Source: Pseudomonadota bacterium (lineage in GTDB: Bacteria; Pseudomonadota; Gammaproteobacteria; Steroidobacterales; SZUA-146). Taken from it: a DNA stretch of 43,341 nucleotides. Shown here piece after piece: positions 1 through 43,341 of this stretch. Both the position numbers and the translations under genes were made by a program. Below the pieces are notes generated by a model. It was not told the origin of the DNA. It worked only from the letters and a program-made list of their open reading frames with translations, and did not search any database. Position 1 is the first letter of the stretch. Each line of letters starts with the position of its first letter. The stretch spans positions 1 to 43,341 of the forward strand of contig JBCCHD010000033.1 in the NCBI GenBank assembly GCA_039028935.1, in the 5' to 3' direction.

Positions 1-107
1 CGAGTCGCCGCCCGCGGGTCCGACCAGATGCGAGATCGCGCCTGGGGCCGTCATCTGCGGCCCCTCGCACTGCGCCGCCGAGAACGGATCGACGGTCAGC
101 ACGCCCG
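1..107 (-). other. High-GC foreign-looking segment at contig end (minus-strand coding-like)
   Basis: This stretch is far more GC-rich than the rest of the window. On the minus strand it is open through the window edge, with codons ending almost always in G or C and a plausible peptide containing LTVDPFSAAQCEGP and APGAISHLVGP. On the plus strand the in-frame continuation of gltX (SRRPRVRPDARSRLGPSS) does not resemble any glutamyl-tRNA synthetase. The simplest reading is that the contig is chimeric here, with the break between about 95 and 117. I do not recognise the protein. A genuine rearrangement that truncates gltX is the alternative. Confidence 0.55.
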
Positions 108-1100
108 ACAACCGGCAATACCCGTTTTACCGATTTGATTCGGGGTGAGCTCATGGTTGACAACAGTGAGATAGACGATCTGATCATTCAGCGCAGTGAT
201 GGTACCCCCACCTACAACCTCACCGTGGTGGTGGATGATGCGGATATGAATATCTCTCATGTCATACGAGGTGATGATCATATTTCAAACACCTTTAAGC
301 AGGTGAACATTTTTAATGCACTGGGTTATTCGTTGCCCGAGTTCGCCCATGTGCCAATGATTTTGGGTGAGGATGGTGCTCGGCTTTCCAAACGCCATGG
401 CGCGGTGAGTGTGCTCGAATACGAAAGACAAGGCTACTTGCCCGAGGCGTTGCTGAATTACCTCGTTCGGTTGGGTTGGTCTCATGGTGATCAGGAACTG
501 TTCACGCGGGATCAGATGATCGAACTTTTCGATGTGAAAGACGTCAACAAAGCAGCCTCGTCGTTCAACGTCAGCAAACTTAACTGGCTTAATCAGCAAT
601 ACATCAAACGGTGTGACATCGATCGACTTGCAAAGCTACTGGCCGTGCATTTGCAGCGGCGTGGCATCGAGCACTCAAACGGACCCGACCTGGCACAGGT
701 GGCTAAAATCTATCAAGAGCGTGCGGAGACGCTTGAAAAATTGGCGGATCAGGTCGCCTATCTTTTTGAGGATTTTGATGCGTACGACGAAACGGCCGCG
801 AAGAAATTTCTGCGTCCTGTCAGCATCGAGCCTGTCAAGCACTTCCATGCGGCGCTCGAGCAGCTCGAAGACTGGCAGGTCCATAGGATTGAAGCCGCGG
901 TGGAAGACACGCTCGAGAAGTTCGAACTGAAAATGCCCAAACTCGCTCAACCGATTCGCGTTGCGGTGACAGGATCATCCTCTTCACCGTCGATTGGGCA
1001 AACGTTGTCTGTGGCAGGTAAAGCGCTTGCGTTAAAACGAATCTCACAGGCAATTGAGTTTATGGAGAACAGGCAGAGACAGGCTGCTCGCAATGAGTGA
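108..1100 (+). CDS. gltX: Glutamyl-tRNA synthetase, 5'-truncated by the junction
   Basis: GltX charges tRNA-Glu with glutamate using ATP in the cytoplasm. Recognisable GltX sequence starts at about GNTRFTDLIRGE (from 114). It continues through NSEIDDLIIQRSDGTPTYN, HVIRGDDHISNT and the class I KMSKS-type loop LSKRHGAVSV. Next come the conserved LLNYLVRLGWSHGDQE block and the alpha-helical anticodon-binding C-terminus ending in a VAVTGSSSSPSIG segment. Only about 330 of the usual roughly 470 residues are present. The N-terminal Rossmann part with the HIGH motif is absent because the sequence changes character upstream of about 110. No start codon should be assigned; TTG 135 and ATG 153 are internal. 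The order gltX, tRNA-Ala(GGC), tRNA-Glu is familiar from gammaproteobacteria, although here the tRNAs are separated by polysaccharide genes. Confidence 0.96.
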   Translation, partial: TTGNTRFTDLIRGELMVDNSEIDDLIIQRSDGTPTYNLTVVVDDADMNISHVIRGDDHISNTFKQVNIFNALGYSLPEFAHVPMILGEDGARLSKRHGAVSVLEYERQGYLPEALLNYLVRLGWSHGDQELFTRDQMIELFDVKDVNKAASSFNVSKLNWLNQQYIKRCDIDRLAKLLAVHLQRRGIEHSNGPDLAQVAKIYQERAETLEKLADQVAYLFEDFDAYDETAAKKFLRPVSIEPVKHFHAALEQLEDWQVHRIEAAVEDTLEKFELKMPKLAQPIRVAVTGSSSSPSIGQTLSVAGKALALKRISQAIEFMENRQRQAARNE

Positions 1101-1151
1101 TTGTAAGAGTGGTTCCTCGTGCCCTGAAATGGCTTAAGTGAGATCAATAGA

Positions 1152-3848
1152 ATGATAAAACACATTCACCTGCCACCTCGTCCAGTCTTTGTGGCCACCA
1201 CGCTCGTGGCATTGTGCCTGATGGGCTGGTGCTTTCCTGTTCACGCGCAGACGATTACACCGTCTCAATTGCAACAACTCGAAAATCTAACGCCTGCGCA
1301 AAAACGTCAATTAATCAATGCGTTAGGTGGAACGATTCCCGGTTCGTCCAGCGATGAACAGCGAGAAACAAACGACTCCGCGATGGAGATTACGGTGCCT
1401 GAGCTCGACGAGCCGGAGCCCCAATCCGATCGTATTGAAATCGCCGCACTCGATTTTCTGATCGTTGATTTGTCGGTTGACGAGTCGTTTGATGGGCGGT
1501 TGCTCGACAGTGTATCCCGTGCACTGGGGCGCAATGTGTATCAAATCGATTCGCAAGGGTTTCTCGACTTCCCTGGTGCTGGCGCTATTATGCTATCGGG
1601 CCTGACTGATGAAGAAGCGCAATTGAGGCTGACCGCCGAACCCGCTCTAAGAGATGTATTTGTCCATGTGTCTCGATTGCCGGTGACCGCCAGCGGTTCA
1701 GCGTCGCTCGAGCCGTTTGGTCACGACCTGTTCAAAAGCTCGGCCGGCAGTTTTACGCCAGCCAGTGATCTACCTGTTCCGGTCAATTATACACTCGGGG
1801 TCGGCGACGAATTGTCGCTGTTGATTTACGGTCAGTACAACGCCAGCTACAACCTGCGTATCGATCGCAATGGGGCCATCGTTGTACCGGAAATCGGACC
1901 GGTGCAGGTCTCCGGAATGGCATTGTCCGATGCACGAGCGGAGCTGGCCGAACGGGTCACCAGTCGTTATATCGGTGTTGATGTGTCGCTGAAGCTTGGT
2001 GAACTAAGGTCGATTCAAGTGTTTGTTCTGGGCGACGTCACTAATCCCGGTTCTTACACCGTCAGTAGTCTGGCAACAATAACCAATGCGCTATTTATCT
2101 CTGGCGGTATCTCAACCAATGGTTCGCTCAGAGGTGTGCAGTTAAAGCGCCGGAACAAAGTTGTGGGCGTGCTCGATCTGTATGAGCTATTGCTCAAGGG
2201 CAATACGCGACAGGATTTACGGCTGCGTCAGGGCGATGCCATTTTTGTTCCGCCTGTTGCTGAGCAGGTGTCGGTGTTTGGGCGTGTTAAACGACCTGCC
2301 ATTTACGAACTGGCTGGTGAGAGCACGGTCAATGAGGTGATTGCATTGGCAGGCGGTTTACTACCGGATGCATTTACCCGTCAAATCCGCATTGAGAAAT
2401 ACGATGACGCGGGCAAAAAATCGATAGTTGTGTCTGACATTCAAAATGGCAGCACCGTTCGTGTCGGGGCGGGCGATCAACTTGAAGTGTTACGTGCTCT
2501 CGACCAGGTTACCGATGCAGTAACGCTTCACGGGCATATTGACCGTAATGTCAAAGTTCAATGGCGTTACGGAATGCGGCTGCTGGATCTAATTCCCGAT
2601 GCCGAGCTGTTCCAGCTTCAGGCGGATCAGAGCTACATTCTGATCCGACGTAAAAATGAGCAGACTGGTGAGATTCGATTGCTAAGTGCCAACTGGCAGC
2701 TGGCGCGCAACAACCCTCTGAGCGAACAAAACAAGCCATTGGACAAAGGCGACGCGGTGTACGTGTTTTCGCTTGACACGGATCGCGCGGAGCGCATCGC
2801 GCCACTTGTCAATGAAATTCGACGACAGGCTGGTAACGAAGAGAGTGTACAAACGGTTTTTGTACAAGGAGGCGTTCGATCCGGCGGCGAATTTCCTTAC
2901 GAATCCGGAATGCGCGTGAGTGATTTGCTCCGGGCCGCAGGCGGTATTCGTGATCACGCGTTCCAAGAAAGTGCTGAACTTACCCGCACCACTGAAATCA
3001 ATGGGCGGTTCGATACCAGACATATCGCTCTGTCGCTCCGTGATCTTGATTCCGTCCCTGCCGAGGATCTGCAGCTTGTGCCCGGCGATGTGATGACCGT
3101 CAAGGAAATGCCGCTTTGGCGTGAGCGACAGCGCGTCGAGATCGTCGGAGAGATTGAATTTCCCGGCACCTATTCTGTGTCACGCGGCGAGCGGCTTTCA
3201 ACGGTTGTCGCTCGTGCCGGCGGCCTGACCGACATGGCCTTTGCTGGCGGTTCCGTGTTTTTGCGTGACGACTTGCGTGAGCGAGAGCAAAAGCAAATTG
3301 AGCGATTAGCCAGTCGCGTGCGGGCGGAAATTAATGCCATCGGTGGCGGCGACCGAGCCGAGGCGCGCTCGCGGGCGGAAGCTCTCTTGCAACAACTGGA
3401 AGGCTCTGAAGCGTTGGGGCGACTCGTGATCGACTTGTCGCTGGCGATGCTCGGCGATCCCCAGCATGACGTGATTCTGGAAGACGGCGATCGACTTGTT
3501 ATTCCTGGCATCAGTCAGGAAGTGACGGTAATTGGTGAAGTGCAGTATCCGACTTCGCACATCTACGACAAGCAACTCGACCAGTCTGCTTATATCTACA
3601 AAAGTGGTGGTGTTACTCGCAATGCCGACGTTAAACGAATCTACGTGATTCGTGCAGACGGTCAGGTTGTCGCGCAGCAGGCTAGTAATTGGTTCAGACG
3701 ATCTGGGGCATCGATCGAAACGCGGCCGGGTGACACGATCGTTGTGCCACTCGATTCCGACCGCATCAGCAACTTGTCACTGTGGACCAGCGTGACGCAG
3801 ATTGTCTACAATATAGGCGTGGCGGCAGCAGCCGTCGCGTCCTTCTAA
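1152..3848 (+). CDS. Wza-like polysaccharide export protein with about six SLBB domains
   Basis: Predicted outer-membrane polysaccharide translocon subunit. A signal peptide covers about residues 1-32 and probably ends VHA-Q; no lipobox is evident, unlike classical lipoprotein Wza. The Poly_export domain lies at about 210-285 (YTLGVGDELSLLIYG, then IGPVQVSGM). SLBB-like repeats follow at about 290, 370, 455, 570, 660 and 788, each of the pattern V-x-G-x-V-x-x-P-G-x-Y (for example VLGDVTNPGSYTV and IVGEIEFPGTYSV). The final 25 residues (LWTSVTQIVYNIGVAAAA) resemble the amphipathic helix that forms the Wza outer-membrane alpha-barrel. At 898 residues it is more than twice the length of E. coli Wza (about 380). 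It sits 51 bp after gltX and about 200 bp before the wzi-like gene. Expected role: export of the polymer made by the downstream cluster. Confidence 0.88.
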   Translation: MIKHIHLPPRPVFVATTLVALCLMGWCFPVHAQTITPSQLQQLENLTPAQKRQLINALGGTIPGSSSDEQRETNDSAMEITVPELDEPEPQSDRIEIAALDFLIVDLSVDESFDGRLLDSVSRALGRNVYQIDSQGFLDFPGAGAIMLSGLTDEEAQLRLTAEPALRDVFVHVSRLPVTASGSASLEPFGHDLFKSSAGSFTPASDLPVPVNYTLGVGDELSLLIYGQYNASYNLRIDRNGAIVVPEIGPVQVSGMALSDARAELAERVTSRYIGVDVSLKLGELRSIQVFVLGDVTNPGSYTVSSLATITNALFISGGISTNGSLRGVQLKRRNKVVGVLDLYELLLKGNTRQDLRLRQGDAIFVPPVAEQVSVFGRVKRPAIYELAGESTVNEVIALAGGLLPDAFTRQIRIEKYDDAGKKSIVVSDIQNGSTVRVGAGDQLEVLRALDQVTDAVTLHGHIDRNVKVQWRYGMRLLDLIPDAELFQLQADQSYILIRRKNEQTGEIRLLSANWQLARNNPLSEQNKPLDKGDAVYVFSLDTDRAERIAPLVNEIRRQAGNEESVQTVFVQGGVRSGGEFPYESGMRVSDLLRAAGGIRDHAFQESAELTRTTEINGRFDTRHIALSLRDLDSVPAEDLQLVPGDVMTVKEMPLWRERQRVEIVGEIEFPGTYSVSRGERLSTVVARAGGLTDMAFAGGSVFLRDDLREREQKQIERLASRVRAEINAIGGGDRAEARSRAEALLQQLEGSEALGRLVIDLSLAMLGDPQHDVILEDGDRLVIPGISQEVTVIGEVQYPTSHIYDKQLDQSAYIYKSGGVTRNADVKRIYVIRADGQVVAQQASNWFRRSGASIETRPGDTIVVPLDSDRISNLSLWTSVTQIVYNIGVAAAAVASF

Positions 3849-4052
3849 CTTCGGCACGACGCTTCGGGTTCGGGTCCGCCTGATCTGTTTGGTTTGCTTA
3901 ACCGGTGGGCCAAACCGAGCATTAGCCCAATATGAACTCGTTTTGCATCGCACTGTTCGCCGGGGCGAGCAAGCGAATGTTCCGCATCGACGGGTACCTG
4001 TGATCTGATCGCTATCCCAAGTGCTGTTGCAACCTATTGGAAGAGAGTTCGC

Positions 4053-5549
4053 ATGGAATTTGCCCGCATACGCAACTTGTTTACTCTGCTTTTGTTCGTG
4101 TTCTGGCTTAACGCGATCGCCGTGCTTGCCGGTCCTTATACCGAGACCGGCGATACGGCGCTTCGACACGACCTCGAATACCTTGCCGACCGAGGCTTGG
4201 TCAGCACGCCTATCACCACCTGGCCGATGAGTTGGGCAGATGTGGCGACGGCACTCGATTCGGTTGACCGGCAGCCTATTAAAAACCCCACGATCCTCAG
4301 ATTGCTCAACCGTCTTGATGCACGGGTTGCCAACAGCACGCGCTGGGGTATTTTGATATCCAGCTACGAAGTTGGCGCCTATGAGAATCTTGATGAACTT
4401 CGAACTTTCGACAAACGGCAGAAAGGCAAGTTTGCGCTCGACAGTCGTCTTTCCTACGTCGGGCGAAATTTTGTGGCGAATGTTCAGCTTGGATTGATTG
4501 ATGACCGAGTCGACTCGAACAGCGTGCGCCTCGACGGAAGCTACATCGGCTATCTCTACAAGAACACGGCAATTCTGGCGGGGAGTCTGGAAAGCTGGTG
4601 GGGGCCTGGTCATGCGGGTAGTCTCATTTTGTCGAGTAATGCACGGCCAGTGCCGGGCGTGACAATACGTCGGAATGTTGCGACCCCGTTCACCATGCCG
4701 GTATTGCGTCATTTGGGCCCCTGGTCGGCGCAGATTTTTGCGCGACGTATGGAAACGGATCGCGGTGTGAGCAATCCGTATCTACTGGGTGCGCGGGTTA
4801 CGATTAAACCATTTCGCTCTCTTGAGCTTGGCGTCAGTCGTACCGCCCAATGGGGGGGGGAAGGTCGACCAGAATCGTTTAGCAGTCTCATTGATTTGAT
4901 CATTGGTCAGGATAATGTCGGCGAGGGCGTGACACGAGAAGATGAACCCGGCAATCAGTTGGCCGGTTTTGATGCGCGCTGGAGTTTGAATCGGTTTGGC
5001 GTACCGATCACCGCTTATGGTCAGTTTATCGGTGAAGATGAGGCCGGCGGGTTTCCGAGTCGATATCTTGGAATGGGTGGGCTCTCCACCAGTTTCGCTT
5101 GGTCGCCCACCCAGTCCACCGTGAGAGTCAATCTCGAATACTCGGATACGACCTGCCAGTTCAATGAAAGCAGTCGTCTGTTTAACTGTGCCTATGCCAA
5201 CGGCCTGTATCCGTCGGGTTATCGCTACAGAGGGCGGGCCATCGGTCATTCCACAGACAGCGACAGCAGCCAACTTGCGCTCATCGCTACAGTGAACTCG
5301 GCCGAAGCGAGTAGCTGGCAGGCGATGATTCGTCGAGGCAAGCTCAACCGAGGCGGGCCACCCGATTCGAGTCACTCGCTATCGGCCACTCGTCAGGACT
5401 ATGTTGATGCGGAGCTGGTGAATGCCCGTCCATTTCGTGGGGGGCAGCTGAAAGTAGGCATTGGCTTCAGGGATGGGGAAACAGTAGAGAGTGGTCAAAC
5501 CGATCGGGAAACGCGCTACTTTATTAACTGGCGAAGCCGCCCACACTAG
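4053..5549 (+). CDS. Wzi-like capsule assembly outer-membrane protein
   Basis: The Wzi family (Caps_assemb_Wzi) consists of outer-membrane beta-barrels that anchor exported polysaccharide to the cell surface. The 498-residue length matches family members. A signal peptide (residues 1-26, ending AVLAG) precedes a helical HDLEYLADRGLV segment typical of Wzi N-termini. A long region of alternating beta strands follows (for example SWWGPGHAGSLILSSNARP and LELGVSRTAQWGGEGRP). A good ribosome site, GGAAGAGAG at 4039-4047, fixes the ATG at 4053. The coding sequence carries a run of nine G at 4852-4860, in frame here; a one-base slip would truncate the barrel. It lies downstream of the Wza-like gene and upstream of the O-antigen genes, so surface retention of that polymer is the likely job. 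Confidence 0.85.
   Translation: MEFARIRNLFTLLLFVFWLNAIAVLAGPYTETGDTALRHDLEYLADRGLVSTPITTWPMSWADVATALDSVDRQPIKNPTILRLLNRLDARVANSTRWGILISSYEVGAYENLDELRTFDKRQKGKFALDSRLSYVGRNFVANVQLGLIDDRVDSNSVRLDGSYIGYLYKNTAILAGSLESWWGPGHAGSLILSSNARPVPGVTIRRNVATPFTMPVLRHLGPWSAQIFARRMETDRGVSNPYLLGARVTIKPFRSLELGVSRTAQWGGEGRPESFSSLIDLIIGQDNVGEGVTREDEPGNQLAGFDARWSLNRFGVPITAYGQFIGEDEAGGFPSRYLGMGGLSTSFAWSPTQSTVRVNLEYSDTTCQFNESSRLFNCAYANGLYPSGYRYRGRAIGHSTDSDSSQLALIATVNSAEASSWQAMIRRGKLNRGGPPDSSHSLSATRQDYVDAELVNARPFRGGQLKVGIGFRDGETVESGQTDRETRYFINWRSRPH
4852..4860 (+). repeat. G9 homopolymer inside wzi-like gene
   Basis: Nine consecutive G bases encode part of W-G-G-E at about residues 267-270 of the Wzi-like protein. 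The frame is open on both sides. Homopolymer G tracts of this length are classic slipped-strand sites in surface genes, but they are also common places for sequencing or assembly error. Confidence 0.6.
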
Positions 5550-5555
5550 CTACGT

Positions 5556-5570
5556 ACTGCACGGTGCAGT
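5556..5570. repeat. 15-bp perfect palindrome after wzi
   Basis: ACTGCAC-G-GTGCAGT, 7-bp arms around one base, begins 7 bp after the wzi stop. There is no T run, so it is not an obvious intrinsic terminator. It could be an operator or a weak stem-loop at the mRNA 3' end. Confidence 0.3.
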
Positions 5571-5642
5571 CACCTGAATGTATCGATTTTCGGCACGTTT
5601 GTAGAAGGGCTGACCCGACCTTATGGCGGTCGTCGCTCCGGA

Positions 5643-5671
5643 TTGACACCCTGTTTGGGCTAGAGTACAGT
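5643..5671 (+). promoter_or_regulatory. Sigma-70 promoter of tRNA-Ala
   Basis: A perfect -35 TTGACA (5643-5648), a 17-bp spacer and a -10 TACAGT (5666-5671) sit just before the tRNA. The expected start near 5679 leaves only a few bases of 5' leader. It is the most convincing promoter in the window. Confidence 0.8.
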
Positions 5672-5684
5672 CCGCTGCCAGAGT

Positions 5685-5760
<76 letters not shown>

Positions 5761-6110
5761 CTCATCGCGCCGGTCGAACCATCGAATCCTCACCTACAGA
5801 CTCACCCGGATCGCTAGCCGCGTTGCCGCACGGGCAGGGTGTGCGCGCATTCGGTGTTTTTGATGGGTTGACGATCTGTGGTGCGCGCCCACTAATCGCG
5901 CCCTCTGACCACGTGCAAGGGGTGGGGAATGCTCAGGCTGGTTCACCAACGTTTGTAACCTGTTGCACGAAGGCCGCGTTGCACCTGCGGATGTGAAAAG
6001 CCTTGAAATAGCACGATTTCTGCTGTTTTTACTGGTCTTTCGCTGCCTGCAAGACTACTATCACGCATAGCTATCGCGGTGCGGTTGCGCCGAAAAAATA
6101 GGAGCCATCG
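5761..6110 (+). other. 350-bp noncoding leader between tRNA-Ala and wzz
   Basis: I see no convincing gene. A 94-codon open frame runs through the tRNA into this stretch and is rejected. The segment presumably holds the promoter and leader of the polysaccharide operon, but I could not identify a good -35/-10 pair. I also found no JUMPstart/ops element (GGCGGTAGCGTG type). The last bases carry the GGAG ribosome site of wzz at 6101-6104. Confidence 0.5.
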
Positions 6111-7085
6111 TTGTCAAACGTTCCGCACAATTCGGATATACCCAACGCGCCAGAATCCACAGAATCCGCGGGGGGGGCAGGCCGGGTTTTGATTGGCGCC
6201 TACGAGCTTCCGCCTGAGTTTCGCGGGCAGGAGATCAGCCTGGCTCAGTTGTGGGAGATTGTTTGGCGGCACAAGTGGATCATCTTTATCGCCTCCTTCC
6301 TGTTCGCCGTCGCGTCTGTTGCGTACGCGCTCATGGCGACCGAATGGTATCGGGCCAACACGTTGCTGGCGCCGGCCGAAAATCAGGGGGCCGAGATGTT
6401 GTCCGGCCAGTTCGGGAGCCTGGCAGGGCTTGCGGGCATCAGCGTGCCTTCGAACGGAAACGGTGAACCATTGGCGGTGCTTAAATCTCGGGAATTTGCG
6501 CGAGAATTCATTACCGAGCTCAATCTGCTGCCGGTATTTTTTGCCGATCAGTACGATGCGAGCTCGGGTAAGTGGATCGATCCGGATCCCAGCAATCATC
6601 CCGATATCCGAGACGCCGTGAAGCTGTTTCATGAACAGATACTCAAAGTGAGTACATCCGACGATAATCTGGTGCAGGTTGGTATTGAATGGACCGATCC
6701 GTTTCTTGCAGCGAACTGGGTTACAACGTTTGTCGAGCGGTTAAACGAGCGGGAACGGCAGCGTGAGCTCAGCGATGCCGAAGCCAATTTGTCATATTTG
6801 CAGGCGGAGCTTGTCGAAACCAACCTCGCGACTATCCAGCATTCCATTGGTCGACTCATGGAGTCGGAACTGCAAAAAGTGATGATGGCACGAGGAAGCA
6901 AAGAGTTTTCTTTTCGTGTTATTGATTCGGCCATCACGCCCAAAGAACGTTCCCGGCCGCGTCGCGCGCTCATTGCAATTGCCGGCACCTTGTTCGGCGG
7001 CTTCCTGGGATTTGTTACTGCGCTGATAATCGGGCTTCGAAGCCACTACCGCGACAGAGATTCGAGTCAGACTCACGATCGCTAA
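6111..7085 (+). CDS. wzz: Wzz-type chain-length determinant (polysaccharide co-polymerase)
   Basis: Inner-membrane protein that sets the modal length of Wzy-made polymer. Transmembrane helix 1 is at about 56-76 ([19 protein letters not shown]). A periplasmic domain follows, with [20 protein letters not shown] and coiled-coil-prone sequence at about 200-245. The proline-containing [11 protein letters not shown] motif leads into TM2 at about 284-309. There is no C-terminal kinase domain or tyrosine tail, so this is a Wzz-like rather than Wzc-like copolymerase. TTG at 6111 is chosen because GGAG sits 6 bases upstream and no better start is present. A G8 tract (6170-6177) lies within codons 20-23. 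It is the first gene of the plus-strand polysaccharide operon. Confidence 0.88.
6170..6177 (+). repeat. G8 homopolymer near the 5' end of wzz
   Basis: Eight consecutive G bases encode part of SAGGAG at residues 19-24 of Wzz, in the cytoplasmic tail before TM1. A slip here would abolish the protein. Confidence 0.55.
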
Positions 7086-7102
7086 TCGGTCAGAATTTGC
7101 GC

Positions 7103-8215
7103 ATGGGCACACATTACAATCGTACACGTCACCGCCGACTGTCTCGCGTGCTGGTGACCGGAGCAGCAGGATTTATCGGCTCTGCCGTTGTTCGCCAGTT
7201 AATCGGGTCTTCTGACATCACCGTTGTGAGTGTCGACAAACTCACGTACGCGGGCAATCTCGAGTCGTTGGGTGACGCGCGCACGCACGATCGGCATATT
7301 TTCGAACGCGCCGATATTTGCGACGCCGAGAGAATGAGTGAAATATTGGCTGAGTACAAGCCAGACGCGATCATGCATCTCGCTGCCGAGTCGCATGTGG
7401 ATCGATCGATTCTTGGACCGGCCGCCTTTATCGAATCGAATGTCACGGGCACGGGCGTCCTGCTCGAAGCGGCTCGCGACTATTTCAATACGCTGTCGGA
7501 TGAGCGGCGGGCTGACTTTTGTTTCCACCATATTTCTACCGACGAAGTCTACGGCGATCTTGGTCCCGATGACCCGGCTTTTACCGAACGCTCACCTTAT
7601 GCGCCTAGCTCGCCTTATGCGGCCAGCAAAGCCGCGAGCGATCACCTGGTGCGCGCATGGCACAGAACGTACGGGTTGCCCGTAGTCATCACCAACTGTT
7701 CCAACAATTACGGGCCTTATCAGTTTCCTGAAAAGCTCATTCCACTGATGATTTTGAATGCGGTAGAAGGCAAAGTGCTTCCTGTTTATGGACAGGGCGC
7801 TAACGTGCGCGATTGGCTTCATGTCGAGGATCATGCCGATGCGCTGCGTCATGTTCTGGCGACGGGTGAAAGTGGTCGAACATACAACATCGGTGGACGC
7901 TCCGAGCGCACCAATCTGGATGTGGTCTACGCAATCTGTGATCACGTTGATCGACTGCGACCTCGAGCCGGGCGATCTCGTTGTGAACAGATCGTTTTCG
8001 TCGAAGATCGTCCAGGCCACGACCGGCGCTACGCTATCGATGACTCGCGTTTGAGTAATGAGCTGAACTGGCAACCGAGCCGAACCTTTGATGCGGGACT
8101 CAAGCAAACGATTGAGTGGTATCTGTCGAACAGCGAGTGGGTGGCCAGAGTGCAAAGTGGCGCCTATCGGGAGTGGATTGAAAACAATTACCATCACCGG
8201 AGCCCCTCAGCATGA
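7103..8215 (+). CDS. rfbB: dTDP-glucose 4,6-dehydratase
   Basis: Second step of dTDP-L-rhamnose synthesis: NAD-dependent conversion of dTDP-glucose to dTDP-4-keto-6-deoxyglucose. This is an extended short-chain dehydrogenase. The Rossmann motif TGAAGFIG is at about residues 19-26, with AAESHVDRS and the catalytic STDEVYGDL. YxxxK is seen as YAASK near residue 172, followed by [21 protein letters not shown] 7103 gives 370 residues, slightly longer than the usual 355; TTG 7097 is also in frame and neither has a strong ribosome site. Its stop overlaps the rfbD start (ATGA, 8212-8215). The product could also feed the DegT aminotransferase at 23.0 kb. Confidence 0.96.
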
Positions 8216-9138
8216 AGTTACTGCTGTTTGGTGCCAACGGTCAGGTCGGGTGGGAGCTGCGACGCGCGCTGGCGCCGCTAGGCACCGTTGTGGCGCTGGG
8301 GCGCAGCGGGCTCGATGACTACTGCGGCGATCTCAATCAACCGCAGAAGCTGATTGAAACAGTGAGCAAGATGATGCCCGATGTAGTCGTGAATGCCGCG
8401 GCCTATACCGCCGTCGACAAAGCGGAGTCTGAGCAAGAGCAGGCCAGGGCACTAAACACGATTGCACCTGCTACCTTGGCAAAAGCCTCAGCGGATTGCG
8501 GCGCGCTTTTTGTGCACTATTCAACCGACTATGTTTTTGACGGCTCGGGTTCTGCTGCATGGAAAGAAACCGATTCGGCTGCACCTCTAAACGTGTACGG
8601 TTTGAGTAAGTGGCAGGGAGAGGAGTTGGTGCGAGAGGCGCACGATCGGCATCTTGTTTTTCGAACGCAATGGGTATATGCCAACCGCGGACATAATTTT
8701 ATTCGTACCATGCTGCGACTGGCAACCGAGAAAGACCGTCTCGATGTAATCGATGACCAGATTGGCGCGCCAACCGGTGCTGATTTGATCGCCGATGTGA
8801 CGGCGCATGCGGTGCGACATGTGATGCGTGACTCGCAATCGGCCGGCACTTACCATCTGGCCGCTTCTGGCGCGACGTCATGGTTTGACTACGCTCGTTT
8901 TGCTATCGATTCGGCGCGGTCGCAAGCGTGGCCGATTCGAACGAAACGCGACGCGATCCATCCTGTGGCGTCCTCGGCGTTTAAGCAAGCGGCAATGCGC
9001 CCCAAGAACTCGCAGCTCAGCACCCATAAAATCGAGCGACAGTTTAATTTGAGCATGCCGGATTGGAAAGAAGGTGTAGGCCGCGCCGTGGCGGCTCTTA
9101 ACGACGCTCGGGCAACTGGAGGTGGTGGTCATGCGTAA
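8212..9138 (+). CDS. rfbD: dTDP-4-dehydrorhamnose reductase
   Basis: Last step of dTDP-L-rhamnose synthesis: NAD(P)H reduction of the 4-keto group. The 308-residue SDR protein begins with the nucleotide-binding motif [13 protein letters not shown]. It contains [22 protein letters not shown] and the catalytic YGLSK. It overlaps rfbB by 4 bp and rfbA by 8 bp, indicating translational coupling within an rmlBDAC block. Confidence 0.95.
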
Positions 9139-10012
9139 AGGCATTATTCTCGCCGGTGGCAGCGGTACGCGCCTGTATCCGATTACCAGGGCCATGTCGA
9201 AGCAACTGCTTCCTGTCTATGACAAACCGATGATTTATTACCCGTTGTCGGTGCTTATGCTGTCTGGTATCCGAGATATTCTCATCATCACAACGCCCGA
9301 AGACCAGGCTGGTTTCGTTCGGCTTCTTGGCGATGGATCTCAATTTGGCATTTCGCTTTCTTACGCGATTCAACCTTCGCCTGATGGCCTGGCACAGGCG
9401 TTCATTATCGGTGAATCGTTTATCGCAAACGACAACGTAACGCTGATTCTAGGTGACAATATATTTTACGGGCATGGGTTAAGCACGATGCTGCAGCAGG
9501 TGGCGCAGTCTGACCAGGGTGGCACCGTGTTTGGCTATCGTGTTACCGATCCTCAACGTTTTGGCGTTGTGACTTTCGATCAGCAACGAAAAGCGATTTC
9601 AATAGAAGAAAAGCCACAAAACCCCGCTTCAAATTATGCTGTGACAGGCTTGTACTTCTATGACAATGCGGTTGTCGACATTGCCAAAACCATCGCGCCA
9701 TCTGAACGCGGCGAACTTGAAATCACTTCGGTCAATCAACACTATCTGGAAAACGGAAGACTGGAAGTCGAGTTGCTTGGGCGTGGTTTCGCCTGGTTGG
9801 ATACAGGTACCTACAGCTCCCTGCACGATGCGTCGGGCTTTATTGAAACCATCGAAAAACGCCAGGGACTAAAAGTAGCGTGCCTGGAAGAAACGGCTTA
9901 TCGCATGGGGTATATCAGCGCGACTGAGTTGGAAGCGCTTGCGCGACCACTCGCCCGCGTTGAATATGGTCGCTATTTGCAGTCGGTGCTCGACGAGCCC
10001 ATATTCGGATAG
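9131..10012 (+). CDS. rfbA: Glucose-1-phosphate thymidylyltransferase
   Basis: First step of the dTDP-rhamnose pathway: dTTP plus glucose-1-phosphate give dTDP-glucose. The nucleotidyltransferase signature [11 protein letters not shown] is followed by [27 protein letters not shown] and [23 protein letters not shown] 9131 is preferred to the in-frame GTG at 9122. It places GGAGG (9118-9122) 8 bases upstream and yields 293 residues, the standard length of RmlA. This start lies inside rfbD. Confidence 0.96.
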
Positions 10013-10015
10013 ATC

Positions 10016-10564
10016 ATGGAGTTTACGCCAACGCGCATCGCTGACGTAGTCGTTGTCACGCCAAGAGTATTTGGCGATGAGCGCGGGTTTTTTCTTGAAT
10101 CCTGGGAGCGTCAAAAATTTGCTCAAGGTGGAATCGACATTGACTTTGTTCAGGACAATCATAGTCACTCGGTAAAGGGAACATTGCGCGGATTGCACTA
10201 TCAGCTCAATCAGTCCCAGGGAAAACTCGTGCGCGTCACCAAGGGTGAAGTGTTCGATGTAGCCGTAGATTTGAGACGCCGGTCACCCACGTTTGGACAA
10301 TGGGTTGGCGTAACCTTGTCGAGTAACAATTTCAAAATGCTGTGGGTGCCTCCCGGTTTTGCGCACGGATTTTTCGTTGTGTCGGACACCGCCGAGTTTC
10401 AGTACAAATGCAGCGACTACTATGCCCCGAACGACGAGCACTGCATTCACTGGGCTGACCCCACGCTTGCGATTGACTGGCCGCTGGGTGATACCGTCCA
10501 ACCGCTGGTGTCGGACAAAGACGAGCTGGGGAAACTGTTTAAGGACGCGGAAGTTTACCCGTGA
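10016..10564 (+). CDS. rfbC: dTDP-4-dehydrorhamnose 3,5-epimerase
   Basis: Third step of the pathway: epimerises dTDP-4-keto-6-deoxyglucose at C3 and C5. The 182-residue cupin-fold enzyme shows DERGFFLESWERQKF and QDNHSHS, then LRGLHYQ with the catalytic histidine near residue 61, VFDVAVDLRRRSPTFGQW and WVPPGFAHGF. It begins 3 bp after rfbA. Its stop is shared with the GTGA start overlap of wzx. Confidence 0.96.
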   Translation: MEFTPTRIADVVVVTPRVFGDERGFFLESWERQKFAQGGIDIDFVQDNHSHSVKGTLRGLHYQLNQSQGKLVRVTKGEVFDVAVDLRRRSPTFGQWVGVTLSSNNFKMLWVPPGFAHGFFVVSDTAEFQYKCSDYYAPNDEHCIHWADPTLAIDWPLGDTVQPLVSDKDELGKLFKDAEVYP

Positions 10565-11874
10565 GCGCTCCCCAGGCGCAGTCGCTCAAGTCCATTCTGA
10601 TTCGGGGTGCTCTGGGTACGGCCGGATTGGGTGTCTTTCAGCGTGTACTGTCGCTCGTCACCGCAATTCTACTCGCGCGAATTCTTGGTGCAGAGGACTA
10701 CGGATACTTCACGTTTGCGATCACAGTGGTTGGGTTGCTCGCGGTGCTCGCTCAACTTGGCTTGCCTCAGCTTGCCACCAGGGAAATCGCAGCGCTCCAG
10801 ACGCTTGAGCGCTGGTCGTTACTCAACGGTTTGAGGCGACGGTCGCTTCAACTCATGTTGCTGTCACTCTCCGTAGTGATCCTGCTCGGCGTACTTCTGC
10901 GGGCATTTTCGGCACACATACCGGCCATGGAGCCGACTGTCTTTCTGATTGCTCTGGTCATGCTTCCGCTCATGATTATGGCGGAAATTTTCAGCGGGTT
11001 TCTTAAGGGTCTCCATCGGGTCGTGCATGCGACCTGGCCGTTGGCTGCGTTCAAGCCGCTCTTAACTCTCGCGATCGTCGTGTCAATATTCGTCTTTTTC
11101 GATGAAGAGCTCAGGGCAAATGAGGCGATCTTAGCGACTCTCATCGGAACCGCTGCTGCGCTCATCGCCTTGCTCGTGCTTTTACGCCGGTTCTGGCCGG
11201 CCGCGTCCAGAGACTTGCCGCCGGAATTTGATTCCTCTAGTTGGGCGCGCGCGTTGTTGCCATTCACGTTGCTCGGAGCGGCGAATCTCATCATCCAGAA
11301 AACAGACATCATTTTGCTCGGTGTGCTGGGCAGTCCGGAGGACGTCGGCATCTATCATATTGCTGTGCAAGGTGCGATGCTGGTATCCTTCGGTTTTGCC
11401 GCAATTAATGCGGTATTGGCGCCAAATATCGCCCGACTGCACGTGACCGGCGATCGTCGGCAGCTCCAGCGGCTGATGACCGTTTCCACTCGGGCAATTC
11501 TGGCCATTGCAGTCGGTGTTCTTCTTGTTCTGGTCGTCTTTGGTCAGTTCATCCTCGACCGGGTATTCGGTGATGAGTTTGTCAGAGGCTATCCAGCGTT
11601 GGTCGTGCTCGGAGTTGGCCAGTTGATCAATGCCAGCGCAGGGTCGGTGGGCACATTCTTGAGCATGACACGACACGAACGTGACACGGCTCGAGCCATT
11701 CTCGCAGGAACCGGGGTCAATACTGTTCTAAACCTTATATTGATTCCAGCGTTCGGCCTGATCGGGGCGGCGGCTGCAACCGCGCTATCCACGGTGGTCT
11801 GGAATATAATGATGTCCTATTCCGTGTACCATCGCCTCGACATCATGCCGGGGCCTATCGACTGGCGTAAATAG
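10561..11874 (+). CDS. wzx: Wzx-like repeat-unit flippase
   Basis: MOP-superfamily membrane protein expected to move undecaprenyl-PP-linked repeat units across the inner membrane. The 437 residues contain roughly 12-14 hydrophobic helices. The N-terminal family signature spans LARILGAEDYGYFTFA and LAQLGLPQLATREIA. Charged residues are sparse within helices, and a late segment reads FGLIGAAAATALSTVVWN. GTG 10561 overlaps the rfbC stop as GTGA, which fixes the start. It is followed by 106 bp without a gene before the methyltransferase. Confidence 0.88.
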   Translation: MSAPQAQSLKSILIRGALGTAGLGVFQRVLSLVTAILLARILGAEDYGYFTFAITVVGLLAVLAQLGLPQLATREIAALQTLERWSLLNGLRRRSLQLMLLSLSVVILLGVLLRAFSAHIPAMEPTVFLIALVMLPLMIMAEIFSGFLKGLHRVVHATWPLAAFKPLLTLAIVVSIFVFFDEELRANEAILATLIGTAAALIALLVLLRRFWPAASRDLPPEFDSSSWARALLPFTLLGAANLIIQKTDIILLGVLGSPEDVGIYHIAVQGAMLVSFGFAAINAVLAPNIARLHVTGDRRQLQRLMTVSTRAILAIAVGVLLVLVVFGQFILDRVFGDEFVRGYPALVVLGVGQLINASAGSVGTFLSMTRHERDTARAILAGTGVNTVLNLILIPAFGLIGAAAATALSTVVWNIMMSYSVYHRLDIMPGPIDWRK

Positions 11875-11980
11875 ATAATGCCGATTTATCCAACAACGAA
11901 TCAGACAAAGACAAATAGCGAGTCGTGGTTTGCGTGCCGATGATGTCCGTTTTGCCAAAATTTCAGATGGTGTTTGCTAC

Positions 11981-12796
11981 ATGAGTAGTTCCTACGTTGA
12001 TCCTGTGCGTAAGGCAGGAAATCAAGCAGAAGTGCCTTCAATTCGATTTCGACAGGATTACATCTGTTTTGACGGTTACCAGCAGTATTGCCTTTCGTCG
12101 TCGCGGATTCGCATGCATAAAGCCGATCATCGCAAGAAGTACGGACTCATCCGTCCCTATTTGCTGGGGTTTGGCGATCCCCGGCTTTCGCTCATCGATC
12201 TTGGCTGTTCGGCGGGCGTGATGGGCTTCCAGGCCTATCTTGACGGATTCAGGGACATCGCATTCGTTGACCATGATGCCGAATATCTTGAGTTGGTGAA
12301 CGCCGGGCTCAAACACATCGATGCCACCGCGCCCAAAACGATTCAAAGCAAGGTGGAAGGCCTTTCTCACAACGCCGATGTGCTGTTTGCTTTTGCGCTC
12401 ATTCATTGGCTTTATTCTGCTACCGAGCAGTTCGGCAGCCTCGATCGCATCATCGCCAAGCTGTCCGAACATGGAAAGCAAACGCTCTTTATCGAATGGG
12501 TGGGGCCGGAATGCCCGGACATCAAGGGATTTGGGCATCTTGATATGAACGCCAGCGTGCAGCAAGAGGCATACACCAAAGAGAAATTTGTTGCCGCCCT
12601 TGAAAAACACTACAAGAAAGTCGTCTTTGTTGGCGATGTTCGCATCGGTCGAGAATTGTGGATGGCTACCAATGGAGACAGCAATCCAAGCGCGGCACTG
12701 CGCTTTGTGGAGTCGGTGCGGTTTCTGTTGTGGCGAGCCCGTTCCAAGGCCGGCAGAATGCTCGCGCGAATCGGTGTTTATCGCCCGGCAGCCTGA
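11981..12796 (+). CDS. SAM-dependent methyltransferase, class I
   Basis: Rossmann-fold methyltransferase of about 271 residues. Motif I reads LIDLGCSAGVMGFQA (near residue 70). An acidic residue follows the second strand in IAFVDHDAEYLELV. Later strands appear in ADVLFAFALIHWLY and LFIEWVGPE. In a polysaccharide locus the likely substrate is a sugar or the polymer end, but the acceptor cannot be read from sequence. ATG 11981 has only a weak upstream GATGG; TTG 11930 would add 17 residues. After the stop, 12797-13031 contains no gene I can defend, although two plus frames stay open. Confidence 0.72.
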   Translation: MSSSYVDPVRKAGNQAEVPSIRFRQDYICFDGYQQYCLSSSRIRMHKADHRKKYGLIRPYLLGFGDPRLSLIDLGCSAGVMGFQAYLDGFRDIAFVDHDAEYLELVNAGLKHIDATAPKTIQSKVEGLSHNADVLFAFALIHWLYSATEQFGSLDRIIAKLSEHGKQTLFIEWVGPECPDIKGFGHLDMNASVQQEAYTKEKFVAALEKHYKKVVFVGDVRIGRELWMATNGDSNPSAALRFVESVRFLLWRARSKAGRMLARIGVYRPAA

Positions 12797-13031
12797 ACTC
12801 AGAGGCTGGTGGAAAGTGGTTTCGAAACGTGGGTGGTCTGCCATATGGCGAAAGGCCCTTTCAATCAGGCGAGAAAAACGACAGCTTGCAAGCGCACTGC
12901 AAACTCACCAACAACATCTTCGCCTCGGTGTGTGGATTCTCACTGAGCCCGCTATCGCCCGGCATTGGCGAACACCGCGATTACCCCAAAGTTTACGTTC
13001 GACTAAAGGTAAGGAAGCGGCGCAAGGTGGC

Positions 13032-13940
13032 ATGGCCAGTCGGTTGGTGCGCAACGCGATTTACAGATTGATTCCGCCTGTGTTTGCGCGCGTCAAGGGG
13101 TTCGCGCTTCAGGCAGAAAACGATCTGCAACATAGTTTTTCGATACTCGTTTGCGCCAAGGCCGGCAATGCCATTTTGATTCATCGCGATCAAGCCCGTG
13201 TGTTAAAGACAGGTGACGCGTCTATCAATGAGAACGTCCTCAGGCTGCGCCAGCGACTGTCAAAACACATCGCTTCGCCTTCTTTTGAAGTCTTAGAAGA
13301 TAGCGCAGGACTGCTCGAAACATTCGTGTCGGGGTCAGTGTTTACGGCGCTCTCGGCAGGAAGACGTGCAGAGATTTTTAAGCACTTGCTGGATCGTTAT
13401 ACGTCTCTTTCGCAGGAAGCACACGCAGATAGTCCGCAAGATTACTGGCGTGACGCTATTGGCTACGCAATGACATTGCCATTGCCATCGTCCACTCGCG
13501 ATGCGCTCCGTGCTTTTTCAGCATCACATATTCAGCAGCTGCAGCGGTTGAGTTTTACTCCATCGCATGGGGATCTGAGTGGACTAAATATTATCGACTC
13601 CAGCGACGGACCGATGGTTATCGATCTGGAAGAGTGTTTGTACCTACCTACATTTTTTGATCTTTATTTTCTAGCCCATCAAGAAGCCCTGAAAGGGCGG
13701 CAGGATATTTGGGCTTTGATTAATCGAGACGAAATCTGGTCACAAATGAGTCACGTCTTACAGGTGCGCCTGACCTGGCGAGAATGGTTGGTCGCCATGT
13801 TTGCGTGCGAGCTGTATGAGTGGCAAAAGAAGCGCGGTGCAACGACGCTCAATGCACCGATTTTACTGAACTGGTGGGCCCCGATAGAACAGTTGGAAAC
13901 GGTTGCCGGCAGAATGGAGATGCAAGGAGGCGTGGTGTGA
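13032..13940 (+). CDS. APH/choline-kinase-fold phosphotransferase-like protein
   Basis: A protein-kinase-like fold is indicated by the N-lobe residues AILIHRDQARVLKTGD. The Brenner-type catalytic loop is SHGDLSGLNII, followed by the metal-binding acidic MVIDLEE. The C-terminal lobe has FFDLYFLAHQEAL. Such enzymes phosphorylate small molecules, sugars or lipids; in this locus a sugar or repeat-unit acceptor is an inference. ATG 13032 gives 302 residues but has AGGTGG only one base away. The frame is open far upstream, and a GTG near 12815 would give about 375 residues, so the start is uncertain. The gene ends in GTGTGA, overlapping the next start. Confidence 0.65.
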   Translation: MASRLVRNAIYRLIPPVFARVKGFALQAENDLQHSFSILVCAKAGNAILIHRDQARVLKTGDASINENVLRLRQRLSKHIASPSFEVLEDSAGLLETFVSGSVFTALSAGRRAEIFKHLLDRYTSLSQEAHADSPQDYWRDAIGYAMTLPLPSSTRDALRAFSASHIQQLQRLSFTPSHGDLSGLNIIDSSDGPMVIDLEECLYLPTFFDLYFLAHQEALKGRQDIWALINRDEIWSQMSHVLQVRLTWREWLVAMFACELYEWQKKRGATTLNAPILLNWWAPIEQLETVAGRMEMQGGVV

Positions 13941-15235
13941 TCCCCGCGCTTTTAATTAATCCAACTCTGGGGCGAGCGGGCGTGGCGAACAGGCTATTGC
14001 TCTACATCTTCGTTATAAGTGTTGCGTTGTTACCCGTTAGTTTTAATATCATTAAGTACGTCATTCTGGCGACATTGATGGGGATCGGTGTATCAGTGAT
14101 AACCAGCCTAATTCGGATTCCGAAGTTGGCGGTTACGCCGATTTACGCAAGTGTTGCAGTTTTTGTGTTGATCTATTTTTTTTGGCTGGTTCTGTCTTTG
14201 CATCAGGGTAATAATCTGGTCTACGTGCTCAAGGATTCTGCAGGGTTTCCAGTCTATCTCGTGTTCCCGGTGCTCTACGTCTTTGTGAAACACAACGATT
14301 TGGCCGAGACACTGGGCCGCGCTATTCTCGCTGCAGCTTTTCTTGTTGTGTTCATGAATCTTTCCGTTTTCTCTCTCTACTATTTATTCTTTGAGCAGTT
14401 AACCTTGCCGAATCTACTTGCAGCCAACTTCGGTTTGTCGAGTCTTGGTTTTACCTGGGAGCTTGGTGCCTCAAATGGCGTGTTGCGTGCCAACACCAAG
14501 GCGGGGCAATACATATTAATGGGTATCGCGCTGCTTACGCTTCGGTTTATGCAATCAAAGAACGCCATCCATCTTGTTCTGATCGGTTTGATGTTCTTTG
14601 GTGCGCTCCTCGATGGGCACAAATCATTGATCGTAGCGATCGCCATTTTTGTGATAATCGTCTCGCCCATGTTGGTGTTGAATCTGGAGCGCCGCCCATT
14701 AAAAATACTGGGGCCCCTGCTCGTGGGCTTGGCAGGTGTAATCGTTGCGTTTGTCTTGTTTATCGATATTGACATGTTTATTGAGCGATTTAGCGACATA
14801 GGCTCGAGCAGTTTTCAGGTTCGGCAGGGCCAGATTGATTCACTTCTGGTGGAGATCAACCGGCATCCATGGTTCGGCAATGGTTTTGGCTCTTCGGCGG
14901 CCGTTATTCGCAACGAACTCCGTCCTTTTATGTATGAAGTCGATTTTCTTGCCGTAATCATGAAGCTTGGATTCGTAGGGGCGACACTCTACTTCGCTAC
15001 TTACGTTGCGACCATCACGCTTCCGGTGCTGCACAACCCGACCTCTTACCGTGTAGTTATGTTCGCATTGGGTATCGGCTATCTGTTTTACATGGGCACA
15101 AACGGTGGGTTTGCGATGTCGCCAATCTCCGCGTTTTATCACTTGCTGCTGTTTTTATGTGTTGCGATTTGCGTGCAGCCTGAAAAACCGCAGGGCCGCG
15201 CATCGCCTTCCCCGATTAATGTGATTGATCAATGA
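13937..15235 (+). CDS. wzy: Wzy-like O-antigen polymerase
   Basis: Integral membrane protein of about 432 residues with some 11-12 hydrophobic helices. A hydrophilic loop near its C-terminal third contains RQGQIDSLLVEINRHPWFGN and then GFGS. That H-P-x-x-G-x-G pattern is seen in the Wzy/WaaL superfamily. It should polymerise lipid-linked repeat units in the periplasm. A WaaL-type ligase is the alternative, but the position beside wzx, GT genes and wzz favours polymerase. GTG 13937 is chosen because AGGAGG (13925-13930) lies 6 bases upstream and it overlaps the previous stop. It ends in an ATGA overlap with the GT2 gene. An 8-T run lies in the coding sequence near 14176. Confidence 0.75.
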   Translation: MIPALLINPTLGRAGVANRLLLYIFVISVALLPVSFNIIKYVILATLMGIGVSVITSLIRIPKLAVTPIYASVAVFVLIYFFWLVLSLHQGNNLVYVLKDSAGFPVYLVFPVLYVFVKHNDLAETLGRAILAAAFLVVFMNLSVFSLYYLFFEQLTLPNLLAANFGLSSLGFTWELGASNGVLRANTKAGQYILMGIALLTLRFMQSKNAIHLVLIGLMFFGALLDGHKSLIVAIAIFVIIVSPMLVLNLERRPLKILGPLLVGLAGVIVAFVLFIDIDMFIERFSDIGSSSFQVRQGQIDSLLVEINRHPWFGNGFGSSAAVIRNELRPFMYEVDFLAVIMKLGFVGATLYFATYVATITLPVLHNPTSYRVVMFALGIGYLFYMGTNGGFAMSPISAFYHLLLFLCVAICVQPEKPQGRASPSPINVIDQ

Positions 15236-16164
15236 GTAAGGGAGAGAGAAAAGTGCCTTCGATTGGGGTGGTTGTCTTGAATTACAATGACTACGAGTCC
15301 ACGATTCAGTGCGTAAAATCTCTGCTGTCGTGCGATCCCGCACCGCTTCGCATCATAGTCGTCGACAACGATTCGCCAAACGAATCGCTGCAGAAACTGC
15401 AGACGCACCTTGGTAAAGTTGAGTATGTCGATGTCGTGTCTTCTGGCAGAAATGGTGGTTACTCCTTTGGAAACAATGTTGGCATCCGTGCGCTGCGCGA
15501 ATTGGGCTTTAGACATGTGCTGATCGCCACACCCGATACGGAGGTGCGGACAAAAGCGCTGTTTTCTCTCCTTGAATCGGCCATCGACAGCAAAGCCGGT
15601 GTTGTCGCGCCGCAGATTGAAAGCGATGGAGCTGTTGATAATCCAAGCGTCGAACGATTAACGGCGCGATATCTTTTCGATTTATGGTGGGTTCGAGCGG
15701 GTATGCCCCTTAATTCGCTGCGAACCAGGTTGCGGTATTTGTTAGGGCGTTACCTGCCCGGCACGAGAAAAGCACTATCAGCTCGCGCGCATGTTTCCGA
15801 GGATGGCGGCCCGCCACGACACGTCTATAAACTGCATGGTGCGTTTTTGTGCTTGACTGAGCTGTTTCTTGATCGTGTGGGTGAGCTTGATGAAGCGTTG
15901 TTCATGTTTGGCGAAGAGGACCTTCTGAGCTGGTTGTGCTTCAAGAACGGATTGAGTCAGGTGTTGGTCCCCGAGGCTCGTGTCCATCATGCACACGATT
16001 CCAGCGTCAATCTGACTTGGGGGCATTCCGCCAAGTCGTTTGTCGATGAGCAACAGTCAAAATCTGCCCGAGTGCTGCGCGAGAAAATCCCGATGTGGCC
16101 ATTGTTTACGACGTGGCGAAAAGGAACGGGCGGGCTACCGACCCGAGCTCACGCCGATGATTGA
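15232..16164 (+). CDS. Family 2 glycosyltransferase, rhamnosyltransferase-like
   Basis: GT-A fold enzyme of 310 residues. The N-terminal signature is GVVVLNYNDYESTIQCVKSL, with IIVVDNDSPNES. NGGYSFGNNVGIR is typical of WbbL-like rhamnosyltransferases, and ATPDTEV supplies a DxD-like site. The C-terminal part has MFGEEDLLSWLCFKNG and VHHAHDSSVN. With dTDP-rhamnose made upstream, rhamnosyl transfer is a reasonable but unproven guess. The start is fixed by the ATGA overlap with wzy. Confidence 0.85.
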   Translation: MSKGERKVPSIGVVVLNYNDYESTIQCVKSLLSCDPAPLRIIVVDNDSPNESLQKLQTHLGKVEYVDVVSSGRNGGYSFGNNVGIRALRELGFRHVLIATPDTEVRTKALFSLLESAIDSKAGVVAPQIESDGAVDNPSVERLTARYLFDLWWVRAGMPLNSLRTRLRYLLGRYLPGTRKALSARAHVSEDGGPPRHVYKLHGAFLCLTELFLDRVGELDEALFMFGEEDLLSWLCFKNGLSQVLVPEARVHHAHDSSVNLTWGHSAKSFVDEQQSKSARVLREKIPMWPLFTTWRKGTGGLPTRAHADD

Positions 16165-17329
16165 TTCCATGAAAGCCAGAAAAGTTGTGCTTGTTTTTGT
16201 CGGCTGGTATTTGCCTGGACACAAAAGTGGCGGGCCGGTGAAAACACTGGCCAATCTCATTGAGTCCACGCACGATGAATTTGAGTATCGTGTGGTAACG
16301 CGCGACCGTGACTTGGGCGATGCTACGGCGTATCCAAACGCCGATCCAGCCGCCTGGCGCCAGGTAGGTCGTGCACAAGTGCGGTACATATCACCCGGTT
16401 GGAAAGCGATTGGTCAAATTCGTGCTGTCTTGCGCGATACGCACTACGACGTGTTGTACCTTAACAGCTTTTTCTCGCTGGTCTACTCCTTGTTGCCGCA
16501 ATGGTTAAATGCCGGAACTGGGCGTCCTGTGGTACTTGGGCCGCGAGGCCAGTTTTCTTCCGGCGCCCTCGAGCTGAAACCTCGGCGAAAACGATTGTTC
16601 ATCCGATTTTACAGGTGGCTGGGTTGGCAAAAAAGGGTGTTGTGGCAGGCCTCTACCGGTCACGAAAAGCAGGATATTCTTGCGGCGTACGGCGAGGGCG
16701 TGGATATCTTTGAGGCCGAGGATATCGCCACGCGACAATATGCCTCGCATCTGCCCGGCCGAAATGACGGGGCGCTCAAGGCGGTATTCCTTTCGAGATT
16801 GTCGCCGAAAAAGAATCTGGACTATGCGCTCAATGTGTTGGGCGCAACCCGTTGTCCGGTAGACTACGATATCTATGGTCCGATTGAAGATCAGAAGCAC
16901 TGGACACACTGCGAATCGCTCATACGTTCATTGCCGGACAATATACGCGTTACGACAAAAGGAACGCTTGCGTCAGAAGAGGTAATCGACACGCTTTCTC
17001 GATATGATGTGTTCTTCTTCCCCACAAAGGGTGAGAATTTCGGGCACGTTATCGCCGAGGCTCTGTGTGCAGGACTCCCGTTGCTTATTGCCGACACGAC
17101 ACCCTGGCGAAAGTTGGAAGCGAATGGGGTCGGTTGGGATTTGCCGCTGACCGATCCGGGTAAGTTTGCCCGGAAGCTTGCCGAACTATACGAGATGAGC
17201 CCGGAGCGGCACGCGCGTCTGCGGCAGGATGTTATAGCCTGGGCCAAAGACCGTTTTGAACGAAATGAAGCTCAGCTCTGCAATCGAAACATGTTTAATC
17301 ATGCGTTAAAAACCCAAGGAATAAGTTAG
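16157..17329 (+). CDS. Family 4 glycosyltransferase
   Basis: GT-B fold, about 390 residues. The N-domain begins VVLVFVGWYLPGHKSGGP with a glycine-rich acceptor loop, and VVLGPRGQFS follows. The C-domain carries AVFLSRLSPKKNLDYAL and the retaining-GT E-x7-E motif in PTKGENFGHVIAEAL. ATG 16157 lies inside the end of the GT2 gene (8-bp overlap); ATG 16169 is equally possible. The family normally uses NDP-sugars on the cytoplasmic face of the membrane. The sugar specificity cannot be deduced. Confidence 0.85.
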   Translation: MIDSMKARKVVLVFVGWYLPGHKSGGPVKTLANLIESTHDEFEYRVVTRDRDLGDATAYPNADPAAWRQVGRAQVRYISPGWKAIGQIRAVLRDTHYDVLYLNSFFSLVYSLLPQWLNAGTGRPVVLGPRGQFSSGALELKPRRKRLFIRFYRWLGWQKRVLWQASTGHEKQDILAAYGEGVDIFEAEDIATRQYASHLPGRNDGALKAVFLSRLSPKKNLDYALNVLGATRCPVDYDIYGPIEDQKHWTHCESLIRSLPDNIRVTTKGTLASEEVIDTLSRYDVFFFPTKGENFGHVIAEALCAGLPLLIADTTPWRKLEANGVGWDLPLTDPGKFARKLAELYEMSPERHARLRQDVIAWAKDRFERNEAQLCNRNMFNHALKTQGIS

Positions 17330-17331
17330 CA

Positions 17332-18360
17332 GTGAACACATCAACTCGCATTGACGGACCCGTACTCATCACCGGGGGGACCGGGTCGTTTGGCAAAACG
17401 ATGACTCAATACCTGCTCGACAACGGCGTGAGCGAGATTCGGGTGTTGAGCAGAGATGAGGCCAAGCAGGAAGACATGCGTCTTTCGTACGAGCGAAACG
17501 AGATCAAGTTTTATATTGGCGATGTGCGTGACAAGCAATCGGTTGCCAAAGCAATGAGAGGGGTCTCGCTCGTTTTTCATGCGGCGGCGTTGAAGCAAGT
17601 ACCGAGCTGCGAATTTTTTCCGCTCGAGGCGGTAAAAACTAACATCATCGGAAGTCAGAATGTGATCGAATCGGCGGCCGAGTCTGGTGTCCGCAGCGTG
17701 GTTTGTTTGAGCACCGACAAAGCGGTTATGCCGGTGAACGCAATGGGCATGTCGAAGGCGCTGATGGAGAAAGTGGCTCAGGCCGAAAGCCGAAAGTTGG
17801 GGCGTAACGACACGGTTGTATCGTGTGTGCGCTATGGCAACGTGATGTATTCGCGAGGATCGGTAATTCCGCTGTTCATCAAACAGATCCAATCGGGTAA
17901 AGCGCTCACTATTACTGAACCCTCAATGACGCGGTTTATGCTGTCGTTGCCGGATGCGATTGAGCTGGTCAGATTTGCGTTCGACCATGCGACCCAGGGC
18001 GATATTTTTGTCAAAAAAGCACCGGCCTGCACCGTGCAGCAGCTGGCGGAGACGCTGCTCAGGCTATTTGGGGCGGAAAATCCGATTCGACAGATCGGCA
18101 TGCGGCATGGTGAGAAACTCTACGAGACCCTCGCAAGCGCAGAAGAATTGCGTCGCTCTGAAGATATGGGGGCCTATTATCGAGTTCGCTACGACGACCG
18201 GGATCTCAACTACAACAAGTATTTCTCAGAGGGTGATCTGGAAGAGGTGGCGGTAGAAGGCTATCATTCGCACAACACTGAACAACTGACCGACGACGAG
18301 CTTGATGCACTGCTTCTGGCGTTGCCGGAAGTACAGCAGGCGCTCGGTAAATCAATATAG
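17332..18360 (+). CDS. fnlA: UDP-GlcNAc 4,6-dehydratase/5-epimerase (FnlA/WbjB/CapE type)
   Basis: First enzyme of UDP-N-acetyl-L-fucosamine synthesis. It dehydrates and epimerises UDP-GlcNAc to a UDP-4-keto-6-deoxy-L-sugar. The Rossmann motif is LITGGTGSFG (about 12-21), followed by SRDEAKQEDMR, AAALKQVPSCEFFP and LSTDKAVMPVNAMG. The usual YxxxK is MxxxK (MGMSK), as I recall for CapE/FnlA. MTRFMLSLPDAIELV and MRHGEKLYE are also present. Adjacent fnlB and fnlC complete the pathway and support the assignment over FlaA1/PseB. The start is GTG 17332, 2 bp after the GT4 stop. Confidence 0.9.
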   Translation: MNTSTRIDGPVLITGGTGSFGKTMTQYLLDNGVSEIRVLSRDEAKQEDMRLSYERNEIKFYIGDVRDKQSVAKAMRGVSLVFHAAALKQVPSCEFFPLEAVKTNIIGSQNVIESAAESGVRSVVCLSTDKAVMPVNAMGMSKALMEKVAQAESRKLGRNDTVVSCVRYGNVMYSRGSVIPLFIKQIQSGKALTITEPSMTRFMLSLPDAIELVRFAFDHATQGDIFVKKAPACTVQQLAETLLRLFGAENPIRQIGMRHGEKLYETLASAEELRRSEDMGAYYRVRYDDRDLNYNKYFSEGDLEEVAVEGYHSHNTEQLTDDELDALLLALPEVQQALGKSI

Positions 18361-18372
18361 TGGTGAAGCCAG

Positions 18373-19497
18373 ATGAGTATCGTAATTACCGGAGAGCGCG
18401 GCCTGCTTGGGCGACACATGTCGTTCTATCTCGGCTCATTGCCGACGTATCGAGACCGGATTGTTGCGCTTGATCGGGCGTCATTCAATGACAAGGAAGC
18501 GCTGATATCGGCGCTTGCCACCGCGACAGCCGTGATTCATTGCGCAGGTGTTAATCGCGGCGAAGACGCGGATGTTGAACAGGGGAACATCGCGCTTGCT
18601 GAGCAGCTGCTCGATGGGTTGAAAGTAGCCGAAGTCAATCCGCATGTCGTGTACATGAACAGTACGCACAAGGTCTTCGATTCGCCCTATGCACGCGGCA
18701 AGCGCGCGGCACACGATTTGCTCGATGCCTGGGCGGCACAAGACACCCAACGAAAATACACTGAAATGGTGTTGCCGCATGTGTTTGGGGAGGGTGGTCG
18801 ACCGTTCTACAATTCGGCGTTTCACACTTTTTGTTATCAGCTAGCTCAAGACGAACAGTTGAGTGTTAATGGACGAGGCCAGCTCGAACTGCTGCATGCG
18901 CAGGACATTGCGCAAGCCACCGTAGCCGCCATCGAACGATGCACGCAGGGTGAAGTGCGGTTAGCCGGGCACAAAATGTCGGTGGCCAGCGCTGCAGGAA
19001 AATTGACGGACTTTTCAGATAGCTATAGAGGTGATGTGATTCCAGATTTGCGCAATCGACTCGATTTGCAAATGTTCAATACGATGCGATCTTTTTTGTA
19101 TCCATCGTTCTACCCGCGCCGTCTGAAGCTCAATGTTGATGAGCGTGGCGCGCTGTTTGAGGCGGTCAAGAACCGCAACGGCGGGCAGGCTTTTCTATCG
19201 ACTACCCGACCCGGCATCACACGCGGTGATCACTATCATTTCAATAAGGTCGAGCGTTTTCTGGTGGTAAAGGGTGAGGCTATTATCAAGATTCGTGCCC
19301 TGGGTGAAGAGAAAGTCGAGACTTTCAGAGTGAGTGGCAGCGAACCGGCCTATGTTGATATGCCTACCTTGCATACCCACAACATCACCAATGTGGGCGA
19401 CGACGAGCTCATGACGCTGTTCTGGAGTCATGAGATTTTTGATCCCGATAATCCCGATACGTTCTTTGAGCGAGTCGAATCGACTGAGGGCCAATAA
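18373..19497 (+). CDS. fnlB: UDP-4-keto sugar C4 reductase/C3 epimerase (FnlB/WbjC/CapF type)
   Basis: Second enzyme of the UDP-L-FucNAc pathway. CapF-type proteins join an N-terminal SDR domain to a C-terminal cupin. Both are visible: ITGERGLLGRHM (residues 4-15) and VIHCAGVNRG, then a cupin from about residue 250 with TTRPGITRGDHYHFNKVERF and DMPTLHTHNITN supplying metal-ligand histidines. The 374-residue length matches CapF. It lies between fnlA and fnlC, with its stop immediately adjacent to the fnlC ATG. Confidence 0.92.
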   Translation: MSIVITGERGLLGRHMSFYLGSLPTYRDRIVALDRASFNDKEALISALATATAVIHCAGVNRGEDADVEQGNIALAEQLLDGLKVAEVNPHVVYMNSTHKVFDSPYARGKRAAHDLLDAWAAQDTQRKYTEMVLPHVFGEGGRPFYNSAFHTFCYQLAQDEQLSVNGRGQLELLHAQDIAQATVAAIERCTQGEVRLAGHKMSVASAAGKLTDFSDSYRGDVIPDLRNRLDLQMFNTMRSFLYPSFYPRRLKLNVDERGALFEAVKNRNGGQAFLSTTRPGITRGDHYHFNKVERFLVVKGEAIIKIRALGEEKVETFRVSGSEPAYVDMPTLHTHNITNVGDDELMTLFWSHEIFDPDNPDTFFERVESTEGQ

Positions 19498-20646
19498 ATG
19501 AAAGTCATGACTGTGCTTGGAACACGCCCCGAGATTATCCGACTTTCGCGGGTCATGGCTGCGCTCGATCAGTTTTTTGATCATCGCATTGTTCACACGG
19601 GCCAAAATTACGACTACGAACTAAACGATGTGTTTTTCGAAGAACTGGAAGTACGTCAGCCTGATCACTTCCTTGGAGTGGATACCACATCGCTCGGACG
19701 AACACTCGGGGAAATTCTAATCAAAACCGAAGAAGTATTGATCCAGGAATCTCCCGAGGCGGTTCTGGTGCTCGGCGACACCAACAGTGCGATCGCCGCG
19801 CTGATGGCAAAGCGTATGAAGATACCGACGTACCACATGGAAGCGGGCAATCGGAGCTTTGACAACAACGTACCTGAAGAGATCAATCGCAAAATGGTTG
19901 ATCATTTGGCCGATTTCAACCTTGTGTACACCGAGCATGCAAGACGCCATTTGCTGAGCGAGGGGTTGGCACACCGTTTCACCTATTTAACTGGATCACC
20001 AATGCGCGAAGTCCTTGAACACTCGCGAGCCAAAATCGAGCAATCGACCATTCTCGATACGCTAGACCTCAAGAAGCGCGGCTACTTTATCGTTAGTGTT
20101 CATCGGGAAGAGAACGTGGACAGCCGAAACAGCCTCGAGCGGGTTCTAGCCATGCTCGATTCTCTGGTCGAAGAGTTTTCTTTACCCGTGATCGTGTCGA
20201 CCCATCCACGCACACGTAATCGATTGGAGCAACTCGGTGCAACCACAAATCGCAAGGACATTCAGTTTTTGAAACCGTTTGGGTTTTTCGATTACAACCA
20301 GCTGCAGCTGCATTCGCACTGTGCGATATCTGACAGCGGCACAATCAGTGAAGAGTCGGCGATCCTTGGCTTTCGAGCGGTCACGTTGCGTCGCTCAATT
20401 GAGCGACCCGAGGCGCTCGATAAAGGTATTATTTCGCTAACCGGTCTGGATAGAGACGCCTTAATCCGTGGCGTGCAGATTGCTACTGCTGATCGTGATG
20501 CGTTTTCCAACTCCAGACGCGAGATTCCCGAAGAATATGAGGTCACTAATACATCGGAACGAGTGGTCAAACTGATTGCCGGCACGGCCCGTCTGGCAAA
20601 CAGTTGGCGAAACATGGACACCTTCAGTCGGTATGACTGGGATTAG
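19498..20646 (+). CDS. fnlC: UDP-sugar 2-epimerase (FnlC/WbjD/CapG type)
   Basis: Third enzyme of the pathway: C2 epimerisation giving UDP-N-acetyl-L-fucosamine. It belongs to the WecB-like, GT-B-fold non-hydrolysing 2-epimerases. Visible markers are VLGTRPEIIRLS (start), VHTGQNYDYELNDVFFEEL, VLGDTNSAIAALMAKR, MEAGNRSFDNNVPEEINRK, VSVHREENVD and SDSGTISEESAILG. The position after fnlB argues for FnlC rather than WecB. No operon overlap follows; an 84-bp gap separates it from the next glycosyltransferase. Confidence 0.92.
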   Translation: MKVMTVLGTRPEIIRLSRVMAALDQFFDHRIVHTGQNYDYELNDVFFEELEVRQPDHFLGVDTTSLGRTLGEILIKTEEVLIQESPEAVLVLGDTNSAIAALMAKRMKIPTYHMEAGNRSFDNNVPEEINRKMVDHLADFNLVYTEHARRHLLSEGLAHRFTYLTGSPMREVLEHSRAKIEQSTILDTLDLKKRGYFIVSVHREENVDSRNSLERVLAMLDSLVEEFSLPVIVSTHPRTRNRLEQLGATTNRKDIQFLKPFGFFDYNQLQLHSHCAISDSGTISEESAILGFRAVTLRRSIERPEALDKGIISLTGLDRDALIRGVQIATADRDAFSNSRREIPEEYEVTNTSERVVKLIAGTARLANSWRNMDTFSRYDWD

Positions 20647-20730
20647 GCACGGGTCAAACGTGCTCGGTCTCGTTATAGATCGCCTGGCACGATCCATATC
20701 TCGACCGCCCGCAAATTGATTCTCTGATTT

Positions 20731-21975
20731 ATGCGTATTTTGGCAATCCACCGCTATTTTTGGCCGGATACTCCTCCCTATGCGTCGTTGTTGCGTGCCA
20801 TCGTTGCTCGCTGGGCAAAAGACGGTCATGAGGTGGATGTGTTGAGCTCACAACCCGGCTACAAGCGTGAAGCCAACATAGCTAGGCAAAAGTCCGTTGA
20901 AACAATCGATGGCTTCAGCGTGCGTCGTGTTTCTTTGCCCAATGAAGTAGGACGCTCGTTGGCGCGACTATGGAACGTGGCGCGTTTTTCCATTGCGATT
21001 CTATGGCAGGCCGTGATCAGGAAGCGCTACGATATGATTATGGTCTCCACCGCTCCGCCGGTGATACTCGGTGTCGTCGTTCGCTGGGCGTGCCGACTTT
21101 CGGGGGCGACGATGATTTATCACTGCATGGACATCCATCCCGAGATCGGACGCATATCCGGCGAGTTTCGACACCCAATGATATTCAAGCGGCTACAAAA
21201 TGCGGATACTAAGACCTGTGAGTTCGCAGACACTGTGGTGGTGTTATCAGATGATATGGCGAACAGTATTAAGGATAGAAAACCCGGTTTATCGGCTCGC
21301 TTCAAGATCATCAATAATTTTGAACTGCCTTCGTTTGAAACGCCGGCTGGTTGCGAGCCGCAAGCAGACCCTATGCCTGCTCAGCGCGAAGGTGTTTTTC
21401 GACTACTGTTCGCTGGGAACCTGGGGCGGTTTCAGGGGCTCGATACGGTATTACAGTTATACGTCGAATCGCTTGCACAAGGCACGCTTCTCGATACCGA
21501 GTTTTGGTTTATGGGCGACGGCAAGGCCAAGGCGCAGCTTGTTGAGATTGCTGGCGAGCATTTGAACAAACGGGTGTTTTTCTTGCCGCACAGTCCACTG
21601 CCGGCAGCCAGGCGTGCGATGCAAATGTGTGACGCCGGTTTGATCAGCTTATCAAAAGATATTTTCCGTTACGCTTTCCCCAGCAAGCTGATGACCTACC
21701 TTTCAGAGGGCTGCACGATACTCGCTGCAATCGAAAAAGACAGTGCCTTGGCGACTCTCATTGATACGCATCATATCGGTGAAGTTATTGATGTGGCGAA
21801 GCCGGATGAGTTCATTAAGAGGATAGAGGCGTTGAGTATGAGCAAAGAGGAGCGGTTACAGCGATCCCTGCGTATTCGGTCCGTATCAAACGAGTTATTT
21901 TCGCAGGAAAAGGTTCTGGATGTGTGGTCGGAGTTGGCCAAAGAGGTATCGCAAAGGGTGTCGCATGAGGTGTGA
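20731..21975 (+). CDS. Family 4 glycosyltransferase, WbuB-like (putative FucNAc transferase)
   Basis: GT-B enzyme of 414 residues. The N-terminus MRILAIHRYFWPDTPPYASL and VSTAPPVILGVVVRW, YHCMDIHPEIG and VVVLSDDM resemble WbuB-type L-FucNAc transferases. The C-domain carries FAGNLGRFQGLD, FWFMGDGKAKAQL and the donor-site motif FRYAFPSKLMTYLSEGC. Linkage directly after fnlABC supports use of UDP-L-FucNAc, which is an inference. There is no strong ribosome site before ATG 20731. Its 3' end overlaps the sulfotransferase by 11 bp. Confidence 0.82.
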   Translation: MRILAIHRYFWPDTPPYASLLRAIVARWAKDGHEVDVLSSQPGYKREANIARQKSVETIDGFSVRRVSLPNEVGRSLARLWNVARFSIAILWQAVIRKRYDMIMVSTAPPVILGVVVRWACRLSGATMIYHCMDIHPEIGRISGEFRHPMIFKRLQNADTKTCEFADTVVVLSDDMANSIKDRKPGLSARFKIINNFELPSFETPAGCEPQADPMPAQREGVFRLLFAGNLGRFQGLDTVLQLYVESLAQGTLLDTEFWFMGDGKAKAQLVEIAGEHLNKRVFFLPHSPLPAARRAMQMCDAGLISLSKDIFRYAFPSKLMTYLSEGCTILAAIEKDSALATLIDTHHIGEVIDVAKPDEFIKRIEALSMSKEERLQRSLRIRSVSNELFSQEKVLDVWSELAKEVSQRVSHEV

Positions 21976-22816
21976 ACCAATCGTCATCATCGGAGCGCCA
22001 CGCTCTGGTACCAACATGTTGCGTGATCTTTTGGTCGACCTGGATTCGTTTCATACCTGGCCATGCGACGAAATCAATTATATATGGCGCTATGGCAATG
22101 CACGTTATCCGTCCGATGAGCTCACGTCAGAAATGGCGACGCCAAAAATAGTTGACTATATTCGCAGACAGTTCGGCAAGATAGAAAAGCCGAGAATGCG
22201 CACAATCGAAAAAACGTGCGCCAACTCGTTACGCGTGCCATTTGTCGAAAAGATACTTCCCGAGGCACGATATATCTTTATTGTGCGCGATGGTGTTGAT
22301 GTGGTGCGGTCGTCGATCAAACGCTGGACATCGAAGATGGACATTCCGTATCTAGCCCGCAAAGCACGTTATGTACCGTTTGCTGACCTGCCATACTACT
22401 CAATTCGCTATTTTCGTACGCGCGTCCACAAACTGTTCTCGGAAGAGAATCGACTGTCCTTTTGGGGGCCGCAGTTAGATTGTATGCCTAATTATCTCGA
22501 AAAGTATTCGCTAGAGCAGGTGTGCGCGCTGCAGTGGAAGCACTGCGTGGAGAGTGCGGCGTCGGCGCTGGGTACCTTGGATTCGGCGAGAGTCCATCGG
22601 TTGCGCTATGAAGACATAGTTCGCCAGCCCAAAGAAGAACTTGGAAAAATACTCACTTTTTTGGGGTCGACTGACTCCAGCGAGGAGATCGCCAGAGTGG
22701 TCGGCACGGTGAGGACCGACAGTGTAGGAAAGGGCAGGGACCGGCTCGCGCCTGAAATTCGAGAGAACATTCACCCGCTGATTCAGTCTACACTTGAACA
22801 ACTAGGGTACGAGTAG
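21965..22816 (+). CDS. PAPS-dependent sulfotransferase family protein
   Basis: Predicted to move sulfate from PAPS to a carbohydrate hydroxyl. The 5'-phosphosulfate loop is IIGAPRSGTNMLRDLL at about residues 8-23. The 3'-phosphate site is YIFIVRDGVDVVRSSIKRW at about 102-120. A C-terminal LRYEDIVRQPKEELGKILTF helix is typical of Sulfotransfer_1/3 members. ATG 21965 gives 283 residues. The start is set by overlap with the GT4 gene and by the P-loop beginning within 10 residues. It is the last gene of the long plus-strand run, so polymer sulfation is the expected role. Confidence 0.82.
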   Translation: MRCEPIVIIGAPRSGTNMLRDLLVDLDSFHTWPCDEINYIWRYGNARYPSDELTSEMATPKIVDYIRRQFGKIEKPRMRTIEKTCANSLRVPFVEKILPEARYIFIVRDGVDVVRSSIKRWTSKMDIPYLARKARYVPFADLPYYSIRYFRTRVHKLFSEENRLSFWGPQLDCMPNYLEKYSLEQVCALQWKHCVESAASALGTLDSARVHRLRYEDIVRQPKEELGKILTFLGSTDSSEEIARVVGTVRTDSVGKGRDRLAPEIRENIHPLIQSTLEQLGYE

Positions 22817-23032
22817 CGCAAAAGAACCGACGTAATGCCTGTGGGTTTGATGATGCACTATTCCGTTTATGCTGATGGAAACGGGATACCAGACTACGGC
22901 GATAAGGTTAAGTAAGCAGTGAGTTGTGGCGTGTCGTTAGGAATCGCGCTGTTGTTAGAAAAAGTGTTCAGACCCGAATATGATGCCAATGCGGCCGGAT
23001 GGGTTCTGACAAAATAGTCATAGAGAATCACA

Positions 23033-24214
23033 ATGTCAGATCCACTCAATCAATGGCCTACTTGGCCGTCCTACGATGAAGAGCAAGTGTTAGCCGTTTC
23101 GAATGTGTTGCGGTCCGGTAAAGTCAATTACTGGACTGGTAAGGAAGGACGAAACTTTGAGAAGCAATTTGCTGAGTATACTGGCACGCAGTTTGGCATT
23201 GCGGTATCCAACGGCTCCGTTTCGCTCGATATGGCTCTTGAGGTTCTTGGTGTCGGACCTGGTGACGACGTAATTGTTACGCCTCGGAGCTTTGTGATAT
23301 CGGCGAGCGCGGTGCTGCGGCGGGGTGCGCGACCTGTCTTTGCGGACATTGACCGTGACAGTCAGAACATTACTCCAGCGAGCGTTGAACGGATGTTAAC
23401 TCCTCAAACCAAGGCAATTATTGCGGTTCACCTGGCCGGTTGGCCGTGCGATATGGATGGTTTGATCGCGCTGTGTTCATCTCGCGGTATACACATAATC
23501 GAGGATTGTGCTCAGGCACATGGCGCCGAATTTCGAGGCAAGAAAGTAGGGTCAATGGGGGTTTTGGGGTCGTTTTCCTTTTGTACCGACAAGATCATGA
23601 CAACCGGTGGCGAAGGTGGCGTTATCACTCTCAACGATGCGGACTTGTATCAAGCGCTCTGGTCGCTAAAAGATCATGGTAAAAGTCAAAGCAAAAGTGA
23701 GCAACCGGGCGAGCCCGGATTGTTCAAGTTTATGATCGAAGGCGTTGGCAGCAACTACCGAATGACAGAGATGCAGTCATCGATGGCGAGGGTTCAACTT
23801 GGCCATCTGGAAGACTGGGTTGCCAAACGAAGACAGTTCGCCGCTCAGCTCAATCAAGGATTTTCGTCTGTCGCCGGTCTTCGCTTGACCTTACCACCTG
23901 ACGACATCAAGCATGCTTACTACAAGTTTTACGCCTTCGTCGATGCGCCGCGTCTAAAAGCCGGGTGGGATCGCAACCGAATACTCGTCGAGCTAATCGA
24001 ACGCGGTGTGCCGGTTGGTTCTGGTTCGTGTTCAGAAATTTATCAGGAACACGCTTTTCAGTCGATGGGTCTCGCGCCTGAGAAACCGCTGTCAGTTGCG
24101 CATGAGCTTGGGCAAACATCGATCATGTTTCAGGTGCATCCCACTCTAACTACCGAGCACATCGCACGCGTTATCGAAGAAACTATCGACGTGATGAAAC
24201 GTGCGACAAAGTAG
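23033..24214 (+). CDS. DegT/DnrJ/EryC1/StrS family sugar aminotransferase
   Basis: PLP-dependent enzyme that aminates keto-sugar nucleotides. Diagnostic pieces are LRSGKVNYWTGKEG near the N-terminus, FGIAVSNGSVSLDMAL and VFADIDRDSQNITP. IIEDCAQAHGAEFRGKKVG follows, then SFSFCTDKIMTTGGEGG with the PLP lysine. SNYRMTEMQSSMARVQLGHL comes later. The 393-residue length is normal. A 216-bp gap precedes it. It converges on the PIG-L gene with a 39-bp gap, so it may belong functionally with that operon. Candidate substrates made here are dTDP-4-keto-6-deoxyglucose (RfbB) or the FnlA product; the sequence does not decide. Confidence 0.9.
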   Translation: MSDPLNQWPTWPSYDEEQVLAVSNVLRSGKVNYWTGKEGRNFEKQFAEYTGTQFGIAVSNGSVSLDMALEVLGVGPGDDVIVTPRSFVISASAVLRRGARPVFADIDRDSQNITPASVERMLTPQTKAIIAVHLAGWPCDMDGLIALCSSRGIHIIEDCAQAHGAEFRGKKVGSMGVLGSFSFCTDKIMTTGGEGGVITLNDADLYQALWSLKDHGKSQSKSEQPGEPGLFKFMIEGVGSNYRMTEMQSSMARVQLGHLEDWVAKRRQFAAQLNQGFSSVAGLRLTLPPDDIKHAYYKFYAFVDAPRLKAGWDRNRILVELIERGVPVGSGSCSEIYQEHAFQSMGLAPEKPLSVAHELGQTSIMFQVHPTLTTEHIARVIEETIDVMKRATK

Positions 24215-24216
24215 GG

Positions 24217-24248
24217 CGCACGCGGTGGACTTGATTCTGTCGCGTGCG
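24217..24248. terminator. Possible bidirectional stem-loop between convergent genes
   Basis: CGCACGCG (24217-24224) and CGCGTGCG (24241-24248) are perfect 8-bp inverted arms around a 16-nt loop. They fill almost the whole 39-bp gap between the two convergent stops. There is no T run on either side, so classical intrinsic termination is doubtful. Confidence 0.35.
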
Positions 24249-24253
24249 GCGTG

Positions 24254-24937
24254 TCAGGAAACGCGGCTCAGAATGACTTCAAACCCTTCGGCGTAGTGGT
24301 AGCCCACTTCTGATCCATACACGGCTGCCCTGTCTCGCACAGCTTTCACGCTTCGTGGATGTGGGTAATCACGCAACTCATCCTTATAGCATTCCAACGC
24401 TTTGAGCTTAGTGTCGATGGTGGCGCTGATATCAACAAATAGGTTGGGCACAAAATACGTGTCGGCGGTGCGGCCACCCCATTCGGTGGCGGAGTTCACT
24501 TGATAGGCCAGAATATTCTTCACAGGTTGATCGACCACTGGGCGCGTGGCGACAAGCAGAGACTCGTAGATTAGTTGATGATCGCGATTAATGTCGTTGC
24601 GGTTGTGCACGAACACGGTCTCGAATTGGCGCTCGGCAATGATTGCTTCGATGGCTTTATTGAGACTGACATGATCGACGGAGTCGAGTTTCATGTCGGG
24701 AAACGTCCATTGAATAACGTTGTCGGTGCCGATCAGTTTGTTGGCTTCTTCAAGCGAGCGAGATTTACTTTCGACAATTTCAGCGTTCCCGGCATACTGG
24801 GTTGAGCTGCCATCAGTGACGATGACAACGGTAACCCGGCCTCCGTTGGCCTTAATACGGGGTATGGTACCCCCGACGCCAAGCACTTCGTCATCGGGAT
24901 GCGCCGCCAATACAAGCGTATTGCCAAAGTTAAGCAT
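24254..24937 (-). CDS. PIG-L/LmbE family N-deacetylase
   Basis: Zinc-dependent deacetylase family acting on N-acetyl sugars. The metal/catalytic motif AAHPDDEVLGVGGT is at residues 11-24. The distal HNRNDINRDHQLIYE motif supplies further ligands. The length of 227 residues is typical, and there is no signal peptide, so it acts in the cytoplasm. It is the third gene of a minus-strand operon. Its ATG overlaps the formyltransferase stop as TAATG at 24937. Acting next to a formyltransferase-fold enzyme, it could expose an amine that is then acylated. Confidence 0.88.
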   Translation of the reverse strand: MLNFGNTLVLAAHPDDEVLGVGGTIPRIKANGGRVTVVIVTDGSSTQYAGNAEIVESKSRSLEEANKLIGTDNVIQWTFPDMKLDSVDHVSLNKAIEAIIAERQFETVFVHNRNDINRDHQLIYESLLVATRPVVDQPVKNILAYQVNSATEWGGRTADTYFVPNLFVDISATIDTKLKALECYKDELRDYPHPRSVKAVRDRAAVYGSEVGYHYAEGFEVILSRVS

Positions 24938-25932
24938 TAGTCCAACCTCTTTTGTAACGCACGGATGGCTTCCTTGATAGCGAACACTTCGTCATGCAGG
25001 CGGTAATTGAAATGTTGTCCCACACGAAAGGTGGAGGCGGGTATCGCCGTGCCCGACTGAGTAAAGCTGCTTAGCCAAAGTGGCTTGTCACTGGCCTGCA
25101 CCAGCACTTGATCGTCCGCCACCGCCAGTATTTGGCCGGTAGTGCCCATGATCTGCGGTGCGTTGTTTGGATGGGCTTCCCAGACCTCAAATTTGGTGTC
25201 TTCGTAATAGACATAGGCCCCTGGATAGGGGTGTGAGACCGCACGGATCAGACGGTCGATTTGACTCGCGCCGGCGGCGAAATCGACGAACCCATCAGCC
25301 GGACCGCGCCTGGCTCGATAGGTTGCTTGTTCGGCGTCTTGAGGCAGGAACTCGATTGTGCCGGAAACAATTTTATCGTGCAGCTGACAAAAACCATCGC
25401 GAAGGTTATGCGCGACGAGCTGGTAGACTTCGTTGGCGTACGCACGCTCGGGGATCGAGAAGCGGTTTCGCTGCAATAGGTCGCCGGTGTCGGCGCCGAG
25501 TTCCATTTTGAAAAAGCTCACGGCTGATTCGCGGTGTGCTTGCAAAATAGTCCAAGGCACCGGTGCGCGACCGCGTCCCTTGGGGAGCGGCGACGGATGA
25601 CTGCCGATGACCCACTGTTTGGCCAATGATAGAAACTCTTGCTTGAAAAGCTGGCTCGTGCCGAGTGTGAAGATGTAGTCGGGATCGAGTGCTTTGACGC
25701 GAGCGAGAGTTTCTTCTGAGTTAATGTCGAGCGTGTCGATAACGGTGATGTCGTGCTCGTGACAGAGAGGATGCAGATCGACGTAGTCGCAGACATTTCC
25801 TCGGTTGCCCGAAGGCCGGGTTACTAAGCCCACCACATTGATGTTGTGCGAAATGATGCCACGCAAGGCGATCTCGCTTTCTAGGTTGGATCCGACACAT
25901 ACGATTTTGGGGAGGCTCAAGGTTTTTGCCAC
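24937..25932 (-). CDS. Formyltransferase-fold protein (Fmt/sugar formyltransferase-like)
   Basis: 331 residues: an N-terminal formyl_trans_N domain, then a C-terminal OB-like domain (about 215-310). The active-site block reads VIGSHPSPLPKGRGRAPVPW. His112 aligns with the Fmt catalytic His and Asp148 (GADTGD) with the catalytic Asp. The usual Asn two residues before that His is Gly110. Sugar formyltransferases use N10-formyl-THF to modify amino sugars; the altered Asn leaves the exact chemistry open. GTG 25932 lies inside the PGT gene (16-bp overlap), and the stop is joined to PIG-L as TAATG. It is not the housekeeping fmt, judging by its context and substitution. Confidence 0.78.
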   Translation of the reverse strand: MAKTLSLPKIVCVGSNLESEIALRGIISHNINVVGLVTRPSGNRGNVCDYVDLHPLCHEHDITVIDTLDINSEETLARVKALDPDYIFTLGTSQLFKQEFLSLAKQWVIGSHPSPLPKGRGRAPVPWTILQAHRESAVSFFKMELGADTGDLLQRNRFSIPERAYANEVYQLVAHNLRDGFCQLHDKIVSGTIEFLPQDAEQATYRARRGPADGFVDFAAGASQIDRLIRAVSHPYPGAYVYYEDTKFEVWEAHPNNAPQIMGTTGQILAVADDQVLVQASDKPLWLSSFTQSGTAIPASTFRVGQHFNYRLHDEVFAIKEAIRALQKRLD

Positions 25933-26522
25933 TCGTCAGCGCTACCGGGATGGGTTTCTGCCCGGTTGGTTAGAATAAGCAGAGCGGTTTTAACTAAAAT
26001 TTTTATGTCATTGAAGAAAGAACGATTACGAATATAGTCTAGGTCGAATTCGATACGCTCAGGCCAGGACAAAGATGTGTTTCCCGAGATCTGTGCAAGC
26101 CCGGTCAGTCCGGGTGTGCAAGCGAATCGCCCTCGCTGTGTTTCGTTCATGCGGTCGTAGTCTTCCCGTACAGTGGGTCGTGGTCCCACGAGCGCCATGC
26201 TTCCCTCGAGCACATTGAGTAGCTGAGGGAGCTCGTCGAGTTTCGTTTTGCGAAGCAGTCGAGCACCTCGAAATAACCGTGGATCATTTTCGACTGTGAC
26301 GCTGCCGGTGTGAGCACGCTCAGTGGCGACATGCATGGTGCGAAGCTTGTAAATGTCGAACAGTTTACCGTCGCGCCCAACGCGCTGCTGCTTAAAAAGC
26401 CACGGACCAGGCGATGCAATTTTGATCCAGATCGCAGCAAAGATCAGCACCGGCGCAAGCACAATCAGGGCCGCTAGCGAAATGACGATGTTGGACACTC
26501 TTCCCATACGGTATTTAACCAC
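25917..26522 (-). CDS. Small initiating phosphoglycosyltransferase (bacterial sugar transferase)
   Basis: Monotopic PGT that moves a phospho-sugar from a UDP-sugar to undecaprenyl phosphate, starting each repeat unit. A single re-entrant hydrophobic segment (about 10-33) leads into IASPGPWLFKQQRVGRDGK. IYKLRTMHV, then KTKLDELPQLLNVLEGSMA with the catalytic DE pair, VGPRPTVREDYDRM and PGLTGLAQISGN complete the signature. At 201 residues it is the minimal PglC-like form without the N-terminal WcaJ/WbaP membrane domain. GTG 26522 is listed; ATG 26507 is also in frame. A C7 run lies 7-13 bases upstream of the GTG. It is the first gene of the minus operon and the only initiating transferase seen for the locus. 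Confidence 0.9.
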   Translation of the reverse strand: MVKYRMGRVSNIVISLAALIVLAPVLIFAAIWIKIASPGPWLFKQQRVGRDGKLFDIYKLRTMHVATERAHTGSVTVENDPRLFRGARLLRKTKLDELPQLLNVLEGSMALVGPRPTVREDYDRMNETQRGRFACTPGLTGLAQISGNTSLSWPERIEFDLDYIRNRSFFNDIKILVKTALLILTNRAETHPGSADEWQKP

Positions 26523-27032
26523 CGAAAAGGGGGGGAAATCTACAAAGACACCGGTTGCGGCCTTTCCTTGTGATGAGTTGAATAACGCGTGTGAGAGGTC
26601 TGTTTTCCTACGGCTTGAGCGCGGAAGATCAGAATGGAATGTCAGTATTGGCCTAAACGGGACGGTCCAGAGAATTTGGCGAAACGAGCCGATTTTTTAG
26701 TGATCCTCAACCGTGATTATGAGCTCCCAGGTCGGTTTCCCTCGAGAAAGCGCGCCTATCGAATCGGCCCTTTGGGTAAGGTGGCATAGAGACAGAATGT
26801 CGATCGAATGGACCGTCATGAAACGGAACTGGCTTATGATCGGATGGAGGCTTGGCATCCTAGATTGGTATCTGCTCGGGTCGATCTCTTGCCGTAGCCT
26901 GCGGTCCGATATGGCGTATCGCCCTGGATCTCATGCCCGATCTTGCTGATTCGGGGCCGGGCCCCATTTATCCTGCAGGCGGCCCTTGAGAAACAGAAAA
27001 AAATCAATTAGATAGTGGATTAAAGAAACCTC
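26523..27032. other. 510-bp noncoding stretch between PGT and tRNA-Glu promoter
   Basis: It should contain the promoter of the minus-strand PGT operon, but I cannot define it. A C7 run on the minus strand (G7 at 26529-26535) sits just before the PGT start. A GC palindrome GGGGCC-GG-GCCCC lies at about 26953-26966 without a T run. Two short plus-strand open frames (26353-26700 and 26713-26949) lack ribosome sites and recognisable content and are not called. Confidence 0.5.
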
Positions 27033-27060
27033 TCGACACAGCCAGACTTTCTGTTAGAAT
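27033..27060 (+). promoter_or_regulatory. Likely promoter of tRNA-Glu
   Basis: -35 TCGACA (27033-27038), 16-bp spacer, -10 TAGAAT (27055-27060). Expected start near 27067, leaving about 56 nt of 5' leader before the tRNA. Confidence 0.6.
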
Positions 27061-27122
27061 GCCCAATCTTGGCGAATCGGGAACCTTGGGCCTCCCACAA
27101 AATGTCGCCAACTGTTCGTCCC

Positions 27123-27198
27123 GTCCCCTTCGTCTAGAGGCCCAGGACTCCGCCCTTTCACGGCGGCAACAGGGGTTCGAATCCCCTAGGGGACGCCA
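27123..27198 (+). tRNA. tRNA-Glu (anticodon TTC)
   Basis: 76 nt. Acceptor GTCCCCT pairs with AGGGGAC, followed by the discriminator G and an encoded CCA. Anticodon stem CCGCC/GGCGG encloses loop CTTTCAC with anticodon TTC. The T arm is AGGGG-TTCGAAT-CCCCT. It reads GAA and GAG codons and is the substrate of the gltX product at the other end of the window. Confidence 0.98.
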
Positions 27199-27210
27199 TC
27201 TAATTAAAAT

Positions 27211-27247
27211 GCCCCCTGCGCCTCTGGCGCAGGGGGCTTTTTAATTT
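27211..27247 (+). terminator. Strong intrinsic terminator after tRNA-Glu
   Basis: A perfect 12-bp stem, GCCCCCTGCGCC (27211-27222) with GGCGCAGGGGGC (27226-27237), closes a TCT loop and is followed by TTTTTAATTT. It lies 12 bp after the tRNA CCA end and cleanly ends that transcript. An A-rich run before the stem may give weaker function on the minus strand. Confidence 0.93.
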
Positions 27248-27309
27248 GTCGAGGTCTTCTAGAAGTAAGGGAGCCGTTTTATGAGCGCAGCAAATGGAAC
27301 GGGGTTCGA

Positions 27310-27329
27310 CCAATCGCGCCAGCGATTGG
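27310..27329. repeat. Small perfect hairpin in the 27.25-27.48 kb spacer
   Basis: CCAATCGC-GCCA-GCGATTGG: 8-bp arms, 4-nt loop, no T run. It is in a noncoding spacer downstream of the tRNA-Glu terminator, with no gene nearby on the plus strand. Confidence 0.3.
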
Positions 27330-27483
27330 CGACGAGCGCCTTAGGTGCGAAGCCCGCCGGGTCAAAACCGCCCTGAGGTTGTATTCAGCGACCTTCAGGA
27401 CGATCATCGCGCAATTAATCGGTGGCGTATCTCAATCGATTGTGTGCCCTTACGTTAGTGCGAACTGATTAAGCTGACCACAC

Positions 27484-28401
27484 TCAATTGCCCATCATGG
27501 AGCGAACTTCGCACTCGGGATAAAAGTCCACCGAGTCTCCGCCAGATCTGGCGTCGATCACTTCCGTGATTTCGCCGGTCGTCAAGTCTTCAATTTTTAT
27601 TGGGTACTGGTTCTTAAACTGCTCGCTGAACAGCACGCCCGTGAGTTCTGTTTCCATCAGTGCACCGCCACCGAGCTTAGCGAGGTAATCTTCGTACGTT
27701 GATGCCATGGCCTCCATAGCGCGACGAATGTCTTTGCCGCCGTCGATTTTGCGGGTACTGACCGTCCAGATGCGGTGTTTTTCAGCGCCACTTTCGTCAA
27801 CGACTGAATAACCTTTGGCCTTATACTTGCCGATTGTTTTGGTCTCGCCAAGCGACCTTGCGGTCATGGTGCCCCGCGGTTTGGCATCGGTAATGTTCAT
27901 CATTGGATTGATTAGCTGATTAAGCGCCTTTTCCTGTTCAGCAGACATTCCCTGTTTTCGAGCTTCTTGCATAGCTTCTGCAATCTGGGCGTTCGCTTTT
28001 GCCATGGCATCGGCCATTTGCTTTTGCATGTCACCCATCTTCATTCCACCCATAGCGGCGTCCAGCCCCATTGGTGCCTGCGAGTCAGCGGTCAGTTTTC
28101 GACACACCGTACCGTCAAGATCGACGATCGCCTCGCCGCGGCTTTGAAAGAGCGTGACTTCCTGGATTTTGCCCAAATGGTATTCAACCTGTGCATCGTT
28201 GCTCGATGCGGAGCCGGCTGCCGACATGGTAGAGCTCGTGCTGAAATTTCTTTCCTCAATACGCAAATCGCCCGAGGAATTGGCATAGGTGTCAATGCGG
28301 GAAATTTTGGTGTCGCCAATCCGTACTTCAGCAGTGATTTGTGCGGCTAAGACCGAACTGGACACCCCAAAGAGAAAGAAAATGAGGGTGAGTTTTTTCA
28401 T
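27484..28401 (-). CDS. Secreted DUF4412-like protein of unknown function
   Basis: 305 residues with a clear signal peptide (MKKLTLIFFLFGVSSSVLAA). The mature part has a beta-rich N-terminal half. A methionine-rich helical insert follows at about 118-168 (MGGMKMGDMQKQMADAMA). A second beta half then reads TIGKYKAKGYSVVDESGAEK and RIWTV, the layout of DUF4412-type periplasmic proteins. No catalytic motif is visible. Ribosome site AGGAT lies just before the ATG. It is divergent from the transglutaminase-like gene and shares a 210-bp intergenic region holding two dyad sites, so it may be co-regulated with that block. Confidence 0.65.
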   Translation of the reverse strand: MKKLTLIFFLFGVSSSVLAAQITAEVRIGDTKISRIDTYANSSGDLRIEERNFSTSSTMSAAGSASSNDAQVEYHLGKIQEVTLFQSRGEAIVDLDGTVCRKLTADSQAPMGLDAAMGGMKMGDMQKQMADAMAKANAQIAEAMQEARKQGMSAEQEKALNQLINPMMNITDAKPRGTMTARSLGETKTIGKYKAKGYSVVDESGAEKHRIWTVSTRKIDGGKDIRRAMEAMASTYEDYLAKLGGGALMETELTGVLFSEQFKNQYPIKIEDLTTGEITEVIDARSGGDSVDFYPECEVRSMMGN

Positions 28402-28467
28402 GGCTTTATCCTAATGAGCAGTGCAAAACATTGGGCTACGCTACGAGACGCCAGTAGTGAACTCAAT

Positions 28468-28483
28468 TAGGGCAGACGTACTA
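28468..28483. promoter_or_regulatory. Dyad operator candidate, copy A
   Basis: TAGGGC-AGAC-GTACTA. It matches the inverted half-site pattern TAGTRC-N4-GYACTA at 11 of 12 defined positions. It lies in the divergent region between the DUF4412-like and transglutaminase-like genes, 57 bp centre to centre from copy B. Confidence 0.45.
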
Positions 28484-28524
28484 GTCGGGCCCAAATGCTG
28501 CTACTAAAGGCGTTTGGCGACGAG

Positions 28525-28540
28525 TAGTGCATGTGTACTA
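28525..28540. promoter_or_regulatory. Dyad operator candidate, copy B
   Basis: TAGTGC-ATGT-GTACTA: two inverted 6-bp half-sites of type TAGTRC separated by 4 bp. It is centred about 80 bp upstream of ATG 28612. A possible -10, TATCAT at 28564-28569, follows without a good -35, as expected for an activated promoter. Confidence 0.5.
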
Positions 28541-28611
28541 GGGCTTGTTGAGCACTGTTTCGCTATCATCCTCGCGACCGATGTGTAGCAGACGCAGCCT
28601 TGGGGGTAATC

Positions 28612-30870
28612 ATGTTCAGGAACGCCATCGCGATTTTCATCTTCGTCTTTGTGTGGATGGTTCAGGCCGAACCCTGTTCTGCGGCGCCGATGTCGGCATT
28701 TGTTAGCGATTACTACTCGGATGCCTTTGAGGCGGTCAGTTCCAAGATTGACTTTGTGCCTTATCGCGGGGCGCTCAGAGATGCCGAGGGCACCGCCAGA
28801 GACGAGCGAGGCAATTCGGTGGACCAATCTCTGCTTCTTGCGGCGGCCATACGCGACTCGGTGCATGCGGTGCGCTTTGTTGAAGGTGGGTTAAATAAAG
28901 AGGCGATCGCGCAACTGCTTGGTCATTCTCATTCCAGTCCATTTGACTACTCCGCTGCCGGTCAAGTATCGACATCGAGAAATCGATACGATCCAGTGAA
29001 CGACCGACAGATGCAACGCGTCGTCCGTCAACACGTATGGCTCGAAGTTCAGCTGGAAGAGAATGGCGATTGGATTGCCTTGGACCCCTCCTTTCCCAAT
29101 GCCCAGCCCGGCCAATCATTCGGTACCGTTTCCAAGACTCATGAAACACTGCCGAGCCAGCTCCAGCAGAAGCTAAAGTTCACGTTGTATCGCCAAACGG
29201 CGAGCGGTGCGCGTCAGCGTGTAGGCGGTGTTCGCGGCACAGTGTCTGAGTTGACGGGGCATCCGATTTCAATTGTGCTGCGTGGGATTCCGCAATACGA
29301 ACCGCGCCAAGAAGGTGATCAGGAAATAGATCGTGGCTTATTGGATAGCAAACCAGGCGGTCTACTTGGTGGCGGTTTCGGTATGGGAGGGTCAAATGAC
29401 ACTGCTCAGGAAAAAGACCAGGCAGCGTCCATTCAAAACAACAGCGTTGACCGTCAACTGATCGGTGTTGAATATCGCGGTGAATTCAGCGTGAAAGGGG
29501 AAAAGCCCGATTCACTTAAGGCAACGACCGTTGCTATCGAAGAGGCGTCGAACCGCATTGTGCGCGAGTGGCTGGAGATTGAGCTGCGTGTGCCCGGCCA
29601 GCGGACACGGAAAATTCAGCGTGATTTGTTTGTTTCAGCAAACGAAAAGGATCGGCCAGCTGACATTCGACGGTACAGTATTGCGGTCATCGCGGGATTG
29701 ATGAACCAAAGCGAATTTGAGTTACAGCGGGCGCGTTTGCAACCCCAAGTAGTGAGTCACGCAAAAAGTGAGTTGAACGCCATTGGTACTATCGAAAATG
29801 TAAATGAACGAGCGTCAAAGCTCATCGAACTCGAGGCGGTGCATGCGTTTACGCCGTATCTACTTAATCTTGCGTTTGCTATGGAGTCTGATGCGATGAC
29901 CCATCGTTTGGCGCGCGGGGCTGGAGTGAGAGTGATTCATTCGACACCGCGAATTCTCATCAGTAGCGTTGAGACCGGTGTCGACAGCGACGCTGACATC
30001 ACGACCGACATAACGCTCGATTTGCGGTTGGACGAGGTGGTTGCATTGCCTTATGAGGGAATGCCAAAGGGCGTGGCATCACTATTTCAACGCGCACGTG
30101 GCATGCAGGAGTCTCATTTGGAGGGGAGTGTTCTGGAACGATTTGTAGCGGATCCGAGCAAGGTTATTACCACCACCCGACTGATGGACGCGGCCCAGCG
30201 ACAGGGTAAACAGCTATTGGTGCTGACACAGAAGAGTAAGGAAGTGCTCAGTGAGTTGATGCTGCCAAAAATTGTGTTGCAACGCTTGGAGGCAACCCTA
30301 GAGGAGGGGTATCAGGTCATCATTCCTTCCAGTGCCGTGCAGTTGTTTGGTTCCGCACACTGGGGTTGGTGGAGTGTTGATCAGACAACGGGTGCTTTTG
30401 TGGGTGTCATGGAAAGTGGTCAGCACCAGGCGATGGGTCAGTACTCCCTCACGCTTGAAAAGATTGGCGTGAATGACGCCATGGGCTTCGTAATAGGGGC
30501 GCTCACAGGGTCCACGGCAACCATGACCCTGTATTCGGCAAAAATGATTGAATACGGACAAGTCACCGAGCAATTGATCGCCGAGGTGGCCGCCGGAATT
30601 GAGCGGTTAACCTGCGTCACCTGCCCAAGTTTCGAAGTCGTCGTATCGCCAGTGGCCGCGTCCGCTAGCATTGGGTCTCAGTGCTTTGAGGAGAGTGGTT
30701 ACTCAATTGGAACTGGCGCTGGTGTCAGCGGCAGTATCAGTTTCTGCGAGAAATACAAATTGGGAATTTCTTGTGCTGCCAGCCTCATGCTGGGTACGTT
30801 TGAGGTTGAAGGAAACGTGGGTGTTGGTCCGAATGTGAATCTAGATCTGGGGCCACTTAGTTGCGATTAA
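28612..30870 (+). CDS. Secreted transglutaminase-fold protein with Ser in place of catalytic Cys
   Basis: 752 residues with a signal peptide (about 1-25, ending CSAAP). The transglutaminase-like core is recognisable from GNSVDQSLLLAAAIRDSVHA (about 67-86), where family members have GxCxEQAxLLxALLR. It continues through HVWLEVQL with His141 and DWIALDPSFP with Asp158. The nucleophilic Cys is Ser69, so ordinary transglutaminase or protease activity is doubtful. The rest is not recognised by family. It includes a glycine-rich linker near 258 and an SSAVQLFGSAHWGWWSVDQ block near 571. The C-terminus is rich in Gly and has six Cys in the last 85 residues, suggesting disulfides. ATG 28612 follows a GGGGG ribosome-like tract. 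The next gene starts 5 bp after its stop. Confidence 0.72.
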   Translation: MFRNAIAIFIFVFVWMVQAEPCSAAPMSAFVSDYYSDAFEAVSSKIDFVPYRGALRDAEGTARDERGNSVDQSLLLAAAIRDSVHAVRFVEGGLNKEAIAQLLGHSHSSPFDYSAAGQVSTSRNRYDPVNDRQMQRVVRQHVWLEVQLEENGDWIALDPSFPNAQPGQSFGTVSKTHETLPSQLQQKLKFTLYRQTASGARQRVGGVRGTVSELTGHPISIVLRGIPQYEPRQEGDQEIDRGLLDSKPGGLLGGGFGMGGSNDTAQEKDQAASIQNNSVDRQLIGVEYRGEFSVKGEKPDSLKATTVAIEEASNRIVREWLEIELRVPGQRTRKIQRDLFVSANEKDRPADIRRYSIAVIAGLMNQSEFELQRARLQPQVVSHAKSELNAIGTIENVNERASKLIELEAVHAFTPYLLNLAFAMESDAMTHRLARGAGVRVIHSTPRILISSVETGVDSDADITTDITLDLRLDEVVALPYEGMPKGVASLFQRARGMQESHLEGSVLERFVADPSKVITTTRLMDAAQRQGKQLLVLTQKSKEVLSELMLPKIVLQRLEATLEEGYQVIIPSSAVQLFGSAHWGWWSVDQTTGAFVGVMESGQHQAMGQYSLTLEKIGVNDAMGFVIGALTGSTATMTLYSAKMIEYGQVTEQLIAEVAAGIERLTCVTCPSFEVVVSPVAASASIGSQCFEESGYSIGTGAGVSGSISFCEKYKLGISCAASLMLGTFEVEGNVGVGPNVNLDLGPLSCD

Positions 30871-30875
30871 CGCCC

Positions 30876-33800
30876 ATGTTGACGTCGTTCCTGACTGTAT
30901 TTTGGACGCTAGGGGTGTGTGCTCAGACCTTGACCTTACCCAGCGACAGTGCGCAAGACGTCCGTGAGGCGGCGACTGCTACTGAGATCGAACCCAACAA
31001 CCGGCGGTCCGAGGCGACTGAGGTTGATGTGGAATGGCCGATTCGAGGCAGTCTGGGAATCGGTGATGTCGACTATTTTCGGTTCTCCATCGGGGACGAG
31101 AATGTCAATCGGGATATTGGTTTTGACCTTTCAACTGCCGTCAGAGTTGACTTGTGTCTGTACGGCAGCGCGGGCAAAAAGATCAAATGCACACGTGGCC
31201 ATCGCACCATCTTCTCGGGACTGACGCTAAAGGGCGACTATCTACTGTCTATCTCGACGGTCGCCAGACAAAAAAATGCCATCGCCTACTCCCTCAAGAT
31301 GACTGGGTCTCGGCCTAATCGAACGAACGAAGAGGTTGAGCCAAATGACCGAGCAGAAGATGCCTCTCTCCTAAATTCAGAAGGCCTGATCAAAGGAACG
31401 ATCAGCGAAGACGATGTGGATGCTTTGCGTTTTCGTGTGAGTGGCGAGCGCAAGATGTGGCGCATCGTCGCTTCCAGCGAAGGCATTAATGCGATCTCGT
31501 TGGAGACGTCGGGAGGCCGGGAACTGCAACAGCGCAGTGGCAGCAAGAGTGAGCGTGTTCTGGACTTTCTGTTTTTGCCGCAAGGGGACTATATCGTCAA
31601 GCTGAAGGGCAAAAAGACTGCTGTGGATGAGCCGTATACGCTGACGGTTGAGGGGGTAGGGGCGCTCGAAGAGCGTGCTGCGAAGATGGCTGCCGATGAT
31701 CACGGTTCACTGTCGTCTGCCGGAGCGCGAATTGAAACCGAGCCGAACGACCATAGAAGCCAAGCGCAGCGTATGCAATTTGCGTTGGATTACATCGGTG
31801 AATTGGCGCGCGGCGATACGGACTACTATCGGTTTTACTTGCCCGGCCATGCTCGCGTACGCTTCGACGCAACACCGGCCGGCGACGGCCAACTGAGTAT
31901 AGCGGTCGATGGAAATCGAATCGGTAGCAGTCGGCAACCCAACGAATCGCTGCAGATAGAGCAGGATCTGTTGCCCGGAGATCATTTGCTGCGGCTACGC
32001 AGCAGCCGTCCGGGGCAGGGGACCTATCGCCTGCAGGCCGTGATCATCGATCCATTTATCGAGCCGGACAATGAATTGTCGTCGATTGAGGTGAAGATTA
32101 CTGGCGACACACCAACACTGGCAGCGTATGAAGAGACGGGACAAAGACTCAAGTTGGCGATGCGTGTGCAAAATAAGGCAGACCAGGTAGAGAATCTCAC
32201 AGTCGTTTCAGCAAGTAGCCATGCGGGTGTCCATGTTCAGAGTGATCAACCGGCGTTGACGCTAAATCCGGGTGAAGCTAAGCGAGTGACCTTTGATATT
32301 CAGGTGCAACCGGACCTACGTGACGATCTGGATACTCTGATTTCAATGGGCGTTAGGACTCGCTCAAATGACTACACGGGTAATTCGATATTTCTTGACG
32401 CCGCGTGCGGTGTGACGCCGGTTAATGCCACTCGTCTCTGGCCAATTCCTGAGGCTTTGTTGGGGCAGGTTAATGCCGCTTGGACGGGCATGGGCGGACG
32501 ACTGTTGGACGCTGGCCGGCACGGAGGTAGAGCAACCGATGACGTCGTCACCCGATCTGCCGGCGCCTGGCATCCCAAGCCGGGTGTCTACACGGTAGAG
32601 CTCGGTGGCGACAAGCCGTTGACCGTCATTGGTACGATTATTCATCCGACCGGTTCCCCCCACACTGAGAATCAACTCAAGGAGTTTGCTCTGGAGCTGT
32701 CTACTGATGGTAAGCACTTCACGTCGGTACTCGAAGGGTCTCTTCGCGCGGATGCGCAAGAGCAAGGTTTCGTTCTTGAGCAACCTGGCAAAGCGCGATT
32801 TGCGCGGTTGCGAATGCTCAATAGCTACAAAGGGGAGAATCGCGAAATCGCGTTTGGCGAATGGAAAGTCATCGTCAGCGACTCGCCTGCCGAAGTCCTC
32901 GGTACTGCGGTCAACATTGCAGACAATCAGTTGGGTGGCTACGACGTGTATAGCCTCCCGTTTACCGGTGGTCGCTGTTGCCATGAGACATTTAGTACCG
33001 CAGCGGAAGATGGGCAGTTTTCTGGGTCGCATGAGAAGTATGAATGGGTGATGGGTTTTCGTAATAACCGCGCTGCAAAAATCGCATCGTTGCAATGGGT
33101 TTCATCTGAACAGTGGGGCGTGAAAAATACCAATCGGTTTTTCAGTGACGTGGATATTGCGGTCGCGATGGACAGTCCGACCGGGCCGTGGCGGCCTTTG
33201 GCCAAGTGGCCCTTGAAGCGAGACAGCGACAACGTGGCAACGTTGCAGCTGGATTCACCGGTTTGGGCTCGATTTGTCAAGTTCCGTGCTGCACCGCCAG
33301 CCGGTGTGCCGATTGTCCCGAAACACGTCAAGATTATTGAGGCCGCAACGAGCCTTGATTACCAGTCGGTCGTTGGAGAATGGGGCTATGCAACAAAAGC
33401 GGCATCCTTCGAGCGTTATGCAGCCCAAGATGCGTACGAAGCTGTTACACAACGCGATGCCGGTGATAGTCGAGCTTCGGCATCATTATTGACTGTCGAT
33501 AATCGAGTCGGCGGCACGGTTCTTGTGGGGGAAGATGAGGACTGGTATCGGGTGAGCGTGTCCACCGGATCCAATACGCTTTTATGGCGATTACACAATC
33601 GATCATCCATCGAATACGCTTACCAGCTGTATGATTCGGCGGGTCGTGAGGTGGTAACAGAGTCGCGCACCGTCGACGAGTATTTGGAACTCAGTAGTCG
33701 CGTTCAACCCGGGGAATACTATTTGAAGTTGTATGAGCCAAAGCGCTCCGTCCTTTTTTCTTGGGACACGAGTGGCAGTGTCGGCCCGTACTACGATGTC

Positions 33801-35111
33801 ATTGATCACACCATGAAAGCGTTTGCCGACGGCATCAGACAAGAGCGCGAGGAAGTCAATTTGATTCCGTTTAATGATCCTGAGCCTGTTCTATTATTGG
33901 ATCAATGGAGCAGTGATCCGAGCGGAGTGTCACAAGCAATTGTCAATTCAGGAAGGAGGTTCGGTTCCAGTAATGCCGAGTCGGCCCTACTCATGGCGAC
34001 AACAGAATTAAAAGATCGTGTGGGCACAAAGGCGATATTGTTTGTGACCGATGCAGAAACCGATGGACTGCAGAGAACGGGCGACTTGTGGCGCGCATTG
34101 AGTGAGGTAAGACCACGCGTATTCAGTTTCGAGCTAAGTTCCAAAGGGCGGGCGACACCACAGGATATGATGCAAAGCTATGCAGCCGTCAATAATGGCT
34201 ATTACGACTACGCGTTAACGGCGGGATCGCTACAGGTTGGGTTTGATCGGGCAATATGCAAGATTCGTCGACCCAAACCCTACAGCATCAGTGCACACTA
34301 CGATGAGCGAGCGCTTCCCGATCCTGGCAGCCTCAAAGTTGAACTGGAGCGCTCGCTCTCACAACAGGATGCGGTTGAGGTGATTCTGGACGCATCTGGG
34401 AGTATGTATAAGAAACTGGGTGATGAATTTCGTTACCAAATTTCACTCGATGTGCTCGATGATTTAGTCACGAATGGACTACCGGATCAGATCGGTTTCG
34501 CTTTGCGCGTGTTTGGTAATCGCGAGGCCAGTAGTTGCCGCACCGATCTGGAGATTCCCTTGGCGTCGCTCGACCGCACAGCTGTTCGTGAGAAAATCAA
34601 AAGAATCAGGCCGCAGCCCTACGCCTACACTCCGCTTGCGGCCTCCATACGCCGTGTCGCGACCGATTTGCGGTTATCAAAAGGTCGCAAGACTGTGGTG
34701 CTCATTACCGACGGGGAAGAATCCTGTGATGGCGATGTGAGCGAGGCGATCAATGCGCTTCGCGAAAACGACATAGACGTACAATTGAACATCATTGGAT
34801 TTGACGTTGATGCAGACAATGAGAAGAAAGCACGTGAGGCGTTTCAGCGTTGGGCCAAGCTTGGCGGGGGCGCTTATTTTGATGCCGACAGCGCCGATGG
34901 GCTGGCGGATTCTCTGGCGCTGGCAACCCGTATTTCGGTGGCCTTTGACGTTGAGGATGCAAACGGCGACAGTGTGGCAAGCGGTATGACGAACGGGCCG
35001 ACGCTAAGTTTGTTACCCGGCGAGTACACGATCACGTTTGCCGACGATTCGATCGCATCGCAAGCTATCGAGATTATCAGTGGGGAAATTACCCGGCTAG
35101 TGGTTGAGTAA
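30876..35111 (+). CDS. Giant secreted VWA protein with PPC-like and F5/8C-like domains
   Basis: 1411 residues with a signal peptide (MLTSFLTVFWTLGVCAQ). PPC-like modules start at about 39 (EIEPNNRRSEATEV), 153 (EVEPNDRAEDASLL) and 289 (ETEPNDHRSQAQRM), with another PPC-like unit near 861. A discoidin-like (F5/8 type C) segment spans about 522-672. VWA domain 1 (about 960-1110) has the MIDAS start DTSGS and a later VTDAETDG. VWA domain 2 (about 1170-1345) has DASGSM, a Thr in YAYTPLAASI and ITDGEESCDG, a complete MIDAS set. A short beta domain ends the protein. Metal-dependent adhesion or surface interaction is plausible. It is almost certainly co-transcribed with the transglutaminase-like gene. 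TTG 30861 would start earlier; ATG 30876 is preferred. Confidence 0.8.
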   Translation: MLTSFLTVFWTLGVCAQTLTLPSDSAQDVREAATATEIEPNNRRSEATEVDVEWPIRGSLGIGDVDYFRFSIGDENVNRDIGFDLSTAVRVDLCLYGSAGKKIKCTRGHRTIFSGLTLKGDYLLSISTVARQKNAIAYSLKMTGSRPNRTNEEVEPNDRAEDASLLNSEGLIKGTISEDDVDALRFRVSGERKMWRIVASSEGINAISLETSGGRELQQRSGSKSERVLDFLFLPQGDYIVKLKGKKTAVDEPYTLTVEGVGALEERAAKMAADDHGSLSSAGARIETEPNDHRSQAQRMQFALDYIGELARGDTDYYRFYLPGHARVRFDATPAGDGQLSIAVDGNRIGSSRQPNESLQIEQDLLPGDHLLRLRSSRPGQGTYRLQAVIIDPFIEPDNELSSIEVKITGDTPTLAAYEETGQRLKLAMRVQNKADQVENLTVVSASSHAGVHVQSDQPALTLNPGEAKRVTFDIQVQPDLRDDLDTLISMGVRTRSNDYTGNSIFLDAACGVTPVNATRLWPIPEALLGQVNAAWTGMGGRLLDAGRHGGRATDDVVTRSAGAWHPKPGVYTVELGGDKPLTVIGTIIHPTGSPHTENQLKEFALELSTDGKHFTSVLEGSLRADAQEQGFVLEQPGKARFARLRMLNSYKGENREIAFGEWKVIVSDSPAEVLGTAVNIADNQLGGYDVYSLPFTGGRCCHETFSTAAEDGQFSGSHEKYEWVMGFRNNRAAKIASLQWVSSEQWGVKNTNRFFSDVDIAVAMDSPTGPWRPLAKWPLKRDSDNVATLQLDSPVWARFVKFRAAPPAGVPIVPKHVKIIEAATSLDYQSVVGEWGYATKAASFERYAAQDAYEAVTQRDAGDSRASASLLTVDNRVGGTVLVGEDEDWYRVSVSTGSNTLLWRLHNRSSIEYAYQLYDSAGREVVTESRTVDEYLELSSRVQPGEYYLKLYEPKRSVLFSWDTSGSVGPYYDVIDHTMKAFADGIRQEREEVNLIPFNDPEPVLLLDQWSSDPSGVSQAIVNSGRRFGSSNAESALLMATTELKDRVGTKAILFVTDAETDGLQRTGDLWRALSEVRPRVFSFELSSKGRATPQDMMQSYAAVNNGYYDYALTAGSLQVGFDRAICKIRRPKPYSISAHYDERALPDPGSLKVELERSLSQQDAVEVILDASGSMYKKLGDEFRYQISLDVLDDLVTNGLPDQIGFALRVFGNREASSCRTDLEIPLASLDRTAVREKIKRIRPQPYAYTPLAASIRRVATDLRLSKGRKTVVLITDGEESCDGDVSEAINALRENDIDVQLNIIGFDVDADNEKKAREAFQRWAKLGGGAYFDADSADGLADSLALATRISVAFDVEDANGDSVASGMTNGPTLSLLPGEYTITFADDSIASQAIEIISGEITRLVVE

Positions 35112-35139
35112 GTAGAGGATCTTTCGCAGAATTAGGGAT

Positions 35140-35766
35140 CTATCGGAACCCGTAGGTTGCCGCTAGCGAGGCGGCAGCTGAACGTGAACTGACACCCAGT
35201 GACTTGAGCATAGCGGATACGTGAATGCGCACCGTATAGGGTGATAGGCCCAGTGTGCGCGCAATCTCTTTGTTGGATTGGCCTTTAGCGATGAGTTTCA
35301 ACACGTCGATCTGCCTTGGCGAAAGGGCCGCGAGGGGGTCCTCTTGATTCACGTCGTCTTGTTGAAAATCGCCCTGACTGGATGCCATGAGGGTCACCGT
35401 CTCACCGTCCAGTACATTGACGATTGCCGTCGAGATGAACTCCGGTTTGACTGCTTTGGATACAAAGCCGTTAATGCCCGTCGCCATTATCTCGTTGATG
35501 GTATCACTGTCGCGCATCATCGAGATCACCAGGATTGGCGTAAACGGGAGCTGTTGTCGCAGCTTTGGCAGATCCTTCTGGTGATCAAAACCAGGAAAGA
35601 AAAGGTCGAGTATGGCGATATCCGGCGATGGATTCACGACCAGCGCATCCCTCACACCGGCGATGTCGCCCGCCTCATGTATTGTGATGCCGGCATAAAG
35701 ACGCGTCAGCATCAGGCAGATGCCTTCTCGAAAAATCGGGTGGTCATCGGCGACGAGCGCTTGCAC
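35140..35766 (-). CDS. NarL/LuxR-family response regulator
   Basis: 208 residues: a receiver domain (about 1-120) with acidic pair ADDHP, phosphoacceptor Asp in AILDLFFPG (about 54), conserved Ser in VISMMRD and Lys in GFVSKAV. A GerE/LuxR-type helix-turn-helix follows ([20 protein letters not shown], then [16 protein letters not shown]). All phosphotransfer residues are present. GTG 35766 is the start, with AAGGAA about 6 bases upstream. It is divergent from the hybrid kinase, which is probably its partner, and convergent with the VWA gene (28-bp gap). Dimeric binding to an inverted repeat is the family norm. Confidence 0.92.
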
Positions 35767-35804
35767 GGGAATTCCTTACTCGCAATTAGGTATTGAGTGT
35801 ACCC

Positions 35805-35816
35805 GAGCTTAAGCTC
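35805..35816. promoter_or_regulatory. 12-bp perfect palindrome in divergent regulator/kinase promoter
   Basis: GAGCTTAAGCTC lies 38 bp upstream of the response-regulator start and 8 bp from dyad copy C. It may be a second operator or overlap the regulator gene promoter. Confidence 0.4.
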
Positions 35817-35824
35817 TGTGCCAT

Positions 35825-35840
35825 TAGTACGGAAGCACTA
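35825..35840. promoter_or_regulatory. Dyad operator candidate, copy C
   Basis: TAGTAC-GGAA-GCACTA, the same half-sites as copy B in opposite order. A flanking base pair set extends it to CATTAGT...ACTAATG (35822-35843). A possible -10 TACTAT at 35874-35879 follows for the kinase gene. Confidence 0.5.
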
Positions 35841-35902
35841 ATGCAGGTGGTACGCGATCTCAAGGGGTTTTGGTACTATGTTTTGGTAGATGTGCCGGAG
35901 AT

Positions 35903-37708
35903 ATGCGCGCTCTCATGCTTGGAATGTTATTCCCTAAATCCAGTAATGCTGACACCAGGAATTTTCTCCAACTTTGGTTGCGACCTAAGTCTGCGTTGCC
36001 ACTGCTTGCCTTTAACGTAATCGTTGCAGTTTTCTTTGTGTTGGTTTTCTGGCGGGAACACTCGCGCGAAGATCTTACGGTTTGGTTAGTGGTTATTATT
36101 GGATTAAGTGTTTTAGAAATTGCTTTCCGGCGACTTGGATGTGGGCTATCGCAGCTGAGTGACGATACGACCGCAAGACTCGTGCTGGTTGTGGATGTGA
36201 TGATCGGATGCTGTTGGGCGTATGCGTCGTGGCGCTACTTTTCCGCCGAGTTACCGTATTTGTTGTTGTTCTTTTTATTGTTGATTGCGATCTGCACAGT
36301 CGTCTTTCAGCATCTCTTAATCGTGCCTATGGTTCTTCGCGTTGGCGTCGCGCTTCCCGTAGCCGCATTACAAGTCTATGGCGTGGGTGACAACCTCTCT
36401 ATCGTGCAGGCATCGGTTCTAATTGCCATTTGGTTGGGGGTGTTATTTTTGGGGCTGCGGTTACACTTTTCTGTACGTCAGCGCGTGGCATTGATAGCAA
36501 GTCGAAATTCACTGCTTGCGAAAGTTGAAGAAAGTGCGCGGGAACTTGATCAGGCGCGTGTTCGTGAGGAAGAGTCCCGGCGTCAGGCAGAGTCGGCCAA
36601 TCTGGCAAAATCGCGTTTTCTGGCGCATTCCAGTCATGACCTGCGTCAACCGCTCCATGCAACGAGCTTGCTATTGGAGTCGATTGATGATGAACAGCTC
36701 GACGAGCAGACGACCCATACCATCGGTCGCGTACGTAAGTCGGTTGAATCGCTGGCCGGGCTGTTTGATTCATTATTGGATTTGACACTGTTGGACACCG
36801 GGCAGGTCTCAATTCGGCATGAGACGTTTGAGGTTAGCGAAGTCATCAAGGAAATTGGCTTTGAGTTCTCTGCTGCCGCAACCCATCATCAAGTGGCGTT
36901 GATTACCGATCCTACCTCGAGATGGATTCATTCGGACATCACAGTGATTCGACGAATTCTACAGAACCTGGTCGCTAACGCGATAAGGCATGCGGATGGT
37001 CAGCAAGTGTCCATTGTGGCGAGTGAGCGGGATGATGGAATTTGGCTGGAAGTGCGAGATACAGGGATCGGGATTAGCGAACAAGATCAAGTACGGATTT
37101 TCGAAGAGTTTACCCGATTAGACTCGAACAGAATGGATAAGTCATACAGTAGCCTTGGTCTGGGTCTAGCCATCGTTAGTCGTCTCGCAAAGCTCATTCA
37201 AAAGCAGATTGATTTGACATCAGAACCTGGTCGCGGAAGTGTTTTTCGGGTCGGTCCGTTCAAAATGCAGTCAGCGGCGGTTGCGAAGACCTTGCGTGCC
37301 GAAAGGGACAAGCGTTCAATGGAGCCGCTTCGTGTGTTAATCGTAGATGACGATCCGGATACGCTGCGTGCCACAGGTAAGCTGTTGAAGAAGTGGCGAT
37401 TCGTCGTTGAGATGAACAATGGTATTGAGCCTTTATCCCAAGACAAACCCGATGTATTGATTTGTGACTTCGAGTTGGGTGATCATAAAACGGGGGTCGA
37501 TATTATGCGTGAGGTACGCCAAGAACACGGATCCGTCATCCCAGCTCTTTTGATTTCCGGCAACACGTCACCGGAGCTCGCCGCCCTAGCGTTAACGGAG
37601 GGCGTTCCGTTGTTGCACAAACCGGTTCGAGCGGCACAACTTAAATCGGCGATTCTGACTCTGCTGGGAAACACCGCTAAACGATCTCAAACGTCTCAAA
37701 AATCATAA
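35903..37708 (+). CDS. Hybrid sensor histidine kinase with C-terminal receiver
   Basis: About 601 residues. Six or so hydrophobic helices (about 30-185) form a membrane sensor without a large periplasmic domain. A coiled coil follows (about 195-235). The HisKA box SHDLRQPLHATSLLL has His near 245. The HATPase domain has RILQNLVANAIRHADG (N box), EVRDTGIGIS and SLGLGLAIVSRLA (G boxes). The receiver domain starts LIVDDDPDTLRATGK, with phosphoacceptor Asp in LICDFEL (about 521), LLISGNTSP and LLHKPVR. This kinase-receiver layout usually relays to a separate output, here most likely the divergent LuxR-type regulator. ATG 35903 is only 2 bases from GGAG; ATG 35915 or 35924 are alternatives. The TPR gene follows 16 bp later. 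Confidence 0.9.
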   Translation: MRALMLGMLFPKSSNADTRNFLQLWLRPKSALPLLAFNVIVAVFFVLVFWREHSREDLTVWLVVIIGLSVLEIAFRRLGCGLSQLSDDTTARLVLVVDVMIGCCWAYASWRYFSAELPYLLLFFLLLIAICTVVFQHLLIVPMVLRVGVALPVAALQVYGVGDNLSIVQASVLIAIWLGVLFLGLRLHFSVRQRVALIASRNSLLAKVEESARELDQARVREEESRRQAESANLAKSRFLAHSSHDLRQPLHATSLLLESIDDEQLDEQTTHTIGRVRKSVESLAGLFDSLLDLTLLDTGQVSIRHETFEVSEVIKEIGFEFSAAATHHQVALITDPTSRWIHSDITVIRRILQNLVANAIRHADGQQVSIVASERDDGIWLEVRDTGIGISEQDQVRIFEEFTRLDSNRMDKSYSSLGLGLAIVSRLAKLIQKQIDLTSEPGRGSVFRVGPFKMQSAAVAKTLRAERDKRSMEPLRVLIVDDDPDTLRATGKLLKKWRFVVEMNNGIEPLSQDKPDVLICDFELGDHKTGVDIMREVRQEHGSVIPALLISGNTSPELAALALTEGVPLLHKPVRAAQLKSAILTLLGNTAKRSQTSQKS

Positions 37709-37724
37709 TGTAGTGGGGGTAGGG

Positions 37725-40100
37725 ATGACTGCCAATGATTCGCCGAACAGCGATCCTAAAGGAAATGTTGCCAAAGACATCCGTAGCGACCTTGACGCAC
37801 TACGGGCGCTGGATGAGTCCGAGTCTCGAGCAAATTGGGGTCCTGCCGTTGCAATACTCGTTTTACTGGTTTGTACGTTTGCGTTTGTCGGGTGGTTTGG
37901 GTTTGATCAGAAAAACAGTGATTCCCCGCTGGTCTATAGTGAGAAGGTCGCCGTCGACCAAGCATTAGTCGGTGGATCATGGGTTGCGGAGGCCTTAAAT
38001 CAAGCACTGAACGCAACTTTACGTTCTAGCGAATACGTGCGGGTTGCCAATGTGACCGAATCCGCTCAGTTGGGCCGACGCTTTGGCGGTAAAGTGCAAA
38101 CCCAGTCGAGCAAAGACGCGCCCTGGGTTCTTCAGACAGTCGTGAGTGGCAGCGATGATGATGTGCTATCCATAACCTTGGTGCTTGTTGACAATAGTGG
38201 CGAATCCGCGCAGCGCAGTGCGACGATCGTCGGCACGAAGAATGGGATTTTCGACCTGGCAATTCGCTGCGCTGAGCAAGTGCACGCCTGGTTTGGTATC
38301 GATGGCCTTGCACGCGACACGGTCTCATTTGCCAACAATGAAATTCCTGGTCCTAAAGCCAGTCGCCTTTATGGGTCCGGCATGGCGGCACTAGAGTCGC
38401 TCGATCCAACTAAAGCGATTGAGTACTTTGATCAAGCGTTGGCAGTATCGCCGAACAACCCCACAATTTTAGAGGGTTTGGCGAGGGCTTGGTTGCAACT
38501 TGGCTACCGAGACAAGTACGTCGATGCGGCGAAGCGAGCGTTTGAAGCCAGCGACAAGCTGTCACGCAAGCGTCAATTGGAGCTCGAAGCTCGTTATGCG
38601 GTTGCCACGGAGACATGGGAGCGGGCGTCGCAGGTCTACGGCGCCCTAAAAGAATTCAGCCCTGACGATCTGAGTTATCGGTTGGCTTTGGCCGAAACCC
38701 TGGTGAGTCAGAATTTGGGTGATGAGTTTGAAAAGAGCATTGCGGAAATGCGTTCTCTGGGCGGCGGGCTCGGTGCGGACCCACGCATTGATTTGACCGA
38801 ATCATGGTATTGGTATGTGGTCGGTGACTACAGTCAGTGTGCGGCACTGGCAACGAAAGCAAAACAAAAAGCCAGCGAAAGGTCGCATCTGATGGCCGAA
38901 GCGCTCGTTGCCTATTCTCGTTGTGATGATAACTACAATCCGACGCTTCTACTCGAAGCCCGAGCCATATTCAATGAACTAGGAATTACTTCTCGGGAAC
39001 CAGAGATACTTCGCCAGCTGTCGCAGCATGAATACGCACAGGGCAACATGAGTGAGTATCTGGGCTATCTGGAAGACGCTGTCGCAGTGTCTCAAGAGAT
39101 GGGCAACACGCCGCAGCTTGCGGCCTCCCAGAATTCGCTCGCGCAAGCCTATGACCTACACGGATGGCTGGAGCGCGGTCTCGCCTTAAAGAAGGAAGTT
39201 GCCGACTACCAGCGCGTTCGGGGGAACAAGAACCGGGAGTCGATTACGCTCGAGAATATTGGCGTATCGTTATTCAAATTGGGTCGTTACGAGGAGGCCT
39301 TGCGCTCCTACGCCTCTGCCGAGACGATCTTTCATGAAATCGGGGACAAGATTGGTATCGCCTGGTTACCTTTTCGGCGTGGGCAAATTGCCCTGCGTCA
39401 AGGGCGTCTAGATGAGGCGCGACGGTTAATGGAACAGGCTGCTGAAAACGCCCAAGAGCGTCCGGAGGGTAATCTTCTTCTAAACGCGCACTACGAACAA
39501 GGACTGTATCTGTTGTATGCCGGTCAATTTGATTCAGCGAGAGCACAATTGGAGAAAACGCTGAAGAAGTTCCAAGAGCTTGGGCTTGATCTGAGCAGTG
39601 CGGAAGCGGCTATTGCATTGGCACGTGTTTATCGTGCGCTCGGCGAGCCCGAAAGTGAGGAGGTACACCTTGATACGGCACAAGGGCTGATAACGGATGA
39701 TGCCGCTTACCTGTCGCTCTCTATTGCGATTGAGATGATCGACTTTTCAAGTGCCGCGCCACCGCTAGAAATGGCCAATCGCTGCAATCGGTTGAGGCAA
39801 TCTGTAAGCAATCAGGAACATTTGCTCTACGTGCTGCGAGCCCAAATCAATTTGGCGATGTGCTCGGTCATCGTGGATCAAGAGTCGGCCACGGATGCGC
39901 TTGACGATCTGGATGGAATTATTCACCAAGCGGAATCATTTGATGTTTTCGAAGCACAGATAGCCGGGAAAATTGCGAAGAGTGTCGTGTTGCGAATGCT
40001 CGGTGAATCGACCGAAGCCGACGCAGTAGAGGCGCAGGTGGCACAGCGGGTAGCGCAAAGCAATTGGTTGATACGATCCGTTCCAAAGAGTGTTCACTGA
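37725..40100 (+). CDS. Membrane-anchored TPR-repeat protein
   Basis: 791 residues. A short cytoplasmic tail is followed by one transmembrane helix (about 36-58, VAILVLLVCTFAFVGWFGF). A TolB/FlgO-like periplasmic module then spans about 75-200, and tetratricopeptide repeats run to the C-terminus. Examples are SGMAALESLDPTKAIEYFDQ, ENIGVSLFKLGRYEEALRSY and EQGLYLLYAGQFDSARAQLE. The TM-TolB-like-TPR plan resembles the sensory half of CadC-like winged-helix regulators, but the DNA-binding domain is absent. It may scaffold or sense for the adjacent kinase, with which it is probably co-transcribed. ATG 37725 is preferred to GTG 37713 because of the GGGGGTAGGG tract before it. Confidence 0.75.
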   Translation: MTANDSPNSDPKGNVAKDIRSDLDALRALDESESRANWGPAVAILVLLVCTFAFVGWFGFDQKNSDSPLVYSEKVAVDQALVGGSWVAEALNQALNATLRSSEYVRVANVTESAQLGRRFGGKVQTQSSKDAPWVLQTVVSGSDDDVLSITLVLVDNSGESAQRSATIVGTKNGIFDLAIRCAEQVHAWFGIDGLARDTVSFANNEIPGPKASRLYGSGMAALESLDPTKAIEYFDQALAVSPNNPTILEGLARAWLQLGYRDKYVDAAKRAFEASDKLSRKRQLELEARYAVATETWERASQVYGALKEFSPDDLSYRLALAETLVSQNLGDEFEKSIAEMRSLGGGLGADPRIDLTESWYWYVVGDYSQCAALATKAKQKASERSHLMAEALVAYSRCDDNYNPTLLLEARAIFNELGITSREPEILRQLSQHEYAQGNMSEYLGYLEDAVAVSQEMGNTPQLAASQNSLAQAYDLHGWLERGLALKKEVADYQRVRGNKNRESITLENIGVSLFKLGRYEEALRSYASAETIFHEIGDKIGIAWLPFRRGQIALRQGRLDEARRLMEQAAENAQERPEGNLLLNAHYEQGLYLLYAGQFDSARAQLEKTLKKFQELGLDLSSAEAAIALARVYRALGEPESEEVHLDTAQGLITDDAAYLSLSIAIEMIDFSSAAPPLEMANRCNRLRQSVSNQEHLLYVLRAQINLAMCSVIVDQESATDALDDLDGIIHQAESFDVFEAQIAGKIAKSVVLRMLGESTEADAVEAQVAQRVAQSNWLIRSVPKSVH

Positions 40101-40771
40101 GAGGGTAAATCGGATAGCGTGTCGGCTGATTCCCGATTGGAGGGGTGGGGATCATTGGCAGAGGGAGAACGCTGATGCCACCTCGCACCAGTTTATGGAC
40201 CAGGTTACCTTCCACCCCGTCGGAATGCCCAAGACGTTAAGCCTGTCCCGTGGACATAGCGACCAATCGGTTGTTCTTTTCGTTTGGCTGGGAATACCAC
40301 GCGCGCCCGATATAGTTCTCCTTCGTTTCGGTCACAAGCTCCTCTTGTACCCGTGCGCGATAAGCGCACAATCTTAGGCCCCACACGGCGACTTGTGCCG
40401 CGTTGCGTTTGCAATTAGGCGCTGCAATCCGAATTTCGTGCAGCATTTCCATTCATATGTGAATACTGAGTCTCGTATGGCATTGGTCTGCGCGAATACA
40501 GGCTCATCGACGGTCGTCATTTGACGCCCTGTATTGGGCGGTTAGCGATTGAAAACCGTATGGTTTATACCGATTACTCCCATACGGTCGCGTGGCTAAG
40601 GTGCGTCACATTGCAGGCGTCGATCGGAATTCGCCCGATATGTCCTCGGTGTAAGGGAGCGTGCTAGACTCGATGACAATCGGCGGCATACTCAGAATAA
40701 ATCGGCGGGGATCCATCGCACGAACGCAACAGTAGCCGCCTGTTCAGTTAATGTTTAGGGGGGGTACCACT
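40101..40771. other. 670-bp noncoding region before the LVIVD-repeat gene
   Basis: No gene I can defend. A minus-strand frame (40237-40452, 71 codons) and a plus-strand frame (40090-40377) have no ribosome site or recognisable content. The region carries a 9-bp inverted repeat (40555-40588) and a G7 tract at 40758-40764 directly in the ribosome-binding zone of the next gene. Confidence 0.5.
40555..40588. repeat. 9-bp inverted repeat with 16-nt spacer
   Basis: ACCGTATGG (40555-40563) and CCATACGGT (40580-40588) are perfect inverted copies. The site is about 190 bp upstream of the LVIVD-repeat gene and could be an operator. The spacing is too long for a tight hairpin terminator, and no T run follows. 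Confidence 0.35.
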
Positions 40772-43063
40772 ATGATTCGGAACGCAACGGGTTGCGCGCT
40801 AGAGTACGCAGCAAATTCTGACACACGACACAATGCGCGCTTTAATGTGTCGATGGGCAAGGTATTCAGTGCGTTGGTCACCATGCTCGTCTCTTTGTCG
40901 TTTGCGACGGCGATCTCTGCGCAGGAGGCACCGTTTAATATTGGCTTGGTCGGCACATTTGATCAGGCGAATAACTACGCCGATATTTGGGGCGATGGCA
41001 ATTACGCCTATCTTGCTCGATTCGGCGTTAACGAAATCAATATTGTGGATATCTCCAATCCTGCTTCGCCACAGTTAGCGGCGACTTACGACACGGGTGT
41101 CGGTGGAGCGAGCGCGCAAGACGTTAAAGTACACAACGACCTGATGTTCGTGAGCCTGGAAGGGGTTAGCCCCGGTGCGCAGATCGTTGATGTGCGCAAT
41201 CCGGTTGCGCCGGTGAAGCTCACCGATATTACTGTCCGAACGGCGGTGCACAACACCTTTTATTATGAGGGCTGGTTGTACCTCGTGGACAGTCAATTAA
41301 ACGAAGTCGACATTGTTGACCTGCGAAATTACGATCCTGACAGCGCGCCGAGCGTGATTGCGACAAGCACCTACGAAATGGTTAACGTCGGGAATCAGTT
41401 CGTGCACGACATTACGGTGCAGGATGATCGACTCTACGTGTCCGCCTGGGACTCGATTCGTATTTTTGATGTGTCGAACCTCGATAGTGGGCCACCGGTG
41501 TTTATGGGTTCGGCGCAAGGCAATGCCGTCCATGCGGCTTGGCCAACGGGTGACAATCGTTTCTTGGTGGTATCAGAAGAACGGGCGAGTGGTGGTTTGA
41601 CGCTCTACGAACTCGATGACAATGGCACAACAGTCACCCTCACACTTCGCGATGCGCTCACGCTTGACTCCAGTCGCGCTTTCAGTACCCATAATCCCGT
41701 GGTGGTTGGTAATACGGTCTACGCTTCTTGGTATGAAGCCGGTTTGCAGGTGCTTGAAATCGACCCGGTGAGTGCTACCTGGGACGTTGTCGCCAGTTAC
41801 GACACGTCACTCTTGACGGGTGCGAACGGTTTCTTTGACGGCAATTGGGGTGTCTACCCCTTTCTGGGTACCGATCGAGTTTTAGCCAGCGACGTGCAAA
41901 ACGGTCTGTTTGTGCTTGATGTCGATCCCAATTTATTGCGATTTGATTTCCCGGGCGGACTGCCAACCACGGTGACACCACAGTCACCCACTGTGCTTCA
42001 ATTAGTGATTTCAGAGATTGGATCACCACTTGATCCGGCTACGGCCACGCTTCAGCTGGCAATCGATGGCGTATCCCAAAGCCCGGTTGCCCTCAACAGT
42101 TTGGGCGGTGGCGTCTTCGAAGCGGTGTTACCCGCTGCAACGTGTGGCAGCGTGATCACCTACTCAGTGACCGCCCAAAATGCGCAGGGGGATACGTTTA
42201 CCGAACCGTCGACGGGCAGTTATACGACCACCGCGGTGAGTCAGGTAGTGAATACGTTCAGCGATACGTTTGCATCCGACGCCGGGTGGTCGACCGTAGC
42301 CACGGACCTCACGACCGGAGAATGGGTGTTGGGTACGCCAATCGGCACCGGCGCGCAACCGGGCGGGGGATGGCCAGGCGATGCCGACAACCAGTGCTAT
42401 TTCACCGGACAGGGCACACCGGGTGGTGGTATTGGTGAGGCCGATGTCGATGGTGGGCCTGCCATTCTGACTTCACCCGCCATGGACTACTCACAAGGTG
42501 ATGGTCCGGTGAGCTATGTGTACTGGTTTTCTAATGACGATGGCGATGACAGTTTGGTGGTCGAACTGTCGAGCGAGGGTGGTGCCTGGGTGGAAGCCGC
42601 TCGATACTCAGGTGGCGTGGGTAACTGGATCGAAGACAGCGTGAATGTTGGTGACTTCGTGACACCCAGTGCCGACGTGCGCGTGCGTTTCGTCGTATCG
42701 GATAACCCGAACGATTCGGTGACGGAAGCCGCAATCGATTCGATTCGCGGCGATGTCTTTTTGTGCGATGTAATCACCGATACTGATGGTGATGGGGTCG
42801 GTGACGACACCGACAATTGCACGAATGTGGCTAATCCCGATCAGCGTGATACGAATGGTGATGGGTTTGGCAATGTCTGTGACGCTGACCTCAACAACGA
42901 TGGCGTCATTAACTTTATCGATGTAAGTCAGTTCAGCGCGGTATTCCTCGGCAACGACGCTGACGCCGATTTTAATGGCGACGGTGCGGTTAATTTCGTT
43001 GATTTTGTACTTGTCAGCCAGAGTTTCTTGGGCGCACCGGGCCCTAGCGGCGTAGCGCCCTAA
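40772..43063 (+). CDS. Secreted LVIVD-repeat protein with thrombospondin-3 and dockerin-like C-terminus
   Basis: 763 residues. The hydrophobic signal core MGKVFSALVTMLVSLSFATA sits after a long N-region; ATG 40853 is a possible shorter start. Beta-propeller-like LVIVD repeats follow (for example INIVDISNPASPQLAATYD, AQIVDVRNPVAPVKLTDI and SIRIFDVSNLDSGPPVFMGS). A carbohydrate-binding or Ig-like beta segment lies at about 390-500 and a jelly-roll-like domain at about 500-665. The thrombospondin type 3 stretch is DTDGDGVGDDTDNCTNVANP. EF-hand-like DLNNDGVINFIDVSQF and DFNGDGAVNFVDFVLV resemble dockerin I. These acidic loops should bind calcium outside the cell. The ligand is unknown. G7 at 40758-40764 provides or disturbs the ribosome site. 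Confidence 0.82.
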   Translation: MIRNATGCALEYAANSDTRHNARFNVSMGKVFSALVTMLVSLSFATAISAQEAPFNIGLVGTFDQANNYADIWGDGNYAYLARFGVNEINIVDISNPASPQLAATYDTGVGGASAQDVKVHNDLMFVSLEGVSPGAQIVDVRNPVAPVKLTDITVRTAVHNTFYYEGWLYLVDSQLNEVDIVDLRNYDPDSAPSVIATSTYEMVNVGNQFVHDITVQDDRLYVSAWDSIRIFDVSNLDSGPPVFMGSAQGNAVHAAWPTGDNRFLVVSEERASGGLTLYELDDNGTTVTLTLRDALTLDSSRAFSTHNPVVVGNTVYASWYEAGLQVLEIDPVSATWDVVASYDTSLLTGANGFFDGNWGVYPFLGTDRVLASDVQNGLFVLDVDPNLLRFDFPGGLPTTVTPQSPTVLQLVISEIGSPLDPATATLQLAIDGVSQSPVALNSLGGGVFEAVLPAATCGSVITYSVTAQNAQGDTFTEPSTGSYTTTAVSQVVNTFSDTFASDAGWSTVATDLTTGEWVLGTPIGTGAQPGGGWPGDADNQCYFTGQGTPGGGIGEADVDGGPAILTSPAMDYSQGDGPVSYVYWFSNDDGDDSLVVELSSEGGAWVEAARYSGGVGNWIEDSVNVGDFVTPSADVRVRFVVSDNPNDSVTEAAIDSIRGDVFLCDVITDTDGDGVGDDTDNCTNVANPDQRDTNGDGFGNVCDADLNNDGVINFIDVSQFSAVFLGNDADADFNGDGAVNFVDFVLVSQSFLGAPGPSGVAP

Positions 43064-43081
43064 CGCAAAGGAGTGATGGTA

Positions 43082-43341
43082 ATGAAACGTTTCTTTTTGG
43101 CGCCAACAAAAAGTGCACTCTGGCTGCTGTGCGTGAGTGCGTGTCTTAACCTTTCGTTCTACGCAAAAGCCGATCAAATGAACGATTGTTTAGCCAATCC
43201 TGGGGTCGCCGATTTTTTTGGGTTTACCCATCGGATCGAGATCTTTTTGGATAACCGTACATGGTATTTTGCCGGTCCCGAGCTTGAGCTTAATTTCGCA
43301 CAGCGAGGACAAGCACAGGATGTGCCGGGACATTGCTGGAC
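43082..43341 (+). CDS. Secreted protein of unknown function, cut by the window end
   Basis: 86 codons are visible and no stop is reached. The N-terminus MKRFFLAPTKSALWLLCVSA with CLNLSFYAKA is a plausible signal peptide. The mature start DQMNDCLANPGVADFFGFTH matches nothing I recognise. AAGGAG at 43068-43073 lies 8 bases before ATG 43082; ATG 43076 is too close to it. It begins 18 bp after the LVIVD-repeat gene stop and is probably in the same transcript. Confidence 0.65.
   Translation, partial: MKRFFLAPTKSALWLLCVSACLNLSFYAKADQMNDCLANPGVADFFGFTHRIEIFLDNRTWYFAGPELELNFAQRGQAQDVPGHCW

Follow-up and report, generated by a model that had tools for sequence, protein, structure and literature searches.

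The DNA between positions 27484 and 40100 of the 43,341-nucleotide stretch analysed here (the window) raises the question whether six neighbouring genes work as one system and, if so, what that system does. These genes encode a small secreted protein (SSP), a transglutaminase-like protein (TG), a VWA protein, a NarL/GerE-type response regulator (RR), a hybrid histidine kinase (HK), and a membrane TPR protein. All six open reading frames are present and form a real unit (Table 1), which is adjoined in the window by a capsule/exopolysaccharide cluster. The TG stop codon is followed after 5 bp by the ATG of the VWA gene, and HK is followed after 16 bp by the TPR gene if the ATG listed for the latter is its start, both as given in an earlier sequence-only reading of this DNA. 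Our preferred reading, to which we give an even chance of being right, is that the six genes make up one autoregulated module for an envelope or surface complex, with a dedicated two-component system and a periplasmic TPR sensor. Such a module is likely to construct or monitor some part of the cell surface, and a role in adhesion or envelope sensing is conceivable.

Table 1. Genes and dyad sites of the module, in window coordinates.
Feature	Position	Strand	Remarks
SSP	27484-28401	-	305 aa
Dyad site 1	28467-28484	-	perfect match to YTAGTACRNNNGNNYTAR; SSP/TG divergent region; predicted RR-binding site
Dyad site 2	28524-28541	-	one mismatch; near TG start
TG	28612-30870	+	ATG at 28612; 752 aa; TG-fold domain at about 25-190 (dead), a middle region, a GWWxxD segment, and a C-terminal region with Cys
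VWA protein	30876-35111	+	ATG at 30876; 1411 aa; repeats of EPN/PPC-like type, one F5/8 type C domain, DxSxS in both of two VWA domains
RR	35140-35766	-	
Dyad site 3	35824-35841	+	perfect match; RR/HK divergent region
HK	35870-37708	+	
TPR protein	37725-40100	+	ATG at 37725, GTG at 37713 too; short N-terminal segment, one predicted TM, domain so far seen only with the module, TPRs

The sequence-only reading had staked its proposal of a regulated module on conservation of the neighbourhood. This comparison was run and the neighbourhood is conserved: G009:C145 and G022:C38, from another family, carry the six-gene set with gene order and orientation unchanged, at 36-67% identity. The G009 contig is short, so that its flanks are not comparable, and it ends within the TPR gene. 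The flanks in G022 differ from those of the window, and the G022 module showed no polysaccharide cluster next to it. When intergenic flanks of the window were compared with five other loci, the sole match was a single stretch of 23 bp (E 0.003). The distribution of the module is sparse and patchy. A TG profile built from four sequences hits three of 369 genomes across the class, one of them the window's own, and a broader profile, which also catches other TG types, hits 12 of 396 genomes across the order. A tRNA-Glu gene lies near the module, at 27123-27198. It had suggested a mobile island, an idea that we dropped because no tRNA is present in the nine related loci scanned. Anti-phage defence was likewise rejected as an identity: PADLOC matches are confined to the HTH part of RR, the kinase part of HK, and the TPRs, with none for SSP, TG, or the VWA protein. 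The module looks undescribed, since no description of it appears in the titles and abstract beginnings of the open-access literature matches listed.

Shared 18-bp dyads had been proposed to tie the secreted genes to the regulators, and their placement bears this out. The window contains three dyads as against 0.22 expected, and none of 100 dinucleotide shuffles reaches three, with a pattern that was partly derived from the sites scored with it. Across seven genomes searched there are eight perfect dyads, all of them inside the module: two each in G000 (the window's own genome), G001, G009, and G022, located in the SSP-TG and RR-HK regions (upstream of RR in G001), and none in G002, G012, or G042. 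In a held-out test, a consensus made solely from the two window sites was compared with the six corresponding regions of three other genomes; its best match carries 0-2 mismatches in every region, and only 0 or 1 of 1000 shuffles per region do equally well. Independent support is thin, G009 and G022 being close relatives and G001 a congener. A reversed-pattern control is commoner than the dyad pattern (100 vs 9 in G000 at ≤1 mismatch, and likewise in six other genomes tested), and scarcity of the dyad elsewhere therefore partly reflects the fact that words of this kind are avoided in general. Inspection of the dyads turned up no sigma-70-like promoter.

The signalling proteins have clear domain content. 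RR consists of a receiver and a GerE domain, and a 14-residue segment of its HTH, in which the recognition helix presumably sits, is identical in all four RRs. HK has five hydrophobic stretches (possible TM helices), where Pfam recognises no further domain, followed by HisKA, HATPase, and receiver domains. The best NCBIfam models are of the ErcS/NahK type for HK (294 bits, curated cut-off 400) and of the ErdR type for RR (104 bits, cut-off 390), yet both scores fall below the cut-offs. A search of 59 genomes found the N-terminal domain of the TPR protein in four, precisely those in which the RR-type module was found, and the domain is so far known only with the module. Its TPR side is likely to face the periplasm. 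In our preferred reading, the TPR protein would read the periplasm and pass its state to the multi-TM HK, which would drive RR. RR would then bind the dyad in both divergent promoter regions, placing SSP, TG-VWA, RR, and HK-TPR under joint control. If so, it becomes testable how a TPR protein in the periplasm might signal to a kinase in which no periplasmic sensor is evident.

The place of SSP in this scheme is less certain. It has an N-terminal hydrophobic stretch by hydropathy, and orthologues in L029, L031, and L036. Its earlier description as DUF4412-like did not hold: none of four orthologues matches the PF14371 model at E values up to 10, and comparison of an SSP profile with two true DUF4412 neighbours gave a probability of 1.5% (E 0.034). 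Genes matching PF14371 do neighbour TG-VWA in G012 and G355, and DUF4412 is not mentioned in the open-access literature searched. The sole hint for the SSP orthologues is DUF2291, in two of four (best E 0.0089). SSP has no sequence relative in the PDB and no recognised fold, its single-sequence model (mean pLDDT 41) being of too low a quality for use. A competing explanation, which we regard as possible but clearly behind the preferred one, makes SSP part of the sensor, acting on HK-TPR from the periplasm as a ligand or a feedback protein, with TG-VWA as one replaceable output. It draws on the congener G001, a natural experiment in which the signalling half (SSP, RR, the end of HK, and TPR, with intact dyads) is retained and the effector half is gone, TG and VWA being broken by deletions and interrupting stops. 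SSP also adjoins the dyad-bearing region in all four modules. However, the decay in G001 could be recent, with SSP merely not lost yet, and SSP-like proteins, found in 11 of 196 genomes, occur in seven of these without a module found, which counts against the preferred reading as well. In addition, the window's own genome encodes a paralogue away from the module (G000:C10:90372-91202), whose 14-kb region contains no dyad within two mismatches.

The effector half in our preferred reading would be TG and the VWA protein, both of them presumably exported. TG scores 22.8 bits against Transglut_core (PF01841), for which the Pfam cut-off is 23; among nine homologues scanned, those of G355 (24.4) and G757 (23.6) exceed it, five fall below, and two have no match. 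In a structure model made from five input sequences, 11 of the 16 ten-residue blocks between residues 31 and 190 have pLDDT values of at least 76, the loop at 111-130 being poorly modelled, and the middle and C-terminal regions show no recognised fold (mean pLDDT of the TG model 47). The closest structural matches of the domain include PeiP (Z 11.2, 2.8 Å, 120 residues) and LapG (4fgp_B; Z 11.0, 3.2 Å, 126 residues), both obtained only when Foldseek's own candidates were given a second look with VIA; Foldseek alone gave nothing below E 0.001, and a sequence search against solved structures gave no match. The nucleophilic Cys is missing in all 27 aligned homologues, as the name pseudo-transglutaminase given in the sequence-only reading implied, and because of this TG is, as judged from sequence, a pseudoenzyme.

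The LapG match raises the prospect of regulated retention, in which TG would control the release of a surface protein. LapG/LapD (BTLCP, C93) resembles the module in having an exported protein with a fold of the transglutaminase type (Z about 11), the Lap system is linked to large surface proteins, and a capsule/exopolysaccharide cluster is at hand in the window. We nevertheless consider this unlikely. LapG is a cysteine protease, whereas the catalytic Cys is absent from all 27 aligned TG homologues; the large partner differs; and a two-component system takes the place of a LapD-type receptor, no GGDEF/EAL domain being present in the seven proteins scanned. Moreover, no counterpart of the polysaccharide cluster was seen beside the G022 module (the G009 contig is too short to tell). 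More doubtful still, and in our view very improbable, is that TG is an active enzyme using Ser or another residue as nucleophile. The window protein does have Ser at the Cys position and keeps His141 and Asp158, but most of the 27 homologues have Ala there (Pro and Asp in one each), and G012, G042, and G428 have lost both His and Asp. In our preferred reading, since the fold is kept and the nucleophile lost, TG should bind a peptide or protein rather than cut or cross-link it. Dead enzymes of the transglutaminase fold serve as binding scaffolds in eukaryotes. A bacterial parallel is RloB, encoded in the rlo operon of Pseudomonas aeruginosa, which PMC12239564 describes as having an inactive, periplasm-facing transglutaminase domain fused to seven TM helices, as having an aspartic protease and an ATP-grasp protein for operon partners, and as tied to biofilm and envelope stress. 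Compared with RloB as so described, TG is an inactive transglutaminase too, but its only hydrophobic stretch by hydropathy is N-terminal, and no aspartic protease or ATP-grasp domain was found among the seven proteins scanned. If our reading is correct, the module would be a further, self-contained bacterial case of a pseudo-transglutaminase, equipped with a sensor, a regulator, and a predicted operator of its own, and what such a protein recognises would become testable.

In the VWA protein, Pfam identifies two VWA domains, an F5/8 type C domain, and a sub-threshold PPC. Both VWA domains have the DxSxS motif of a MIDAS, and the second also has TPLA and TDGEES (the Thr/Asp positions were scored in the second domain only). 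Of nine partners examined, seven have two DxSxS motifs and two have one. In our preferred reading, the protein should be the large metal-dependent binding partner or a surface scaffold. Export of both large proteins had been claimed; it is in line with the N-terminal stretch of TG, whereas the hydropathy scan found no such stretch above threshold in the VWA protein, which looks exported on our own reading of a signal peptide in its sequence. MoxR-VWA ternary systems, as presented in PMC7159879, also place a VWA protein within a multi-gene unit. The module differs from them in the apparent export of its VWA protein and in the absence of a MoxR-type ATPase, none being present in a scan of 27 proteins of the window, the latter as stated in the sequence-only reading.

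That unrelated envelope genes merely happen to lie together next to a capsule cluster would fit the rarity of the module, but is scarcely credible given a six-gene order conserved in another family, with other flanks in G022, together with shared dyads and a matching phyletic pattern.

TG-VWA pairs also occur apart from this six-gene set, in G355, G012, and G042, as a second copy in G009, and on one Aminicenantes and one Acidobacteria contig. In a further search, nine of ten genomes matched had no VWA neighbour within the stretch examined, three of these contigs being shorter than 7.1 kb. We tentatively suggest, as an idea less probable than the module itself, that this seemingly undescribed extracytoplasmic pair, seen in Acidobacteria, Aminicenantes, and the class of the window, forms a surface complex that is portable and that different lineages couple to different membrane receptors with TPRs; the dead fold would do the recognising and thereby report on the complex. 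In G012 and G042, which represent two other genera, the pair lies near Ser/Thr-kinase-TPR proteins and not near the histidine-kinase/TPR set. These genomes encode 7 and 12 protein kinases, respectively, two of which in each case fall within about 10 kb of TG-VWA. The Poisson chance of finding two kinases in a given 20 kb is about 0.001 for G012 and 0.0016 for G042, in a post hoc count made after the neighbours had been noticed. In G042, both kinases are on one side of the pair, the farther one known only as a family match. The three of these four kinase neighbours that were examined each combine a kinase domain, one hydrophobic segment, and TPRs.

The six genes grouped in the sequence-only reading as a candidate envelope system form a real, conserved and rare regulated envelope module, which is apparently undescribed so far. 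All six ORFs were found in the window in the orientations claimed, encoding a small secreted protein (SSP), a transglutaminase-like protein (TG), a VWA protein, a response regulator (RR), a hybrid kinase (HK) and a TPR protein. The two short gaps reported for them were confirmed, with 5 bp from the stop codon of TG to the ATG of VWA and 16 bp from that of HK to the TPR ATG at 37725. In the VWA protein, Pfam recognises two VWA domains along with an F5/8 type C domain, and PPC below the threshold; RR combines GerE with a receiver, HK has a HisKA-HATPase-receiver architecture, and the last protein contains TPRs. TG is a borderline Transglut_core match (22.8 bits against a cut-off of 23). SSP matches no Pfam or NCBIfam model, the best hint being DUF2291 in two of four orthologues (E 0.0089). 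An SSP paralogue lies elsewhere in the window's own genome (L120), where the module neighbours are absent.

Coordinates of features (window positions unless a fetched locus, L, is named)
Feature	Position	Strand	Content
Capsule/exopolysaccharide cluster, export and assembly	1152-26522		SLBB export protein, Wzi, Wzz-like, flippase-like protein
Capsule/exopolysaccharide cluster, sugar genes	1152-26522		dTDP-sugar genes, glycosyltransferases, UDP-GlcNAc 2-epimerase
Capsule/exopolysaccharide cluster, modification	1152-26522		sulfotransferase, aminotransferase, PIG-L deacetylase, formyltransferase
tRNA-Glu, then stem-loop	27123-27237		12-pair G+C-rich stem-loop with T tract
SSP	27484-28401	-	
TG	28612-30870	+	
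VWA protein	30876-35111	+	
RR	35140-35766	-	
HK	35870-37708	+	
TPR protein	37725-40100	+	
TPR protein, N-terminal region	37830-38357	+	
Choice-of-anchor B-like protein	40751-43063		thrombospondin type 3 and dockerin repeats
L030 (G009:C87)	3665-17257		second TG-VWA pair of G009
L036 (G001:C329)	1424-2972		broken TG and VWA genes
L063	6042-10561		TG-like gene near F5/8C-OmpA type partner
L065	5703-12309		TG-like gene near F5/8C-OmpA type partner
L066	1205-10341		giant pair
L067	609-11574		giant pair
L068	7011-17731		giant pair
L120 (G000:C10:90372-91202)	6354-7208		SSP paralogue

Conservation was assessed in 59 genomes (own, genus and order). TG matched in six. Matches to the VWA protein came from 13; in several of these they were confined to the C-terminal VWA region. 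Two genomes of another family, G009 (contig C145) and G022 (C38), carry all six genes in the order and orientation of the window, with identities of 56% for TG, 51-52% for VWA, 66-67% for RR, 45% for HK and 36-37% for SSP; TPR identity is 37% in G009, where part of the gene is on the contig, and about 45% in G022. The flanks differ, an M1 peptidase adjoining the module on one side in G022 and a capsule-type cluster in the window; this comparison concerns G022 only, the G009 contig being too short. The N-terminal region of the TPR protein occurs in four of the 59 genomes (G000, the window's own; G001, a congener; G009; G022), the same four in which the RR-type module was found. G009 has a second TG-VWA pair, with a beta-lactamase-family and a LytTR-domain protein encoded nearby; the 18-kb stretch fetched there (L030) has no RR, HK or TPR match.

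In G001, the module is partly decayed. Contig C329 retains intact SSP (46%) and RR (70%) genes with both copies of the dyad described below, and between them lie broken TG and VWA genes. What is left of TG, split between two frames, is residues 34-66 and 71-84 (numbered on a 756-aa protein starting at 28600). Of VWA, residues 322-438 and 942-1195 remain (numbered on a 1416-aa protein), the stretches being interrupted by one and two stops. On contig C178 lie the 3' part of HK, at a contig end, and the TPR gene, which is intact (41%); the module pieces are spread over two contigs of an assembly fragmented into about 450. Read in this way, the signalling half of the module survives longer than the effector half.

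TG is a pseudoenzyme by its sequence. Among 27 aligned homologues, the nucleophile position is Ala or Ser, with one Pro and one Asp, and never Cys; three sequences are outside the alignment: the fragment from G032, in which the region is missing, L073 (a second fragment from Aminicenantes) and the remnant in G001, with GNSIDQ at this position. His141 and Asp158 are kept in the window TG; both are lost in G012, G042 and G428, and Asp is lost in G777. Four C-terminal Cys (671, 691, 712 and 721) recur in the Aminicenantes protein of L040; of these, the Acidobacteria protein has only C671. A structure model built from five sequences is confident in two segments only: roughly residues 31-190, apart from a poorly modelled loop at 111-130, and 531-580. 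Its first confident segment aligns to PeiP (Z 11.2), LapG (Z 11.0) and PeiW (Z 10.5); Foldseek by itself gave only weak matches (best E 0.0099), and the PDB search by sequence found no relative of TG.

Similar in fold to LapG, TG differs from it in lacking the catalytic Cys, and the module has no LapD-type receptor. RloB of P. aeruginosa is likewise an inactive periplasmic transglutaminase, but its architecture and partners (PMC12239564) differ. MoxR-VWA ternary systems contain a MoxR ATPase (PMC7159879), whereas a scan of 27 window proteins found none. PMC10318531 discusses papain-like and transglutaminase-like proteins that are inactive, some of them serving as scaffolds. No description of the module was found among the matches listed from the open-access literature, a search beyond whose reach most subscription journals lie. 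Each component belongs to a known kind; what looks new is how they are combined and what the dead enzyme does.

An 18-bp dyad, YTAGTACRNNNGNNYTAR, which emerged when the divergent regions in the window, G022 and G001 were read, links the secreted and signalling genes. In the window, it matches perfectly at two sites and with a single mismatch at a third, every one inside the module, a number reached by 0 of 100 dinucleotide shuffles. Genome-wide, perfect matches number two each in G000, G001, G009 and G022, all in the two divergent regions (SSP/TG and RR/HK), and none in G002, G012 and G042. Allowing one mismatch gives 9 matches in G000, 23 in G001, 6 in G009, 13 in G022 and 5 in G002, numbers compatible both with a wider regulon and with one confined to the module. 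The reversed pattern outnumbers the dyad in each genome (e.g. 100 matches in G000 at the same tolerance), indicating that dyad-like words are generally scarce, so finding no further perfect sites counts for less than it might seem. Because the pattern was built partly from sites it scored, a consensus of the two window sites only was scored on G001, G009 and G022. Best matches in the six corresponding regions had 0, 2, 1, 2, 2 and 2 mismatches, levels equalled by 0 or 1 of 1000 shuffles per region and by 7 to 30 of 1000 stretches drawn at random from these loci, true sites possibly among them. A 14-residue segment of the RR HTH is identical in all four RRs, and the loci without this RR (L030, L033, L034 and L069) have no dyad match at one mismatch or fewer.

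A VWA partner was detected by profile in 10 of 28 fetched TG loci, of which L036, L040, L041 and L069 are independent, the other six having been in the profile's alignment. Two DxSxS motifs occur in seven of nine partners examined and one in two. The 18 misses include L039 and L042, which end within TG; L064, where TG adjoins a beta-lactamase-family gene; L066-L068, L092 and L093, with much larger TG proteins; and L084-L091, from the phylum of the Acidobacteria contig, with other neighbours and two contigs of about 7 kb. In L063 and L065, an F5/8C-OmpA type partner (82% identity between the two) replaces the VWA protein and could provide peptidoglycan anchoring. L066-L068 hold giant pairs in two genomes, an about 1000-aa TG-like protein immediately behind a 2000-2500-aa protein. 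G355 has TG, VWA and a DUF4412 gene in an overlapping run. In G012, DUF4412, TG and VWA genes are flanked by two Ser/Thr-kinase-TPR genes; in G042, one such gene adjoins the TG-VWA pair and a second kinase gene lies farther out on the same side. In all three kinase-TPR proteins examined, one hydrophobic segment separates the kinase from the TPRs. With 7 and 12 protein kinases genome-wide in G012 and G042, two in a given 20 kb are unlikely (Poisson 0.001 and 0.0016), for a pattern noticed first and counted afterwards. The TG-VWA pair thus occurs with different TPR-bearing membrane proteins.

The module is rare. A four-sequence TG profile (1e-10) matched 3 of 369 class-wide genomes, including the window's own and one (G295) with a much larger protein; a broader six-sequence profile (1e-6) matched 12 of 396 order-wide genomes. 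At 1e-10, this broader profile also matched 10 of 149 genomes from the phylum to which the Acidobacteria contig belongs, and in nine of these ten no VWA neighbour lies within the fetched stretch. Two short peptide patterns found four loci in the genome_contigs collection, which may omit the window's own species: two Candidatus Aminicenantes, one Acidobacteria and one Deltaproteobacteria.

We propose that the putatively exported TG and VWA proteins make up, or attach to, a structure at the surface or in the periplasm, the dead TG fold acting as a possible recognition part and the VWA and F5/8C domains probably mediating metal-dependent and surface binding. As its gene lies directly behind HK, in whose membrane portion no sensor domain was recognised, the TPR protein is the natural candidate sensor; with one predicted TM, it would place its TPRs in the periplasm and couple to the kinase. 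RR would then act on both divergent promoters, closing the loop.

Just downstream of the module lies a choice-of-anchor B-like gene, which was left out of it because there is no dyad there. Upstream is a capsule/exopolysaccharide cluster, with tRNA-Glu and the stem-loop standing between the two.
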